Below are positions 1 to 64,000 of a DNA stretch of 64,000 nucleotides, in pieces. The notes under the pieces are model-generated. The model ran no database searches and was not told the origin of the DNA. It was given only the letters and a program-made list of their open reading frames with translations. The position numbers and the translations under genes are program-made. Positions within the stretch are counted from its first letter, which is position 1; the number at the start of each line of letters is the position of its first letter. The DNA comes from Malaciobacter mytili LMG 24559 (lineage in GTDB: Bacteria > Campylobacterota > Campylobacteria > Campylobacterales > Arcobacteraceae), in contig NZ_CP031219.1 in the NCBI RefSeq assembly GCF_003346775.1, positions 1,178,001-1,242,000 of the forward strand, given 5' to 3'.

Positions 1-1134
1 ACTTCCACCTAAACTAACACTTGGTAAAGAAATACCTCTTCCTATTGATAAAGACTCAACTAGCATTTGCCATCCTTTACCAATCCCTTCTTTACCACCA
101 ATAATATTTTCTAAAGAGATTACTACATTTTTACCAAATATAGGAGAGTTTACAAAAGCAATTCCAAGAGGGTCATGTCTATTTGAGTTATCTACTCCTT
201 TTGTTTTTGAATCAATTAGACCAAAAGTAATACCTAAATTTTCTTCATTTGATAGTAAATGATCTGGGTCTTTTAACACAAAAGCAAGACCAATTAATGT
301 TGCAATATTTCCTAAAGTAATATATCTTTTTTCAAAATTAAGTTTTATTTTTATCTCACCTTTTTCATCTTTAAATAAAACTCCACTTGAAGTAATAGAA
401 GTGGCATCACTACCTGCATTTGGTTCTGTTAATCCAAAACAAGGAACCTCTTGTCCTTGTGCCAATCTTGGAAGATAATAATCTTTTTGTTCTTGTGTTC
501 CATGTTTTAAAATAAGTTCAGCAGGTCCCAATGAATTTGGTACCATTACTGTTATTGCTAAAACCTGTGATTTAGATACAAGTTTTTCTATAACTTTAGA
601 GTGTGCTGTTGCACTAAAACCTAATCCCCCATACTCTTTTGGAATAATCATTCCAAAGAATTTTTTAGTTTTTATAAACTCCCAAGACTCTTTACTTAAA
701 TCTCTATTTTGAAAAATTTGCCAATCACTTTCTATTGCACATAATTGTTCAACTTCATTATCTAAAAAATCCTGTTCTTCTTTATTTAAAAGTGTAATTT
801 TTTCATTTTTTACTTTATTAAAATCAACACTTCCTTTAAAAAAATCTGCTTCTATAAAGTTTGTTCCAGCTTGCAGTGCTTGATCTTCTGTTTTTGAAAT
901 TTTTGGAATTAAACCTTTTTCTTTTATAAAATTTAAAATAGATTTTATAATAAAGTGTTGTCTAACCTCTTTATTTAAAATAACAATTGCTAAAAGAGCA
1001 AATACTATCCAAAAAAGAACACCTGTACTAAAAAATGTAAGAGAATAAACTCCTATAAAAACAAACCATAAAATGGCTGGATATGAATAAAATCCAAATA
1101 TCAATAATATTAAGGCAAAAATTAGTGTTTCCAT
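1..1134 (-). CDS. fadE: Acyl-CoA dehydrogenase FadE, partial (C-terminus beyond window)
   Basis: This is the N-terminal 378 codons of an acyl-CoA dehydrogenase of the long membrane-associated FadE type, which oxidises acyl-CoA to trans-2-enoyl-CoA. The first ~60 residues are hydrophobic (two probable membrane segments), as in E. coli FadE. The catalytic-domain text that follows includes a FGMIIPKEYGG stretch, GLTEPNAGSDATS, and a later GIGKGWQMLVE-like region, all hallmarks of the family. The ATG at 1134 lies inside the end of fadJ (13-base overlap), so the two are translationally coupled as the last visible gene of the fad operon. The frame stays open to base 1, so the protein is truncated only by the window edge. 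Confidence 0.9.
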   Translation of the reverse strand, partial: METLIFALILLIFGFYSYPAILWFVFIGVYSLTFFSTGVLFWIVFALLAIVILNKEVRQHFIIKSILNFIKEKGLIPKISKTEDQALQAGTNFIEADFFKGSVDFNKVKNEKITLLNKEEQDFLDNEVEQLCAIESDWQIFQNRDLSKESWEFIKTKKFFGMIIPKEYGGLGFSATAHSKVIEKLVSKSQVLAITVMVPNSLGPAELILKHGTQEQKDYYLPRLAQGQEVPCFGLTEPNAGSDATSITSSGVLFKDEKGEIKIKLNFEKRYITLGNIATLIGLAFVLKDPDHLLSNEENLGITFGLIDSKTKGVDNSNRHDPLGIAFVNSPIFGKNVVISLENIIGGKEGIGKGWQMLVESLSIGRGISLPSVSLGGS

Positions 1135-3227
1135 AGCTCTTCTCCTGTGCTAAAATCTAATTTAGCTTCATTTAATTTTAATAATAAATTGCTAACTTTA
1201 AATCTTTTATCGTATAAATATTCTAATCTATTTAGTTCTTTTACGATTTTTTTAATACCTATTTCATTGGCATATTTTAATAATCCACCTTTATATGGTG
1301 GAAAACCAGTTCCTGCAACCATTGCAAAATCTAAAATATCTGCATCTTTCACAATCCCTTCTTCTAAACAAAGACTAGCTTCATTTATCATAATATAAAT
1401 ACATCTATTTCTAATCTCTTCTTCTGTTATAATCCTTGTATCTTTTGTGTAGTTATAAACTTCTTTATTTTCAACTATTTTTTTACTTGAGTAGTCATAA
1501 AAACCTTTTTTATTTTTTACTCCTAAATATTTTTTTTCATACATTTTTTCTAAAATAGGAGCAATTGCCATTCTTTCTCCATAGGATTTATTTAAAATAG
1601 TAGCCACATGAAAACCTATATCAATTCCTACTGTATCAGCAAGGCTAAAAGGTCCCATTGGCATACCAAAATCTTTTAAAACCCTATCAATAGTAGTTAT
1701 ATTACTTCCTTCACCAAGAATAAATCCAGCTTCATTTAAATAAGGTAATAAGATTCTATTTACTAAAAATCCTGCACAATCACCAACAACAATTGGCATT
1801 TTCCCAGCTTTTATTAGAGTTTGCTTTACTTTATTTATATTTTCTTCTTTTGTATATTTTGTAGGAATTATTTCTACTAAAGGCATCTTATTTACTGGGT
1901 TAAAAAAATGAATACCCATAAAGTTTTCTTTATTATTTAAAGAAGAAGCTAATTTTTCAATTGAAATTGAAGAAGTATTTGATGCAATAATTGCTTCTTT
2001 TTTCATTACTTTTTCTAACTGTTTGTAAGTTTTGATTTTTTCTTCTTCTTCTTCAACAATTGCTTCAAGAGCCAAATCTATATTTTGTAAACCTTCATAA
2101 TTTTGCGTATAACTTAAAGAACTTAGTTTTAAATCAACTTGTGCTTTTGTCATTTTTCTAGTTTTAATAAAAAAATCATAAAGTTTTGCAACATCACTTA
2201 TTATTGTTGAGGCATTTTCTAAACTTCTTAATTTAATTCTAACTTCTTTTAAATATTTTGAAAATAACCAAATAATACCTTTACCCATAACTCCACTACC
2301 TATAATTACAACAGAGTTAATCTCTTCTTTAGTTTTTATATAATCTTTTTTTATCTTTTCACTTAAGAAAAAAAGTTCTATTAAATATTTTGATTCTTTT
2401 GTAATTGCAAGTTGTGAAAAAGTTGAAGCTTCAATTTTTAAACCTTCGTTTAAAGATAAGTTATAAGTATTTTTTAAAACTTCTAAAGCTTTGTATGGAG
2501 CTTTAAAATCTTTATTTACCTTTTGTTGTAAATTTTGTAAAGCTTTTTTAAAAATAAGCTCTCTTGTAAAAGAGAATTTTTCTAAAAATGATTTTCTATC
2601 TTTTCTTAAAACTTTATGTTCTTTTACTTTTGAAATAAAAGCATTTATTTTACTTTTTTCTTGTCCTTCATCAAAGCATTCATCAATTAAACCTATTTTA
2701 TAAGCTTTTAAACTATCAATTGTTTTACCTGTAAATATTAAATCCATAGCACTTATAAGACCTATTAATTTAGGTGCTCTTTGTGTTCCTCCAAGACCTG
2801 GGAAAAACCCTAGTTTAATTTCAGGAAAAGCAAACTTTGTACTTTTATTTGTTGTTGCAATTCTATACTTGCAAGCTAATGCAAGTTCTAAACCTCCACC
2901 CATACAAGCACCATTTATATATGCGATTGTTGGAATATTAAGATTTTCAATTTTATTTAAAATGGCATCACCTTCTAATAGTGCATTATAAACTTCTTCT
3001 TTATTTTTAAATTCTTTAATTTCATTAATATCAGCACCTGCAATAAAAATATTTTCTTTTAAACTTTTTATAATAAGGATTTTAATATTGCTATTTGATG
3101 AAATTTCATCAAGCTTTAAATTAAGTTCATTTAAAACTTCAAAAGATAGTTTATTTACTTTTTCATTTTGTAAATCAAACTCTAAAGTTGCAATATCATT
3201 TATTACAGTTAGATTTATATTATTCAT
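1122..3227 (-). CDS. fadJ: Fatty oxidation complex alpha subunit (enoyl-CoA hydratase / 3-hydroxyacyl-CoA dehydrogenase)
   Basis: Bifunctional 701-residue enzyme for the second and third steps of beta-oxidation. The N-terminal crotonase domain has the oxyanion-hole motif around GACMGGGLE and two candidate catalytic glutamates (E114 and E136, in GGGLE and PEIKLG). The NAD-binding GSGVMG motif is at about residues 310-315, and GIHFFNPVNKMPLVE marks the dehydrogenase domain. I chose the ATG at 3227 because an excellent GGAGGT ribosome-binding site precedes it and it begins one base after the fadA stop codon; the longer in-frame start would run back into fadA. It could equally be named fadB; the length of about 700 is between the two families. 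Operon: fadD-fadA-fadJ-fadE. Confidence 0.9.
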   Translation of the reverse strand: MNNINLTVINDIATLEFDLQNEKVNKLSFEVLNELNLKLDEISSNSNIKILIIKSLKENIFIAGADINEIKEFKNKEEVYNALLEGDAILNKIENLNIPTIAYINGACMGGGLELALACKYRIATTNKSTKFAFPEIKLGFFPGLGGTQRAPKLIGLISAMDLIFTGKTIDSLKAYKIGLIDECFDEGQEKSKINAFISKVKEHKVLRKDRKSFLEKFSFTRELIFKKALQNLQQKVNKDFKAPYKALEVLKNTYNLSLNEGLKIEASTFSQLAITKESKYLIELFFLSEKIKKDYIKTKEEINSVVIIGSGVMGKGIIWLFSKYLKEVRIKLRSLENASTIISDVAKLYDFFIKTRKMTKAQVDLKLSSLSYTQNYEGLQNIDLALEAIVEEEEEKIKTYKQLEKVMKKEAIIASNTSSISIEKLASSLNNKENFMGIHFFNPVNKMPLVEIIPTKYTKEENINKVKQTLIKAGKMPIVVGDCAGFLVNRILLPYLNEAGFILGEGSNITTIDRVLKDFGMPMGPFSLADTVGIDIGFHVATILNKSYGERMAIAPILEKMYEKKYLGVKNKKGFYDYSSKKIVENKEVYNYTKDTRIITEEEIRNRCIYIMINEASLCLEEGIVKDADILDFAMVAGTGFPPYKGGLLKYANEIGIKKIVKELNRLEYLYDKRFKVSNLLLKLNEAKLDFSTGEELWKH

Positions 3228-3228
3228 A

Positions 3229-4497
3229 TTACACCTCCAGTAAAAAAGAAGCCCCTTGGCCTCCACCCACACATAAAGTTGCAAGACCAGTTTTTAAGTT
3301 TCTTCTTTTTAACTCTTTTAATAAGTGTAAAACTATTCTAGTTCCACTCATACCAACTGGATGACCTAAGGCTATTGCCCCACCATTTACATTTAAAATC
3401 TCATTATTAATTTCGCCTAAAACTTTACCTTCAAAATGTTTATTGGCAAATTCAATAGATTTAAATGCTTCAAGATTTGCAAGAACTTGTGAAGCAAAAG
3501 CTTCATTTAGTTCTATTAAATCTATATCTTTTAAAGTAATCTTACTCCTATTAAATAGCTTATGAGTAGCATATAAAGGACCTAATCCCATTTTATCTGG
3601 TTCAAGTCCTGCATAAGCATAATCTTTAATATAACCTAAAGGCTCTAAATTAAGCTCTTTTGCTTTACTTTCACTACAAATAATAAGCATAGAAGCTCCA
3701 TCAGAAACTTGTGAAGAATTTCCCGCTGTTACTGTTCCATTTGCATCAAAAATTGTTCGAAGTTTTCCTAAAGCTTCAAGAGTTTGATTTAATCTAACTC
3801 CATCATCTTCAAAAATTGAGCCATTTTTTGAAATAATTGGATGTATCTCTTCTTCAAAAATCTTATTTTCAATAGCTTTTTGCGCTTTTAAATGGGAATT
3901 TAAAGCATATAAATCTTGTGTTTGTCTATCTATTTTAAACTCATTTGCTAAATTTTCAGCAGTTTTTCCCATAATTTTTCCTGAAATTGGATCTGTTAAT
4001 CCAGAAATTAGGCCAATTACAGGTTTTAAATCTTGAAGTTTTAATTTTGTTAAGATTTTAAGTTTCTCTTTTATGCTTTTTGTATTGGAAATTTCAGTTA
4101 AAATATTTTTAAAAGCTTGTGTATGAAGTAGGGGAATATTACTCATAGATTCAACTCCTCCAACTAAATAAAGTTCCCCTTGTTTTGAATGTATTTTTTC
4201 AATTGCACTTGAAATTGATTGCATTCCAGAAGCACAATTTCTATGAACTGTGTATGCAGGAGTTGAAATGGGGAAACCAGCTTTTATGGCAATTACTCTT
4301 GCTATATTTGCTGCATGTGTTGGTTGGGCAACATTTCCTATTATTACTTCATCAAACTCTTTATAATCAATACCACTTCTTAAAACTAGCTCTTTTGCTA
4401 TAATACTTCCAAGTTCTTCTGCTTGAATATTATTTAATTTTCCATAGGCTTTTGCTATTGGACTTCTTAATCCATCTATAACAACTATTTTTTCCAT
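3229..4497 (-). CDS. fadA: Acetyl-CoA C-acyltransferase (3-ketoacyl-CoA thiolase)
   Basis: A 422-residue thiolase catalysing the last, chain-shortening step of beta-oxidation. The acyl-accepting cysteine is C88 in NCASGMQS. The C-terminal pair is H379 in GHPVGMSG and C409 in CVGGGQG; the last motif is usually C-I/V-G-G-G-x-G, so the active site looks complete. An AGGAGT ribosome-binding site precedes the ATG at 4497. It lies 9 bases after fadD and one base before fadJ, which indicates a stoichiometric partner of FadJ. The length (over 400) fits FadI/trifunctional-type thiolases slightly better than the ~390-residue FadA/acetoacetyl-CoA type, so the symbol is approximate. Confidence 0.9.
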   Translation of the reverse strand: MEKIVVIDGLRSPIAKAYGKLNNIQAEELGSIIAKELVLRSGIDYKEFDEVIIGNVAQPTHAANIARVIAIKAGFPISTPAYTVHRNCASGMQSISSAIEKIHSKQGELYLVGGVESMSNIPLLHTQAFKNILTEISNTKSIKEKLKILTKLKLQDLKPVIGLISGLTDPISGKIMGKTAENLANEFKIDRQTQDLYALNSHLKAQKAIENKIFEEEIHPIISKNGSIFEDDGVRLNQTLEALGKLRTIFDANGTVTAGNSSQVSDGASMLIICSESKAKELNLEPLGYIKDYAYAGLEPDKMGLGPLYATHKLFNRSKITLKDIDLIELNEAFASQVLANLEAFKSIEFANKHFEGKVLGEINNEILNVNGGAIALGHPVGMSGTRIVLHLLKELKRRNLKTGLATLCVGGGQGASFLLEV

Positions 4498-4506
4498 CTT
4501 AGACTC

Positions 4507-6216
4507 CTAATACATACTTTCAATTATATCTTTATATTTTTTTTCGATATTTGTTTTACTTATTTTCATAGAAGGAGTTAATTCTCCTCCTTCAATAGAA
4601 ATATCATTTGTTATTATTTCGTATTTAATAACTCTTTCCCACTTATTTAAATCTTTGTTTATTTTAAAAATAGTTCTTTCAATAGAGTTTCTTACGCTTT
4701 TTTGGTTAAAAAACTCTTCAATACTTAAATTACTTTTTGTTTGCAAATAAATATCTTTATTTACAAAGATAAGGCATGTTACATATTTTTTATTATTTGC
4801 AATAACAGTTGCAAATTCAATATATCTATTTTTTGTAAGTGCTTGTTCTATTTTTATAACTGAAACATATTCTCCTGTTGAAGTCTTTACTACCTCTTTT
4901 AATCTACTTTCAATAAATATATATCCCTCTTCATCAATTTTACCCATATCACCTGTGTGAAGCCATCCATCAATAATAGTCTGCTTTGTAAGCTCTTCTT
5001 GGTTTTTATACCCTTTCATTAAAGAATCACCCTTAACTAAAAGTTCATTTTCTTTTGAAAGTTTTACTTGAACACTAGGTAAGGCTTTCCCACAAGAACC
5101 TATCTTACTATTTTTTGGTGTATTTGTACAGATAACTGGAGAAAATTCTGTTAAACCATAACCTTGATATAAAGGAACTTTTATATTTACAAAAAATTTA
5201 TAAATATCTTTATCAAGTGCAGCACCTCCACAAACTAATTGATTTATTCTTCCACCAAAAATCTCTCTAAATTTACTATATACTAGTTTGTCAAAGATTT
5301 TATAGATAATTCCTCTATGTTCAAAATTTATTGCATACTTAATAGCAGTTATGGCAATTAGCTTCGAAATTAAGGGTTTTGTAGAGATGTTTTCTTGAAT
5401 TTTATTAAAAATTTTTTCAAGAAGTCTTGGAACTACTGTCATTGTAGTTGGTCTTACAAGTTTTAAAAGCTTTGAAGTATTTTCTATTTCATCAACAAAA
5501 TAAATACTCATACCTTTACTTAAATAATAACTCATAACAGTTCTTTCAAAAATATGAGCTAAAGGAAGAAGTGAAAGGGCTATTTCTTTTTGCTCTAAAT
5601 AAAAAACTTCATTAATATCTTTTAACTGAGAAATAATATTTTTATTTGTAAGTTCAACACCTTTTGGAGTTCCCGTATTACCACTTGTATAAATTACTGA
5701 AAAAATAGAGTTTTCATCACTTGAAGCAAGGAACTCTTTTTCTTGTTTAAAAAACTCTCTTTCTCCTAAAATAAATAACTCATCTAAACTATAAGTTTTA
5801 TTTTTTTTAATATAAAAGCTATATGTAATATATGTTACATCTTTTTTAATATCTTTTATTCTTTTTGAAGAGTCTATAAATACAAAATCAATATTTGAAT
5901 CTTCTATTTCAAATTCTAAATTTTTTGTAGAAATATTTGAAAAAATAGGTACACTTATTGCTTTTATTAAATGTAAAGCAAAATCAAATATAAGCCAATA
6001 GGGTGAAGATTTAGCGAAGATTGCAACATTATCACCTTCTTTTATACCAATTTTATTAAGAGCTAAACTTAGATATTTAACTCTTAATTCAAACTCTTTT
6101 ATGGAAATATGTACATATTTTCCATCTTCAATATAGTTTAAAAAATTATTATTTTCATAGTTATTTATTATATGAAAAAATAGTTCTTCATAGGTTTTAA
6201 AATTGTAAGAAATCAT
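4507..6216 (-). CDS. fadD: Long-chain acyl-CoA synthetase (AMP-binding enzyme)
   Basis: A 569-residue ANL-superfamily ligase that activates fatty acids with ATP and CoA, feeding the downstream fadA-fadJ-fadE genes. The P-loop-like motif YTSGNTGTPKG is at about residues 175-186; a YQGYGLTEFSPV (A5) motif and GWLHTGDMG (A7/A8) follow, then the hinge and C-terminal cap with KEVVKTSTGEYVS. No signal peptide is seen. The ATG at 6216 has a GGAGT ribosome-binding site. First gene of the minus-strand fad operon, transcribed away from acnB. Substrate chain length cannot be read from the sequence; it resembles the eukaryote-like long-chain synthetases (AFD_class_I / FAA1-type) more than E. coli FadD. 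Confidence 0.85.
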   Translation of the reverse strand: MISYNFKTYEELFFHIINNYENNNFLNYIEDGKYVHISIKEFELRVKYLSLALNKIGIKEGDNVAIFAKSSPYWLIFDFALHLIKAISVPIFSNISTKNLEFEIEDSNIDFVFIDSSKRIKDIKKDVTYITYSFYIKKNKTYSLDELFILGEREFFKQEKEFLASSDENSIFSVIYTSGNTGTPKGVELTNKNIISQLKDINEVFYLEQKEIALSLLPLAHIFERTVMSYYLSKGMSIYFVDEIENTSKLLKLVRPTTMTVVPRLLEKIFNKIQENISTKPLISKLIAITAIKYAINFEHRGIIYKIFDKLVYSKFREIFGGRINQLVCGGAALDKDIYKFFVNIKVPLYQGYGLTEFSPVICTNTPKNSKIGSCGKALPSVQVKLSKENELLVKGDSLMKGYKNQEELTKQTIIDGWLHTGDMGKIDEEGYIFIESRLKEVVKTSTGEYVSVIKIEQALTKNRYIEFATVIANNKKYVTCLIFVNKDIYLQTKSNLSIEEFFNQKSVRNSIERTIFKINKDLNKWERVIKYEIITNDISIEGGELTPSMKISKTNIEKKYKDIIESMY

Positions 6217-6639
6217 AGTGACTCCTTTTTCTTAAGTTAGAATAATTGTATCATTTAAATTAAAATATGTACACAAAAAAAAATTTAATTTTCCAGTTTA
6301 AAGAAAAAATAATAAATCAATCAAAAAAAATATTTTTTTAATTAAACTTCTTAAAAAAAGACTTTTTTTTTCTTTTTGTGTACAATTATTGTACAAGTAA
6401 TAAAAAAAAGAAAAATTAAGTTTTTTTTTCAAACTTAGTCTTTGGTAAAAAAATATTATTAGTAAATCTTTTAAAACTATCTAAAAATCGATTTATATAT
6501 AAGCATAATTGGAAATTGTACTTTTTTTGTAACTTTTTTTTACAAAAAGACAAACTTGTACATAAATATACAAAAATTGTACATTTCCTAAAGCTAACAT
6601 TATGTTATACTGTCAGTACAAATCAATTAGGAGATATTA
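6217..6639. promoter_or_regulatory. Divergent fad/acnB promoter region with repeated TGTACA elements
   Basis: No gene is seen in this 423-base, extremely AT-rich stretch. It must carry the promoters for fadD (minus) and acnB (plus). The hexamer TGTACA or its TTGTAC core recurs at about 6268, 6379, 6389, 6516, 6557 and 6577, plus GTACAA just before acnB. For such an AT-rich sequence that is a marked cluster. A -10-like TATGTT/TATACT lies at 6601-6611 with TTGTAC at 6577 in -35 position for the first of these. A GGAG ribosome-binding site precedes the acnB ATG. Confidence 0.6.
6379..6395. promoter_or_regulatory. Perfect palindrome, candidate operator between fadD and acnB
   Basis: TGTACAATTATTGTACA is a perfect 8-1-8 inverted repeat, a typical size for a dimeric repressor site. 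It is the best-formed member of the TGTACA cluster in this intergenic region. The regulator is unknown; the TetR protein at 9330 is better matched to a different motif upstream of the hydrogenase genes. Confidence 0.5.
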
Positions 6640-9213
6640 ATGAGTTTAATTGCTGATTACAAAGCGCATACGCAAGAAAGATTAAATGAAGGTGGATTAC
6701 CTCCATTAGCTTTAACTGCTCAACAAACTGCTGAATTAGTTGAATTATTAAAAGCAGATTCAGTTGTAGAAGCTGAATATTTATTAGATTTATTTAAAAA
6801 CAAAATCAACCCAGGTGTTGATGATGCTGCATATGTAAAAGCTGCATTTTTAAATGATATTGTACAAGGAAATGTTGCATGTTCTGTAATTTCAAAAACT
6901 GAAGCTATTGAAATTTTAGGAACAATGATGGGTGGATATAATGTTTCTCCACTTGTTGAAGCATTAAAAATTGATGAAGTAGCTCAAGCTGCAGCTGAAC
7001 AATTAAAAAACACTATCCTAGTTTATAACTCATTTAATGATGTAAAAGAATTAATGGATGCTGGAAATGCAAAAGCAAAAGAAGTAATTGAGTCTTGGGC
7101 AAATGCTGAGTGGTTTACAAATAAACCAGAACTTGAAAAAGAGATTACTTTAACAGTTTATAAAATTCCTGGTGAAACAAATACAGATGATTTATCTCCT
7201 GCAACAGTTGCATTTACAAGATCTGATATTCCGTTACACGCAACAGCAATGTTACAATCAAGAATGGAAAAACCACTTGAAACTATGGCTTCTTTAAAAC
7301 AAAAAGGTCATCCTTTAGCATATGTTGGAGATGTAGTAGGAACAGGAAGTTCTAGAAAATCAGGTATTAACTCTGTTCAATGGCATATGGGTAGAGATAT
7401 TCCAGGTGTTCCAAATAAAAGAACAGGTGGTGTTGTAATTGGTTCTATTATTGCTCCAATTTTCTTTAATACAGCAGAAGATTCAGGATGTTTACCAATT
7501 CAAGCAAATGTTGATAGTTTAGAAACTGGAGATGTAATTGTTGTTAAACCTTATGATGGTGTTATTGAAAAAGATGGAAAACTTGTTTCTGAATTTAAAC
7601 TTGCACCAAATACATTAACAGATGAGATGAGAGCAGGTGGAAGAATTCCTTTAATTATTGGAAAAGGATTAACTGCACGTGCAAGAGAAGCTTTAGGTTT
7701 AAGTGCTTCAACTATGTTTATTGCTCCTGAGCAACCAGCTGATAATGGAAAAGGATTTACTCAAGCACAAAAAATGGTTGGACGTGCTTGTGGAGTTGAA
7801 GGTATTAAACCAGGAATGTATGTTGAACCAATTGCAACTACTGTAGGTTCTCAAGATACAACTGGACCTATGACAAGAGATGAGATTAAAGAACTTGCAG
7901 CATTATCTTTTGGTGCAGATATGGTTATGCAATCTTTTTGTCATACAGCAGCTTACCCAAAACCAGCAGATATTAAATTAAGACATACTTTACCAGATTT
8001 TATTAATTCAAGAGGTGGGGTTACTTTAAGACCAGGTGATGGTGTTATTCACTCTTGGTTAAATAGATTATGTTTACCAGATACAGTAGGTACTGGTGGA
8101 GATTCTCATACAAGATTCCCAATTGGTATCTCTTTTCCAGCAGGTTCAGGATTAATTGCATTTGCAGGTGTTACAGGTATGATGCCTTTAACTATGCCAG
8201 AATCAGTATTAGTTAAATTTAAAGGTGAAATGCAACCAGGTATTACTTTAAGAGATTTAGTAAATGCTATTCCTTATTATGCAATTAAACAAGGATTATT
8301 AACAGTTCCTAAGAAAAATAAAAAGAATATCTTTGCAGGTAAAATTATTGAGATTCAAGGTTTACCAGATTTAAAAGTTGAGCAAGCATTCGAATTATCA
8401 GATGCTTCAGCAGAAAGAAGTGCTGCTGCTTGTTCTGTTCAATTAAATAAAGAACCAATTATTGAATACCTATCTTCAAATATTGCTTTAATTGAAAAAA
8501 TGATTGAAGAAGGTTATGAAGATGCAAAAACTCTTCAAAGAAGAGCTGATAAAATGAGAGATTGGATTAAAAATCCAGAATTATTAGAGCCAGATGCAGA
8601 TGCAGAATATTCAGCTGTAATTGAAATTAATTTAGATGAGATTAAAGAACCAATTTTAGCTTGTCCAAATGATCCAGATGATGTTGCAACTTTATCTGAA
8701 ATTTTAGCTGATGATAATAGACCTAAGAAAATTGATGAAGTATTCGTAGGTTCTTGTATGACTAATATTGGATTATTTAGAGCTTTAGGAGAAGTATTAA
8801 AAGGTGAAGGTGTTGCACCTGCTAAATTATGGATTGCTCCTCCAACAAAAATGGATGAAGCACAATTAACTGAAGAGGGATACTATTCAATTTTTGCAGC
8901 AGCTGGTGCAAGAATGGAAATTCCTGGATGTTCATTATGTATGGGTAACCAAGCACAAGTAAATGAAGGTTCTGTAGTATTCTCTACTAGTACAAGAAAC
9001 TTTGATAATAGACTTGGTAAAAACTCTAAAGTTTACTTAGGTTCAGCAGAAGTTGCTGCTGTTGCTGCACTTTTAGGAAGACTTCCAACTGTTGAAGAGT
9101 ATATGGAAATTGTACCTAATAAAATTACTGAGCAAAATAAAGATGGAGTTTATAAATATTTAAATTTCCACCAAGTAACTGCTGAGCAATTAACAAACCT
9201 AGTACACTCTTAA
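6640..9213 (+). CDS. acnB: Aconitate hydratase B
   Basis: An 857-residue bifunctional aconitase/2-methylisocitrate dehydratase of the AcnB family, isomerising citrate to isocitrate in the TCA cycle. The order HEAT-like N-terminal domain, swivel domain, then catalytic domain distinguishes it from AcnA. The [4Fe-4S] ligands are C706 (GSCMTN) and C764/C767 (GCSLCMGNQ), close to the positions known in E. coli AcnB. The ATG has the ribosome-binding site AGGAG. Monocistronic: a strong hairpin terminator follows. Family members also bind mRNA when iron is low; nothing here shows that directly. Divergent from the fad operon, which supplies acetyl-CoA to the same cycle. Confidence 0.97.
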
Positions 9214-9219
9214 TAGACA

Positions 9220-9252
9220 AACTTAAGCCATTTTTATGGCTTAAGTTCTTTT
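9220..9252 (+). terminator. Rho-independent terminator of acnB
   Basis: Perfect 11-bp stem AACTTAAGCCA / TGGCTTAAGTT (9220-9230 with 9237-9247) with loop TTTTTA, followed by CTTTT. Placed 6 bases after the acnB stop codon. Confidence 0.85.
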
Positions 9253-9258
9253 AATGCA

Positions 9259-9273
9259 TATGAATTTTCATTC
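9259..9273. promoter_or_regulatory. Candidate TetR operator upstream of tetR (site O1)
   Basis: TATGAATTTTCATTC contains the inverted repeat ATGAA-TT-TTCAT and fits the pattern ATGA-N3-TTCATT shared with the sites before both hydrogenase operons (12386, 18452 and 18519). It lies 57 bases before the TTG start of the regulator gene, suggesting autoregulation, which is common in TetR systems. It is the least perfect of the four. Confidence 0.45.
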
Positions 9274-9329
9274 ACTCTTAACAAAAAATATACTATTATT
9301 AAGTCAGATTTAAATTAAAAGGTAAACCA

Positions 9330-9923
9330 TTGTCTGCAAAAGAGTTAAAAAAGAATAATATTATTGAAAATGCACTAAAGTTATTTTCTAAAAAAGGCTT
9401 TTATAATACTACTATTCCTGATATAGCAAAAGCCATGAAAATGAGTGTTGGAAATATGTACAATTACTTTGCATCAAAAGAAGAATTAGCAAAATATGCA
9501 ATTAAATATTCTACAAATATTTTAGCAAATCAGTTAAAAGAGATTAATCATAAACAAATTTCATCAAAAGAAAAAATCTTTTTATTTACAAAACAATATT
9601 TGGAAAATGTAAAAAATTCTCCAGAAGTAATTGAATACTTCTTAAGAGTATATCTTTCAAATAGGGAAGTTTTTGCACAAGGATGTGAAGGTTTTTTATG
9701 TGTAAGTGAATTTGTAACAGAAGTTATGATATTACTTGATGAAGGTGCACAAAGTGGTGAATTTAGAGAGCAAGAGTTTTTTACTGCTTTTTCTATGATT
9801 ATGGGATGCCTTGGTGGTTTTGCATTCTTAAGTGGAGAAAAAGTTTTAGATAAAGACTTAATTGAATATTCTAATTCAATTTCTGAAAATATTTATAGAG
9901 CATTAAAAAGTGATAAGGCATAA
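9330..9923 (+). CDS. TetR/AcrR-family transcriptional regulator, probable hydrogenase regulator
   Basis: A 197-residue regulator. Residues ~8-52 form the TetR DNA-binding domain (IIENALKLFSKKGFYNTTI...MSVGNMYNYFASKEEL). The C-terminal domain is alpha-helical and has three cysteines, C119 and C124 (GCEGFLC) and C160, which could be redox- or metal-responsive (inference). The start is a TTG at 9330: no in-frame ATG precedes it, and AAAGG lies just upstream. The next gene starts inside its end with a GTG (14-base overlap), so it is coupled to a hydrogenase pair. Sites of one inverted-repeat type lie before this gene and before hydA1 and hydA2, so I infer it controls hydrogenase expression. The ligand or signal is unknown. 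Confidence 0.85.
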   Translation: MSAKELKKNNIIENALKLFSKKGFYNTTIPDIAKAMKMSVGNMYNYFASKEELAKYAIKYSTNILANQLKEINHKQISSKEKIFLFTKQYLENVKNSPEVIEYFLRVYLSNREVFAQGCEGFLCVSEFVTEVMILLDEGAQSGEFREQEFFTAFSMIMGCLGGFAFLSGEKVLDKDLIEYSNSISENIYRALKSDKA

Positions 9924-10800
9924 ACCAAAAGTTGTTTGGATTCAAGCAATAACATGTAATGGTAATACACACTCTTTATTAAGTTCAAACTATAGTAGGT
10001 TTGAACTTTTTTTAAATAGTTTTGATTTTTTTTATCATCCTTCTCTTACTACTCAAAATTCATTAGAAGATGTTTTTTCTTTAAAAGAAATAGATTTTTT
10101 ATTAATAGAAGGTGCAATAAGTTCTAATAAAGAATTTTATTCAATTTCTAATAATGATACTTTAAGTTTACTTGAAAAACTAGCAAATAAATCAAAATAT
10201 ATAATATGTGTAGGTTCTTGTGCTTCTTATGGTGGAGTTCATGCAAAATTTGAGGAAAATAAGCAAATAAAAGGGGTAAGTGATTATCTTATTTCATGGA
10301 ATTTAGAAAAAATAAAACACCCTATAATTAATCTTACAGGCTGTCCTGTACATCCTGAATGGATACTTCAAACTCTTTTTTCATTAAAACAAAGAGAAAC
10401 TATAGCCTTAGATGAAAATAAAAGACCAAAAGAGATATATTATGGTTTAGCTCATCATGGCTGTACTAGAAATGAGTATTTTGAATGGAAAGTTGAAGCA
10501 AAAAGTTTTGGAGTAAAAGAGGGATGTTTATTTTATGAACAAGGTTGTAGAGCTCCTATGACACATAGTAATTGTAATAGAATTTTATGGAATGATGTAA
10601 ATTCAAAAACAAGAGCAGGTATGCCCTGTATTGGTTGTACAGAATTTGATTTTCCAAGAAATAATATGCTAGAAACTAAAAAAAATATTGGTATTCCAAT
10701 GGATGTACCATTGGGAATTAATAAAAGAGCATATTTAACCCTAACAGGGGTTGCAAAAACTTTTAAAATAGATAGACTAAATAAAAAATTAATTGAGTAG
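9910..10800 (+). CDS. Group 2-like [NiFe] hydrogenase small subunit, putative H2-sensing
   Basis: A 296-residue small (Fe-S) subunit without a Tat signal or membrane anchor, hence cytoplasmic. The N-terminal WIQAITCNGNTHSLL is CxxN (C16, N19) where the proximal cluster usually has CxxC. The remaining Fe-S ligands are visible: CVGSCASYGG, TGCPVHPEW, HHGCTRNEYF, GCLFYEQGC, SNCN and PCIGC. From memory, cyanobacterial HupS has a similar CSGNTMS start, so it fits group 2 (uptake or sensor HupU/HoxB-like). It starts with GTG inside tetR and ends 3 bases before the large subunit. The long C-terminal tail that HoxB proteins use to bind their kinase was not seen, and no kinase gene is adjacent. A catalytic rather than sensory role remains possible. 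Confidence 0.8.
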   Translation: MIRHKPKVVWIQAITCNGNTHSLLSSNYSRFELFLNSFDFFYHPSLTTQNSLEDVFSLKEIDFLLIEGAISSNKEFYSISNNDTLSLLEKLANKSKYIICVGSCASYGGVHAKFEENKQIKGVSDYLISWNLEKIKHPIINLTGCPVHPEWILQTLFSLKQRETIALDENKRPKEIYYGLAHHGCTRNEYFEWKVEAKSFGVKEGCLFYEQGCRAPMTHSNCNRILWNDVNSKTRAGMPCIGCTEFDFPRNNMLETKKNIGIPMDVPLGINKRAYLTLTGVAKTFKIDRLNKKLIE

Positions 10801-10803
10801 AAA

Positions 10804-12159
10804 ATGAAAACAGTTGATATAGTTGAAAGAATAGAAGGTGAAGCAAAACTAGTATGTTCTTGGAAAGAAAATAAAATTTCTGATGCAAGAATTGAGTTTT
10901 TAAATTTTAGAGGTTTTGAGTATATTTTACAAAATAAACCTATTTTAGATTCATTAGTATATACACCAAGAATTTGTGGAATTTGTGGACAAGCTCATCT
11001 AAAAGCAACTGTTGAAGCTTTAGAAAATATTTATGAAAATGTAAATGAAGCTTTAGTTATTACAAATAAAGCAAAATTATTAAGAGAAATAGGTTTAAAT
11101 ATAGAAATTATTGATTCCCATATTAAATGGTTTTATATGTTTATTATGCCTGATATTGCAAAATTATCAAATGATATTAAATATAATAAATATGAACCTT
11201 TAAAGGGTTCTTTATGGTTAAATGCTTCAAGAGTGGCTAGTGAGACTATTAAAGCAATAGCAATAATTGGTGGACAATGGCCACATACTTCATATATGAT
11301 ACCTGGTGGGGTTATGAGTGATCCCACACTATTTGATTTAACTTCAATGCAAAACTATTTAGAACAAGCAATTATTTTTTTTGAAAATACTTTAGGTGGT
11401 ATAGATTTTGAAGAGTATTTAGCTTTTAGCAATATGGAAGATTTTCTAAAAACTAATGGTTCTTTAATTGATTTTAAAAATATAGCTTTTAAAAATAATT
11501 TGGAAAAAATTGGTAAAGCCTATGATTCTCATATAGTTTTAGGTTCTAGCTCTTTATTTGAAAGTGGAAAAATTAAAATAAAAAATATAAGTAAAATAGA
11601 TAGCTCAAAAATCTCTGAAAGTAGTATAAATACTTTTAAAGTTAATATTTCAAAAAAAGAAAATGAATATACTTGGTCAAAAACAGCTTTATATGCCAAT
11701 GAATTTTATGAAACAGGTCCTTTATCAAGGGCACTAATTTCAAATAGAAAATTTATAAAAACTATACATAAAGAGTATCAAGATAGTGTTTTTACAAGAG
11801 TATTAGCTAGGATGGATGAATTGGCACATCTTTTATATACTACTAAAAAATTAATTTCAAAAGTAGATACTAGTGAACCTTCTTTTATAAAACCTAAATA
11901 TTCTTTAAATGATATTGAAACTGCAATAGGTAGTTCTTTTATAGAAGCTTCAAGAGGCTCATTATCTCATAAAGTAGAAGTAAGTAAAGGATTAATTAAA
12001 ACTTATGATGTAATTACTCCTACTGTTTGGAATTTGGGACCTGGAATAAAAGATAAATATGGAGTTGCACAAAAAGCAATTGTTGGTTTAGATTCTATAT
12101 CAAAAGCAGAAATAGTTTTAAGAAGTTTTGATATATGTTCTGTATGTACTACACACTAA
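10804..12159 (+). CDS. Group 2-like [NiFe] hydrogenase large subunit, putative H2-sensing
   Basis: A 451-residue catalytic subunit. The L1 motif RICGICGQAH gives nickel ligands C58 and C61. The L2 motif DICSVCTTH (C445, C448) is the very end of the protein: it stops at H451, so there is no C-terminal peptide for a maturation protease. That arrangement is known for H2-sensing HupV/HoxC and differs from HydB1 and HydB2 here, which both carry a 22-residue tail. The conserved RIEGE near residue 10 and EASRGSLSH are present. Cytoplasmic by composition. Cotranscribed with tetR and the small subunit. Inserting nickel would still need HypA/B and HypCDEF, all encoded further on. Confidence 0.82.
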   Translation: MKTVDIVERIEGEAKLVCSWKENKISDARIEFLNFRGFEYILQNKPILDSLVYTPRICGICGQAHLKATVEALENIYENVNEALVITNKAKLLREIGLNIEIIDSHIKWFYMFIMPDIAKLSNDIKYNKYEPLKGSLWLNASRVASETIKAIAIIGGQWPHTSYMIPGGVMSDPTLFDLTSMQNYLEQAIIFFENTLGGIDFEEYLAFSNMEDFLKTNGSLIDFKNIAFKNNLEKIGKAYDSHIVLGSSSLFESGKIKIKNISKIDSSKISESSINTFKVNISKKENEYTWSKTALYANEFYETGPLSRALISNRKFIKTIHKEYQDSVFTRVLARMDELAHLLYTTKKLISKVDTSEPSFIKPKYSLNDIETAIGSSFIEASRGSLSHKVEVSKGLIKTYDVITPTVWNLGPGIKDKYGVAQKAIVGLDSISKAEIVLRSFDICSVCTTH

Positions 12160-12300
12160 TGCCACTATTTTTGTGAATATTTGAAACACTAATTTAAATA
12201 TAAAAAATAGTTATCTTTCCTATAATAAATACAAATAATAAAACCCTTTTATCTATTTTATGGTGCTTTTTGAAAAATAAGTTTTCAAAATACCCATAAA

Positions 12301-12321
12301 ATGCTACTTTGATGCTACTTT
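12301..12321 (+). repeat. Short tandem direct repeat upstream of hydA1
   Basis: ATGCTACTTT occurs twice with one base between (11-base period) within the 265-base gap before hydA1. The phase of about one helical turn would suit an activator or side-by-side protein binding. The rest of the gap is AT-rich; no ORF or terminator with a strong stem was seen. Confidence 0.45.
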
Positions 12322-12385
12322 TAATTAAAAGTAACTAAAAAAATTAAGTTTTAGATAAGTCTTTAATAGATATTTTTCCTTTAGT

Positions 12386-12401
12386 AAATGAATGTTCATT
12401 T
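12386..12401. promoter_or_regulatory. Candidate TetR operator upstream of hydA1 (site O2)
   Basis: AAATGAATGTTCATTT: perfect 7-2-7 inverted repeat, also readable as AAATGA-N3-TTCATTT, the same arrangement and spacing as site O4 before hydA2. It ends 23 bases before the chosen hydA1 start and just before its ribosome-binding site, so binding would block transcription or elongation. Confidence 0.6.
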
Positions 12402-12424
12402 TATATTGTCAAAAGGAGAGATAT

Positions 12425-13660
12425 ATGGTAGATTCTCAAGATATGGTAAAAAAAGTTTTTACCCAAAAATCTGCAAGAATTGATACAAATAAAGGTGAGG
12501 AGTACTACAACTGCTTATTTGAAAATGCAAAACAAAGAATATCTATGCTACAAAAACAGCCAGCATTAAAAGACATAGATATGATAGATGTAATTGAAAG
12601 TGAAGGTATTAATAGAAGAGATTTTATGAAGTGGGTTAGTGCTACTACAGCAACACTTATGCTTCCTCCTATGTTTGAACCTTTAGTTGCACAAGCTACA
12701 GAGCTTATGAATAGAGTTCCTGTTGTTTGGATTGAGTTACAAGACTGTGCGGGGAATTCTGAAGCACTTTTAAGAAGTTCTGCTCCTACAGTTGATGATT
12801 TGCTTTTTGATGTGCTTAGTTTAGAGTTTCATGAAACACTACAAGCTGCTGCTGGACATGATGCTGATAGACAACTTGAAGAAGCGGTTGAACACTTTAA
12901 AGGAAAATATTTACTATTTGTTGAGGGTGCTATTCCTATGGCAAATGATGGTAAATATGGAACTATTGGTGCAAGTGGAGAGACATTTCATGAACATTTA
13001 ATGAGAATGTCAAAAGATGCAGCAGCAGTTGTTGCGGTTGGTACATGTGCTACTTTTGGAGGAATTCCAGCTGCTGCTCCTAACCCAACAGGTGCTGTTG
13101 GAGTTATGGATTTAGTAAAAGGTAAACCTGTTGTAAATATTCCTGCTTGTCCTGCAAACCCAGCTAATATGGTTGGTGTTATTTTACACTTTGTTTTAAC
13201 TGGTCAAATCCCTGAATTAGACTCACTTTTAAGACCCAAATTTGCTTTTGGATATAGAATTCATGATAACTGTGAAAGAAGAGCACACTTTGATGCGGGT
13301 GAATTTGTTGAAGAATGGGGAGATATAGGTGCACAAAATAATTGGTGTTTATATAAAGTTGGTTGTAAAGGACCAATGACTTTTAATAATTGTTCTATTA
13401 TAAGATACAACGAAGGTACAAACTGGCCAGTTGGTGTTGGTAGAGGTTGTATTGGATGTAGTGAACCTGACTTTTGGGATAAATATGCTTATGAAAGACC
13501 AATGGCAAATGCAAATATTAAAGCTCCAACTGGTGGAGTAGAAAAGACTGTTGATGAGTTTGGTCTTGGATTATTAACTGCTACAACAATTGGTATTGGA
13601 CTACATGCAGTTGCAAGTGCAATTGCTGGTAAAAAATCAGAACAAAATGAGGAAGAATAA
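12425..13660 (+). CDS. hydA1: [NiFe] uptake hydrogenase 1, small subunit precursor
   Basis: 411-residue small subunit of a membrane-bound, periplasm-facing hydrogenase. The Tat signal NRRDFMKW (R64-R65) follows an unusually long ~60-residue leader. A C-terminal hydrophobic anchor (about the last 35-12 residues) tethers it to the membrane beside HydC. The proximal-cluster motif is DCAGNSEALL: C108 is kept but the second cysteine is N111. The other ligands (GTCATFGG, PACPAN, HDNC, NWC...GC, NNCS, GCIGC) are intact. The start ATG at 12425 has AAGGAGAG six bases upstream; an in-frame ATG at 12392 lies within the operator and lacks a site. Ends 2 bases before hydB1. Confidence 0.92.
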   Translation: MVDSQDMVKKVFTQKSARIDTNKGEEYYNCLFENAKQRISMLQKQPALKDIDMIDVIESEGINRRDFMKWVSATTATLMLPPMFEPLVAQATELMNRVPVVWIELQDCAGNSEALLRSSAPTVDDLLFDVLSLEFHETLQAAAGHDADRQLEEAVEHFKGKYLLFVEGAIPMANDGKYGTIGASGETFHEHLMRMSKDAAAVVAVGTCATFGGIPAAAPNPTGAVGVMDLVKGKPVVNIPACPANPANMVGVILHFVLTGQIPELDSLLRPKFAFGYRIHDNCERRAHFDAGEFVEEWGDIGAQNNWCLYKVGCKGPMTFNNCSIIRYNEGTNWPVGVGRGCIGCSEPDFWDKYAYERPMANANIKAPTGGVEKTVDEFGLGLLTATTIGIGLHAVASAIAGKKSEQNEEE

Positions 13661-13662
13661 AT

Positions 13663-15402
13663 ATGACAAAAAAACATTTAGTAATTGATCCAATCACAAG
13701 AATTGAAGGACATCTTAGAATTGAAGCAATCATTGATGAAAATAACGTTGTAACTGATGCCTATGCTTCTTCTACTATGTTTAGAGGTATTGAGGAGATT
13801 TTAAAAGGAAGAGATCCAAGAGACTGTGGACTTTTAGCTATGAGAATTTGTGGAGTTTGTACAGGTACACACTACCAAAGAAGTATAGAGGCTGTTGAGC
13901 ATGCTTTTGGTATTACAATTCCAAAAAATGCAAGACTAGTTAGAAACTTAATGCAAGGTGCTTTATATGTACATGACCATATTGTTCACTTCTATCATTT
14001 ACATGCACTAGACTGGGTAGATATAACAGAAGCATTAAAAGCTGACCCTAAAAAAGCAGTAGCAGAAGCTCAAAAATGGGCAAGTGTATCAGGTGAACTT
14101 CCATTTAATGCAAGTGAAGATGTATATAAAGAAGTACAAGAAAGAGTAACAAAATATATTAAACAAGGAAGACTTGGAATTTTTGGAAATGCTTATTGGG
14201 GTTCAAAAGGTTTTAAATTAAATCCTGAGCAAAACTTAATAGGACTTTCTCACTATTTAGATGCATTAGAAATTCAAAGAGAACTTGGAAAAATGATGGC
14301 TATATTTGGAGGGAAAAATCCACATCCACAATCACTTGTTGTTGGTGGGGTAACTTGTGTTCAAGATATTAAAAACCCTTCAAGAATTGCTGAATTTAAA
14401 CAAATTCTTAAAAAAGGTAGAAAATTCTGTAAGCAAGCATATTTACCTGATGTTTATATGGCTGGAACTATGTATGCAGATGAAGCCTTAGAAGGTATTG
14501 GTGGGGGAATTGGAAACTTTATGTCTTATGGAGATTTTAATTTAGATGATTTACCATTTTATAAAGCTTCTAAACTTTTCCCATCAGGAATTGTAAAAAA
14601 TAAAGATTTATCAAAAGTTTATGAATTAGACCAAACAAAAATTACAGAAGATGTAACTCATGCTTGGTATGAAGGGAACTCAAATTTACACCCATTTGAT
14701 GGTGAAACAAAACCAAATTATACAGGTTTTGGTAAAAAAGAGGAAAATATTGCTTATTTAGATACTAAAAATAAGTATTCGTGGATTAAATCACCACTAT
14801 ATGATGATGAGAGAATGGAAGTTGGTCCACTAGCAAGGATGATTGTAGGAGTTGCAAAAGGTGATGAAAGAATTACTAAATATGTAACTACATTCTTAAA
14901 AAATGGAAATTTACCAACAAAAGTATTATTCTCAACAGTTGGAAGAACAGCTGCTCGTGCAATAGAGACTGAACTTATGGCTGATATTATGATGCAATGG
15001 TGTGATGAATTAGCTTCAAATGTTGCCCATGGAGATTTATCTACTTGGACAGAATTTGATTTTGACAAAGTTTCAAAAGATGCACAAGGTTATGGAATGG
15101 CTGAAGCTCCAAGGGGAGGATTAGGACATTGGGTTAAGATTAAAGATGGAAAAGTTGTAAATTATCAAGCAGTAGTTCCTTCAACTTGGAATGCAGCACC
15201 TAGGGATTATAAAGGAAGACTAGGGGCATATGAGTCATCTTTAATTGGAACAAAAGTTGCTAATGTTGAGCAACCATTGGAGATTTTAAGAACAGTACAT
15301 AGTTTTGACCCTTGTATTGCTTGTGCGGTTCACTTAATTGATACAAAAGGGAAAGAATTAGGTGTTTATAAAGTAGATCCAGTAGGGGGATGCCGTGCCT
15401 AA
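13663..15402 (+). CDS. hydB1: [NiFe] uptake hydrogenase 1, large subunit
   Basis: A 579-residue catalytic subunit that oxidises H2 and passes electrons to HydA1. L1 is RICGVCTGTH (C63, C66, H70). L2 is DPCIACAVH (C551, C554, H557), followed by a 22-residue C-terminal extension ending GGCRA that must be cut off after H557 by the HydD protease once nickel is in place. It would be exported with HydA1 on the single Tat signal. Overlaps hydC1 by 8 bases. Similar along its length to HydB2 (19726), so the two operons arose from a duplication or from two related acquisitions. Confidence 0.95.
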   Translation: MTKKHLVIDPITRIEGHLRIEAIIDENNVVTDAYASSTMFRGIEEILKGRDPRDCGLLAMRICGVCTGTHYQRSIEAVEHAFGITIPKNARLVRNLMQGALYVHDHIVHFYHLHALDWVDITEALKADPKKAVAEAQKWASVSGELPFNASEDVYKEVQERVTKYIKQGRLGIFGNAYWGSKGFKLNPEQNLIGLSHYLDALEIQRELGKMMAIFGGKNPHPQSLVVGGVTCVQDIKNPSRIAEFKQILKKGRKFCKQAYLPDVYMAGTMYADEALEGIGGGIGNFMSYGDFNLDDLPFYKASKLFPSGIVKNKDLSKVYELDQTKITEDVTHAWYEGNSNLHPFDGETKPNYTGFGKKEENIAYLDTKNKYSWIKSPLYDDERMEVGPLARMIVGVAKGDERITKYVTTFLKNGNLPTKVLFSTVGRTAARAIETELMADIMMQWCDELASNVAHGDLSTWTEFDFDKVSKDAQGYGMAEAPRGGLGHWVKIKDGKVVNYQAVVPSTWNAAPRDYKGRLGAYESSLIGTKVANVEQPLEILRTVHSFDPCIACAVHLIDTKGKELGVYKVDPVGGCRA

Positions 15403-16105
15403 ATTTAAAAGGGTTGAGAGAATGACTCCAATCATGCGAACGATTCACTGGATGAATGCGATTTGCATGGTTGTTGCAGTTGCAACTGGGTTATATATCG
15501 GATATCCATACTATCAAACATTAATTGCAGACCCTGCAGTTGATAAGTATGTTATGGCTTGGAATAGATGGGGACACTTTATTGCAGCAATTATTTTTGA
15601 TGTTACTGCAATTTTAATTGGGTATCTTTATTTATTTTCAAATTTTGAAAAACCATATAAAAAAATACTTCCAACAAAGAAAAACTTTATTGAATTTTGT
15701 GAAGTATTTTTTAACTTAATGACTTTTAATAGAAGAAAAAAATTTGACTCATCACATAGTGATAGTTACAATATTATGTTTTTTACTCTATTTCATATTT
15801 TGTTAGTATTTATGTTACTTACAGGATTACAACTATATGTACATGGATTAGGTTCAGGACATAGTTCAATTGGAGCTTGGTGGCCATGGATTTTACATTT
15901 AAGTACAGACTGGACATTAAGTGTATTTGGTGGAAATATGGGAGTTAGAATTGCACATCATACAACAATGTATTTACTAATTATGTGGGTAATGTGCCAT
16001 ATTTATTATCAAATTTGGAGAACTATTTTCTGGCAAGAAGGTGATATTGCAATTGTATTTAGTGGATATAAATTTGCTAAAAATAAAAAAACAGAAGATA
16101 AATAA
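15395..16105 (+). CDS. hydC1: [NiFe] hydrogenase 1 cytochrome b subunit
   Basis: A 236-residue, four-helix membrane cytochrome b that accepts electrons from HydA1 and reduces quinone. Haem-ligand histidines are seen in TIHWMNAI, WNRWGHFIAA and HHTTMYLLIMW...CHIYYQIW. The GTG at 15395 is used here because GGGGGA precedes it at good spacing and it overlaps hydB1; the ATG at 15422 with a weaker GAGAG site would remove nine residues and is the alternative. C-terminal YQIWRTIFWQEGDIAIVFSGYK matches HydC/HyaC ends. Followed by two hairpins before hydD1. Confidence 0.93.
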   Translation: MPKFKRVERMTPIMRTIHWMNAICMVVAVATGLYIGYPYYQTLIADPAVDKYVMAWNRWGHFIAAIIFDVTAILIGYLYLFSNFEKPYKKILPTKKNFIEFCEVFFNLMTFNRRKKFDSSHSDSYNIMFFTLFHILLVFMLLTGLQLYVHGLGSGHSSIGAWWPWILHLSTDWTLSVFGGNMGVRIAHHTTMYLLIMWVMCHIYYQIWRTIFWQEGDIAIVFSGYKFAKNKKTEDK

Positions 16106-16133
16106 AACTTAAAGGCATAAGCCTTTAAGTTTT
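16104..16133 (+). terminator. Hairpin after hydC1 (weak or partial terminator)
   Basis: Perfect 13-bp stem (16104-16116 with 16121-16133) around loop ATAA with a GGC/GCC core, directly after the hydC1 stop codon. The T tract is only the stem's TTTT followed by AATAG, so it is probably a leaky terminator or an mRNA stabiliser at the structural-gene/maturation-gene boundary. Confidence 0.55.
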
Positions 16134-16163
16134 AATAGATTTTATAAAAATAGAATCTATTAA
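16132..16163 (+). other. Second inverted repeat between hydC1 and hydD1
   Basis: A perfect 10-bp inverted repeat, TTAATAGATT (16132-16141) and AATCTATTAA (16154-16163), shares two bases with the preceding hairpin, so the two structures compete slightly. No T tract follows. Possible mRNA processing or stability element; function unproven. Confidence 0.4.
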
Positions 16164-16185
16164 GACTTAAAAAAAGTGAGAATTA

Positions 16186-16770
16186 ATGAAAAATATTGTG
16201 ATTGGGGTAGGGAATCTACTTTTTAAAGATGAAGGTGTAGGTATTTATGCATCAAAATATATTGAAGAAAATTATAAGTTTGAAGGCAATTTAGAGATTA
16301 TTGATGGTGGAACATTAGGGTTTAAACTAATGAGTTATTTTCAAGATTACGATAATGTAATTATTTTAGATACAGTTTCTATTGAAGATAAAGTAGGGGG
16401 GATATATAGACTTCCTTCTGATGTTTTATTAGGCTTAGGTAATTATAGAAAAACAGCCCATGAAGTTGAGATTGTTGAGATGTTAGAAATTTGTTCTGTT
16501 TTAAAAAAACATGCTCAAGTTACTATTATAGGTATTATCCCTCAAGATATTGAAAAAGTTGAAATTGGTTTAACAAATGAGATTGAACAAGCCTTTGAAG
16601 GTTTTATAAATACTGCAATAACTGAAATAGAATCAATTGGAGTAAAAGCTTTTAAAATTAATAATAAATCAATAAAAGATATTGCACAAGGACTTATTGG
16701 AAGTTATAATGGGGAACATTTAAGTAGAGTACCAAATGAAGAGGATATTAGATATGCAAATGTTTTATAA
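16186..16770 (+). CDS. hydD1: Hydrogenase 1 maturation protease
   Basis: A 194-residue endopeptidase of the HyaD/HybD (M52) family that removes the C-terminal peptide of HydB. Motifs seen are GVGNLLFKDEGVG (with the nickel-sensing acidic residue in DEG), DGGTLGFKL, a LDTV acidic strand, and AHEVEIVEML with the conserved histidine. Its partner is likely HydB1, from the same operon. A second protease, hydD2, follows hydB2, in line with the known one-protease-per-hydrogenase specificity. Overlaps hydE1. Confidence 0.9.
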   Translation: MKNIVIGVGNLLFKDEGVGIYASKYIEENYKFEGNLEIIDGGTLGFKLMSYFQDYDNVIILDTVSIEDKVGGIYRLPSDVLLGLGNYRKTAHEVEIVEMLEICSVLKKHAQVTIIGIIPQDIEKVEIGLTNEIEQAFEGFINTAITEIESIGVKAFKINNKSIKDIAQGLIGSYNGEHLSRVPNEEDIRYANVL

Positions 16771-18280
16771 AATTGAGTTTAATAATACAAATGAATATTT
16801 TATAAATCTTATACAAGAACAAATATTTGAAGATAAAATAAATATACAAATAAAAAAATATGAAAAATTTATTATATTACATATAAATGATAGCGAAGAA
16901 AAAATAACTGAGTTTTTTCAAAACTTAGAAAAAAATCTTCCCTTATCAATCTTTTTAAAAGGTGCTAGTTTTATAGAAAAAATACCTGAAGAATTAAAAG
17001 AGTTAAGCTTAGATAACCTACAACAAAATATCTCTTTATCAAATAAAGAAATTTTAAAATTAGTAGAAAATAGAACTGTTGATTTTACAAATGAGATAAA
17101 ACAGTTAAAAGAAGGTAAAATTATTGAGCTTTCTACTTCAAATGGAATAAAAAAATTTTCATTACCAAATAAGGAAAATAGAATAAAACTTCAAGAGGAA
17201 AATGAAGTTAATCTTTTTGTTTCAAATATAAATGCTATATCCTCTTTATTGGAGTGTTCTTCAAAGGATTTACAACTTTTATGTTCAATTGAAAGACCAC
17301 TTGTAAAATTAAAGTTTAACTTTTTACAAAATAAGGATTTACAATACTCTTGTATCTCTTTTATTTATACAAAACTACCTGATGATAAACTTACTTTTGA
17401 ATTTGCTCTTGCACTAAAAGAAGAGGGGATTGATTTTTTAATTTATAGTGATTTTAATGTAATGCAAAAAGATATACAAGTTACATATTTTAAAGATGAA
17501 AATATAATTATTAGAGGAGATAAAACTCTATTTCCTAAATATGATATTCAAGATAAAAAGGTTTATAACTCATCAGATGAGTTTTTCTGTTTAAATGGTG
17601 GAATATATAAAACTATTATAAAAAAAGAAAATAAAAGAAGTTCAAATTCAATTGGAGTATATTTTTCATATAATAGTGAAGAAAGTAAAATAAGTTTAAA
17701 TCTTCCAACAAAAGGAATAAAAGATATTGTATATATTCCAAATATAGAAAATTCTATTAGTTCTTGTATGGAAGATATTGCTTCTATGGATGAAAATACT
17801 GCAAGATTAGTGGAAAACTATAAGAAAAAATTTCCTTTATATTTTAAAAAAGATTTAGATCAAAATACAAATGGATTTGTATCTATTTTAAATTTTATTG
17901 CAGTTATGCTTGGTATGAAAGACTATAAAGAGTTTGAATCTTATGCTCATTCTTATAATTCAAAAAGTGGAATACAAATAGATATGAAACTTTTTAAATA
18001 TAAAGATAAAAATTATTTAGATTATAGAAAAATTGCCCACTCAATTTTTAGCTATAAACTTGCTGATGTTGATAATGCTCTTTTAGCTTTTTCATTTTAT
18101 GAAAGTTTAAGTGAGTTTATAAAAAATAGTATTGAAGAGATAAATAAAGATATTGAAAGTAAAAATATAATTTTATGTGGAGATATAATAGTAAATTCTA
18201 TTTTACTTTCTAAGTTGGATAAAGAATTATCAAATAATTTTACACTAGTAATTCCAAAAAATTATCCAATTGATTATTAA
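16754..18280 (+). CDS. hydE1: HydE-like hydrogenase maturation protein 1 (HypF-related, no zinc motif)
   Basis: About 508 residues, very lysine/asparagine-rich. The C-terminal part (YKLADVDNALLAFSFYESLSEFI...IILCGDIIVNSILLSKL) aligns by eye with HydE2 (22681) and with the end of HypF (VLTGGVFQNKTLLEKL). This is the position of hydE in Wolinella and Helicobacter hyd operons, where HydE is needed for active hydrogenase. Unlike HydE2, no CxxC pairs occur in the N-terminal third, so the zinc site has been lost. Start ATG 16754 chosen because GAAGAGG lies 9-10 bases upstream; ATG 16760 is possible. Overlaps hydD1 by 17 bases. Biochemical role unknown. Confidence 0.72.
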   Translation: MQMFYKIEFNNTNEYFINLIQEQIFEDKINIQIKKYEKFIILHINDSEEKITEFFQNLEKNLPLSIFLKGASFIEKIPEELKELSLDNLQQNISLSNKEILKLVENRTVDFTNEIKQLKEGKIIELSTSNGIKKFSLPNKENRIKLQEENEVNLFVSNINAISSLLECSSKDLQLLCSIERPLVKLKFNFLQNKDLQYSCISFIYTKLPDDKLTFEFALALKEEGIDFLIYSDFNVMQKDIQVTYFKDENIIIRGDKTLFPKYDIQDKKVYNSSDEFFCLNGGIYKTIIKKENKRSSNSIGVYFSYNSEESKISLNLPTKGIKDIVYIPNIENSISSCMEDIASMDENTARLVENYKKKFPLYFKKDLDQNTNGFVSILNFIAVMLGMKDYKEFESYAHSYNSKSGIQIDMKLFKYKDKNYLDYRKIAHSIFSYKLADVDNALLAFSFYESLSEFIKNSIEEINKDIESKNIILCGDIIVNSILLSKLDKELSNNFTLVIPKNYPIDY

Positions 18281-18338
18281 AGTGGGTTAAAAATACTCAC
18301 TTAAAAGTAAATTAAACCAAAAAGTATTATTTTATAAC

Positions 18339-18437
18339 CAGTTAAGATTAAGTTTGGTAAACTTTTTTTAACTGTTTATAGGAATATGAACAACAAGGAA
18401 ATGTTGAGACCAAACCTTTTAAAGTTTGGTTTTTTTT
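18339..18437 (+). ncRNA. Candidate structured RNA / transcription attenuator before hydA2
   Basis: Three consecutive hairpins: CAGTTAA/TTAACTG enclosing AAGTTT-GGT-AAACTT (18339-18374); CAACA/TGTTG (18391-18406); and a terminator ACCAAAC/GTTTGGT (18409-18415 with 18424-18430) with eight T's. The 9-mer AAGTTTGGT appears both in hairpin 1 (18350-18358) and in the terminator's 3' arm, so hairpin 1 can capture ACCAAAC and prevent termination. A TATTTTATAAC-like -10 is just upstream (about 18328). It may be a ~100-base small RNA, an attenuator for hydA2, or only the hydE1 terminator; no known riboswitch class was recognised. Confidence 0.45.
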
Positions 18438-18448
18438 GAAAATGACAT

Positions 18449-18466
18449 ATGAATGACTATTCATTT
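18449..18466. promoter_or_regulatory. Candidate TetR operator, distal site before hydA2 (site O3)
   Basis: ATGAATGACTATTCATTT contains the perfect ATGAAT-GACT-ATTCAT inverted repeat and, in the other register, AATGA-CTA-TTCATTT, matching O2 and O4. It lies 68 bases upstream of O4 (AATGA to AATGA), a spacing of about six and a half helical turns. Confidence 0.5.
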
Positions 18467-18513
18467 ATTTTATTTTAAAAGTTTATGAGTATTAAGGGGA
18501 GAAATACTTTTAA

Positions 18514-18539
18514 AAAATAAATGACCGTTCATTTATTTT
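18514..18539. promoter_or_regulatory. Candidate TetR operator, proximal site before hydA2 (site O4)
   Basis: The strongest site of the set: a perfect 11-4-11 inverted repeat whose centre is AAATGA-CCG-TTCATTT (18519-18534). It ends 11 bases before the AAGGAAG ribosome-binding site of hydA2, like O2 before hydA1. Binding here would block the promoter or the elongating polymerase. Confidence 0.6.
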
Positions 18540-18561
18540 ACTTTAATTTAAAGGAAGTATT

Positions 18562-19722
18562 TTGAAAACAACTGATTTATTTAGTAGGTTATCAAAGAGA
18601 TTATCAAGTTTAGAAAAACTTCCAAAACTTGATGATAAAAAGTCAATACCTTCAGTTTTAGAAGAAAAAGGTATTAACAGAAGAGAGTTTATGAAATGGG
18701 CGGGAGCAATGACTGCTATGCTTGCACTTCCTGCAAATTTTACTCCATTAGTTGCTAAAGCTGCTGAACTTAGTGATAGACTACCAATTATTTGGCTACA
18801 TATGGCTGAATGTACAGGTTGTTCGGAATCTCTACTTAGAACAGATGCACCAACTATTGATTCACTTATTTTTGATTATATCTCTTTAGAATACCACGAA
18901 ACTTTAATGGCTGCTGCTGGATGGCAAGCTGAACATAATTTAGAGTCTGCTATTGAAAGATATAAGGGGCAATATATTTTAATGGTAGAAGGTGGAATAC
19001 CATCAGGTGAAAATTCTTTTTATTTAACTATTGGTGGTCATGGAAAAACAGGTGAGCAAAATGCAAAAGAGGCTAGTGAGCATGCTGCTGCTATTTTTGC
19101 TATTGGTACATGTTCTAGTTTTGGTGGAGTTCAAGCTGCAATGCCAAATCCAACAGGAGCAGTTGCCTTATCAAAAGTTACAAATAAAACTGTTATAAAT
19201 GTACCAGGATGTCCTCCTAGTGAAAAAAATATTGTTGGTACACTTCTTCATTTTATTTTATACGGTACATTACCTGCACTTGATGCTTACAATAGACCAA
19301 AATGGGCATATGGATTAAGAATTCACGATTTATGTGAGAGAAGAGGAAGATTCGATGCTGGTGAGTTTGTTGAAGAGTTTGGTGATGAGGGTGCAAAAAA
19401 AGGTTATTGCTTATATAAAGTAGGTTGTAAAGGACCTTATACTTTTAATAACTGTTCAAAAAATAAATTCAACTCACATATGTCTTGGCCAATTCAAGCA
19501 GGACATGGTTGTATTGGATGTTCTGAACCTGACTTTTGGGATACAATGGGACCATTTGAAGAACCAGTTGCAGATAGATTATATGATACTGTATTTGGTG
19601 GTTTAGGTGCTGATGCTACTGCTGATAAAATTGGAGTAGGATTATTAACTGTTACAGGTATTGGGATTGCTGCACATGCTGCAATTTCTAAATTTAAAAA
19701 CCCAAAAGAAGATGAGGAGTAA
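18562..19722 (+). CDS. hydA2: [NiFe] uptake hydrogenase 2, small subunit precursor
   Basis: 386-residue small subunit with a Tat signal NRREFMKW (R40-R41) and a C-terminal membrane anchor (VGLLTVTGIGIAAHAAISKF). Its proximal motif is the normal ECTGCSES (C84, C87); the extra cysteines of oxygen-tolerant group 1d enzymes are absent. Remaining ligands (GTCSSFGG, GCPPS, HDLCERR, GYC...GC, NNCS, GCIGC) are intact. This is the closer match to Wolinella/Helicobacter HydA (group 1b, WLHMAECTGCSESLLR). The start is TTG at 18562 with an AAGGAAG site; no better codon is available. First gene of the second hyd operon, behind two TetR-type sites. Confidence 0.94.
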   Translation: MKTTDLFSRLSKRLSSLEKLPKLDDKKSIPSVLEEKGINRREFMKWAGAMTAMLALPANFTPLVAKAAELSDRLPIIWLHMAECTGCSESLLRTDAPTIDSLIFDYISLEYHETLMAAAGWQAEHNLESAIERYKGQYILMVEGGIPSGENSFYLTIGGHGKTGEQNAKEASEHAAAIFAIGTCSSFGGVQAAMPNPTGAVALSKVTNKTVINVPGCPPSEKNIVGTLLHFILYGTLPALDAYNRPKWAYGLRIHDLCERRGRFDAGEFVEEFGDEGAKKGYCLYKVGCKGPYTFNNCSKNKFNSHMSWPIQAGHGCIGCSEPDFWDTMGPFEEPVADRLYDTVFGGLGADATADKIGVGLLTVTGIGIAAHAAISKFKNPKEDEE

Positions 19723-19725
19723 AAA

Positions 19726-21456
19726 ATGGCTAATAAAAGACTAATCGTTGATCCAATTACAAGAATTGAAGGACACTTAAGAATTGAAGTTGAAATCGAT
19801 GAAAATAATGTAATTCAAAAAGCTTACTCTTCTTCAACTTTATGGAGAGGTTTAGAAACAATTGTAAAAAATAGAGATCCAAGAGATGCTGGATTTTTAA
19901 TGCAAAGAATCTGTGGTGTTTGTACATATTCACATTATAGAGCAGGTATTGAAGCTGTTGAAGATGCTTTAGGTATCGTTCCTCCTTTAAATGCAAAATT
20001 AACTAGAAGTTTAATGAATCAAGCTCTGTTTTTACATGACCATATTATTCATTTCTATCATTTACATGGACTTGATTGGGTAGATGTGGTATCTGCACTT
20101 AAAGCTGATCCTGCAAAAGCTTCAAAAGAGGCTTTTAAATATGCAAAATATCCAATTGCAACAGGTGAAAATGATTTAAAAGCTGTACAAGATAAAGTTG
20201 CATTATTTGTAAAAAAAGGACAATTAGGCCCTTTTGCAAATGCATATTGGGGACATGAAACATATAAATTAACACCTGAACAAAATTTAATTGCCTTATC
20301 ACACTATTTAAAAGCTTTAGAAATTCAAAGAGAATTAGCAAAAATGATGGCAATTTTTGGAGGAAAACAACCACATCCACAAAGTTTAACTGTTGGTGGA
20401 GTTACTTGTATTATGGATTTATTAGACCCTTCAAGAATGGGTGAATATTTAACTATTTTTAAAATGGCTCAAAATTTTGTTGATAATGCTTATTATGCAG
20501 ATGTATTAATGGCTGCAAAAGCTTTTAAAACAGAACCTTCTGTTGTACAAAAAAGAGGGGTTATGAACTTTATGTCTCATAAAGAGATGCAGTTAAATAG
20601 AAGTGAGTTCTTATTTGATACAGGTATTATTATTAATGGTGATATATCAAAAGTTTATCCAATTAATGAGGATTTAATTACTGAAGAAGCAACACACTCT
20701 TGGTATAAAGATAATCAACCATTACATCCTTATGAAGGAAAAACAAATCCAAATTATACAGGTTTTGTAAATAGAGATACAATTGGAATGGATGGAAAAG
20801 AAATTCATTCTAAATCAATTGATGAAAAAGGAAAATACTCTTGGATTAAATCACCAAGATATGATGGAAAACCAATGGAAGTTGGTCCTTTAGCAGCAGT
20901 TTTAGTATCTTATGCTAGTGGAAATAAAAAAATTAGAAAAGTAGTTGATGAGTTTTTAGCACTATCAGGACTTCCTGTTGAAGCATTATTTACTACTTTA
21001 GGAAGAACAGCAGCAAGAATGCTTCAAACAAAAGCAATTGCTGATAATGGATTAGAAGCATTTACAACTTTAATTGAAAATTTAAAAGTTGATCAAGAAA
21101 CTTATACTTCTTATAAAATTGATAAAGATAAAGAGTATAAAGGAAGATTTATTGGAGACGTTCCAAGAGGTATGTTATCTCACTGGATTAGAATTAAAAA
21201 TGGAGTTGTAGAAAATTATCAAGCAGTAGTTCCATCAACATGGAATGCAGGTCCAAAAGATGCAAATGGTTTAATAGGACCATATGAATCAAACTTAGTA
21301 GGAATGAAAGTTGCTGATATTTCTCAACCATTAGAAATTATTAGAGTTATTCATAGTTTTGACCCTTGTATTGCTTGTGCTGTTCATGTAATGGACACTA
21401 AAGGTAATGATTTAGGTGTTCATAAAGTAGACCCAATTTATGGGGCAATCTGCTAG
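19726..21456 (+). CDS. hydB2: [NiFe] uptake hydrogenase 2, large subunit
   Basis: A 576-residue H2-oxidising subunit. L1 is RICGVCTYSH (C63, C66, H70). L2 is DPCIACAVH (C548, C551, H554) followed by a 22-residue tail ending YGAIC, removed during maturation. It starts 3 bases after hydA2 with a GATGAGGAG ribosome-binding site inside the end of hydA2. It has an insertion relative to HydB1 at about residues 345-360 (NRDTIGMDGKEIHSK). Exported with HydA2; electrons leave via HydC2 to the quinone pool. Confidence 0.95.
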   Translation: MANKRLIVDPITRIEGHLRIEVEIDENNVIQKAYSSSTLWRGLETIVKNRDPRDAGFLMQRICGVCTYSHYRAGIEAVEDALGIVPPLNAKLTRSLMNQALFLHDHIIHFYHLHGLDWVDVVSALKADPAKASKEAFKYAKYPIATGENDLKAVQDKVALFVKKGQLGPFANAYWGHETYKLTPEQNLIALSHYLKALEIQRELAKMMAIFGGKQPHPQSLTVGGVTCIMDLLDPSRMGEYLTIFKMAQNFVDNAYYADVLMAAKAFKTEPSVVQKRGVMNFMSHKEMQLNRSEFLFDTGIIINGDISKVYPINEDLITEEATHSWYKDNQPLHPYEGKTNPNYTGFVNRDTIGMDGKEIHSKSIDEKGKYSWIKSPRYDGKPMEVGPLAAVLVSYASGNKKIRKVVDEFLALSGLPVEALFTTLGRTAARMLQTKAIADNGLEAFTTLIENLKVDQETYTSYKIDKDKEYKGRFIGDVPRGMLSHWIRIKNGVVENYQAVVPSTWNAGPKDANGLIGPYESNLVGMKVADISQPLEIIRVIHSFDPCIACAVHVMDTKGNDLGVHKVDPIYGAIC

Positions 21457-21465
21457 GAGCTTGCT

Positions 21466-22137
21466 ATGATAAAAAAACATTATGAATTTTCTTTTTGGCT
21501 TAGGGTTACGCACTGGGTTAGAGCTATTGCGATTATAATCCTAACTGCAAGTGGTTTTTATATTGCCTATCCATTTATAGCTCCTGCACATAATGGTGGT
21601 GAGCCTGTAAATTTTTTAAATGCATTATTTAGATCTTGGCATATAATTTTTGGATTTTTACTAATTGCTGTTACTATTGGTAAATTTTATCTATTTTTCT
21701 TTGATAAGCAAAGTCATATTGAAAGGGCTTCTTTTAAAGATTTTATTAATCCAATGGTATGGATTAAACAGATAAAATATTATCTATTAATTGGTAAACA
21801 TCCTCATGGAAAAGGGGTTTATAATCCTTTACAATTTATGGCATATGTGGGAGTTTATATCTCAATAATAGTTATTTCATTAACAGGATTAATTTTATAT
21901 ATACATGTGTACCATGAAGGTATGGGTGGGTTTTTATATGAAATCTTAAGACCTATTGAAGTATTACTAGGTGGTCTTGCTTGGGTTAGAGAATTACACC
22001 ATATTGCAATGTGGATATTTATTATTTTCCTACCTGTACATATTTATCTTGCTATATTTAATTCAGTATATGGTAAATCAGGAGCAATGGACTCAATTTT
22101 TAGCGGATATAGATGGATTAAAAAGAACGAAAAATGA
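21466..22137 (+). CDS. hydC2: [NiFe] hydrogenase 2 cytochrome b subunit
   Basis: A 223-residue, four-helix di-haem cytochrome b. Histidines at RVTHWVRA, FRSWHIIFG, and RELHHIAMWIFIIFLPVHIYL are the expected haem ligands, and SIFSGYRWIK ends the family signature. ATG at 21466 with AGGAG just upstream. Ends by a 4-base overlap with hydD2 (ATGA). Diverged well beyond the A and B subunits when compared with HydC1, as is usual for the membrane anchor. Confidence 0.94.
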   Translation: MIKKHYEFSFWLRVTHWVRAIAIIILTASGFYIAYPFIAPAHNGGEPVNFLNALFRSWHIIFGFLLIAVTIGKFYLFFFDKQSHIERASFKDFINPMVWIKQIKYYLLIGKHPHGKGVYNPLQFMAYVGVYISIIVISLTGLILYIHVYHEGMGGFLYEILRPIEVLLGGLAWVRELHHIAMWIFIIFLPVHIYLAIFNSVYGKSGAMDSIFSGYRWIKKNEK

Positions 22138-22697
22138 ATATCTTAATTTTAGGTATTGGAAATATCCTTTTTCAAGATGAAGGGATGGGAGCACATTTTA
22201 TTCACTATTTAGATGAAAAATATGAATTTACTAGTGAAGAAAATAGTGTAAGTATAGTAGATGGTGGAACATTAGCCCATAGGCTAATTCCACTAATCGT
22301 TAAATATGATTATATAATTGTAATAGATTGTATTGATGCTCTTAATTCAAAAGCTGGAGATGTATATTTCTTTGATTTTGAAAATACTCCTAAAGAGATT
22401 GATTGGCAAGGAAGTGCACATGAAATTGAGATGCTTCAAACACTTAATATGATAAAAATGAATGGTGATTTACCTAATACAAAAGTTTTAGGAATTATTC
22501 CTAAAAGAGTTGCTGATGATACTACTTTTGAATTAAGTCAAGAGGTTATAATTGCAACTTCAACTATGGAACATACTATTATTGAACATCTTAAAGATTT
22601 AAATATAACTTGTAATATTAAAAATAAAGATGTAACTATTACAGATATAGCAGAAGTTTCTTATAAAAGAGAGATTATAAATGGTCCTAAAATTTAA
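22134..22697 (+). CDS. hydD2: Hydrogenase 2 maturation protease
   Basis: A 187-residue HyaD/HybD-family endopeptidase, presumably specific for HydB2. GIGNILFQDEGMG contains the conserved nickel-sensing acidic residue; VDGGTLAHRL, VIDCIDAL and SAHEIEMLQTL are the other family motifs. Overlaps hydC2 by 4 bases and hydE2 by 17, so the operon is tightly coupled. Confidence 0.92.
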   Translation: MNILILGIGNILFQDEGMGAHFIHYLDEKYEFTSEENSVSIVDGGTLAHRLIPLIVKYDYIIVIDCIDALNSKAGDVYFFDFENTPKEIDWQGSAHEIEMLQTLNMIKMNGDLPNTKVLGIIPKRVADDTTFELSQEVIIATSTMEHTIIEHLKDLNITCNIKNKDVTITDIAEVSYKREIINGPKI

Positions 22698-24336
22698 TTT
22701 TTTATATAACTCAAATAATAGTAATTTATTATTTTTTTTAGAAAATATAGTTAATCAATCAGCTTTAGAGTATAAACTTTTAAAAAAAGAAGCTATTGAA
22801 CTATATGTACAAGGAAATGAAGAAGAGTTAATCTCTTTTTCAAATGAATTAAGTTCATCTTTACCTATGTCAATTTTTTTAAAAAATAGTACAGCAGAAG
22901 TTGTACCACAAATACCAACTGAAGAAAATACTACTTTTAAATTAGAAGAATTAAACTTGCCATTTTGCTCTTCATGTTTAAAAAAAGTAGAAGATTCTAC
23001 AAAACTTGATAATTTTTACAATCCTTTCGTATCATGTACTATTTGTGGTACAACTTGTGATGTAAAAGAGTTGAAACTTTTAAAAAATAATATCTCAATT
23101 GAGATAAAAGATAATAAAGAACTTTTTGAAAAAGTTGCAAGTTTAATAAATGAAGATAAAAGTATAAAAATTAAAACTTTATCAGGTGAGTTTATATTTA
23201 AAAAATTTAATCCTTCTTTAGAAAATAATACAATACTTTGTACAAATCTTGAAAATATTTCAAAAGTTTTTGTTGCTTCAAAAGCTGAAGTAGTTGCCCT
23301 TGCAAGTATTGAAAAACCTTCAATAGATTTAAGAATAAATGAAGTATTTAAACTATCAAATAATGTAAAACAAGAGATTTTAAATGTAAGATTTGTAAAT
23401 GATTTAATTTTATATTTAATAAGTAAAGAGTTAGAAAAATATAATATTGATTTTTTAAGTTATGATAAAACTTCTTTATATGATTATGAAGTAACTTTTG
23501 AAGGAATAGTTAAACCTTTAGATATTTTAAAAGTTAAAATTTTAGAGAATGATACTGTTATTTTAGAATCAAATTCATATGATAAAACTTTAGATACTAT
23601 TTATTCAAAATTTAAAGAAGAATCAAAAGGTCATTTTATGGTACTTTTACATGAATATGATTTTTATGAAAAAGCTATTTTAAATTTTTATTCTTCTTCA
23701 AAAAATGATGATAATATTATTTTATATTCAAAAGAGATAGATGGTTTTTTAGATATTGTAAAATATGAACTTCCCCAATCAATAAATGAAATTTTTGAGA
23801 CTTTAAAAAGTGATGAAGTAGCAACTAGATTAGTTGATAATTATAAAAACAAATTTCCAAATGAGTATGAAATAGCTCTTTCTTGTGATATTTCTTCTTT
23901 AAAAGAAAACTCTATTTATTCATATTGGAAAATTGTTTCTGTTATTTTAGGTTTTACTTCTAAAATAGAACAAAATAATATTCTTTTAGAAAAAGCAATG
24001 GCTTGCGTTTTAGAAAAGGGACCTAGAATTGATTATAAGTTAAAAGAATCTGATAAGATTTTTAATAGAAATTTTTTATTATATAAATTAATTCAATCTG
24101 GAATGAGTTTTAAATTAGCAGGAGTTGATGATAATACTTTAGCTTTAGGGTATATTGAAAGTTTTGCTCATTATATTGCAACTTTAGTTGATGATATAAA
24201 TAATGAAGTAACTTTAGATGGTATTAGTTTAACAGGAGATATTTTTACAAATACCTTAATTTCAAAATTGGTACATAAAAGTATTACTAAAAATTTTAAA
24301 ATATACTATAATAAGGACTTCGTAATACAAAAATAA
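22681..24336 (+). CDS. hydE2: HydE-like hydrogenase maturation protein 2 (HypF-related, with zinc-finger motif)
   Basis: 551 residues. C96-x2-C99 and C119-x2-C122 (plus C126) reproduce one of the two zinc-finger units of HypF (CQDC...CTNCG in the adjacent hypF). The C-terminal third, with LAGVDDNTLALGYIESFAHYIATLVDDI...GISLTGDIFTNTLISKL, aligns with the Kae1-like end of HypF. The acylphosphatase domain motif (GxVQGVGFRP) and the HHYAH motif of HypF are missing, so it should not catalyse carbamoyl transfer as HypF does. Matches the gene called hydE in Wolinella and Helicobacter. The family's molecular role is not known to me. Confidence 0.78.
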   Translation: MVLKFNFLYNSNNSNLLFFLENIVNQSALEYKLLKKEAIELYVQGNEEELISFSNELSSSLPMSIFLKNSTAEVVPQIPTEENTTFKLEELNLPFCSSCLKKVEDSTKLDNFYNPFVSCTICGTTCDVKELKLLKNNISIEIKDNKELFEKVASLINEDKSIKIKTLSGEFIFKKFNPSLENNTILCTNLENISKVFVASKAEVVALASIEKPSIDLRINEVFKLSNNVKQEILNVRFVNDLILYLISKELEKYNIDFLSYDKTSLYDYEVTFEGIVKPLDILKVKILENDTVILESNSYDKTLDTIYSKFKEESKGHFMVLLHEYDFYEKAILNFYSSSKNDDNIILYSKEIDGFLDIVKYELPQSINEIFETLKSDEVATRLVDNYKNKFPNEYEIALSCDISSLKENSIYSYWKIVSVILGFTSKIEQNNILLEKAMACVLEKGPRIDYKLKESDKIFNRNFLLYKLIQSGMSFKLAGVDDNTLALGYIESFAHYIATLVDDINNEVTLDGISLTGDIFTNTLISKLVHKSITKNFKIYYNKDFVIQK

Positions 24337-24345
24337 GAAGTTTTG

Positions 24346-26580
24346 ATGGTAAAAAGTGTTTTAGTTAAAGTAAAAGGAATAGTTCAAGGAGTTGGATTTA
24401 GACCTTATGTTTATAATCTTTGTATATCTTTAAATCTATTTGGGTGGGTTAATAATGATGAAGAAGGTGTAAATATAGCTTTAGAAGCAAAAGAGAGTCT
24501 AATAGAAGAGTTTTTAAATACTTTAAAAAACTCTCCTCCTCCTCTTGCTAAAATTGACTCAATAAAAATTTTACCTAAAGAGTTTGAAGATTTTAAATGC
24601 TTTGAAATTAGACAAAGTGAAAATAATTTTAATAAATCTACAATAATCTCTCCTGATATGGCTATTTGTCAAGATTGTATTAATGATATAAATGATAAAA
24701 CTAACCCTAGATATAACTATGCTTTAACTAATTGTACAAATTGTGGACCTAGATATTCTATTATAAATACTGTTCCTTATGATAGAGTTAATACTTCAAT
24801 GAGTAAATTTGAATTGTGCTCTTTTTGTAAAGAAGAGTATATAAATCCTCAAAATAGAAGGTATCATGCACAGCCTGTTTGTTGTGAAAAATGTGGACCT
24901 AAAATAGAACTTTTTAATAATAAAAATAAAAAATTAAAGGAAAATTATACTGCAATTGAAGAACTTGCAAAGCTTATAAATCAAGGTGAAATTGTTGCAA
25001 TTAAAGGAATAGGTGGTTTTCATCTAGTTTGTGATGCAACAAATGATAAAGCAGTTTTACAATTAAGAAAAAGAAAAAATAGACCTTCTAAACCTTATGC
25101 TGTTATGTTTAAAGATATTTTACAAGTAGAGAAGTTTGCTAATTTAAATTTAAAAGAAAAAGAAACTATTTTATCAAAAGAGAAACCTATAACTTTAGTA
25201 AATAAAAAGCAAAACTCAATTTTAAGTTCTTTTGTTGCACCAAACATTGATAGACTAGGTTGCTTTATAGCTTATACTCCTTTGCATATTTTACTATTTA
25301 GAAATTTGAAAAACCCAATAATTGCAACAAGTGCAAATTTAAAAGATGAACCAATAATAAGAAGTAAAGAAGAACTAATTGAAAAACTAGGAATGGTTGT
25401 TGATTATATTTTAGATTTTAATAGAGAAATAATAAATGCAATTGATGATAGTGTAGTTCAAATTGTGGATAATAAACCTTTAAAGTTAAGAAATGCAAGG
25501 GGATATGCTCCTACAAGTATTAAGCTAGAAAAAGTACAAAATAAGAAGATTTTAGCCCTTGGTGCAAATCAAAAATCAACTATTGCAATAGCTTTTGAAG
25601 ATAATTTAGTTTTATCTGCTCATATTGGAGATTTAAACTCTATTAATTCAGTTGAATATTTTATAAGAACAATTGATACTTTTAAAAGATTTTATGATTT
25701 TAAACCAGAAATTTTAGTATGTGATAAACATCCAAGCTATGAAAGTACAAAGTGGGCATTAGCTCAAAAAGATATAAAACTTATTCAAATACAACATCAT
25801 TATGCACATATTTTAAGCACTATGGCAGAATACAAACTTAAAAAGGAAGTTTTAGGTATTTGTTTTGATGGTACTGGTTATGGTGATGATGGTAATATTT
25901 GGGGTGGAGAGATTTTTATTGCTTCACAAAAAGAGTATAAAAGAGTTCATCACTTTAAGTATTTTAAACTATTAGGTGGAGAAATTGCTGTAAAAGAACC
26001 AAAAAGAATAGCTTTATCTTTACTTTTTGAAAGTTTTACTTTGGAAGAAGTATTAAACTTATCTCATCCTTTAATAAAACAGTTTTCTATAAATGAAATT
26101 AAGATGTTTTATACTATTTGGCAAAAAAACTTAAATGCTCCTCTTACAAGCTCACTAGGTAGAATCTTTGATGCAATTGCCTCCTTTGCAAATCTTATGC
26201 ATATTCAAACTTATGAGGGAGAAACAGGTCTTTATATAGAGAAATATTATAATAAAAATATAACTGAAGTTTACTCTTATAAAATTGAAAATGAAGATAT
26301 TGATATTTCTTTAATGATAAAAGAGTTATTAAAAGATACAGAAGTTGAATATATTTGTAGTAAATTTATTAATACTTTAGTAGAAATTATTTTAGATATT
26401 TCAAATAAATATAAAGATTTACCCCTTGTCTTAACAGGCGGAGTTTTTCAAAATAAAACACTTTTAGAAAAATTAATTTATAAATTAAAAGAAGAAAAAA
26501 AAGAATTTTATTATTCAAAAGAAATACCTTTAAATGATGCAGGAATAGCCATAGGACAGCTGTATTCTCAACTATTATAA
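24346..26580 (+). CDS. hypF: Carbamoyltransferase HypF
   Basis: A 744-residue enzyme that makes the cyanide ligand precursor from carbamoyl phosphate and hands it to HypE. The acylphosphatase domain has GIVQGVGFRPYVYN at the start; two zinc-finger units follow (CQDC...CTNC, CSFC...CCEKC); the YrdC-like domain begins at about residue 195 (EIVAIKGIGGFHLVCDA); and the Kae1-like domain has HHYAHILSTMAEY and LTGGVFQNKTLLE. The start is the ATG at 24346; a TTG one codon earlier is not needed. It follows hydE2 by 9 bases, so it is in the second hyd operon rather than with hypBCDE. Confidence 0.96.
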   Translation: MVKSVLVKVKGIVQGVGFRPYVYNLCISLNLFGWVNNDEEGVNIALEAKESLIEEFLNTLKNSPPPLAKIDSIKILPKEFEDFKCFEIRQSENNFNKSTIISPDMAICQDCINDINDKTNPRYNYALTNCTNCGPRYSIINTVPYDRVNTSMSKFELCSFCKEEYINPQNRRYHAQPVCCEKCGPKIELFNNKNKKLKENYTAIEELAKLINQGEIVAIKGIGGFHLVCDATNDKAVLQLRKRKNRPSKPYAVMFKDILQVEKFANLNLKEKETILSKEKPITLVNKKQNSILSSFVAPNIDRLGCFIAYTPLHILLFRNLKNPIIATSANLKDEPIIRSKEELIEKLGMVVDYILDFNREIINAIDDSVVQIVDNKPLKLRNARGYAPTSIKLEKVQNKKILALGANQKSTIAIAFEDNLVLSAHIGDLNSINSVEYFIRTIDTFKRFYDFKPEILVCDKHPSYESTKWALAQKDIKLIQIQHHYAHILSTMAEYKLKKEVLGICFDGTGYGDDGNIWGGEIFIASQKEYKRVHHFKYFKLLGGEIAVKEPKRIALSLLFESFTLEEVLNLSHPLIKQFSINEIKMFYTIWQKNLNAPLTSSLGRIFDAIASFANLMHIQTYEGETGLYIEKYYNKNITEVYSYKIENEDIDISLMIKELLKDTEVEYICSKFINTLVEIILDISNKYKDLPLVLTGGVFQNKTLLEKLIYKLKEEKKEFYYSKEIPLNDAGIAIGQLYSQLL

Positions 26581-26681
26581 AATATTAAATTTATAAAAAG
26601 TTTCAAAAAGTAGTTTAAAAATTGCCTTTTTTAACTTGATTTTAGATAAAATCTAGCTTTTAATATTTCATAAGGTTGGCT

Positions 26682-28028
26682 ATGAAAACAGCAAGATTTA
26701 GTAGAATAGGTTTTATTCTTGCTGCAGTAGGCTCTGCAGTAGGATTAGGAAATATATGGAAATTTCCATATGTAACAGGTGAATATGGTGGTGGTGCATT
26801 TGTATTAGTATATTTAATTACAGCACTATTTATTGGTATTTTTGTTTTAATTGCAGAATTACTTATTGGTAAAATGGGTCAAAGTGATGCTGTTTCAATG
26901 TTTGAAAATCTTGCAACTAAGCATGGCAAGATATGGAAACTAGCAGGTTTTATTGTTGTTTTACCATTGATAATTCTTTCATATTATTCTGTAGTAATTG
27001 GATGGATTTTTCATTATATAGTAATTTCATTTAATAACTTACCAACTACTGTAAAAGAATCAACTGATAATTTTTTAACACTATTAACTGCGGATTATCA
27101 AACACAGCTTTTTTATCATACTGTAGTATTTGTAATAGTAACTGCTATTATTTTAAAAGGTATAAAAGATGGAATTGAAAAAATAAATAAAATTTTAATG
27201 CCATTACTTGGTGTTATTTTAGGTATTTTGTTTATTTATTCAATCAATATTGATAGTTTTTCAAATGCGGTACATTTTATGTTTGACCCAGATTTTTCAA
27301 AACTTAGTTCAACTGCTATTGTTGTTGCTATTGGGCAAGCATTTTATACATTATCTTTAGGTATGGGTATTATTATTACATATGCTGCTTCATTACCAAA
27401 ACAGTCAAATATTGTTAAATCATCTATGATTATTGCAGTTATTGATACTGTTGTTGCAATAGTTGCTGGATTAATTATCTTTACTTTATTATTTGATAAA
27501 GGTGCAGAATCAACAAAAGGTGCAGGATTAGTATTTATTTCATTGCCTTCTGTATTTTATGAATTTGGAAATGCAGGGCAATTTTTATCAATATTATTCT
27601 TTGTTGCAATTGCTTTTGCTGGACTTACTTCTGCAATTTCAATGATGGAACCAACAGTTTTATATCTAATTGAAAGATTTAAAATGACAAGAACTAAAGC
27701 TGCAATGATTTGTAGTCTTTTCTTTTATTTATTAGGAATAGTAACACTATTTTCAAATGTTAATGAATATTCAGAGATGTTAAAAGTTGGAGAAAAGAGT
27801 TTCTTTGACTGGGTTGATTTTGTATGTTCAACAATTTTAGTACCATTTGGTGGTATTTTAGTTGTGGTTTTTGTTGGATATTTTATGGATAAAGAAAAAA
27901 TCAATGAAGAACTTATTCCTTTAATGGGAAAAACTTTTGTAAAGATTTGGTTCTTTATGGTTAGATATATTATTCCTGTTGCACTTGTAGCAGTTATTTT
28001 AAATGAAACAGGTATTTTTAAATTCTAA
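26682..28028 (+). CDS. Sodium:neurotransmitter symporter (NSS/SNF) family transporter
   Basis: A 448-residue, ~11-helix transporter related to LeuT and bacterial MhsT/TnaT-type Na+-coupled amino acid carriers. The N-terminal SRIGFILAAVGSAVGLGNIWKFPY motif lines the sodium and substrate sites and is strongly conserved. ATG 26682 has AAGG six bases upstream; a TTG two codons earlier is an unlikely start. It has its own probable promoter in the 100-base gap after hypF and ends at a bidirectional terminator. No visible link to hydrogen metabolism; substrate not predictable. Confidence 0.92.
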   Translation: MKTARFSRIGFILAAVGSAVGLGNIWKFPYVTGEYGGGAFVLVYLITALFIGIFVLIAELLIGKMGQSDAVSMFENLATKHGKIWKLAGFIVVLPLIILSYYSVVIGWIFHYIVISFNNLPTTVKESTDNFLTLLTADYQTQLFYHTVVFVIVTAIILKGIKDGIEKINKILMPLLGVILGILFIYSINIDSFSNAVHFMFDPDFSKLSSTAIVVAIGQAFYTLSLGMGIIITYAASLPKQSNIVKSSMIIAVIDTVVAIVAGLIIFTLLFDKGAESTKGAGLVFISLPSVFYEFGNAGQFLSILFFVAIAFAGLTSAISMMEPTVLYLIERFKMTRTKAAMICSLFFYLLGIVTLFSNVNEYSEMLKVGEKSFFDWVDFVCSTILVPFGGILVVVFVGYFMDKEKINEELIPLMGKTFVKIWFFMVRYIIPVALVAVILNETGIFKF

Positions 28029-28047
28029 GAGCTTTTGCTCTTAGAAT
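28022..28047. terminator. Bidirectional terminator between NSS transporter and DUF3817 gene
   Basis: Perfect 11-bp stem ATTCTAAGAGC / GCTCTTAGAAT with loop TTTT, located between the two convergent stop codons. It overlaps the last bases of the plus-strand gene. T-rich flanks are short, so efficiency is uncertain. Confidence 0.65.
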
Positions 28048-28051
28048 AAAC

Positions 28052-28327
28052 TTATAAACTTTTGATTTTTCTTTCTATAACGATAGCTCCAAATGGAATT
28101 AGCGAATACACAAATAATTGAAAACCAAACCCTTTATCCCATTTATATTTAGAGATTGTTATAAATAAAGCAATTGCAAAAAAGATAAATAAAACTCCAT
28201 GTGCCATACCTACAATTTTTACAGGATATGGATTTTCTCCTAAATATTTAATTGGCATAGCAATAAATAAAAGTATTAAATAAGATAATCCCTCAATTAA
28301 TGAAATAATTCTAAAAGTATTTAACAT
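28052..28327 (-). CDS. DUF3817-family small membrane protein
   Basis: A 91-residue inner-membrane protein with three hydrophobic helices (residues ~6-24, ~40-60 and ~68-84). EGLSYLILLFIAMPIKY near the start and MAHGVLFIFFAIAL in the centre are the DUF3817 (YdzA-like) signature. Ends with a basic tail (ERKIKSL). Function unknown. Its ATG at 28327 has AAGGAAA upstream. Convergent with the NSS gene. Confidence 0.8.
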   Translation of the reverse strand: MLNTFRIISLIEGLSYLILLFIAMPIKYLGENPYPVKIVGMAHGVLFIFFAIALFITISKYKWDKGFGFQLFVYSLIPFGAIVIERKIKSL

Positions 28328-28630
28328 TTTTTTCCTTTAATAAAAGTTTGCGTATTATAGTGAAATTTCCTTTATATTATTTCTATGTCATTTCTATGTC
28401 ATTTTTTTATAAAAAAAATTATTTTCTTATAATTGCTATCTTATTGCTATGTTTTTTTGTTAATATAAAATATATACTTAATTTAAAATATTATGAAAAA
28501 ATTAAGTTATAGTATATAAAAAATTAATTTAACGCAATTTATAAGTTAAAAAAGTCATTTTAAAGTCTTTTATTTTATAAGTTAATCTTATAAAATAAGT
28601 TTTAGTAATGTATATTATAAGGGGAAATGT
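28328..28630. promoter_or_regulatory. Intergenic region before the chemoreceptor gene
   Basis: 303 bases without a gene. It holds the divergent promoters of the DUF3817 gene and the chemoreceptor. The 11-mer TTCTATGTCAT is repeated exactly in tandem at 28381-28391 and 28392-28402. Several TATAAT-like elements occur (for example TATATTATAAGG next to the chemoreceptor ribosome-binding site AGGGG). Confidence 0.5.
28381..28402 (+). repeat. Tandem 11-base direct repeat
   Basis: Two exact back-to-back copies of TTCTATGTCAT, with a degenerate TGCTATGTTTT about 40 bases on. One-turn periodicity is compatible with a transcription-factor site, but simple-sequence origin cannot be excluded. Confidence 0.45.
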
Positions 28631-31009
28631 ATGAACTTATTTAAAAACTTAAACATAAGGGCAAAGATATTATCAATAGTTATAACAACTGTATTAATTA
28701 TTGCTATTATTATTGCTATGAAAGCTATCTATTCAATTGAAGTTTTAACTCAAAAGAATATAGAAAACTATGAAAAAGAAGCCTATGCTCAAAAAGAGAT
28801 GGAATTAAGAAGCTATGTGTCAATGGCTGTTAAAAGTGTAAAAAGTTTCCATGAAAGAACATCAAAAGAGAAAATTCAAAAGCTTGTGGAAGAGGAGCTA
28901 AATAAAAATACAGATTTTTTATTTTCAATTATAAATGACCAATATGAAACTTATAAAAATAGATTATCAACAAATGAGTTAAAAGCGAAACTTATAGAAA
29001 TAGTTGAAGCTACAAAATTTGGTGAAGATGGATATTTTTTTATAAATGATTTTTCAAATAATATGGTTGCTCATCCAAATAAAAGTTTAGTTGGTAAAGA
29101 TTTTTCAAATGTAAAAGATAAAAATGGCGTATATTTTGTAAAAGAGATGACAAAAATAGTGGAAAAATCAAAAGAGGGGTTTATTTCATATGTTTTTAAT
29201 AAACCTGGAAGTACACAGTTAGAAACAAAAATTTCTTATGGAAGAATTTTTGCTCCATATAATTGGGTAATAGTAACAGGAAGATATTTAGATAATTTAG
29301 ATGAAGAGATGCAAAAAGCAGCTTTAAGAAATTTATCTGAAATGAGATACTCAAAAGATGGTTATTTTTGGGTAAATGATTCAAATTATGTTTTACTTAT
29401 GAATCCTAATAATCAAAAAAATATTGGGAAAAATATGAAAGAATCACTTGATTCAAATGGAAAAAAATATTTTCAAGAATTTGTACGAGTAGCAAAAGAG
29501 AAAAAAGAGGGACTTGTTAAATATTATAAAAATAAACCTGGTGAAAAAGTTGCTAAGCAAAAATTCTCATATATTGCTTATTTTGAACCTTGGGATTGGA
29601 TTGTTGGAACAGGAACATATATTGAAGATATTGAAAATAATATTGCTAAAATGATTGAGCGTTCAAATGAAGAGATAAATAGTGTAATTTTACAAATAAT
29701 AATAATCTCTATTATTGTAGTAGTTTTAGTTTCTTTAATTATTTCATATATTTCAAATAAGATTTTAGTTACTCCTATTGAAAACTTAAAAGAGGGACTT
29801 TTACAATTTTTTAAATTTTTAAATAATGAAACAACTGAGGTTAAACAATTAGAAGTATATGCAAATGATGAAATAGGGCATATGTCAAATGTAGTAAATG
29901 AAAATATTAAAAATACTAAAAGAGTAATTGAAGAAGATAAACAAGTAATTGCAGAAGTTTCTAATTTAGTTGAACATATAAGTTCAGGAGAATTATCTGG
30001 AAGAATAACAAAAACAAGCTCTAATCCTTCAATAAAAGAGTTAATCTTAGTATTTAATGATATGATGCAACATCTTCAAGATATAGTAAAACACTCTTTA
30101 AATGTCTTAAAAAAATATCAGCAAAATGATTTTAGAGTTGAAACAACTATGAAATGTAGTGGTGAAATTTGTGATTTAATGAATGGTATTAATGATTTAG
30201 GACATACAATTAGTGAAATGTTAGTTGAAAATAAAAGAAATGGTTTAACATTAAACGAATCAGCAAAAGTTTTACTTAGAAATGTTGATATTTTAAATAG
30301 TTCATCTCAAGAATCAGCTTCAAGCCTAGAAGAAACAGCAGCAGCTCTTGAAGAAATTACAGGAAATATTAGAGAAAATGTAAATCATATTCATACAATG
30401 AGTCAATATGCAAATGAGTTAAATAATTCTTCAAAACAAGGAAATGATTTAGCAACAAAAACTTCTGTATCTATGGATGAAATTGATTCTCAAGTTATGG
30501 CTATAAATGAAGCAATTACAGTAATTGATCAAATAGCTTTCCAAACAAATATTTTAAGTTTAAATGCAGCTGTTGAAGCAGCAACAGCAGGAGAAGCTGG
30601 AAAAGGGTTTGCTGTTGTTGCACAAGAGGTGAGAAATTTAGCTTCAAGAAGTGCAGATGCAGCAAAAGAGATAAAAGATTTAGTTGAACATGCAACTTTA
30701 AAAGCAAATGAAGGTAAAAATATTGCTGATGAGATGATAAAAGGATATTCATTATTAAATGAAAATATCTCAAAAACAATAATTTTAATAGAAGATGTTG
30801 CAAATGCAAGTAAAGAGCAGCAAGTTGGAATTGAGCAAATAAATGATGCTATTGCAGATTTAGATCAACAAACACAGAAAAATGCAAATGTTGCTATGAA
30901 AACTAAAGATATAGCTTCTCAAACATCTTCAATTTCTCAAAAAATTGTAGATAATGCTGATGCTAAAGAGTTTATAGGAAAAAATGAAGTAAAAGCTTTA
31001 AGCTTATAA
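28631..31009 (+). CDS. Methyl-accepting chemotaxis protein with two Cache domains
   Basis: 792-residue transmembrane receptor. A first membrane helix at ~13-33 is followed by two tandem single-Cache (sCache_2) modules, recognisable from the paired [20 protein letters not shown] and [19 protein letters not shown] stretches. A second helix (~355-375), HAMP, and a cytoplasmic signalling domain with [34 protein letters not shown] follow. There is no obvious C-terminal CheR-binding pentapeptide. Cache_2 modules bind small organic acids in characterised receptors, but the ligand here is unknown. It is placed inside the hydrogenase gene region; ends tail to tail, one base from the next gene. Confidence 0.93.
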
Positions 31010-31010
31010 T

Positions 31011-31664
31011 TTATTTAAAATAGATATCTTTTAAGAGTGCTTTACAAATTGGCTTTGAAAAGTTATATTTGAATTCGCACTCTTTTAAGTAAAAAAAGAA
31101 ATTGTCTTTAGTAATCCCTTTATATTTTTTTAAATTTTCTCTTAAAAATCTCCAAAAATCTTTTAGTGGTGTTGTATATGAGTTTTGAGATTGTAATTTA
31201 TGCCATTTTAAATATCTTTCAAAGTTTTCATCTGGTTCTTGTAAAGGTAGCTTTGGAAGCGAAGGCATAAGCAGGGTATAAACTCTATTATTACAATAAA
31301 ACCCAATTATATTAATAGCATCATATAAACTTTTATGTCTTTTTTGTAGTTGCTTTTCATTAAAATAATAAAACTCTTCATATGAAGTGCTATCTTGAAT
31401 AGAAGTGTGATAAATATCTTCAAGATAATTTGCTATTAGTCTTCTAAAAATATCATATCTATTAGAAACAGTTCTATAATTAATTTGAAAATCATTTGAA
31501 ACTTGAAGTGCAGAGATGTCTTCACAAAAAGCCTCTATAATATTTATATCCAATTGTAATTTTTTTAAAGAGAATTTTTTATTGCAATCTTTGCATTTTC
31601 TATAGTTATCTTTTAAAATATATAAGGTTTTACTATTGCAATATGGGCAGTTTGTTACTTTCAT
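31011..31664 (-). CDS. IS1595/ISXO2-type transposase-like protein, probably domesticated
   Basis: 217 residues. An N-terminal zinc ribbon (CPYC-x16-CKDC) precedes a helix-turn-helix-like segment, as in IS1595-family transposases. The C-terminal part keeps their late signature (FWRFLRENLKKYKGITKDNFFFYLKECEFKYN), and GFYCNNRVYTLLMP resembles the usual central strand. The first catalytic D-E-(T/S)-Y region is replaced by DSTSYEEFYYF and no clear DDE/N set is visible. I saw no terminal inverted repeats or target duplication. The gene looks intact and compact, so it may now be a DNA-binding protein; it is divergent from hypB with a shared 117-base promoter region. Confidence 0.65.
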   Translation of the reverse strand: MKVTNCPYCNSKTLYILKDNYRKCKDCNKKFSLKKLQLDINIIEAFCEDISALQVSNDFQINYRTVSNRYDIFRRLIANYLEDIYHTSIQDSTSYEEFYYFNEKQLQKRHKSLYDAINIIGFYCNNRVYTLLMPSLPKLPLQEPDENFERYLKWHKLQSQNSYTTPLKDFWRFLRENLKKYKGITKDNFFFYLKECEFKYNFSKPICKALLKDIYFK

Positions 31665-31754
31665 ATAATTATTATATCAATTTTAGTTCAAAAAGTACAT
31701 AAGCGTTGAATGAAATTTCATAAATTTTAAGAAAAAATAAGTAAACTAATGAAA

Positions 31755-31769
31755 ATGAACAATTATTCA
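31755..31769. promoter_or_regulatory. Weak operator-like inverted repeat upstream of hypB
   Basis: ATGAACAATTATTCA has TGAA-N6-TTCA arms. It resembles the TetR-type sites at 9259, 12386, 18452 and 18519 but with different spacing, so it may be coincidental. It lies 13 bases before the hypB start. Confidence 0.2.
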
Positions 31770-31781
31770 GAAGGATAAACA

Positions 31782-32579
31782 ATGTGTAAAGATTGCGGTT
31801 GTAGTATAACAGACCATCACCATAGCCATGAGCATCATCATAACCATGAACATGGACATCATCATGAACATAATAGTGCAAGTCATCAAGCTGCACATGA
31901 GACTTTACATCATAACCCACAATTAAATGATAGTAAAACAATCTCTGTAATAAAAAAGATATTAGATAAAAATGACCATGAAGCAGGTCATAATAGAGCA
32001 CATTTTGATAGTCATAAAGTTTTAGGAATAAACTTAATGAGTAGCCCAGGAAGTGGAAAAACAACTCTATTAGAAAAATTAGCAAATATTGCTGATTTTA
32101 AATATGGTGTTGTAGAAGGTGATTTACAGACAAATAAAGATGCCGATAGATTAAACGCAAAAGGTATAAAAGCAGTACAAATACAAACAGGAAGTGCTTG
32201 TCACTTAGATGCTTTTATGGTGCATAAAGGTTTACATGATATGCCTTTAGAAGAGCTTGATGTATGCTTTGTTGAAAATGTTGGAAATCTTGTATGTCCT
32301 GCCTCTTATGATGTGGGAACTCACTTAAATATAGTATTGGTTTCTGTTCCAGAAGGTGAAGATAAAATAGCAAAATATCCAGTTATGTTTAGATGTGCTG
32401 ATTTAATTCTTTTTACAAAAACAGATTTGCTTCCTTATTTTGATTATGATATTGAAAAAGAAAAAGAAGTGGCAAGAAAATTAAAACCAAATGTTGATAT
32501 TTTAGAAGTAAGTACAAAAGATGAACAGACTTTAAAAGCAGTAGTTGAGTGGATAAATTTTAAAAGAAAGATGAGATAA
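31782..32579 (+). CDS. hypB: Hydrogenase nickel incorporation GTPase HypB
   Basis: 265 residues. The N-terminus MCKDCGC is the high-affinity nickel-binding CxxCGC motif, followed by a histidine-rich stretch (~20 His in residues 12-45) that can store nickel. The GTPase domain has SSPGSGKTTLLEKL (P-loop), GDLQTNKDADR, and FTKTDLLPY (NKxD position), with the metal-site C-H pair in GSACHLD. First gene of hypBCDE-hypX-hypA. Its ribosome-binding site is AGAAGGA. Confidence 0.97.
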   Translation: MCKDCGCSITDHHHSHEHHHNHEHGHHHEHNSASHQAAHETLHHNPQLNDSKTISVIKKILDKNDHEAGHNRAHFDSHKVLGINLMSSPGSGKTTLLEKLANIADFKYGVVEGDLQTNKDADRLNAKGIKAVQIQTGSACHLDAFMVHKGLHDMPLEELDVCFVENVGNLVCPASYDVGTHLNIVLVSVPEGEDKIAKYPVMFRCADLILFTKTDLLPYFDYDIEKEKEVARKLKPNVDILEVSTKDEQTLKAVVEWINFKRKMR

Positions 32580-32588
32580 GGAGTTTAA

Positions 32589-32870
32589 ATGTGTTTATCA
32601 ATCCCTTCTAAAATAAAAAGTATTGATAAAGAAAGCAATATTTGTACAGTTGATACTATGGGTATTGAAAGAAGTGCAAGTTTAGATTTAATTGACCAAG
32701 ATGTAAAAGTAGGAGACTATGTACTTATTCATATAGGTTTTGCTATGAATAAGATTGATGAAGAGGATGCAATTGAGTCTTTAAAATTGTATCAAGAGAT
32801 TATAGATAAGATGGAAGAAGAAGAGCGACAAGCTTTAATACAAGAGTCTGAAAATTGCCCAAAGAGTTAA
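32589..32870 (+). CDS. hypC: Hydrogenase maturation chaperone HypC
   Basis: 93 residues starting MCLSIPSKI, the family signature in which Cys2 (after Met removal) carries the Fe(CN)2CO unit with HypD and binds the large subunit precursor. A single copy serves all three hydrogenases in the window, unless another exists elsewhere. AGGAG precedes the ATG; one base separates its stop codon from the hypD start. Confidence 0.97.
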   Translation: MCLSIPSKIKSIDKESNICTVDTMGIERSASLDLIDQDVKVGDYVLIHIGFAMNKIDEEDAIESLKLYQEIIDKMEEEERQALIQESENCPKS

Positions 32871-32871
32871 T

Positions 32872-34017
32872 ATGCAGTTAGAATTAAAAGATTTGTATGA
32901 TGGTTTTAGGGATGCTAAAACTATTAAAGCATATAAAAAAATAATAGAAGAAGATGCAAAAAAACTAAATAGAACTATAAATATTATGGAGGTTTGTGGT
33001 GGTCATACTCATACTATTATGAAGTATGGAATCCCTCAACTTCTTCCTTCTAATATAAAATTTATTCACGGACCTGGATGTCCTGTATGTATTATGCCAA
33101 AAGAAAGAATTGACCATGCATATATTTTAAGTATGCAAGATGATGTTATTTTGGTAACTTTAGGGGATATGATAAAAGTACCTGGAAGTAATGGAAGCTT
33201 ACAAGATGCAAGAAGTAAAGGTGCAGATGTAAGATTTGTTTATTCTCCTATGGATTGTTTAAAAATAGCAAAAGAAAATCCTACTAAAAAAATAATCTTT
33301 TTTGCAATAGGATTTGAAACTACAACTCCTATGACTGCTGCACTACTTGATATAGTAATAAAACAAGAAATTAAAAATATTTTCTTTCATATAAATCATG
33401 TAACAGTTCCTGAAGTAATGCGTGAGTTAATTGATAGTAGAGATGAGCATGTAGATAGTTATAATCATAATATTGATGCTTTTTTAGGCCCTTCTCATGT
33501 AAGTGTTATTAGTGGAAGTAAAATCTATGAAGAGTTTCCAAAAAATTATAAAAAACCAGTGGTTGTTGCTGGATTTGAACCTGTTGATGTAATGCAAGCT
33601 ATTTCTATGATAGTAAAACAGTTTTGTGAAGATAGATGTGAACTTGAAATAGAGTATAAAAGACTTGTTACATATGAGGGAAATATAAAAGCTCAAGAGT
33701 TAATAAATAAATATTTTCAAAAGGTTTGTTTATTTAAATGGAGAGGTTTAGGAAATATAAAAGACTCAGGATTAAAACTAAAAGCAGAATATAGTAAATA
33801 TGATGCAGAAGTTATTTATAAAGAGATTTTACCAATCGAAGAGATAGAAGACCATAAACTTTGTATTTGTAGTGATATTTTAAGAGGTATGGCAAGTCCA
33901 ACAGACTGTACTATTTTTGGAACTGCCTGTAAACCAAATAAGCCAGTGGGTTCTTGTATGGTTTCTAGTGAAGGGGCTTGTGCTGCATATTATAAATATG
34001 GAAATCTTTTAAAATAA
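32872..34017 (+). CDS. hypD: Hydrogenase maturation protein HypD
   Basis: 381-residue [4Fe-4S] scaffold on which the Fe(CN)2CO group is assembled with HypC. MEVCGGHTHTIMKYG, GPGCPVCIMP and GFETTTPMTAALL are the conserved blocks, and the C-terminal FeS ligands lie in CSDILRGMASPTDC...GTACKPNKPVGSC. Cytoplasmic. Between hypC and hypE. Confidence 0.97.
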   Translation: MQLELKDLYDGFRDAKTIKAYKKIIEEDAKKLNRTINIMEVCGGHTHTIMKYGIPQLLPSNIKFIHGPGCPVCIMPKERIDHAYILSMQDDVILVTLGDMIKVPGSNGSLQDARSKGADVRFVYSPMDCLKIAKENPTKKIIFFAIGFETTTPMTAALLDIVIKQEIKNIFFHINHVTVPEVMRELIDSRDEHVDSYNHNIDAFLGPSHVSVISGSKIYEEFPKNYKKPVVVAGFEPVDVMQAISMIVKQFCEDRCELEIEYKRLVTYEGNIKAQELINKYFQKVCLFKWRGLGNIKDSGLKLKAEYSKYDAEVIYKEILPIEEIEDHKLCICSDILRGMASPTDCTIFGTACKPNKPVGSCMVSSEGACAAYYKYGNLLK

Positions 34018-34060
34018 TAACCTTGTAGTTAAAATTTAAAAATATATTATAGGAATATAG

Positions 34061-35056
34061 ATGAAAACAGTTACTTTAGCCCATGGAAATGGTGGAGCAG
34101 AAAATCAAGAGTTAATTTCAAAAGTTTTTTACAAAGCTTTTAAAAATGAAATTTTAACAAAAAGTGAAGATGCTGCTGTTATTGAAGATGGAAATTTAGC
34201 TTTTACTACTGATTCTTTTACAGTAAGTCCACTTTTTTTTAATGGAGCTGATATAGGAAAATTATCTATTTGTGGAACTTGCAATGATTTAGCTATGATG
34301 GGTGCAAAGCCTAAATATCTCACATGTTCAGTTATTATTGAAGAGGGCTTTGAAATTAAAAGCTTAGAAAAAATTGTAAAATCAATGAAAAATGAACTAG
34401 AAATAAATGGTGCAATTATTGTAAGTGGTGATACAAAGGTAGTGCCAAAAGGAAGTGTAGATAAAATCTTTATAAATACTACTGGTATTGGGCAAATTTT
34501 ACAAAAAGGAATTAGCTCAAACTTAATTTCTAGTGAAGATATAATAATAGTAAGTCGAGATATAGGATGTCATGGTGCAACTATTTTTGCAGCACGAGAA
34601 GGTATGGATATGAATAGTGATTTAAAAAGTGATTGTGCTTCTTTATACCCACAAATAAAAGCTTTAATTGAAGCTGGTATTAAAATAACTGCTTTAAGAG
34701 ATGCAACAAGAGGTGGAGTTAGTGCTGTTTTAAATGAATGGGCAAATCAATCTGATATTTGTATTGAAGTGCAAGAAGATAAAATACCCATATCAGATGA
34801 AGTAAAAGGTATTTGTGAATTACTTGGCTTTGAACCTATGAGTTTAGCAAATGAGGGGACTTTTGTAATGGCTATAAAAAAAGAAGAAGCTTTAAAAGCC
34901 TTAGAGGTTTTACAAAAATTCGAAAACTCAAATAATGCTTGTATTATTGGGGAAGTTACTCAACAATATCCTAAAAAAGTTGTATTAAATTCAGCTTGGG
35001 GAACAAAAAGGTTTTTAGAGTTACCAACTGGTGAACTTCTTCCTAGAATCTGCTAA
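34061..35056 (+). CDS. hypE: Hydrogenase maturation protein HypE (carbamoyl dehydratase)
   Basis: A 331-residue PurM-like ATPase that dehydrates the carbamoyl group received from HypF to a thiocyanate on its C-terminal cysteine. The protein ends PRIC, exactly the required C-terminal motif. LAHGNGGAENQELI near the N-terminus and DLAMMGAKP, GDTKVVP are ATP-site motifs. Overlaps hypX by one base (TAATG). Confidence 0.97.
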   Translation: MKTVTLAHGNGGAENQELISKVFYKAFKNEILTKSEDAAVIEDGNLAFTTDSFTVSPLFFNGADIGKLSICGTCNDLAMMGAKPKYLTCSVIIEEGFEIKSLEKIVKSMKNELEINGAIIVSGDTKVVPKGSVDKIFINTTGIGQILQKGISSNLISSEDIIIVSRDIGCHGATIFAAREGMDMNSDLKSDCASLYPQIKALIEAGIKITALRDATRGGVSAVLNEWANQSDICIEVQEDKIPISDEVKGICELLGFEPMSLANEGTFVMAIKKEEALKALEVLQKFENSNNACIIGEVTQQYPKKVVLNSAWGTKRFLELPTGELLPRIC

Positions 35057-36702
35057 TGAAAATTTTATTATTAATCTCTTCTTTTAACTCACTATCTCAA
35101 AAAGTATATGTGAGGTTAAAAGAACAAAATCATATAGTAAGTATTAAGTATGCAATAGATAATAAACTTATGATAGAAGAGGTTAAGTCTTTTAAACCAG
35201 ATATTATTCTTTGTCCTTTTTTAAATAAGTTTGTTCCAAAAGAGATTTATGAAAATACCGCAACTTTTATTGTTCATCCTGGAATTATAGGAGATAGGGG
35301 TGCAAATTCACTGGATTTAGCAATTTTAGAAGATAAAAAACAGTGGGGAGTTGTAGTTTTAAAAGCAAATGAAGAGTTTGATGGAGGAGATATTTACTCT
35401 TTTGAAAATTTTTCTATGCCCAATAAAAGTAAAGCTTCAATATATAGAAATGAAGTTACAAACTGTGCAATTAAAGCAATAGATAAACTTTTTATTAATC
35501 TTCAAGATAGCTCTTTTAGTCCAATTAAACAAGTTTTAAACCCCCTTCATAAAAAAATAACTCAAGAAGATAGAAAAATTAATTGGGAAAAAGATAGCAG
35601 TAGTGAGATTATTAAAAAAATAAATGCAAGTGATTCAAGTCCTGGGGTTAAAGAAACTTTATTGGGCTTACCTTGTTATATGTATGGAGCTTTTTTAGAA
35701 GAAGAGTTAAAAGGAAAACCAAAACAAATAGTTGCAAAAAGAGATGGAGCTATTTGTATAGGAACTATTGATAAAGCAGTTTGGATTACACATTTAAAAG
35801 AAGAAAACTACTTTAAACTACCCACAACTTATGTATTAAAAGATAGATTAAAAGGTGTAGTTGAAAAAAGAGTACCTTTAGTTTTGACTAAACATATAGA
35901 TACTTTTTATGAATTAAGAGTCGAAAAAGAAGAAGAAATAGCATATTTATATTTTAATTTTCATAATGGAGCTATGAGTACAGCTCAGTGTATAAGATTG
36001 AAATATGCAATAGATTACTTAAAAGAAGAGTGTAAAGTTCTTGTTTTAATGGGAGGAGAAGACTTTTTTTCAAATGGAATACATTTAAATATTTTAGAAG
36101 ATAGTAAAAAACAAGGGGAAGATGGTTGGAGTAATATCAATGCTATTAATGATATTATTAAATCTTTAATTTTCTCTTCAGAAATTATTACTGTTACTAG
36201 TTTTGGGAAAAATGCAGGTGCTGGAGGAGTTTTTTTAGGGCTTGCAAGTGATTATATAGTAATTAATGAAGAAGTGGTTTTAAATCCCCATTATAAAACT
36301 TTGGGTTTAAGTGGAAGTGAGTATCACAGCTTTACTCTTCCAAAAAGAGTGGGAGAACTTAAAGCAAAAGAGATAATAAATAAATGTTTACCCCTTGGAA
36401 GTAGTGAAGCTAAAAATATCGGTTTAGTAGATAAAGTGTTTAAAAATGAGAATTATCTAAAAGAGTTAAAAGAGTTTTGCAAAGATTTACTTAAAGATGA
36501 AGATAGTTTTGATGAGTTTTGTGAACAAAAAGAAGAGTTTTTAGAAGAAAATGCAAAGTATATTAATTCTTGTAAAGAAAAAGAATTAAAACAAATGTAT
36601 GATGAATTTTGGAAAGAAGAGTCTTTATTTCATATTTTAAGAAAAGAGTTTGTTTATAAAAAACAAGCTTTAAAAACCCCACAAAGATTAAAGGAGATAT
36701 AA
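35056..36702 (+). CDS. hypX: HypX/HoxX: formyl-THF-dependent CO ligand synthesis
   Basis: A 548-residue two-domain protein. The N-terminal half resembles formyl-tetrahydrofolate transferases (FIVHPGIIGDRGANSLDLAI, with the conserved His-Pro-Gly and WGVVVLKANEEFDGGDI). The C-terminal half is a crotonase fold (VLVLMGGEDFFSNGIHLNILED and NAGAGGVFLGLASDYIV). In Cupriavidus HypX makes the active-site CO ligand from formyl-THF under oxic conditions. It sits within hyp genes between hypE and hypA, with one-base overlap and one-base spacing. Presence suggests that hydrogenase maturation works under microaerobic or oxic conditions. Confidence 0.93.
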   Translation: MKILLLISSFNSLSQKVYVRLKEQNHIVSIKYAIDNKLMIEEVKSFKPDIILCPFLNKFVPKEIYENTATFIVHPGIIGDRGANSLDLAILEDKKQWGVVVLKANEEFDGGDIYSFENFSMPNKSKASIYRNEVTNCAIKAIDKLFINLQDSSFSPIKQVLNPLHKKITQEDRKINWEKDSSSEIIKKINASDSSPGVKETLLGLPCYMYGAFLEEELKGKPKQIVAKRDGAICIGTIDKAVWITHLKEENYFKLPTTYVLKDRLKGVVEKRVPLVLTKHIDTFYELRVEKEEEIAYLYFNFHNGAMSTAQCIRLKYAIDYLKEECKVLVLMGGEDFFSNGIHLNILEDSKKQGEDGWSNINAINDIIKSLIFSSEIITVTSFGKNAGAGGVFLGLASDYIVINEEVVLNPHYKTLGLSGSEYHSFTLPKRVGELKAKEIINKCLPLGSSEAKNIGLVDKVFKNENYLKELKEFCKDLLKDEDSFDEFCEQKEEFLEENAKYINSCKEKELKQMYDEFWKEESLFHILRKEFVYKKQALKTPQRLKEI

Positions 36703-36703
36703 A

Positions 36704-37045
36704 ATGCATGAATATAGTATTGTTCAGTCATTATTAGAACAGTGTGAACAACACGCAAAAGCAAATGATGCTTCTAAAGTAACAAAAGTTGTAGTAAAAA
36801 TAGGTGTATTAAGTGGTGTTGAGGTTGATTTATTGCAAACAGCTTTTGATACATTTAAAGAAAAAACAGTTTGTGATAAGGCAGAATTTATAATAAATCA
36901 TCAAAAAGTAGTCATTGTATGCAATGAATGTAATGAAAAAACAACTTTAGAAAAAAATGAATTTTTATGTCCAAAATGCAATAGTGGAGATTTAAAAGTT
37001 ATAGATGGAGAAGATATGTATCTTATGAGTTTAGAGCTAGAATAA
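36704..37045 (+). CDS. hypA: Nickel metallochaperone HypA
   Basis: 113 residues starting MHEYSIVQSLLEQCE; the N-terminal Met-His-Glu binds nickel. The structural zinc site is CNEC...CPKC at ~73-93. Works with HypB in nickel delivery to HydB1, HydB2 and the sensor large subunit. Last gene of the hyp operon. Followed by 255 bases of AT-rich sequence with no gene, holding the promoter of the next response regulator. Confidence 0.97.
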   Translation: MHEYSIVQSLLEQCEQHAKANDASKVTKVVVKIGVLSGVEVDLLQTAFDTFKEKTVCDKAEFIINHQKVVIVCNECNEKTTLEKNEFLCPKCNSGDLKVIDGEDMYLMSLELE

Positions 37046-37300
37046 AAGTATCCACTTAGGCTTTTTAATATAAACTATAATTTCACAATTTTACAAAAAG
37101 ATATATAACTTTAGTAAAATTGATTGTAATTTTTAAGCCCATTATAACTTAGTATTAAAGTAAGTGTAAAATTTATAATTTATAATTTTTTTTATTAAGA
37201 TAGTTATAGCTTGTATAAAAGTTCTTTAATTTATTGTTTTTTTTGAAAACTTGGGTTATACTAAAATTGAGAAAAATAATCAGTATTAAAAAGAGAAGAA

Positions 37301-37978
37301 ATGCAAGAGTTAAAAAAGTTAAATTTATTATATGTAGAAGATGAATTAAGAACAAAAGATAATTATACTAAGACTTTTAAAATAATATTTAACCAAGTAT
37401 TTTCCACTGATAATTATAATGATGCAATCAATATATTTTCAACTAATTCAATTGATTTTGTTTTACTTGATATAGAATTAAATAATGAAAAAAATGGTTT
37501 TGATATAGCAGAAAAGATTAGAGAATTTAATCCTTTGATTCCTATAGTATTTTTAACAGCTCTAGACCATAAAGATATTCTACTAAAAGCAATAAATTCA
37601 AATATAAATGGATATATTGTAAAACCTTTAAGTATAGAAAAATTTATTGATATTACAAAACCTATTTTAAAAAAAATAAACTTAACTCAAAATTTTATAA
37701 CTTTTAGAGATTTTAAATATTACTTTGATACTTATGAATTATTTAATAAAAATAATCAGTTAATAAAATTAGGAAAAAAAGAAACAAAATTGCTTCATAC
37801 TTTTTTAACTAATATAGATAAAGTGCTTAGTAGAGAGTTTTTAGAGTATGAAATATGGGAAGAGCCTTTATATTCTGATACAACACTAAAAAACCTAATG
37901 GCTAGTTTAAGAAAAAAAATTGGTAAAGAAACTATAGTAAATATATCTAAAATTGGATGGAAAATTGAAACTTTTTAG
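37301..37978 (+). CDS. Two-component response regulator, OmpR-like
   Basis: 225 residues. The receiver domain has the acidic pair in YVEDE, the phospho-acceptor aspartate in VLLDIEL (~residue 52), FLTA threonine and the IVKPL lysine. The effector domain is a winged helix (GKKETKLLHTFLTNIDKVLSREFLEYEIW...LRKKIG). It overlaps the sensor kinase gene, so the two form a pair. Its position between hypA and the porin/nik operon makes those genes plausible targets (inference). Confidence 0.9.
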   Translation: MQELKKLNLLYVEDELRTKDNYTKTFKIIFNQVFSTDNYNDAINIFSTNSIDFVLLDIELNNEKNGFDIAEKIREFNPLIPIVFLTALDHKDILLKAINSNINGYIVKPLSIEKFIDITKPILKKINLTQNFITFRDFKYYFDTYELFNKNNQLIKLGKKETKLLHTFLTNIDKVLSREFLEYEIWEEPLYSDTTLKNLMASLRKKIGKETIVNISKIGWKIETF

Positions 37979-40343
37979 AGTGTTTTTTTATATACTAATT
38001 TTCTTATTAGATATTTTTGCTGAAGAATTTAATAAAAAAGAAGATATTTTAGCTATTCATCCTCTAACAATGCTTTTACTTAAAAATTCAACTACTATAA
38101 CTTTAACTAAAGAAGAAAAAGAATTTTTACAAAAATATCCAAAAATAATTATAGGAAGTGATACTAAATGGATACCTTATGTTTATGAAACAAAGGATAA
38201 AAGAGTTATAGGATTTAATATAGATATTTTAGAAAAGATAAATAAGTTAATAGGTTCAAATTTTAAATTTGAATTAGATACACATAAAAATATTATTAAA
38301 AAAGTAAAAGAAAAAAAAATTGATGGAATTATTTCTAGTTTTATTAGTGAGGAAAATAATGAATATTTAAATTTCTCAATTCCTTTTTTAAAACAGTCGA
38401 TTAATATTGTTGTAAAACATGGTAATCCTTTAAGAATTAAAAGTATAAAAGATTTAGAAAATAAAACTATTGTTATTCAAAATGGGAATTATTTTTTAGA
38501 AAATATTGTTAAAGAAACTTTTACTAATTCTAAAATAATTTATAAAGATTTATATGAAGATGTTTTTGAAGAAGTAGTTTTTGGTCAAGCTGATGCAACA
38601 ATCAATGAAGGTCCTAGTAACTTTCTTAAAAATGAAAAAGATCTTCCTTATTTAAACAGGGCTTTTAGCTTTGATAAAAAAGTTGAAATGTTTTTTTCTA
38701 TTAGAAAAGATATGCCTGAAGCAATAAGTATTTTAAATAAAGGTATTAAAGCAATTCCAAATAATGAAATTGAAGTACTTTATCATAAATGGTTTGGCAC
38801 TTTTAATTTTGATATTCATTCAAGTGGCCTATCTAAAATAGATAAAGAATATATAAATAAAATAAAAAAAGTAAAAGTATGTACTGATTCAACTTGGTAT
38901 GCTTTCAATAAAGAAAATAGTGATGAAGAAAGTATTACTAATAATATTTTAAATATAGTATTAAAAAAAGTTGGTTTAGAAAAAGATTTAATTTTTACAG
39001 CCACTTGGGAAGAGTCTTTACTATTATTAAAAAAAGGAGATTGTGATTTAATTTCTGCAATTTCTAAAAATAGTGAAAATGAAAAATTTATTAAATTTAC
39101 AAAACCTTATACTAATTATCCCATTATGTTAATTACTCATGTAGATACTTCTTATTTATATAATTTAAATGAATTAAAAGATAAAAAAATTGCAATTATA
39201 AAAGATAATGCAGTTTTAAATAAGTATAAATATAGTAACAAAGAAATAGTTTATGTATCTACTCCTTATGAAGGATTAAAAATGGTTCAAGAAAAAAAAG
39301 TTTTTGCTTATGTAGATTTACTACCTAAGTTTATATACACTCTTGATAAAGTAGAAAATGTGAAAATTAATAGAGAAATTGATTCTTCTGTAGATATATC
39401 AATGGGACTTAGAACTACTGATAATCATTTATTTCATATTATTGAAAATTCATTATCAAGTATTACAGATATAGAAAAAAATAAAATTTTTAGTAAACTT
39501 TTCAAAGAAAATTATAGAAAAAATGTTAATAAAGAATTGATAGTTCAAGTAATACTTCTATTGCTTGCAGCAGTTTTTTTAGTGTTATTTTGGAATATTC
39601 AACTAAAAAAGAGTGTAAAAAAGGCATTGCAAAAAAATAAACAGCAGGAAAGTTTGCTTTATTATTATTCTACTCAAGATGCAATGAAAGATTTAGTTGG
39701 TAATATATCTCATCAGTGGAAACAACCCATAAATGAACTCTCATCAGTTCTTTTTTATCTTGAAACAAAATTATATTTAAAACAAGAAATTACAAATGAG
39801 GATATTAAAGAAAATACTTTAAAATCAAGAGCAATTATTGATTATTTATCAAAAACTGTTAATATTTTTTCAAATTATTATGTAGATAAAAAAACTGAAA
39901 CTAATATTAAAATTTTAACTCTTTTGGAACAATCAATTTTTATAACAGATGGTTCTTTTAGAAAATTAAATACGAAAATAAGTCTTGATATAAAAGATAA
40001 GAATTTAAAAGTAAAAGGTGAATTTTTACAACAAGTTATTTTATCAATATTGAATAATGCTAGAAATATTATTGTTGAAAGAAAAATTGGTGATTCTCTT
40101 ATCAATATTAAGCTTTATAAAAAAGATATATATTCTATATTAGAAATAGAAGATAATTTTGGAGGAATAACTAATATAGATACAATTTTTAATCTTGGTA
40201 CTACAAACTCAAAAAAAGGAACGGGATTAGGATTATTTATATCTAAGCGAATAATACAAGATAAATATCAAGGTGAGATTAGTGTAAAAAATAAAAAAAA
40301 TGGTGCAGTATTTATAATAAAATTACCTATTGATTGCGTTTAA
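37965..40343 (+). CDS. Sensor histidine kinase with two periplasmic solute-binding domains (BvgS-like)
   Basis: About 792 residues. A signal/anchor sequence is followed by two tandem SBP_bac_3-type domains (~45-265 and ~275-490, each beginning with a KYPKIIIGSDTKWIPY- or VKVCTDSTWYAF-like strand). One membrane helix (~520-540) precedes the kinase: NISHQWKQPIN is the H-box, and DNFGG and GTGLGLF are ATPase motifs. There is no PAS or receiver domain. TTG at 37965 is preferred because GGATGG lies 4 bases upstream; TTG 37953 is an alternative. Such domains usually bind amino acids or organic ligands; the ligand is unknown. Confidence 0.85.
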   Translation: MKLFRVFFYILIFLLDIFAEEFNKKEDILAIHPLTMLLLKNSTTITLTKEEKEFLQKYPKIIIGSDTKWIPYVYETKDKRVIGFNIDILEKINKLIGSNFKFELDTHKNIIKKVKEKKIDGIISSFISEENNEYLNFSIPFLKQSINIVVKHGNPLRIKSIKDLENKTIVIQNGNYFLENIVKETFTNSKIIYKDLYEDVFEEVVFGQADATINEGPSNFLKNEKDLPYLNRAFSFDKKVEMFFSIRKDMPEAISILNKGIKAIPNNEIEVLYHKWFGTFNFDIHSSGLSKIDKEYINKIKKVKVCTDSTWYAFNKENSDEESITNNILNIVLKKVGLEKDLIFTATWEESLLLLKKGDCDLISAISKNSENEKFIKFTKPYTNYPIMLITHVDTSYLYNLNELKDKKIAIIKDNAVLNKYKYSNKEIVYVSTPYEGLKMVQEKKVFAYVDLLPKFIYTLDKVENVKINREIDSSVDISMGLRTTDNHLFHIIENSLSSITDIEKNKIFSKLFKENYRKNVNKELIVQVILLLLAAVFLVLFWNIQLKKSVKKALQKNKQQESLLYYYSTQDAMKDLVGNISHQWKQPINELSSVLFYLETKLYLKQEITNEDIKENTLKSRAIIDYLSKTVNIFSNYYVDKKTETNIKILTLLEQSIFITDGSFRKLNTKISLDIKDKNLKVKGEFLQQVILSILNNARNIIVERKIGDSLINIKLYKKDIYSILEIEDNFGGITNIDTIFNLGTTNSKKGTGLGLFISKRIIQDKYQGEISVKNKKNGAVFIIKLPIDCV

Positions 40344-40393
40344 AATGAAACTTATTATCAAAATCAGTCTAAAAACATACTTTTTTTTCTTAT

Positions 40394-40412
40394 AATTCTA
40401 TTTATTAGAATT
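40394..40412. promoter_or_regulatory. Inverted repeat at the porin-nik promoter
   Basis: AATTCTA-TTTAT-TAGAATT, a perfect 7-5-7 inverted repeat overlapping a TATAAT -10 (40391-40396) and ending 15 bases before the porin start. It would be a good operator position for a nickel- or signal-responsive regulator. It does not match the NikR consensus known from enterics, and the regulator is unknown. Confidence 0.45.
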
Positions 40413-40426
40413 TTATAAGGAAAAAA

Positions 40427-41581
40427 ATGAAAAAGAATTATTTAAGTTTAACCTTAGCTTTAATGTCTTTTTTAACTGTTTCTAATGCTTCAACATTGCA
40501 AGATACTTTGTCTAATGGTAAAATTAGTGGTACTCTTCAAGCCTATTATTTTGCTAGAGATAAGAATTCAGGAACAGATAATGATATTTTAACATTAGGT
40601 TTGGATATTAGTTATGAAAGTGCAGAATATAATGGTTTTGGATTTAAAACAACTTTTCAAAGTGCAAGTTCTCCTTGGGTAGACGAAGATGGTAAGGCTG
40701 GTAGAAAAAGTAATATGTGGGGTTCAGGAGCCCAGCTTTCTGAAGCTTTTATCTCTTATACTTATATAAAAACTAGTGCCCAAATAGGTAGAATGTATTT
40801 TTCTTCTCCTCTTTTAAGTGGAAGTGGTTCAAGAGTTAATAAAGAAGCTTTTCAAGGATTTGTAATAACAAATAGTAATATTCCTGATACAGTTGTAACT
40901 TTAGCATATATGAATAAGTTTCAATCAAGAACTGATGGAAAAGGGAATATTGGAGAATTTACTAAAAATTTTAAAACTGCAGCTGCTCCTTGGTCTTTTA
41001 AATTAGATGATGGTGCATATACTGTTAGTATTGTAAATAAATCTTTAGAAAATTTAACTTTAACTGCTGCATATGTTGATGCAATAGATGCCTTTAAAGC
41101 AACTTATTTAGAAGCAGCTTATAACTTTTTAAATTATTCAATTTCAACTCAATACTATAATAGTAAAGAAGAGGGAAAAGAAAGTGGTAACTTATTTGGA
41201 CTTCAAGGTACTGCTTCATTTGGTCCTTTAAACTTTACAGCCTCTTATACAACAACTGGTGATGATGCTGATGTTCTTCCTGGTCTTGGAAATGGAGCAG
41301 ACTTAGCATATACTTGGTCAGAAGCATTTGCATATCAATATGCAGCAAATCAAGATTCAGCAAAAATCTTAGCAAAATATAAAATTAATGAAGCAGCATA
41401 TGTAAGTGTAGCTTATTTAGAAGAAGATGGAAAAGATTACAAAAAAGGTTATACAGACCTTGTGGCAGGTTACAAATTTTCAGGTTCATTAAAAGGTTTA
41501 GATTTAAAAGTTGCTTATGAAATAGGTAGCAAAGATGCTAAAGATGATGAATTAAGAGTTAGATTAAACTATAAATTTTAA
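40427..41581 (+). CDS. Outer-membrane porin (OprD/Campylobacterota major-porin-like)
   Basis: 384 residues with a signal peptide (MKKNYLSLTLALMSFLTVSNAS) and a mature sequence of alternating strands rich in Gly, Tyr and Ser, ending in a C-terminal phenylalanine (LRVRLNYKF), the usual beta-barrel assembly signal. It resembles the OprD-family outer-membrane porins of Campylobacterota. It lies 21 bases before nikA with a shared downstream arrangement, so it may let nickel or a nickel chelate through the outer membrane (inference). Confidence 0.8.
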   Translation: MKKNYLSLTLALMSFLTVSNASTLQDTLSNGKISGTLQAYYFARDKNSGTDNDILTLGLDISYESAEYNGFGFKTTFQSASSPWVDEDGKAGRKSNMWGSGAQLSEAFISYTYIKTSAQIGRMYFSSPLLSGSGSRVNKEAFQGFVITNSNIPDTVVTLAYMNKFQSRTDGKGNIGEFTKNFKTAAAPWSFKLDDGAYTVSIVNKSLENLTLTAAYVDAIDAFKATYLEAAYNFLNYSISTQYYNSKEEGKESGNLFGLQGTASFGPLNFTASYTTTGDDADVLPGLGNGADLAYTWSEAFAYQYAANQDSAKILAKYKINEAAYVSVAYLEEDGKDYKKGYTDLVAGYKFSGSLKGLDLKVAYEIGSKDAKDDELRVRLNYKF

Positions 41582-41602
41582 AATTAATTTTGGAGGAATT
41601 AG

Positions 41603-43213
41603 ATGTTATTAAAAAATAAATGGATAGCAAGTTCTTTACTTGCAATTTCCTTAATGTTAGGTAGCACAACAACTGCTACTGGAAATGATGTTACTTTAAA
41701 AAATCAATTAACTTATGTAAACTATAGAGATATAAGAGATTTAAATCCTCATTTATATAGTGGGGAACTTTTTGCTCAAAATCTTTTATTTGAATCATTA
41801 GTTAAGATTGAAAATGATGGCTCTTATACACCGTGGTTAGCAAAAAGTTGGGAAATTAAAGATAAAGGAAAAACTTATGTTTTTCAATTAAGAGATGATG
41901 TATATTTTCATGATGGTGAAAAATTTAATGCGAAAGCTGCAAAAGCAAATTTTGATGCAATTTTAGATAATAGCAAAAGACATGGTTGGCTTGAGTCTAT
42001 TCGTCTTATGATTGAAGTTGAAAAATCAGGAAAAAAAGCCATAGAAGTTACAGGAGAGTATGAACTTACATTACATTTAGCCTCTGCATATTACCCTTTA
42101 TTAACAGAACTTGGAGTTACAAGACCTTTTAGATTTATATCTCCTAAATCTTTTAAAGATGGAATAACAAAAAATGGTGTGACTAAGATGAGTGGTACAG
42201 GGCCATATATTTTAAAAAGCAACAAGATTGATGAATATTCAGTATTTGTAACAAATGACAAATATTGGGGTAAAAAACCTAAGATTGAAAAAATTGTTGC
42301 AAAAGTTATTCCTGATGAACAGACAAGATTACTTGCACTTGAAAATGGTGAAATTGACTTAATTTTTGGACCAAATATGATTAGTGCAGAAGCTTATAAT
42401 ATATATTCTAATAAATCTGGATTTAAAGGTATTATGTCTGAGCCAGTTTCTACTAGAATGCTACTTTTAAATACTACAAATCATATTTTAAAAGATGTTA
42501 GAGTTAGACAAGCATTATCATATGCGACTGATAAAGTAAAAATCTCAAAAGGTCTATTTGATGGTATTGAATCTCCTGCTGATACTCTTATGTCCAAAAA
42601 TACTCCATATTCTGATATTGGTTTAAAACCATATGAGTTTAGTTTTGAAAAAGCTAAAAAGCTTTTAGATGAAGCAGGTTGGGAAAAAGTTGATGGTAAA
42701 AAATATAGGCAAAAAGATGGTAAAGATTTAGAAATTATTTTAAATTATGATGCAAATAAAGTAACTGATAATAATATTGCTGAATTTTTACAAAGTCAAT
42801 ATGCAAAAATTGGTATTCATTTAAATATTAAAGGTGAAGAAGAACAAGCTTTTAGAGATAGACAAAAAGCAGGTAATTTTGCAATTACTTTTAATATAGG
42901 TTGGGGCATTCCCTATGATCCACAATCATTTCTTGGCGGAATGACAAAACCAGTTTATGGTGATTATATGGCACAACAAGGTCTTTCTAATAAAAAAGAG
43001 CTAGATGAGCATATTTTAGCAGCATTTAAAAGTGTAGATGAGGGGAAAAGACAAAAACACTATAAATATGTTCTTGAAACACTTCATAATCAGGCAGTAT
43101 ATTTACCTCTTACATATAAAAGAAATAGAGCTATTTTTAATGAAAAAGTTAAAGGTGTAAGTTTTAATATATCTCAATTTGAAGTTCCAATGGAAAAAAT
43201 GAATATAGAATAA
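41603..43213 (+). CDS. nikA: Nickel ABC transporter, periplasmic binding protein
   Basis: 536 residues with a signal peptide. Very similar along its length to E. coli NikA as I recall it: LNPHLYSGELFAQN, PWLAKSW, LRDDVYFHDGEKF, RPFRFISPKSF, GTGPYIL, ADTLMSKNTPYSDIGLKP and QAVYLPLTYKR. The region equivalent to E. coli His416 (FHRTWGAPYDP) reads FNIGWGIPYDP here, so that nickel-site histidine is N431. Arginine in RPFRF is kept. GGAGG ribosome-binding site. A stable hairpin separates it from nikB. Might carry nickel with a different chelator. Confidence 0.88.
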   Translation: MLLKNKWIASSLLAISLMLGSTTTATGNDVTLKNQLTYVNYRDIRDLNPHLYSGELFAQNLLFESLVKIENDGSYTPWLAKSWEIKDKGKTYVFQLRDDVYFHDGEKFNAKAAKANFDAILDNSKRHGWLESIRLMIEVEKSGKKAIEVTGEYELTLHLASAYYPLLTELGVTRPFRFISPKSFKDGITKNGVTKMSGTGPYILKSNKIDEYSVFVTNDKYWGKKPKIEKIVAKVIPDEQTRLLALENGEIDLIFGPNMISAEAYNIYSNKSGFKGIMSEPVSTRMLLLNTTNHILKDVRVRQALSYATDKVKISKGLFDGIESPADTLMSKNTPYSDIGLKPYEFSFEKAKKLLDEAGWEKVDGKKYRQKDGKDLEIILNYDANKVTDNNIAEFLQSQYAKIGIHLNIKGEEEQAFRDRQKAGNFAITFNIGWGIPYDPQSFLGGMTKPVYGDYMAQQGLSNKKELDEHILAAFKSVDEGKRQKHYKYVLETLHNQAVYLPLTYKRNRAIFNEKVKGVSFNISQFEVPMEKMNIE

Positions 43214-43219
43214 ATTATA

Positions 43220-43252
43220 AAATAAAAAAGTCTTTTTTAAGCTTTTTTATTT
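43220..43252 (+). terminator. Hairpin between nikA and nikB (attenuator-like)
   Basis: An 11-bp AT stem (43220-43230 with 43242-43252) closes on an 11-base loop, directly after nikA. Such structures often leave more binding protein than permease in ABC operons. It ends only three bases before the nikB ribosome-binding site. Confidence 0.45.
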
Positions 43253-43266
43253 GGAAAGGATGATGT

Positions 43267-44211
43267 ATTAAAAATTATATAATTAAAAGATTGTTTTTAA
43301 CAATTCCAATGTTATTTTCGATTACTTTTATTGCTTTTAGTTTAACTACTTTTATTCCTTCAGATCCAGCTGAAGTTGCTTTAAGAGTAAATGAAATTAT
43401 TCCTACTGCTGAAGCTATTGAGGAGATAAGAATAGAATTAGGTATGGATAAGCCTTTTTTAATTAGGTATGCAAACTGGCTAAATGACCTTTTTCATCTA
43501 GATTTAGGGAATTCTTATATCAATAATAATAGAACAGTTATAGGAGAAATAGCTAGAAGTTTACCTGCTACACTTACTTTAGCTTTTTTTGCTTTTATTA
43601 TCGTTATTGTAGTGAGTATTCCTATTGGTGTATTAAGTGCTGTTTACAAAGATAGTTATTTTGATAAAATTATTAGGCTTATTGTTTTTATCGCAACTGC
43701 TATGCCAAATTACTGGATGGGACTACTTTTAATGTGGTTATTTGCTTTAGAATTTAAACTTTTACCTACAAGTGGGGCTACTTCTTTATTACATTTTATT
43801 TTACCTGCTATAACTCTTAGCTTAAATTTTATTGCACTGTATGTAAGGCTTATTAGAAATAGTATGCTTGATAAGATGAAAGAGGATTTTGTATTTTATT
43901 TAAATGTTAGAGGAATAAAACAAATAAGCATTATTTTAAAACATTTAGTTAAAAATTCACTTCAAACTTCTATAAATGCTTTAGGAATGAGTATTGTTTT
44001 ACTTATTGCTGGAACTTTTGTAATTGAAAATATTTTTGCTATTCCAGGTATTGGAAGACTTTGTATCTCTTCCATTTTTAATAGAGATTATCCAATGATT
44101 CAAGGTTATATTTTAATGATGGGATTTTTATTTGTATTTGTTAATTTGATAGTTGATATTATTCAAGTGTATCTTGATCCAAGATTAAAAAAAGGAGTGA
44201 AAGGCTTATGA
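43267..44211 (+). CDS. nikB: Nickel ABC transporter permease NikB (probable ATT start)
   Basis: Integral-membrane permease with ~6 helices. Family motifs include IPMLFSITFIAFSL, RPLPATLTLAF-like RSLPATLTLAFFAF, SMPNYWMG-like AMPNYWMGLLLMW, and ENIFAIPGIGRLCISSIFNRDYPMIQ (EAA loop). No ATG, GTG or TTG starts the expected N-terminus IKNYIIKRLFLTIP. An ATT at 43267 lies 6 bases after AAAGGA and gives 314 residues, the length of E. coli NikB. A TTG at 43291 would drop the basic N-terminus and has no good ribosome-binding site. The alternative is a sequence error at the start codon. Confidence 0.85.
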   Translation: MKNYIIKRLFLTIPMLFSITFIAFSLTTFIPSDPAEVALRVNEIIPTAEAIEEIRIELGMDKPFLIRYANWLNDLFHLDLGNSYINNNRTVIGEIARSLPATLTLAFFAFIIVIVVSIPIGVLSAVYKDSYFDKIIRLIVFIATAMPNYWMGLLLMWLFALEFKLLPTSGATSLLHFILPAITLSLNFIALYVRLIRNSMLDKMKEDFVFYLNVRGIKQISIILKHLVKNSLQTSINALGMSIVLLIAGTFVIENIFAIPGIGRLCISSIFNRDYPMIQGYILMMGFLFVFVNLIVDIIQVYLDPRLKKGVKGL

Positions 44212-45032
44212 TAGCTAAATTGCTAAAAGATAAATTAACAGTTATTGCACTTCTTATTATTTTAATAATTATAATAATGGGAATTTTTCCTGAATTTTTT
44301 TCTACAAATAATCCTTATGAACAAGATATTATGAATAAATATGCACAATATTCTTTACAATATCCTTTGGGTACAGATAATCTTGGAAGATGTATCTACT
44401 CGCGCTTAGTCTATGGAATACAAACAACACTATTTTTATCATTTTTAATTATGTTTTGTACTTTAACTATTGGTACGGTAGTTGGCATGTGTGCTGGATT
44501 TTTTGAAGGTATTATTGATGAAATTATTATGAGAATTGTTGATGTAATGTTATCTTTTCCAACGCAAGTTATGATTCTTTCTATTGTTGGTATTTTAGGT
44601 GTTGGAATGCAAAATGTGATAATTGCAAGTATTGCAATTACTTGGGCTTGGTATGCAAGAATGATTAGAGGAATTACACTTAAATATCGTTATAAAAACT
44701 ATATGCTTTATTCTAGTGCAATTGGTTCTAGTAATCGTTTTATGATGTTAAAACATCTACTGCCTAATATTTTTTCTGAAATTATTGTTCTTGCAACACT
44801 TGATATTGGATGGGTTATAATTAGTATCTCTACTTTATCATTTTTAGGTCTTGGAGTTCAAGCACCAACTCCTGAATGGGGCGCAATGCTTAGTGAAGCA
44901 AAAACAGTAATGATATCTCATCCACAACAAATGCTTCCAGCTGGATTTGCTATTTTGATTTTAGTTTCTTGCTTTAATCTTTTAGGAGATAGTTTAAGAG
45001 ATATTATGGATCCAAAGGAGTCTATTAGATGA
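44208..45032 (+). CDS. nikC: Nickel ABC transporter permease NikC
   Basis: 274-residue second permease subunit with ~5-6 helices. PLGTDNLGRCIYSRLVYG is the family's early signature, followed by MRGITLKYRYKNYMLYSSAIGSSNRFMMLKHLLPN and SFLGLGVQAPTPEWGAML. Overlaps both nikB and nikD by 4 bases (ATGA), so the permease-ATPase genes are translationally coupled. Confidence 0.92.
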   Translation: MIAKLLKDKLTVIALLIILIIIIMGIFPEFFSTNNPYEQDIMNKYAQYSLQYPLGTDNLGRCIYSRLVYGIQTTLFLSFLIMFCTLTIGTVVGMCAGFFEGIIDEIIMRIVDVMLSFPTQVMILSIVGILGVGMQNVIIASIAITWAWYARMIRGITLKYRYKNYMLYSSAIGSSNRFMMLKHLLPNIFSEIIVLATLDIGWVIISISTLSFLGLGVQAPTPEWGAMLSEAKTVMISHPQQMLPAGFAILILVSCFNLLGDSLRDIMDPKESIR

Positions 45033-45841
45033 TTTTAGAAGTAAAAAATCTTAATTTATTTTTTAAAGAAAAAAATAAAGATGTTCAAATTTTAAAAGAT
45101 ATTTCTTTTAACATTAGAAAAAATCAATGTCTAGGTATTTTAGGAGAATCTGGAAGCGGTAAAAGTATGCTATGGAAATCTATTATGGGGCTTTTAGATG
45201 ATAATTTTAAAATTGAAGGTGAAGTTAATTTTCAAGGAATTAATTTACTTAATATGAATAAAGAAGAAAAAAGGCTAATAAGAGGAGATAAGATTACTGT
45301 AATTGTACAAAACCCAATGACTGCTTTTGATCCCCTGTTTACTATTGAAAATCAAATGATAGAAACTTTTCAAACACATACTAATAAAAATAAAAATGAA
45401 ATTAAAAAATTAGCAATAAATATTTTAGAAAAGATGAATATCTCAAATCCTTTAGAAGTTTTAGAAAAATATCCCCATGAGTTAAGTGGTGGAATGTTAC
45501 AAAGAATTATGATAGGGCTTTCAATGGCTTTAAATCCCTCTTTAATAATTGCAGATGAACCAACAACTGCAATAGATTCATTAAATCAAATAGAAATAAT
45601 CAAAGAATTAAAAGAACTTCATGAAAAACTTAAACTAACTATGGTTTTTATTACTCATGATTTACATATACTCTCTCAAGTAGCTGATAAGATAATTGTT
45701 ATGAAAGATGGAATGATAGTTGAAGAGGGTTTAAAAGAAGAAATTCTTAACAATCCACAAAATAAACAAAGTAAATTTTTAGTTGAGACACGAATGAAAC
45801 TGTTTAAAAAATTTGAAGAGTGTACAAAAGAGGTACTTTAA
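45029..45841 (+). CDS. nikD: Nickel ABC transporter ATPase NikD
   Basis: 270 residues. GESGSGKSM (Walker A), HELSGGMLQR (signature), IIADEPTTAID (Walker B) and THDLHILSQ (switch histidine) are complete. Oligopeptide/nickel-type ABC ATPase. Pairs with NikE. Ends in a one-base overlap with nikE (TAATG). Confidence 0.93.
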   Translation: MILEVKNLNLFFKEKNKDVQILKDISFNIRKNQCLGILGESGSGKSMLWKSIMGLLDDNFKIEGEVNFQGINLLNMNKEEKRLIRGDKITVIVQNPMTAFDPLFTIENQMIETFQTHTNKNKNEIKKLAINILEKMNISNPLEVLEKYPHELSGGMLQRIMIGLSMALNPSLIIADEPTTAIDSLNQIEIIKELKELHEKLKLTMVFITHDLHILSQVADKIIVMKDGMIVEEGLKEEILNNPQNKQSKFLVETRMKLFKKFEECTKEVL

Positions 45842-46584
45842 TGTTACTAGAAGTTAAAAATATTAGAAAAAGTTATCCTATATCTAATGGAATATTTACA
45901 AAAGGAAAACAAGAGGTTTTAAAAGATATTTCTTTTTCAATTGAAGAAGGAGAGTGTGTAGGAATTATTGGAGAATCAGGTAGTGGAAAAAGTACATTAG
46001 GAAGACTTATTTTAGGGCTTGAAAAAGCTGATTATGGAGAAATAAAATTTTTAGAAAAAAAAGAATGTAAGTTTTTTAGAAAAAAAATAAGTGTAGTTTT
46101 TCAAGATTATACTTCGAGCGTAAATCCTAGATTTAGAGTATTGGCTATTATTTCAGAGCCTTTACGACAAACAAAATTATCTAAACAACAAAGATATGAA
46201 AAAGTTGTTACTTTACTTGAAAAAGTTGGATTAAATGAAGATTTTATATATAGATTTCCACATGAATTAAGTGGTGGACAGCTTCAAAGGGTTTGTATTG
46301 CAAGAGCAATTGCTACAAATCCAAAATTTTTATTACTTGATGAAGCTGTAAGTTCTTTAGATATTTCTGTTCAAGTACAAGTATTAGATTTATTAAAAAA
46401 GTTAAAAGAAAAAGAAGGTCTTTCTTATTTATTTATAACCCATGATTTATTAACAGTTACATATTTATGTGATAAGGTTTTATTTTTTAAAGAAGGAAAA
46501 ATCATAGAAAAAATAGATAAGATTACTGAATTAAAAAAAGTTCAAAATGAGTATTCAAAAGCACTACTAAAGGTTTATCAATGA
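45841..46584 (+). CDS. nikE: Nickel ABC transporter ATPase NikE
   Basis: 247 residues from the ATG at 45841, which shares one base with the nikD stop codon; an in-frame GTG at 45820 lies inside nikD and is less likely. [12 protein letters not shown] (Walker A), HELSGGQLQRVCIARA and LLLDEAVSSLD are complete; a glutamate-alanine DEAVSSLD replaces the usual DEPTSALD, as is common in NikE-type proteins. Overlaps the next gene by 4 bases. Confidence 0.92.
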   Translation: MLLEVKNIRKSYPISNGIFTKGKQEVLKDISFSIEEGECVGIIGESGSGKSTLGRLILGLEKADYGEIKFLEKKECKFFRKKISVVFQDYTSSVNPRFRVLAIISEPLRQTKLSKQQRYEKVVTLLEKVGLNEDFIYRFPHELSGGQLQRVCIARAIATNPKFLLLDEAVSSLDISVQVQVLDLLKKLKEKEGLSYLFITHDLLTVTYLCDKVLFFKEGKIIEKIDKITELKKVQNEYSKALLKVYQ

Positions 46585-47903
46585 CAAATAAGATAACATA
46601 TAAAGAATATCTTGCTATTGCAATACCTTTTGTAATATCAACAGTAACACAACCTTTATTAGGTGCAGTTGATACAGCTGTTTTAGGACGACTAGATGAT
46701 GCCGCATTTATGGGTGGTGTTGCAATTGGAGCAGTTATCTTTAATACTTTATATTGGCTTTTAGGTTTTTTACGGGTTAGTACATCTGGTTTTGCTGCAC
46801 AATCTTTAGGTACTCAATGTAATAAAGATTCGTTGTATGCGCTTCTAAGACCTGCTATTATTGCTGTGGTTTTAAGCTTACTTTTTATTTTACTACAAAC
46901 TCCTATTAAAATGGGAGCAGAAGTTATATTTGATGCAGATTTGGATGTGTGGGAATCTACTATTATTTACTATGATATTTTGATATGGGGTGCTCCTTTT
47001 GTATTGATTGGTTATGTTAATCTTGGTTGGTTAATGGGAAGAAAACTTATAAAAGAAACTTTATATTTACAAGTTTCAATGAATATAATAAATATTATTC
47101 TTGATATTTTTTTAGTATTATATCTTGATATGGGAGTTTATGGAGTTGCATATGCTACACTTTTCTCTCAAGCTGTAGGTTTTTGTATAGGAATTTACTT
47201 AATAACTAAGCAAGTTCCAATTAATACTATTTTTAAGAAATATAATGATCTTTTTGAAAAAGAAGCTTTTTCTAAAATTATGGGAGTTAATACAAATTTT
47301 CTTATTAGAACAATATGTTTGCTTATTATGACAAATATGTTTATTGCAAAGGGGGCATCATTTGGAAAAGAAACACTAGCTGCAAATGCTGTATTATTTC
47401 AACTTCAGTATATAATTGCATATTTCTATGATGGTTTTGCAAATGCTTCAAGTATCTATTCAGGAAAAGCAGTTGGAGAAAAAAATATAGAAGATTATAA
47501 AAGAATATTAAAAATTTCAAATATTTTAACTTTATGGCTTACTTTAATATTTACATTAATTATAACTTTTTTTTCAAGTCAATTAATAAATATATTTACA
47601 AATATTAATGAGATTGTAGTAATTGCAAATGAGTATATTTTTTGGCTAATTTTATATCCTATTGCCATTGGACATGGACTAACTTTTGCAGGAATATATA
47701 CAGGAGCTACTTTTACAGCTCCCGTAAGAGATGGGTTAATTATATCTTTATTTGTATTTGTATTAATATACTTTTTTGCCATACCTAAATTTGAAAACCA
47801 TGGTTTATGGTTGGCTTTTATTTTATTTAGTTTTACTAGAAGTATTACTTTTATTTTTTACTTAAGAAAGATGCAAAAAAATATTTTTAAAGGAGTATAC
47901 TAA
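46581..47903 (+). CDS. MATE-family efflux transporter (DinF-like)
   Basis: 440 residues, ~12 membrane helices. TQPLLGAVDTAVLGRL at the N-terminus and GFLRVSTSGFAAQSLG are DinF/NorM-like MATE motifs, and the second half repeats the pattern. It overlaps nikE by 4 bases and so is the last gene of the porin-nik operon. A job in exporting a metal chelator or preventing nickel overload would fit the context but is only inference; it could also be an accidental passenger. Confidence 0.88.
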   Translation: MTNKITYKEYLAIAIPFVISTVTQPLLGAVDTAVLGRLDDAAFMGGVAIGAVIFNTLYWLLGFLRVSTSGFAAQSLGTQCNKDSLYALLRPAIIAVVLSLLFILLQTPIKMGAEVIFDADLDVWESTIIYYDILIWGAPFVLIGYVNLGWLMGRKLIKETLYLQVSMNIINIILDIFLVLYLDMGVYGVAYATLFSQAVGFCIGIYLITKQVPINTIFKKYNDLFEKEAFSKIMGVNTNFLIRTICLLIMTNMFIAKGASFGKETLAANAVLFQLQYIIAYFYDGFANASSIYSGKAVGEKNIEDYKRILKISNILTLWLTLIFTLIITFFSSQLINIFTNINEIVVIANEYIFWLILYPIAIGHGLTFAGIYTGATFTAPVRDGLIISLFVFVLIYFFAIPKFENHGLWLAFILFSFTRSITFIFYLRKMQKNIFKGVY

Positions 47904-48074
47904 TATTGTGATATTGAATTTTTTTTATACAAATTCAATTATTGACTGTTTTGGGTAAAAAATCTAATAAAAAAGTGTAAAAAAATTACAAAATAGTTGC
48001 TTATTTAATTTTCTTTTACATAATAATTACATAAAATTTTGGTATTGTTTTTTTACTATGTTTAAGGAGAGAAA

Positions 48075-49193
48075 ATGAAAAAAATAATTACACTAGGGGT
48101 TGCTACTGCGATGATGGCCTCATTGGCAATAGCAAAAGAGGTTAAAATTGGAGTTATTTTACCTATGTCAGGACCAATTGGAGGATTTGGACAAAGTGCA
48201 CATAAAGGTTTAACTTTTGCAAATGAAATGAATCATACATTAAAAAATGGAGATACAGTTAAATTAGTATTAGTAGATAATAAATCAGATAAAATTGAAT
48301 CAGCAAATGCAGCTTCAAAATTGATTTCTGATGATAAAGTTACAGCTATTATTGGGGCATTAACTTCTACAAATACTATGGCTATGACAAAAATTGCTGA
48401 AGAGGCAAAAGTTCCTGTTGTTGCTCCTGTTGCTACAAATATTTTAGTTACTAAAAGAAAAGATTATGTTAGTAGAGTTTGTTTCTCTGATGCTTTTCAA
48501 GGAACAGTTGCAGCTAACTTTGCTATTAAAGAGTTAAAAGAAAAAGAAGCAGTATTAATTACAGATGTTAAATTAGACTATTCTATTGGTATTTCAAAAG
48601 TATTTAGTACTGAATATAAAAAATTAGGTGGTAATATAGTTCAAAGAGTAAAAATCAACTCTGGTGATACAGATTTTAAAGCAATGTTATCAAATATTAA
48701 AGCTTTAAATCCAAAATTAATATTTTTCCCTATTTATTCAGCAGAAGCTGGACTTATCGCAAAACAAGCAAAACAGTTAGGAATTACTGCAAAATTCTTA
48801 GGAACTGATGGTATGACTGCTGATAAAATTTTCTTTGAAACAGCAGGTGATGCAGCTGAAGGTTTCTATGGAACTAACTTATTTTCATCAGATGCTCCTA
48901 AAACTACTGATTTATCAAAAAAATATGATAAAGAATTTACTGCAAAATATAATGAACCAGTTCACCCATTTGGTGTTTTAAGTGCTGATTCTTATAATGT
49001 TATTATAAATGCAATGAATCAATGCAAAGACCCAACAAATTCAATTTGTGTAAATGAAAAAATTAGAGCTACTAAAAACTTTCAAGGTGCTTCAGGTATT
49101 ATCTCTTTAGAAGAGGGAGATGCTGTTAGAAGTGCAGTTATCAACCAAATTGTTAATGGAAAAGAGAAATTTTTAACATTGGTTAATCCTTAA
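48075..49193 (+). CDS. livK: Branched-chain amino acid ABC transporter, binding protein
   Basis: 372 residues. Signal peptide MKKIITLGVATAMMASLAIA, then EVKIGVILPMSGPIGGFGQSAHKG, the family's first-strand signature, and VPVVAPVATN and LGTDGM motifs of type I periplasmic binding proteins. Its own promoter lies in the 170-base gap upstream, and a strong terminator follows, so it can be made in excess over the permeases. Ligand is assumed to be leucine/isoleucine/valine or a similar amino acid. Confidence 0.92.
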   Translation: MKKIITLGVATAMMASLAIAKEVKIGVILPMSGPIGGFGQSAHKGLTFANEMNHTLKNGDTVKLVLVDNKSDKIESANAASKLISDDKVTAIIGALTSTNTMAMTKIAEEAKVPVVAPVATNILVTKRKDYVSRVCFSDAFQGTVAANFAIKELKEKEAVLITDVKLDYSIGISKVFSTEYKKLGGNIVQRVKINSGDTDFKAMLSNIKALNPKLIFFPIYSAEAGLIAKQAKQLGITAKFLGTDGMTADKIFFETAGDAAEGFYGTNLFSSDAPKTTDLSKKYDKEFTAKYNEPVHPFGVLSADSYNVIINAMNQCKDPTNSICVNEKIRATKNFQGASGIISLEEGDAVRSAVINQIVNGKEKFLTLVNP

Positions 49194-49196
49194 TTT

Positions 49197-49229
49197 AAAA
49201 GCTTTATCTTTTGATAAAGCTTTTTTTTT
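49197..49229 (+). terminator. Rho-independent terminator / attenuator after livK
   Basis: 12-bp stem (AAAAGCTTTATC with GATAAAGCTTTT) with loop TTTT and a run of nine T's. Located between livK and livH, so most transcripts end here while read-through supplies livHMGF. Confidence 0.85.
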
Positions 49230-49251
49230 ATTTTAACTTATTGGAAAATTT

Positions 49252-50148
49252 ATGGATTTTATAACTTTTTTTCAACAACTTATTAATGGGATAAGTCTTG
49301 GAAGTATGTATGCACTTATTGCCATTGGATACACAATGGTATACGGAGTTCTAAGACTTATTAACTTTGCACACGCGGATATTATGATGGTTGGTGCTTT
49401 TGCTGCTTTTTTTGCTATGGATTCAATTGGTTTTTCATTAGCTTTTGCAGTATTATTTGCAATTATTATTTCTGTTTTAACGGGGATTGCAACAGATAGA
49501 ATTGCTTATAAACCTTTAAGACAAGCACCAAGAATTTCACTATTAATTACAGCAATTGGGGTATCTTTTTTCTTAGAAAATATAGTAAATGTAACTTTTG
49601 GAGGAACTCCAAAATCTTTTCAAGCACCTGATTTTTTTGAACAGATTATAAAAATAGGAGGGACTACTTTAACACCAACAGTTATAATTGTTCCCTTAAT
49701 TACTATGTTATTACTTGCAGTATTATTATATATCTTATTTAAAACAAAATATGGAATTGCTATTAGAGCTTTAGCTTTTGATATTAAAACTGTATCTTTA
49801 ATGGGAGTTGATTCAAATAAGATTATTATGATTGTATTTATTATTGGTTCAGCTTTAGCTGCTGTTTCAGGAATTTTTTGGGCAATTTCTTATCCTATTT
49901 TAACTCCATATATGGGAGTAATGATAGGTCTAAAAGCTTTTGCTGCTGCTGTTTTAGGTGGTATTGGTTCTGTTTCAGGAGCAGTTTTAGGTGGGTTTAT
50001 TTTAGGCTTTACAGAAGTTGTTTTTGTGGCAATTTTACCAGAATATGGTGGGTATAAAGATGCAATTGCCTTTATTTTCTTAATTTTAGTTTTATTATTT
50101 AAACCAACTGGAATTATGGGTATAAATTTCGAAAAGAGTAGGTTCTAA
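49252..50148 (+). CDS. livH: Branched-chain amino acid ABC transporter permease LivH
   Basis: 298 residues, ~8 helices. NGISLGSMYALIAIGYTMVYGVLRLINFAHADIMM is the family signature at the N-terminus, and the EAA-like loop lies in MGVDSNKIIMIVFIIGSALAAVSG. Shares one base with livM (TAATG). Confidence 0.94.
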   Translation: MDFITFFQQLINGISLGSMYALIAIGYTMVYGVLRLINFAHADIMMVGAFAAFFAMDSIGFSLAFAVLFAIIISVLTGIATDRIAYKPLRQAPRISLLITAIGVSFFLENIVNVTFGGTPKSFQAPDFFEQIIKIGGTTLTPTVIIVPLITMLLLAVLLYILFKTKYGIAIRALAFDIKTVSLMGVDSNKIIMIVFIIGSALAAVSGIFWAISYPILTPYMGVMIGLKAFAAAVLGGIGSVSGAVLGGFILGFTEVVFVAILPEYGGYKDAIAFIFLILVLLFKPTGIMGINFEKSRF

Positions 50149-51164
50149 TGGAAAGACTAAGTAAAGCACAAATATTAATTTTTTTAGTTTCTGTTGGATT
50201 TATCTTCCTTTCTCCTTATATCTTTGAAGATTATGGAATGAGAATCTTAAATAATATCTGTATTTTTATAATACTTGCAGCTTCATATAACTTAATAAAT
50301 GGTGTAACAGGTCAGTTCTCACTAGAACCAAATGGATTTGTTGCTATTGGAGCATACATTACAGCTTTAGCACTTTTAGATGAAGATATGAAGTTTGAAC
50401 TTTTTCAACTTGAAGATCCAGCACCTTGGGTTCTTGCACTTCATTTAGATTTAATTCCTGCACTTTTACTTTCAGGTTTTGTTGCAACAATTGTTGCAGT
50501 ATTTTTAGCTGCACCTGTATTTAGAGTAAGAGGGGATTATTTGGCTATTGTTACTTTAGGATTTGGTTTTATTATTAAAGTAATAGCAATTAATTCTCCA
50601 GAAATTACAAATGGTTCAATTGGTTTAAATGAAATACCATCTGTTATAAATATTTATTGGACAGGTGGAATTGCAATTTTAACAGTAATTTTTATGTTAA
50701 ATATAATTTACTCAAAATATGGAAGAGCTATGAAAGCAGTAAGAGATGATGAAGATGCTGCAAGTGCAATTGGTATTAATACTTTTAAAATTAAAACTTA
50801 TGCCTTTGGAACTTCTGCATTTTTTGAAGGAGTAGGTGGAGGATTATTGGCAATTTTACTTACAACAATTTCACCAGATTTATTTACATTTTTCTTAACA
50901 TTCCAATTATTAATTATTATTGTTTTAGGCGGATTAGGTTCTATGACAGGGACAATTATAGGAACAGTTATTGTAATTGGTGGAAGTGAATGGTTAAGAT
51001 TCCTAGATGCTCCATTAAATATTTTTGGATATGAAACTGATGCACATCCCGGTCTTAGAATGGTAGTATTCTCAGCTATTTTAATTTTAGTTATGCTTTT
51101 TGCAAGAGAGGGTATTATGGGTAAAAAAGAGCTTACAGATATTTTTAAAAGGAAAGCAAAATGA
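50148..51164 (+). CDS. livM: Branched-chain amino acid ABC transporter permease LivM
   Basis: 338 residues, ~8-9 helices. ILAASYNLINGVTGQFSLEPNGFVAIGAYITAL, FRVRGDYLAIVTLGFGFIIKVIA and AIGINTFKIKTYAFGTSAFFEGVGGGLL are the LivM/LivH-type blocks. Follows livH directly and overlaps livG by 4 bases. Confidence 0.94.
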   Translation: MERLSKAQILIFLVSVGFIFLSPYIFEDYGMRILNNICIFIILAASYNLINGVTGQFSLEPNGFVAIGAYITALALLDEDMKFELFQLEDPAPWVLALHLDLIPALLLSGFVATIVAVFLAAPVFRVRGDYLAIVTLGFGFIIKVIAINSPEITNGSIGLNEIPSVINIYWTGGIAILTVIFMLNIIYSKYGRAMKAVRDDEDAASAIGINTFKIKTYAFGTSAFFEGVGGGLLAILLTTISPDLFTFFLTFQLLIIIVLGGLGSMTGTIIGTVIVIGGSEWLRFLDAPLNIFGYETDAHPGLRMVVFSAILILVMLFAREGIMGKKELTDIFKRKAK

Positions 51165-51928
51165 TTTTAGAAATTAAAAATATCACAAAAAGCTTTGGTG
51201 GTGTAGTTGCAATAAATGATACAAGTTTTCATATAAATAAAAATGAAATCTTTGGACTTATAGGTCCAAATGGTGCAGGAAAAACTACACTATTTAATAT
51301 TATTACAGGTAATTATAAACCAACTATGGGTGAAGTTTTTTTAAATGGTAAAAAAATCACTAATACAAAAAACTATAAAATAGTTCAAGAAGGAATTGCT
51401 AGAACTTTTCAAAATATTAGACTTTTCTCTTCTATGAGTGTTTTGGATAATGTTTTAATTGGTCTTGATAATAAGGCAAATTATTCATATTTAGAAACAA
51501 TGTTTAGGCTTCCTAGATATTTTTCAAAAGAAAAACAAATAAAACAAAAAGCAATTGAAATTTTAGAGTTTTTAGGAATTGATAAATATAAAGATGAATT
51601 GGCAACTTCCTTATCATATGGAAATCAAAGAAAAGTTGAAATAGCAAGAGCACTTGCAACTAATCCAATACTACTTCTACTTGATGAACCAGCAGCAGGG
51701 ATGAATCCTCAAGAGACAAAAGAGTTAGCCGAACTTTTATTTACAATTAGAGATAAGTTTGATATTACTATTTTGCTTATTGAACATGATATGAAATTTG
51801 TAAATCACTTATGTGATAGAGTAATGGTACTTGATTATGGTAAAACTATCTTTGAAGGGCATATTGAAGATGCTATTAAAGATGAAGAAGTAATAAAAGC
51901 TTATCTTGGAGATTTTAAACATGCTTAA
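51161..51928 (+). CDS. livG: Branched-chain amino acid ABC transporter ATPase LivG
   Basis: 255 residues. GPNGAGKTTLFN (Walker A), LSYGNQRKVEIARAL (signature), LLLDEPAAGMNPQE (Walker B) and the long insert around EGIARTFQNIRLFSSMSVLDNVLIG are diagnostic of LivG. Overlaps the livF start by 8 bases. Confidence 0.95.
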   Translation: MILEIKNITKSFGGVVAINDTSFHINKNEIFGLIGPNGAGKTTLFNIITGNYKPTMGEVFLNGKKITNTKNYKIVQEGIARTFQNIRLFSSMSVLDNVLIGLDNKANYSYLETMFRLPRYFSKEKQIKQKAIEILEFLGIDKYKDELATSLSYGNQRKVEIARALATNPILLLLDEPAAGMNPQETKELAELLFTIRDKFDITILLIEHDMKFVNHLCDRVMVLDYGKTIFEGHIEDAIKDEEVIKAYLGDFKHA

Positions 51929-52616
51929 AGTAAGAGATTTAGAGGTTTATTATGGGCTTATTAAAGCTGTTAAAAATATAAACTTCACAGTAGAAAAGGG
52001 ACAAATTGTATCATTGATTGGTTCAAATGGGGCAGGTAAAACTTCAACTTTACAATCTATTGTTAATGATGTAAAAAGAAAAGGTAGAATCTATTTTGAT
52101 GGACACAATATTTCTAAACTTCCTACTCATAAAGTTATTCAAAGTGGTATTTCTTTAGTTCCAGAAGGAAGAAGAGTTTTTATTAATCTAACAATTGATG
52201 AAAATCTTAGAATGGGTGCATTTAATAATGATGAAAAGTTTGAAAGTTTAAGAGAACATATGTATGAACTTTTTCCAAGATTAAAACAAAAAAGAGCTCA
52301 ATTAGCAGGAACTATGAGTGGAGGAGAGCAACAAATGTTAGCAATTGCAAGAGCTTTAATGAGTTCTCCAAAACTTTTAATGCTTGATGAACCAAGCTTA
52401 GGATTAGCGCCAAAAATAATTGGAGAAGTTTTTGATATTATTACAAAGCTTAAGGAAGAAGGTATTACTATTTTATTAGTAGAACAAAATGCATATGCAG
52501 CTTTAGATATTTCTGATTATGCTTATGTTTTAGAAAATGGTGAAATTGCTTTAGAAGATAAAGCATCAAAATTAATCTCTTCTGATGAAATTAGAAAAAA
52601 ATATTTAGGGGCATAA
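51921..52616 (+). CDS. livF: Branched-chain amino acid ABC transporter ATPase LivF
   Basis: 231 residues from the ATG at 51921, which overlaps livG by 8 bases and has GGAG 9-10 bases upstream; an in-frame TTG at 51906 is less likely. GSNGAGKTSTLQ (Walker A), MSGGEQQMLAIARALM, LMLDEPSLGLAP and the short LivF linker with VPEGRRVFINLTI are all present. Directly followed by marC. Confidence 0.95.
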   Translation: MLKVRDLEVYYGLIKAVKNINFTVEKGQIVSLIGSNGAGKTSTLQSIVNDVKRKGRIYFDGHNISKLPTHKVIQSGISLVPEGRRVFINLTIDENLRMGAFNNDEKFESLREHMYELFPRLKQKRAQLAGTMSGGEQQMLAIARALMSSPKLLMLDEPSLGLAPKIIGEVFDIITKLKEEGITILLVEQNAYAALDISDYAYVLENGEIALEDKASKLISSDEIRKKYLGA

Positions 52617-53258
52617 GTGTTACCAATTGGAGAATATATACAAGCTATCATTGGTATTATGGCAATTTTTAGTCCATTTGCTGCAATACCTATTTTTATT
52701 TCTTTAACTTCTTCTTGTAGTGAAAAAGAAAGAAACTCTACTGCAAAAACAGCTGCAATAGCAGCTGGTATTGCAGGACTTGTATCTGTATGGATAGGGC
52801 AATATATTCTTATATTTTTTAGTATTTCAATTGCTGCTTTTAAAATTGCAGGTGGAATTTTACTTCTATTAATGTCTATAAATATGTTAAATGCAGAAGT
52901 TCCTAAAGTAAAAAATACAAAAAGTGAATTGGAAGAAGCTAAAAATAGTTCAAAAGAAATAGCTGTTGTTCCTTTGGCAATTCCACTTATTGCAGGACCA
53001 GGAGCTATTTCTACTATAATTATTTATTCTGAAAAAAGCAATCATCTTTCTCATTTAATAATGATGAGTTTGATTATTATAGGTATTGGCTTTTATATTT
53101 GGGGTGCCCTTAGAATGTCAAACTATATAAATAAAAGACTAGGTATAACTGGAATAAATATAATTTCTAGAATTATGGGATTATTACTTGCTGCCATTTC
53201 AATTGAATTTATAATCTCTGGTCTTTCAATGGTATTTCCTTTTTTAATTCAAAAGTGA
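52617..53258 (+). CDS. MarC-family integral membrane protein
   Basis: 213 residues with ~6 helices. PFAAIPIFISLT, IAGGILLLLMSINML and AIPLIAGPGAISTIIIYS are the MarC/UPF0056 motifs. Start GTG at 52617, immediately after the livF stop codon, so co-translated with the liv operon. Its function is unproven; the family name comes from proximity to mar genes, not activity. Confidence 0.88.
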   Translation: MLPIGEYIQAIIGIMAIFSPFAAIPIFISLTSSCSEKERNSTAKTAAIAAGIAGLVSVWIGQYILIFFSISIAAFKIAGGILLLLMSINMLNAEVPKVKNTKSELEEAKNSSKEIAVVPLAIPLIAGPGAISTIIIYSEKSNHLSHLIMMSLIIIGIGFYIWGALRMSNYINKRLGITGINIISRIMGLLLAAISIEFIISGLSMVFPFLIQK

Positions 53259-53343
53259 TTATTTTTTAAATAGTGTATTTACATTTTATTAACTTAAAAA
53301 ATATATAATTATATTTACAATTAAATAAATAGGAATATATTAT

Positions 53344-53748
53344 ATGTTATTAATGAAATTAGAAGCAAAAGAGAAGTTTGCTTTTTTACAATTGGCTCAC
53401 TATTTAGCTAGAATAGATAGTGTTTATGGTGAAAAAGAAAAAGAGATTATCGAAGAATACTGTGCTGAGATGGGTATAGAAAATGAGGAGTTTTTTGATA
53501 TTTCGGACTTTTCTTTAGACGAGACTTTAAAAAACTTTAAATCAAAAAAAAGTAAAAAAATTGTTATGTTAGAATTGATGATTTTAATTCATGCAGATGA
53601 TTCTTTTGATTTTAAAGAAAAAGAATTAATAAAAGTAATAAATAATAGTTTTGGTTTTTCTCAAAATAATATTAACTACTTTTCTCAATGGGGAAAAGCA
53701 GTAGCAGCTTTTTATGAACAAGGAAAATTAATAATAAATGAAGAGTAA
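53344..53748 (+). CDS. TerB-like cytoplasmic protein of unknown function
   Basis: 134 residues, all-alpha and acidic. LAHYLARIDSVYGEKEKEIIEEYCAEMGI and a second HADDSFDFKEKELIKVIN segment are the paired helix-acidic motifs of TerB/DjlA-type domains. No membrane segment or signal. The role of stand-alone TerB-like proteins is unclear. Its stop codon is two bases from that of the convergent cobA gene. Confidence 0.6.
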   Translation: MLLMKLEAKEKFAFLQLAHYLARIDSVYGEKEKEIIEEYCAEMGIENEEFFDISDFSLDETLKNFKSKKSKKIVMLELMILIHADDSFDFKEKELIKVINNSFGFSQNNINYFSQWGKAVAAFYEQGKLIINEE

Positions 53749-53750
53749 TT

Positions 53751-54470
53751 TTACTCTTCAAAAGCCTTAATTGTCTCTCCCACAAAAGTAATAATAGGAG
53801 TTAAGCTTTTTAACTCTTCAAAAAAATCTTCATCTTTTTTAAAAACTTCTTCTAAAGTAAAAATTAGACATTTTTGATCTTTTGTTGTTCCTTTGCTTAA
53901 ATAAGCAATAGGAGTTGTTTTAGGGAAACCTTTTTTTAAAAGAGAGTTTACTATCTCTTTTGCTTTATGCGCTCCCATCATAATTATAAGATTTTCTCTT
54001 TTATGATAATTTGTTACTATTTCATTAAAAAGTTCTATATCATGCCCTGTAATAGTTCGATATGAATCAGAAAAACTTCTATCAATTGAAGGTATCATAA
54101 AACTTTCAGGAACACTTGTAGTTGAAGAAACTCCTGAGATAATAATAGGTGTAACTCCTATTTTTTTTAAAGCTTTTACCTCTTCATATCCTCTACCAAA
54201 TACAAAAGGTGTTCCACCTTTTAATCTTACAACTATATTTTTCTCTTTTGCATATTTAACTAGCAGGTCATTAATCTCTTCTTGATTTTTTAAATGTTTT
54301 CCTTTTCTTTTTCCAACATTTATCTTTAAGCACTCTTTTTTACAAAATTTTGTAAATTCAGGATTTACTAAAGCATCATATAAAACCACGTCAGCTTCTT
54401 GCAAAACTTTTACTGCTTTTAATGTAAAAAGTTCAATATCTCCTGGACCTGCACCTACTAAATATACCAA
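53751..54470 (-). CDS. cobA: Uroporphyrinogen-III C-methyltransferase
   Basis: 239-residue single-domain SAM methyltransferase making precorrin-2 for sirohaem, haem d1 or cobalamin. MVYLVGAGPGDIELFTLKAVKVLQEADVVLYD is the family N-terminus. VRLKGGTPFVFGRGYEEV differs from the usual GGDPFIFGRG by Thr for Asp, and ISGVSSTTSVPESFMIPSIDR from the usual VPGVSSATAVPAYAGIPLTHR, so it is a diverged member and may belong to a related methyltransferase clade. The ATG at 54470 has AAGGAG upstream. Confidence 0.85.
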   Translation of the reverse strand: MVYLVGAGPGDIELFTLKAVKVLQEADVVLYDALVNPEFTKFCKKECLKINVGKRKGKHLKNQEEINDLLVKYAKEKNIVVRLKGGTPFVFGRGYEEVKALKKIGVTPIIISGVSSTTSVPESFMIPSIDRSFSDSYRTITGHDIELFNEIVTNYHKRENLIIMMGAHKAKEIVNSLLKKGFPKTTPIAYLSKGTTKDQKCLIFTLEEVFKKDEDFFEELKSLTPIITFVGETIKAFEE

Positions 54471-54682
54471 AAAGACTCCTTATAAATTTATATTATAAAA
54501 AAAATTAGCTAGAATAATATTATCTTTTGACTTAAATTTTATGTTAATTTCTTATATTCTTTATTTTAATAATTTCTTTTTCATTAATTAAAGAGTAAAA
54601 TATTATGCTATTTAAGTATCCAATTTTCAAATATTATAGATATTCAATAACATAATTTAATTACTAGGAAGTTTGTGATAAA

Positions 54683-54916
54683 ATGCAAAGCATGGAAATT
54701 ATCAAAGCACTTGATTTAAAAATTGAAAAATTAGTTCACGATTATGATCGTATTAAAATTGAAAATGATGTATTAAGGCAAGAACTTAATGAATTAAAAA
54801 ATAAAAATGATGAATTAGTAAGAAATAATCAAGATATGCTTTTACGAATTGATAGTGCAATTACATTAACTAAAAAAGGTAAAAAGAGTGACTCAGAAAC
54901 TGACTTTTCATATTAA
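54683..54916 (+). CDS. Small coiled-coil protein, ZapB-like
   Basis: 77 residues, mostly one predicted coiled coil with heptad leucines (KALDLKIEKLVHDYDRIKIENDVLRQELNELKNKNDELVRNN). No other domain. It overlaps the next gene, which resembles ZapA, by 29 bases, so a division-ring role like ZapB is reasonable, but the assignment rests on shape and context alone. Confidence 0.6.
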   Translation: MQSMEIIKALDLKIEKLVHDYDRIKIENDVLRQELNELKNKNDELVRNNQDMLLRIDSAITLTKKGKKSDSETDFSY

Positions 54917-55097
54917 TAATATGGCATATACAATTAATGTGGATGAATCTTTAAAAAATGAACTTACTAGATATTTACAAACTGATAAAAATCTAGATAC
55001 AAGGGAACTATTAGCTGCATATATTAGAGTTTCTCAGGAACATTCAAAATTTAAACAAGAGATAGAACAAATCTCAAATAAAATCCCAACTTTATAA
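54888..55097 (+). CDS. ZapA-like cell division protein
   Basis: 69 residues starting at a GTG inside the previous gene. FHINNMAYTINVDESLKNELTRYLQ is like the N-terminal beta-hairpin and helix of ZapA (INGxxYxI...), and DTRELLAAYIRVSQEHSKFKQEIEQ is like its coiled-coil end, though shorter than usual (ZapA is ~100 residues). One of several plausible readings; function inferred from fold resemblance. Confidence 0.5.
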   Translation: MTQKLTFHINNMAYTINVDESLKNELTRYLQTDKNLDTRELLAAYIRVSQEHSKFKQEIEQISNKIPTL

Positions 55098-55499
55098 ATG
55101 AAAAAGGCTTTTTCATTATTTGAAGCAATAATTGTAATTTCTATTTTAGCTTTTGTTTTTGCTTTTATTTTATACAACTACACTTTTTCTTCTAAAAGTT
55201 TAACTCAAGCTAAAATAGAAGTAGCTTTAATAAGAGCTTCATTAAATGAAAAAATCACAAAAAATCTTTTACAAAATAAAGTCTTAACAACTATAGATAA
55301 TGCACAAATAAATAAAGAAAATGAAAAACTATTTAAATATATTTTAAATGAAGCAATACTATCTTCACAAAAAGGTTGGATAAAACTTTCAAATACTAGT
55401 TATTTATTAAATTATGATAATAAAAAAGTTAAATTTGAGTATAAAAACAATCACTTTATTTGTTTAGAAAAAAATAATATATGTAAAGAGTTAGAATGA
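55098..55499 (+). CDS. Type IV pilin-like / pseudopilin-like membrane protein
   Basis: 133 residues. The N-terminus MKKAFSLFEAIIVISILAFVFAFILYNY is a type IV prepilin/pseudopilin signature: a short basic leader, cleavage before Phe (after Ala rather than Gly), glutamate at mature position 5 and a long hydrophobic helix. The rest is small and polar with a terminal disulfide-like CLEKNNIC loop. Directly after the ZapA-like gene and overlapping priA by 4 bases. No other pilus genes nearby. Confidence 0.75.
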   Translation: MKKAFSLFEAIIVISILAFVFAFILYNYTFSSKSLTQAKIEVALIRASLNEKITKNLLQNKVLTTIDNAQINKENEKLFKYILNEAILSSQKGWIKLSNTSYLLNYDNKKVKFEYKNNHFICLEKNNICKELE

Positions 55500-57343
55500 A
55501 TTATTATGAAGTTGCTATACTAAAATCTCCCCTTTCAAATCTTACATATCAAACCAATGAGCTTATTGAGATTGGAACAAAAGTATTTGTAAAACTTGCT
55601 AGAATTAAAAAACTTTGTGAAGCTGTTGTTCTTAAAAAAGTAGAAAAACCAGAGTTTAAATGTGTAGATATACAAACTATTAGTGAAGAGTTTTATTCTT
55701 TACAAATGATAGAAATTGCAACTTTTATTTCTAAATACTATGTTTGTAGTTTAGGAGAAGCTTTAAGTGGTTATATTCCTTTTAATAAAAATATTAAAAA
55801 AGATAATGAATTAATAAATTTTGATTCAAAAATACAATTATCAAATAAACAACAAGAAGCTTTCTTATATTTAAAAGAAAAAAAACAAGCATTACTTTTT
55901 GCAAATACAGGAAGTGGAAAAACTGAAATATATATAAAAACAATAGAAGAGGTTTTAAATAGTAATAAGCAAGCTGTTTTATTAATGCCAGAGATTTCTT
56001 TAACTCCTCAAATGCAAAAAAGATTAGAAAAAGTATTTAATACAAGTGTTGCTATTTGGCACTCAAAAGTTACAAAAAAAAGAAAAGCAGAGATATTAGA
56101 AAAACTTTTAAGTGGTGAAATAAAATTAATTGCTGGTGCTAGGTCTTCTTTATTTTTACCATTTTATGATTTGGGCTTAATTGTTGTAGACGAGGAGCAT
56201 GATGAATCATATAAAAGTGACTCAAAACCAAGACTTCAAGCAAAAGATATAAGTTTATATATTGCTAAAAAATATGATATAAGACTTATTTTAGGAAGTG
56301 CAACTCCTAGTGCTGGCTCTTTTATAAAAGTTCCTTATTATAGATTAAATGAGACTTTTTATAACTCTTCAAAATTAATACAATTTGATGAAAGTGATGT
56401 AAATTTATCCCCTAAAATTTTAAATAGAATAAATAAAAGTTTAGAAAATAATAATCAAGTGATTATCTTTTTACCAACAAGAGCTAATTTTAAATATCAA
56501 ATTTGTACTAGTTGTGGTAAATCTGTAGAGTGTCCATATTGTTCTGTTTCTATGAGTTTGCATAAAAATGATTTAGCTTTAAAATGTCATTATTGTGGAT
56601 ATGCTCAACAAATACCTGAGTTTTGTCCTTCTTGTAATAATGGAATTATTCATAATCTAAGAGTTGGAACTGCACAAATTGAAGAGGAACTAAAAGAACA
56701 TTTCCCAAATAAAGTTATTAAAAGATTTGATAGGGATGAGATAAAAACAGACAATAAATTAAAAACTATTTTAAATGAATTTAATAATAATAAAATAGAT
56801 ATTTTAGTTGGAACACAAATGCTTTCAAAAGGACATGATTATCATAATGTTAAACTTGCAGTTGTTTTAGGAATAGATTCTGTTTTAAATATGAACTCTT
56901 ATAAAGCAAGAGAAAGAGCTTTATCTTTGCTTATTCAAATTTCTGGTAGAAGTGGAAGAAAAGGTGAGGGTGAAGTAATAATACAAACAAAAAATCAAGA
57001 GTTTTTTGAACACTACTTAACAAAAGTTGATTATGAAGAGTTTCTAAAAGAAGAGTTAGAATTTAGACAAGAGTTATATCCTCCTTATGTGAAAATGGCA
57101 AGAGTTATTTTTGCTCATACTAATGGGTTAAAAGTAAAAGAAGAATTGGATAAATATGTAGCTTTTTTAAAACAAAAGCAAGATATTGAAGTTGTAGGTT
57201 TTGGTCAAAGTGCTATTTTTAAAATGGCAAATAAATATAGATATGAGATTCTTTTGCGTTCAAATAATATAAAAGCTTTACTTTTAGCCTTGCATAGTAT
57301 TGATTCAACCATGGCCTTTATTGATATGGATACAAATTATTAA
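55496..57343 (+). CDS. priA: Primosomal protein N' (replication restart helicase PriA)
   Basis: 615 residues. FANTGSGKTEIYIK (Walker A), VVDEEHDESYKSD (DEEH, Walker B), LGSATPS, VGTQMLSKGHDYHNVKL and ISGRSGRKGEG (motif VI) are the helicase motifs. The paired zinc-binding knuckles CTSCGKSVECPYC and CHYCGYAQQIPEFCPSC are diagnostic of PriA. It is somewhat short relative to the ~730-residue E. coli enzyme, as in other Campylobacterota (N-terminal domain reduced). Overlaps the pilin-like gene by 4 bases. Confidence 0.95.
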   Translation: MNYYEVAILKSPLSNLTYQTNELIEIGTKVFVKLARIKKLCEAVVLKKVEKPEFKCVDIQTISEEFYSLQMIEIATFISKYYVCSLGEALSGYIPFNKNIKKDNELINFDSKIQLSNKQQEAFLYLKEKKQALLFANTGSGKTEIYIKTIEEVLNSNKQAVLLMPEISLTPQMQKRLEKVFNTSVAIWHSKVTKKRKAEILEKLLSGEIKLIAGARSSLFLPFYDLGLIVVDEEHDESYKSDSKPRLQAKDISLYIAKKYDIRLILGSATPSAGSFIKVPYYRLNETFYNSSKLIQFDESDVNLSPKILNRINKSLENNNQVIIFLPTRANFKYQICTSCGKSVECPYCSVSMSLHKNDLALKCHYCGYAQQIPEFCPSCNNGIIHNLRVGTAQIEEELKEHFPNKVIKRFDRDEIKTDNKLKTILNEFNNNKIDILVGTQMLSKGHDYHNVKLAVVLGIDSVLNMNSYKARERALSLLIQISGRSGRKGEGEVIIQTKNQEFFEHYLTKVDYEEFLKEELEFRQELYPPYVKMARVIFAHTNGLKVKEELDKYVAFLKQKQDIEVVGFGQSAIFKMANKYRYEILLRSNNIKALLLALHSIDSTMAFIDMDTNY

Positions 57344-57388
57344 TTAAACCAAATTATTGTATAATCCACAAAATTTCAAGGAGAATAA

Positions 57389-58576
57389 ATGGCTTACACT
57401 AAAGAAGATTTTAAACAATTAGTAACAGATATTCAATCTCAAGCATGGTATAAAAATCCTATTGGATTTGGTATTGCAAGAGTTGATAGAGGACAATTAA
57501 ACAGTGATAAGATTTTACAAGCAACTTATCCAGTAGTAAACTGGGAAGAAAATTTTGGAAGTGCAGCAATTTTTTTAAATGCTTTAAAAGAAAGTGGTGT
57601 AGAAGTTGATACTTCAAAATCAGAATTAGTTTGTGATATTAGTGATAAATTTTTAGAAAAATGTATAGAGTCTTTTAGACCATATATTCCTGAAGCAAAA
57701 GGAAATGAGCATAAAAATGTTCAAGTTATTTCAACTTTAGCTTCTTTACCAATTGATAGTGGATTAACTGCAAATAATTTTAAAGTTGTATTTATTTTTG
57801 AAAATGCAGAACCACAAAGTGCTGAAAGTGTATATTTAAAACTTTATGCTTTATCTTTAGGAAAAGCAAAATTAAGAAGTCTTAATTTAAATGGTGCATT
57901 TGGTAAATTACAAAATTGTGCTTGGGTTGGAAATCAACCTATTGAATTAGATTGGTTAAGAGAAAATGAAATTGTATTAAAAATCTCAGGAAAATATCCA
58001 ACTATTGATATGGTAGATAAATTCCCAAGATTCTTAGGACATGTAATCCCTGCTGATAATACAAGAATCCTAGAGACTTCAAAAGTAAGATTTGGAGCAC
58101 AATTAGCTGCTGGTACAACAGTAATGCCAGGTGCAGCATATATTAACTTTAATGCTGGAACAGAAGGTGCAGTAATGGTTGAGGGAAGAATTTCTTCTAG
58201 TGCTGTTGTTGGTGCTGGTTCTGATGTTGGAGGAGGAGCTTCTATTCTTGGTGTACTTTCTGGAACAGATGGTATTCCTGTTACTATTGGAGAAAATACT
58301 CTTCTTGGAGCAAACTCTTGTACAGGAACAGCTATTGGTGATGGTTGTATTATTGATGCTGGAGTTACAATTTTACCAGGTACAAAAATCTCACTTTCTG
58401 ATAAAGCTGTTGAGCAATTAAAAGAAATTAATCCAAATAAACAGATTAAAAATATTATGAAAGGAAGTGACTTCTTAGGTGTAAATGGAGTTCACTTTAG
58501 AGTAAATTCTCAAACTGGACAAACAGTTGCTATGAGAAGTACAAGAGAAGTTAAATTAAACGCAGATTTACACTAA
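57389..58576 (+). CDS. dapD: 2,3,4,5-tetrahydropyridine-2,6-dicarboxylate N-succinyltransferase
   Basis: 395 residues of the larger (Campylobacterota/actinobacterial) DapD type in lysine and diaminopimelate synthesis. The central part is a left-handed beta-helix of hexapeptide repeats (from about residue 220: VRFGAQLAAGTTVMPGAAYINFNAGTEGAVMVEGRISSSAVVGAGSDVGGGASILGVL). ATG has AAGGAG upstream. Ends at a strong terminator. Confidence 0.93.
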   Translation: MAYTKEDFKQLVTDIQSQAWYKNPIGFGIARVDRGQLNSDKILQATYPVVNWEENFGSAAIFLNALKESGVEVDTSKSELVCDISDKFLEKCIESFRPYIPEAKGNEHKNVQVISTLASLPIDSGLTANNFKVVFIFENAEPQSAESVYLKLYALSLGKAKLRSLNLNGAFGKLQNCAWVGNQPIELDWLRENEIVLKISGKYPTIDMVDKFPRFLGHVIPADNTRILETSKVRFGAQLAAGTTVMPGAAYINFNAGTEGAVMVEGRISSSAVVGAGSDVGGGASILGVLSGTDGIPVTIGENTLLGANSCTGTAIGDGCIIDAGVTILPGTKISLSDKAVEQLKEINPNKQIKNIMKGSDFLGVNGVHFRVNSQTGQTVAMRSTREVKLNADLH

Positions 58577-58591
58577 TTTTGTAATATATAT

Positions 58592-58625
58592 AAAGGCAAA
58601 GAGAAATATCTCTTTGCCTTTTTTT
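58592..58625 (+). terminator. Rho-independent terminator of dapD
   Basis: 13-bp perfect stem AAAGGCAAAGAGA / TCTCTTTGCCTTT with loop AATA and a run of T's at 58619-58625. Confidence 0.9.
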
Positions 58626-58635
58626 AGGAGTATCT

Positions 58636-58770
58636 TTGAAAAAAATGGATTTTTTATTCTGGACAGCCTTAATCCTTATCGCACTTTTTTATATTTTTAA
58701 AGGCAACGATATGCATAAACAAATAGATGCAAAAAGAGCTCAAAATATGCAGCAAAACTCTAATAAATAA
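58636..58770 (+). CDS. Small single-pass membrane protein (44 residues)
   Basis: A 44-residue product begins at TTG 58636 (ATG 58645 is the alternative) with TTAGGAG about 5 bases upstream. MKKMDFLFWTALILIALFYIF is one membrane helix, followed by a short charged cytoplasmic tail (KGNDMHKQIDAKRAQNMQQNSNK). The stop codon is two bases from that of the convergent DUF234 gene. Short proteins of this shape are common and unassigned; coding is supported by the ribosome-binding site, hydrophobic segment and tight convergent layout. Confidence 0.6.
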   Translation: MKKMDFLFWTALILIALFYIFKGNDMHKQIDAKRAQNMQQNSNK

Positions 58771-58771
58771 G

Positions 58772-59581
58772 CTATTTTATTAGAGCTTTTAAACTTTTTT
58801 CAGTAAATAATCTAAGATTTTCATTTTTTAGCATTTTTAATTCATTTACAAAACCACTTTTTGAAAATAAAATAAAAATTTGTGCATCTAATTTTATATC
58901 TTTACAATCTTCTATAAGTTTATTTAAATCTTTTTTCTTTAATTTACTATTTGTATATTTGCAATTTGCTGCAATAATTTTATTATTTGAAGTTTTTGCA
59001 ACTAAATTAATAGTTATATTTTCATCCCAATATTTTCCAATATTTTTTAGTTTATCTTCTTTATAAACTTCATCTAAAAATTCTAAACATAACTCTTCAA
59101 AAATAAACTCTTCGAAGCCATCTTTTCTATTTTCATATCTTTTATAAAACTCTTTATAATCTTTACTTTTAATTCCTTTATATATTGGAGAGACAAAGGC
59201 AAACCAAAATCTCAAAAATGGTGTAGTAAATAAAAGTTTTTTAGCTATTTTTTTATCATTTCTTCTATCTAATAAAAATTGTGAAGAAGACTCTATTTCT
59301 ATAATATCTCTATCAAGTAAATTTTCTACACATTTCATCCCCTCTTCAAAGCTTATATGAGCTCTTTTAAAAGAAGAGTTAGTTCTTCTATCTCCAAGTG
59401 CAATAGCAGATAATAAAGCGTGATCTACACTATATCCACCTGTTAGGGTATGAATTTCTCTTTTTAACTCTTCATACTTTTTTAATATATGCGTCTCAAT
59501 TAATTCTAAAAGTGGTTTAGAAGTATCAATTTTTATATCTAATCCACCAAAAATAGTAAAATATTTAACTGCAATATTCAT
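58772..59581 (-). CDS. DUF234-domain protein without ATPase domain
   Basis: 269 residues. TTPFLRFWFAFVSPIYKGI and the C-terminal restriction-endonuclease-like fold (NLVAKTSNNKIIAANCKYTNSKLKKKDLNKLIEDCK) resemble the DUF234 half of archaeal-type AAA ATPases; the ATPase half is absent. Upstream of the ATG at 59581 the frame stays open for ~29 codons (to a TAA near 59672) with no ATG, GTG or TTG, and the text there (KIIQLNLSTKDQFKLFCKNNNIEDM) looks protein-like, so the true start may be a non-standard codon or the gene may be 5'-decayed. Function unknown. Confidence 0.6.
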   Translation of the reverse strand: MNIAVKYFTIFGGLDIKIDTSKPLLELIETHILKKYEELKREIHTLTGGYSVDHALLSAIALGDRRTNSSFKRAHISFEEGMKCVENLLDRDIIEIESSSQFLLDRRNDKKIAKKLLFTTPFLRFWFAFVSPIYKGIKSKDYKEFYKRYENRKDGFEEFIFEELCLEFLDEVYKEDKLKNIGKYWDENITINLVAKTSNNKIIAANCKYTNSKLKKKDLNKLIEDCKDIKLDAQIFILFSKSGFVNELKMLKNENLRLFTEKSLKALIK

Positions 59582-59860
59582 ATCTTCAATATTGTTATTT
59601 TTGCAAAATAATTTAAATTGGTCTTTTGTTGATAAATTTAATTGTATGATTTTAAATCCTTGTTTTTTTTTAGATTATAACATATTTGTTACTACTTTAT
59701 TTAATGTTTAAGAGATTTAAGGTACATTCTTTTATAAAATTTAAAAAAGATTTTATATAAAATTACAATTCTCTTAAAAATTATATATCTTTATAGAGTA
59801 AATAAAACTACATACAAATAAAAATAGATAAAATTATAAAATATTAATATAAGGCAAATA

Positions 59861-60217
59861 ATGGAAAATAATTATAATATTGGTGGACAAATTTGGGTTC
59901 AAAAAAATGGTGGAAATTTTATGGGACCTGGAAGAATTAATTTACTTGAAAAATTAATTGAAAATCCAAGACTTACTTTAGCTTGTAAAGAAGCAAATAT
60001 GGACTATGAAGTGGCTTTAAAAAACTTAGAATCCATAAATAAAATTGCCCAAGAGCCTTTAACAACTATAAGTGATAATGAAACTTATGAAGTTACGCAG
60101 TTTGGCAAAAAAATTATAAAAATCTATAAAAAATTAAAAGAAGAGCATGATATACAACTGCAAGAATTAAATAAAAGATTTTTAGATGAAATAGAAGAGT
60201 ATTTAGATTCTAAATAG
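59861..60217 (+). CDS. ModE-type DNA-binding protein lacking the molybdate domain
   Basis: 118 residues. The N-terminal half (GPGRINLLEKLIENPRLTLACKEANMDYEVALKNLESIN) matches the winged-helix domain of ModE-like regulators, and the C-terminal half is a helical tail. No TOBE/Mop domain for molybdate is present, so it may regulate without that ligand or need another signal. Its 3' end overlaps the end of the convergent envC gene by 15 bases. Start ATG 59861 with AAGG upstream. Confidence 0.7.
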   Translation: MENNYNIGGQIWVQKNGGNFMGPGRINLLEKLIENPRLTLACKEANMDYEVALKNLESINKIAQEPLTTISDNETYEVTQFGKKIIKIYKKLKEEHDIQLQELNKRFLDEIEEYLDSK

Positions 60218-61498
60218 ATCTTCTGGGTCTATATGAAAAGAGTCTTTTGTTGCTTGGAAATTTAAAGTATCATTTACCCTTCCTATTACATAACCTTTTT
60301 TTATCCATTTTCCTACTCTTAAAGTGGGAGCAATCTCATCTAAGTGTGAATAAATAGTATGTAAGCCATTTTTGTGCTGAACTATAACAACATTTTCTAA
60401 CATCCCTGCATTTTTTTTAGCATAAACAATTTTTCCATTAAAAATAGAATAAACTTTTGCTTTTGTCATTTTTGTTTTTAAAACAATTGATTCATTAAAA
60501 AGTTGGATTTTATATACAGGGTCATAATACTTTCCAAATTTTTTTAAAACTTCAAAATCTTTTAAAGGTGAAATAGTTTTTCTTCCTCTATATTTTGAGA
60601 TTTTAACCCCTTTTGTAGAAGAACCTAACATTCTCACATCTAAATCAATATTTTGAGCATATTTCTCTTGCATTTCAGCTTTAGTTTTAGAAGTTTTATT
60701 TGCTTGTTCTTTTTCTCTTTGCTTTTTAAGTGCTAAAAGTCTTCTTTGTTCTTTTTGTCTAGCAATTCTTTCTTTTTCTAACTCTTTATCTTTTAAGATA
60801 TTTAGATCTTCAAGTAGTGAAGCTAAATTTTGTTGTTGTTGTATTACTTTTTTTAGTTCATTTTGATAAATTTCATGTTTTACTTCTAAAGATTTTAAAG
60901 ATTTGGCATGATTAGATATTAGAGTATTTAACTCCTTTTTTTTTGCCATTCTTTCTTCTATATATTCACTAATTTTATCTATTTGTTTTTCATTTTCTTT
61001 TTTATTTTGAGTAATAGTTTCATAATTATTATTTAATTTTAAGATTTGATCTTTTGAGTGTTGTGATAATAAAGTATAAATTTCATTGTCTATTAGTTCT
61101 TCTTCTGAGTGTTCTTGTGCTAATTTTATAGCAATAGATGAGATAAAATTTTCTATTATTGTATCTACTATTTGTTCTTCACTACTCTTTTTTTCAGCAA
61201 TTAAATTTTCAGATTTTTTTTGAAGATTATCTAAATCTTTTTTTGAATTATCAAGTAATTCTTGGTGTTTTTTAATATCTTCATTAACATTTACAATTTG
61301 TGTTTCTAATTTAGTAAGTTCACTATTTTGAGTCTCTATTTGTTTTACCAATATTTTTATTTTAAGACTTGTTCTCATCTTTTTTGAGTTATTTTTATCA
61401 AGAATATTTTTATTTGCTTCAATTTTTTTTTCAATATTTTTACTTGAAGCAAATGATAAATTAACAATAATAAAAAGAGAAACTATAATTTTAATCAT
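60203..61498 (-). CDS. envC: EnvC-like murein hydrolase activator (degenerate LytM/M23)
   Basis: 431 residues: signal peptide (MIKIIVSLFIIVNLSFA), a long coiled coil (~20-275, rich in Lys/Glu/Gln), then a C-terminal LytM-like domain (ALGKIVYAKKNAGMLENVVIVQHKNGLHTIYSHLDEI-type). The first zinc ligands (H-x3-D) and the final H-x-H are missing or incomplete, which is the known state in EnvC, an activator of cell-wall amidases rather than an enzyme. Encoded right after ftsX, its membrane partner in FtsEX-EnvC. The pattern supports a division-related role. Confidence 0.85.
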   Translation of the reverse strand: MIKIIVSLFIIVNLSFASSKNIEKKIEANKNILDKNNSKKMRTSLKIKILVKQIETQNSELTKLETQIVNVNEDIKKHQELLDNSKKDLDNLQKKSENLIAEKKSSEEQIVDTIIENFISSIAIKLAQEHSEEELIDNEIYTLLSQHSKDQILKLNNNYETITQNKKENEKQIDKISEYIEERMAKKKELNTLISNHAKSLKSLEVKHEIYQNELKKVIQQQQNLASLLEDLNILKDKELEKERIARQKEQRRLLALKKQREKEQANKTSKTKAEMQEKYAQNIDLDVRMLGSSTKGVKISKYRGRKTISPLKDFEVLKKFGKYYDPVYKIQLFNESIVLKTKMTKAKVYSIFNGKIVYAKKNAGMLENVVIVQHKNGLHTIYSHLDEIAPTLRVGKWIKKGYVIGRVNDTLNFQATKDSFHIDPEDLFRI

Positions 61499-62309
61499 TT
61501 TTAATTTTATACTTTACTAATACACCAAAGATTGTTAATATTGAAATACCAAAAGACAAAGAAAAAAGTTTTAATAACTCTTTGTTTAAAGATAAATCAA
61601 CATTTACAATACCATTTAATTCTTGTGGAAAAACAAGAGTTAAATTATTTACCAAGAATATAAATACTCCTGCAACTATTAAAAAAGCTAAAAATGAACT
61701 AAAAATAGCATATTTTATAATAGTAGAAGAACTATATAAAATAGAGGCACCATGTAGTTGTAAAATAGCTATTTTTTCTTGATGTTCATAAAACCATATT
61801 TGAATTTGTTTTGCTAAAATTAAAATAGAAAAGATAAGTATAACCACAAATAAAATTAAACTTATTTCATTAATTAAAAGTAATAATAAATATACTTGGT
61901 TATGATTTTTTGAAAAAATCTCAACTTTTCTAATATTTTTATTTTTATAAAGTTCATCTTTTATTTTATTTAATTCAGTAGTTGTTGGAAACTCTTCAAG
62001 ATGAATTTTATAAAAATTTGGAAGTTTTTGTTTTAATAAAGTAATAGAAGTATCAGAAAGATTTGATTTTATATCATCAATAATCTTTTCCCTTTGTAAA
62101 GTTACTATTTTACTTACTTTTATATTTGCTAATTCATTTATCTGCTCTTTTATTAAAGGCGTATTTGTAATAACTACAATTGAGTAATCATTTGAGATTT
62201 TCTTTTTATATTCTTTTACTATATTTTGTGTAAATAAATATAAAGTAAAAGTTATTAACATAGCACAAAGTGGTATTACAAAAGCAAATATATTTTTAAG
62301 AAACTTCAT
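61491..62309 (-). CDS. ftsX: FtsX-like cell division membrane protein
   Basis: 272 residues with four membrane helices: one at ~8-28, then an extracytoplasmic domain, then helices at ~150-170, ~198-220 and ~250-268. This is the FtsX topology (N-in helix, periplasmic loop, three C-terminal helices). Overlaps ftsE by 14 bases and envC by 8. Couples cytoplasmic ATPase FtsE to periplasmic EnvC. The sequence is highly diverged, so the assignment leans on topology and gene order. Confidence 0.8.
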   Translation of the reverse strand: MKFLKNIFAFVIPLCAMLITFTLYLFTQNIVKEYKKKISNDYSIVVITNTPLIKEQINELANIKVSKIVTLQREKIIDDIKSNLSDTSITLLKQKLPNFYKIHLEEFPTTTELNKIKDELYKNKNIRKVEIFSKNHNQVYLLLLLINEISLILFVVILIFSILILAKQIQIWFYEHQEKIAILQLHGASILYSSSTIIKYAIFSSFLAFLIVAGVFIFLVNNLTLVFPQELNGIVNVDLSLNKELLKLFSLSFGISILTIFGVLVKYKIKND

Positions 62310-62958
62310 ATATTATCCCATCTTCAATTGATAACTGTCTAAACCTAATGCCAAAATTTTTAGGAACTCTATGTGTAACAACTACAACTGTAATCCCTAG
62401 TTGTTCATTGGCACCTTTTAGTAAATTCCATACCACTTCAGCAGAATAATCATCTAAATTTCCTGTTGGTTCATCAGCAATAATTAGTTTTGGATTATGG
62501 GCAAGTGCACGAGCAACGGCAACTCTTTGTTGCTCTCCACCACTTAATTCATTTGGATAATATCCAGCTCTATGTGCTAACTTAACATGAGCTAAAAGTT
62601 TATTTGCTTGATCTTTTGATATGTCATGTGAATAGCCATTTATTTTTAGAGGAATCATAATATTTTCCTCTATTGTCCATTCATTTATAAGTTTATAATC
62701 TTGAAAAATAATACCAATATCTCTTCTTAACTTTCTTAAGCTTTTAGAAGAAATACTATTCATCTCTTGGCCATCTATATTTAAACTTCCATGTTTAAGT
62801 CCAATATCTCCATAAAAAGACTTTAGTAGGGTAGATTTACCACTACCACTTGTCCCTCCAATAAAAATAAATTCTTTACTATTTATTGAAAAGTTACCTT
62901 TTTTTATAATAAATTTATTTTCATCATATGCCAAGTAGATATTTTTTGCTTGTATCAT
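62296..62958 (-). CDS. ftsE: FtsE-like ABC ATPase
   Basis: 220 residues. [15 protein letters not shown] (Walker A), [18 protein letters not shown] (signature), [13 protein letters not shown] (Walker B) and VTHRV (switch His) are complete. Starts within the trmB stop codon (TAATG). The FtsE-FtsX-EnvC order is typical for Campylobacterota. Confidence 0.9.
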
Positions 62959-64000
62959 TATTTTAAAATCTCTTTTAACCTTTCATGAGCTTTTATATTT
63001 GCACTTGTTGGAAGAGGATTTCCTTGGAAATATCTAGCTTTTTTATTTTCAATATAGATATATTTGCTAAGTGGTCTATTAAAACTTCCAATAGTTACTT
63101 GAATAAGTCCAGAATCTTTATCTATTGTAAAAACTTCTTCAATATTTATTACAAAATCTTCTTCAACCATAGGTTTAGAAGGGATATTTTTTACTAGTTT
63201 TTCTAAATCAATCTCATCAAATGAAAAATCATGTTTTAAGTTTATATCTTCATCTTCTTTTTGTGCTTCTAATACCACATCATAAATATGTTTACCTTGT
63301 TTTTTCCATCTATCTTCATATTTACTAGATACTTGTAAATCTTTATTAATATCAATAGTGATTTTTCCACTATTTAAATTTGTAAGAAGACCTACACAAA
63401 AATCAAAATACTTTCTACTATCTGTTCTAAGTTCTAAAGTTCCAGAAGGTTTTAAAACTCTTAATGCTTCATCTATAAAAGCATTTGAATAGATTCTTCT
63501 ATGTGGTTTTTTATCCCAAGGCACAGGGAAATGAACAAAGATTTTTCCTACTTTATTTGAATTAATAAATTCCATAAATAGTCTTGCATCATAATTTACT
63601 ACTAATACATTTGTAATATTTTGAATTTTTAATTGTTTTAAAAGTTGCTCTATTGAAGGAGTATGTATCTCTAAACCAATAAATTGAACATCAGGATTAT
63701 TTTTTGCTTGATAAAGTAGATGTCTTCCACTTCCAAAACCAATTTCAATTTGAATCTCTTTAGTAGTTTGAAACTCATTTACAAAATAATCAATCTCTTT
63801 TAAATACTCTTTTTGTGGTTGTATTTTAAGAGCAGTAAAACTATTAGTATTTGAAAATACTATATTACCTTCTACTTTTTGTATAAAACTATTTAAAGCC
63901 TCTTTAACTATTGTTACAGGTGTAACTCTTGTTATTTTATCTGCTTTTAACATCTTATCTTCATTTTTATTTTTTAAAGTTAATAAAAACTCTTTGTTTT
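62958..64000 (-). CDS. trmB: tRNA (guanine-N7-)-methyltransferase TrmB, partial (5' end beyond window)
   Basis: Catalyses m7G46 in tRNA. FVNEFQTTKEIQIEIGFGSGRHLLYQAKNNPDVQFIGLEIHTPSIEQLLKQL is the SAM-binding block, and VHFPVPWDKKPHRRIYSNAFIDE is the catalytic block. The ATG at 63953 is probably internal: the same frame remains open to base 64000 and reads NKEFLLTLKNKNEDKM before it, and Campylobacterota TrmB proteins carry an N-terminal extension (about 390-400 residues overall). At least 346 residues are visible here. I therefore annotate it as truncated by the window edge. Confidence 0.85.
   Translation of the reverse strand, partial: NKEFLLTLKNKNEDKMLKADKITRVTPVTIVKEALNSFIQKVEGNIVFSNTNSFTALKIQPQKEYLKEIDYFVNEFQTTKEIQIEIGFGSGRHLLYQAKNNPDVQFIGLEIHTPSIEQLLKQLKIQNITNVLVVNYDARLFMEFINSNKVGKIFVHFPVPWDKKPHRRIYSNAFIDEALRVLKPSGTLELRTDSRKYFDFCVGLLTNLNSGKITIDINKDLQVSSKYEDRWKKQGKHIYDVVLEAQKEDEDINLKHDFSFDEIDLEKLVKNIPSKPMVEEDFVINIEEVFTIDKDSGLIQVTIGSFNRPLSKYIYIENKKARYFQGNPLPTSANIKAHERLKEILK

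Follow-up and report, generated by a model that had tools for sequence, protein, structure and literature searches.

What might a [NiFe] hydrogenase have to tell a transcriptional regulator encoded in the same unit? The question is raised by a locus of Malaciobacter mytili LMG 24559, analysed within a window of 64,000 nucleotides (the whole stretch of DNA under study), in which a tetR gene runs directly into the genes for the small (S) and large (L) subunits of a cytoplasmic [NiFe] hydrogenase. For almost twenty years there has been disagreement over what the cytoplasmic group 2 hydrogenase does in vent and free-living Campylobacterota, with a sensor on one side and a ferredoxin-linked enzyme on the other (PMC4584964, PMC2628731). 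H2 sensing is the view of Nakagawa 2007, as cited in PMC4584964, and the label given to the hydrogenase in PMC2628731; ferredoxin-linked catalysis is the view of Sievert 2008 and Guiral 2005, as cited in PMC4584964 and PMC5357620. We consider it probable that tetR-S-L is an H2-responsive TetR repressor circuit that controls the uptake hydrogenase, in which S-L acts as sensor and TetR is partnered by S. If true, this would be a second mode of H2 sensing, one-component and kinase-free, and conserved in two phyla that are major oxidisers of hydrogen.

The tetR-S-L unit and its conservation

The three genes form one unit on the + strand. tetR (9330..9923, TTG start, 197 aa) encodes a FadR-like TetR family regulator with a pair of cysteines, Cys119 and Cys124; S (9910..10800, GTG start, 296 aa) carries a CxGN proximal motif; and L (10804..12159, 451 aa) is a large subunit of group 2d type with a CxxCxxH end. 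A terminator-like hairpin in the gap between acnB and tetR (9220..9247, + strand) sets the unit apart from acnB. Several details given by the original prediction are borne out. The reading frames of tetR and S overlap by 14 bp; L, in which both CxxC motifs are kept, ends at the final motif histidine without a processing peptide (...SFDICSVCTTH-stop, last residues CTTH); and the S reading frame has no Tat signal, Tat-type N-termini being found on both group 1 small subunits of the window, the second of them above the Pfam cut-off. A separate observation is a strong hairpin that resembles a terminator, T run included, and lies within the beginning of the S gene (9981-10008); it is kept in most same-genus loci examined and might attenuate S-L relative to tetR.

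The unit is followed in the window by hydA1B1C1D1 and, further on, by hydA2B2. The genes hydA1B1C1 (12425..16105, + strand; hydA1 is listed as an ORF from 12392, its likely start being the ATG at 12425) encode a group 1 uptake hydrogenase and cytochrome b and are a predicted target operon. The second group 1 hydrogenase, hydA2B2 (18562..21456, + strand), is a predicted target as well.

Among 397 Campylobacterota genomes surveyed, TetR orthologues were found in 115 and L in 104. The adjacency of tetR and hydrogenase genes extends across the phylum: by a strict count, 99 of the 104 L-bearing genomes have tetR upstream of L and on its strand with one small-subunit gene between the two, far more often than chance would allow. 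Of the five exceptions, we take three to be genomes in which another gene has come between S and L; a contig end would account for one and a fragmentary tetR hit for the last. Among the fetched loci, 83 have tetR directly upstream of S, with overlapping reading frames in 64. The flank upstream of tetR is variable (acnB, others); on the other side, the unit is in most cases followed by a group 1 uptake hydrogenase operon. Examples of the unit include plasmids of Sulfurimonas paralvinellae and Sulfurovum mangrovi as well as Sulfurospirillum genomes, and the linkage also reaches the Aquificota, where the order in Hydrogenothermaceae is identical. tetR adjoins S even where L is found elsewhere, as in Persephonella and some Campylobacterales MAGs (L is displaced and tetR kept with S at loci L267, L268, L271 and L272). 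Several Aquificaceae have S-L and tetR apart, with tetR near the group 1 hydA instead; TetR is present in 15 of the 17 genomes searched on this point. Five loci of one genus (L039, L044, L047, L050, L060) have the insertion between S and L and keep the tetR-S overlap; the inserted gene, on the opposite strand, is LapG-type cysteine proteinase-like. Correlated distances between TetR, S and L (0.91-0.94) were dropped as a proof, because neighbouring genes are inherited together and such correlations then prove little, and because the HydB control mixes two paralogues.

What kind of hydrogenase S-L is

The original prediction took S-L for a sensor-type hydrogenase like HupUV/HoxBC and the missing C-terminal peptide for a mark of that type. 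The tree of large subunits contradicts the assignment. In this maximum-likelihood tree L is placed with Aquifex, Hydrogenobacter and Hydrogenothermaceae (branch support 86/100), apart from HoxC/HupV and the Huc-type sequences; the window L falls inside a clade of 32 rows from Aquificota and Campylobacterota, and HoxC and HupV form a separate clade (100/99). This placement makes S-L a group 2d hydrogenase of the Aquifex hydrogenase III type and rules out HupUV/HoxBC (group 2b). A group 2D hydrogenase has been reported for this phylum (PMC5401914). S-L does have two traits of group 2b, an L without C-terminal peptide and an S without Tat signal, of which the former does not discriminate: the peptide is missing from L in every 2d-type member of the tree, among them kin of Aquifex hydrogenase III, an enzyme presumed to be catalytic. 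Since the peptide is missing throughout the clade, the trait alone does not mean sensing, and we dropped it as a proof.

With HoxBC-HoxJ-HoxA (Cupriavidus necator pHG1) and HupUV-HupT-HupR the locus has in common a cytoplasmic S-L, an L without C-terminal peptide and hydrogenase/hyp genes nearby. It differs from these group 2b systems in the clade of its large subunit and in its regulator, which here is a one-component TetR whose gene overlaps S, and there a kinase with a sigma-54 activator. With Aquifex aeolicus hydrogenase III (HydDB group 2d) L shares the CxxCxxH end, and it clusters with Aquifex and Hydrogenobacter sequences; a catalytic role has been proposed for the Aquifex enzyme, and most of the Aquificaceae loci examined have S-L apart from tetR. 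The nearest solved chains for both S and L are those of Huc (group 2a), with which the CxGN proximal motif is shared, whereas group 2a large subunits have a C-terminal extension and an adjoining maturation protease gene, unlike L here.

Across S-L members the NiFe ligand cysteines are intact, as are nearly all ligands of the Fe-S relay. The second proximal cysteine of S is Asn in most members (the CxGN motif), as in Huc, and the rest of its cluster cysteines are conserved across 85 sequences. L closes with Gln or Lys rather than His in 15 of 84 sequences, but all of them end at this position. The gas-channel residues of L (CGIC) were tried as a marker of sensory or catalytic function and discarded, because Huc-type enzymes have them too. 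Two other types were met along the way: a further, distant [NiFe] large subunit in other Arcobacteraceae (L082, L086; 26-27% to L, without tetR nearby) and, in one member of the order, a separate HoxBC-like pair within a hyp-like cluster (L112:3989-6420; 37%/35% to HoxB/HoxC).

The predicted operator and the cysteine pair of TetR

Enumeration of gapped palindromes returned AATGA-N4-TCATT (AATGAnnnnTCATT) in 75 of 100 module-associated hydA upstream regions, where the top motif of shuffled sequence reached 6, and in 0 of 30 hydA upstreams of tetR-less genomes, several of which have 83-89% identical HydA. As loci of the same clade are not independent, the Fisher p of 1e-14 for this comparison is only a guide. 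At a 95% shuffle threshold a weight matrix recognises 98 of the 100 module-associated regions and one of the 30 controls; trained on Arcobacteraceae alone, it passes 39 of 44 loci outside that set at a 99% threshold. TetR-family regulators have palindromic operators, and this conserved palindrome, which tracks the presence of tetR, is on sequence grounds a putative binding site for TetR. It stands directly before the hydA ribosome site, as does the predicted operator of hydA1 in the window (AATGAATGTTCATT, 12387..12400); a repressor bound at this position would prevent transcription. Upstream of hydA2 there are two predicted operators (operator 1 at 18452..18465, operator 2 at 18520..18533). 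The 3.04 Mb genome has 13 exact sites, against 9 for a reversed-pattern control, and three of the 13 stand before hydA1 and hydA2.

A weak operator-like site upstream of tetR (TATGAATTTTCATT, 9259..9272) makes autoregulation possible. As the main role of the palindrome, autoregulation was rejected: 29 of 93 tetR upstreams pass the 95% threshold, strong sites are rare there, and none of the three Aquificota tetR regions scored has the palindrome. In Hydrogenothermus, Persephonella and Aquifex MAGs the palindrome is found directly before the group 1 hydA. Its presence there and its absence from the scored tetR upstreams point to hydABC rather than S-L as the main target of TetR, which probably acts on the uptake hydrogenase promoters via the predicted operator.

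TetR has a TetR_N domain (PF00440) and a TetR fold, and the nearest solved fold to its AlphaFold2 model is Bacillus subtilis FadR (Foldseek). FadR, also of the TetR family, binds acyl-CoA and controls fatty-acid genes, whereas here the site marks hydrogenase promoters. The FadR operator, TGAATGAMTANTCATTCA, shares its core with this palindrome. A FadR-like control of the upstream beta-oxidation genes was rejected, as that neighbourhood is not conserved and lacks the operator.

A GCxGxxC motif, containing C119 and C124, is present in all 83 S-linked TetRs and missing from seven of ten unlinked paralogues (Fisher p 1e-8). Two of the three unlinked TetRs that keep it are at hyd loci where S-L was not found (L114, L136), and these two genomes also have the operator, strict or near-consensus. 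All Aquificota TetR orthologues read through that stretch have the pair. The AlphaFold2 model places C119/C124 in the loop preceding helix 126-141, and the pair is a plausible contact or redox point of the S-linked TetRs. TetR paralogues without GCxGxxC were also seen beside group 4 (Ech/Coo-like) hydrogenase or selD-like genes (L127:8074-8652, L139:5541-6122, L124:8696-9349). Those with group 4 neighbours (L127, L139) indicate that this branch of TetR can work without S-L; several of the paralogues without the motif carry CxxxxC a few residues earlier.

Proposed signalling to TetR and its alternatives

In the circuit that we propose, TetR would bind AATGAnnnnTCATT between the promoter and the ribosome site of the group 1 uptake operons (hydABCD), as a repressor rather than an activator. 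S-L, a cytoplasmic group 2d-type [NiFe] pair, would react with H2, and its state would reach TetR via S, most likely by contact or by electron transfer through the Cys119-x4-Cys124 loop; with H2 present, repression would be lifted. Of this scheme, the DNA target and the coupling of the three parts have comparative support. It is conceivable, though on balance doubtful, that electrons from H2 exit via S and directly switch the DNA-bound TetR at Cys119/Cys124, as an ancient kinase-free sensor of Campylobacterota and Aquificota. Against an H2-responsive circuit stand the two genomes that keep tetR, the Cys pair and the operator and in which S-L was not found (L114, L136), and also the TetR paralogues lacking the Cys pair beside group 4 hydrogenases (L127, L139). 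The group 2d relatives in Aquifex, moreover, are regarded as catalytic.

By its description, HupSL-TetR of Sulfurospirillum multivorans (SMUL_1421-1422) is the same type of locus, with the TetR gene directly upstream of hupSL and beside hydABC, an adjacency noted in 2017 (PMC5357620). The published descriptions of this system that we examined do not mention an operator at hydABC, the pair of cysteines or conservation across the phylum. In S. denitrificans the soluble fraction was without H2 uptake although L was transcribed (PMC4584964), and HupSL was absent from Sulfurospirillum proteomes (PMC6242987), both as expected of a low-abundance regulator. By qPCR, hydB of S. multivorans was expressed in almost every condition, and its rise of about twofold with H2/PCE was not significant (PMC5357620). 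Pyruvate-grown cells of this organism produce H2 themselves (PMC6242987), which may blur the measurement; the result still counts against the H2-responsive model.

S-L could instead be a working H2/ferredoxin enzyme like Aquifex hydrogenase III, with TetR a FadR-like, ligand-sensing repressor that receives no signal from S-L and would subject the hydrogenase genes jointly to a single metabolic signal. The clustering of L with Aquificota sequences of the hydrogenase III type agrees with this, and so do the intact NiFe and nearly complete Fe-S ligands, a TetR fold closest to acyl-CoA-binding FadR, and TetR paralogues without the Cys pair that control other loci without S-L. From the literature come the description of the S. 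multivorans TetR as a possible repressor of HupSL itself (Kruse 2017, PMC5357620) and a suggested rTCA role (PMC5401914). We nonetheless find such a division of labour rather unlikely, given an operator that lies upstream of hydABC and is strong at few tetR-S-L units, a Cys pair that is invariant in S-linked TetRs alone, a conserved unit without ferredoxin partner or redox enzyme, and no soluble H2 uptake detected in S. denitrificans. It is very improbable that S-L is a relic whose adjacency to tetR reflects shared transcription and no further function. Such decay would fit the two genomes with tetR but without S-L, the drift of the last L residue and the very low, nearly absent hupL transcripts of S. 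multivorans (PMC5357620), but the order is fixed in two phyla and dozens of genera, the active-site and cluster residues are invariant, and the Cys pair tracks linkage to S.

Signalling through a kinase deserves separate weighing. The original prediction saw no adjacent kinase or NtrC-type regulator, which holds for the genes adjoining tetR-S-L, HupT/HoxJ and HoxA types included. However, the hydrogenase/hyp cluster to which they belong also encodes, 25 kb further downstream, a response regulator of OmpR type together with a kinase whose input domain is SBP_bac_3 (37301-40343). The pair is flanked by hypA on one side and by genes for an OprD-type porin and an SBP_bac_5 ABC transporter on the other, and may regulate the hydrogenase cluster in a way linked to nickel or peptides. 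Upstream of hydA1 there is also a direct repeat with the look of an OmpR-family box (TTAAGTTTTAGATAAGT, 12344..12360, + strand; WTAAGT-N5-WTAAGT, 11-bp period), possibly a second regulator site of hydA1. The OmpR-type pair in the cluster, this repeat and the large number of kinase-domain matches in the genome (about 50) leave room for a contribution from a kinase. That S-L senses H2 and signals via a kinase elsewhere, such as this pair or another of about 50, with TetR a separate input to the same promoters, seems improbable to us all the same. With HoxJ (pHG1) as query, these kinase matches were generic and none was a clear orthologue, and a query with HoxA, searched at E 1e-40 without a positive control, gave no match; none of the loci examined links a kinase to S-L, whereas tetR is nearly always linked to it. 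In a looser pattern the repeat is conserved in 30 of 36 Arcobacteraceae hydA1 upstreams, against one of 20 for hydA2, and is found in two of 44 loci outside the family, where the TetR operator is kept.

Two further features of the wider cluster are worth recording. Proteins of 514 and 551 aa (16736-18280 and 22681-24336), one per hyd operon and conserved in many loci, match the last part of HypF only (PF22521). Between hypE-like and hypA genes lies a fusion of formyltransferase and enoyl-CoA hydratase (35056-36702), which has the architecture of HypX.
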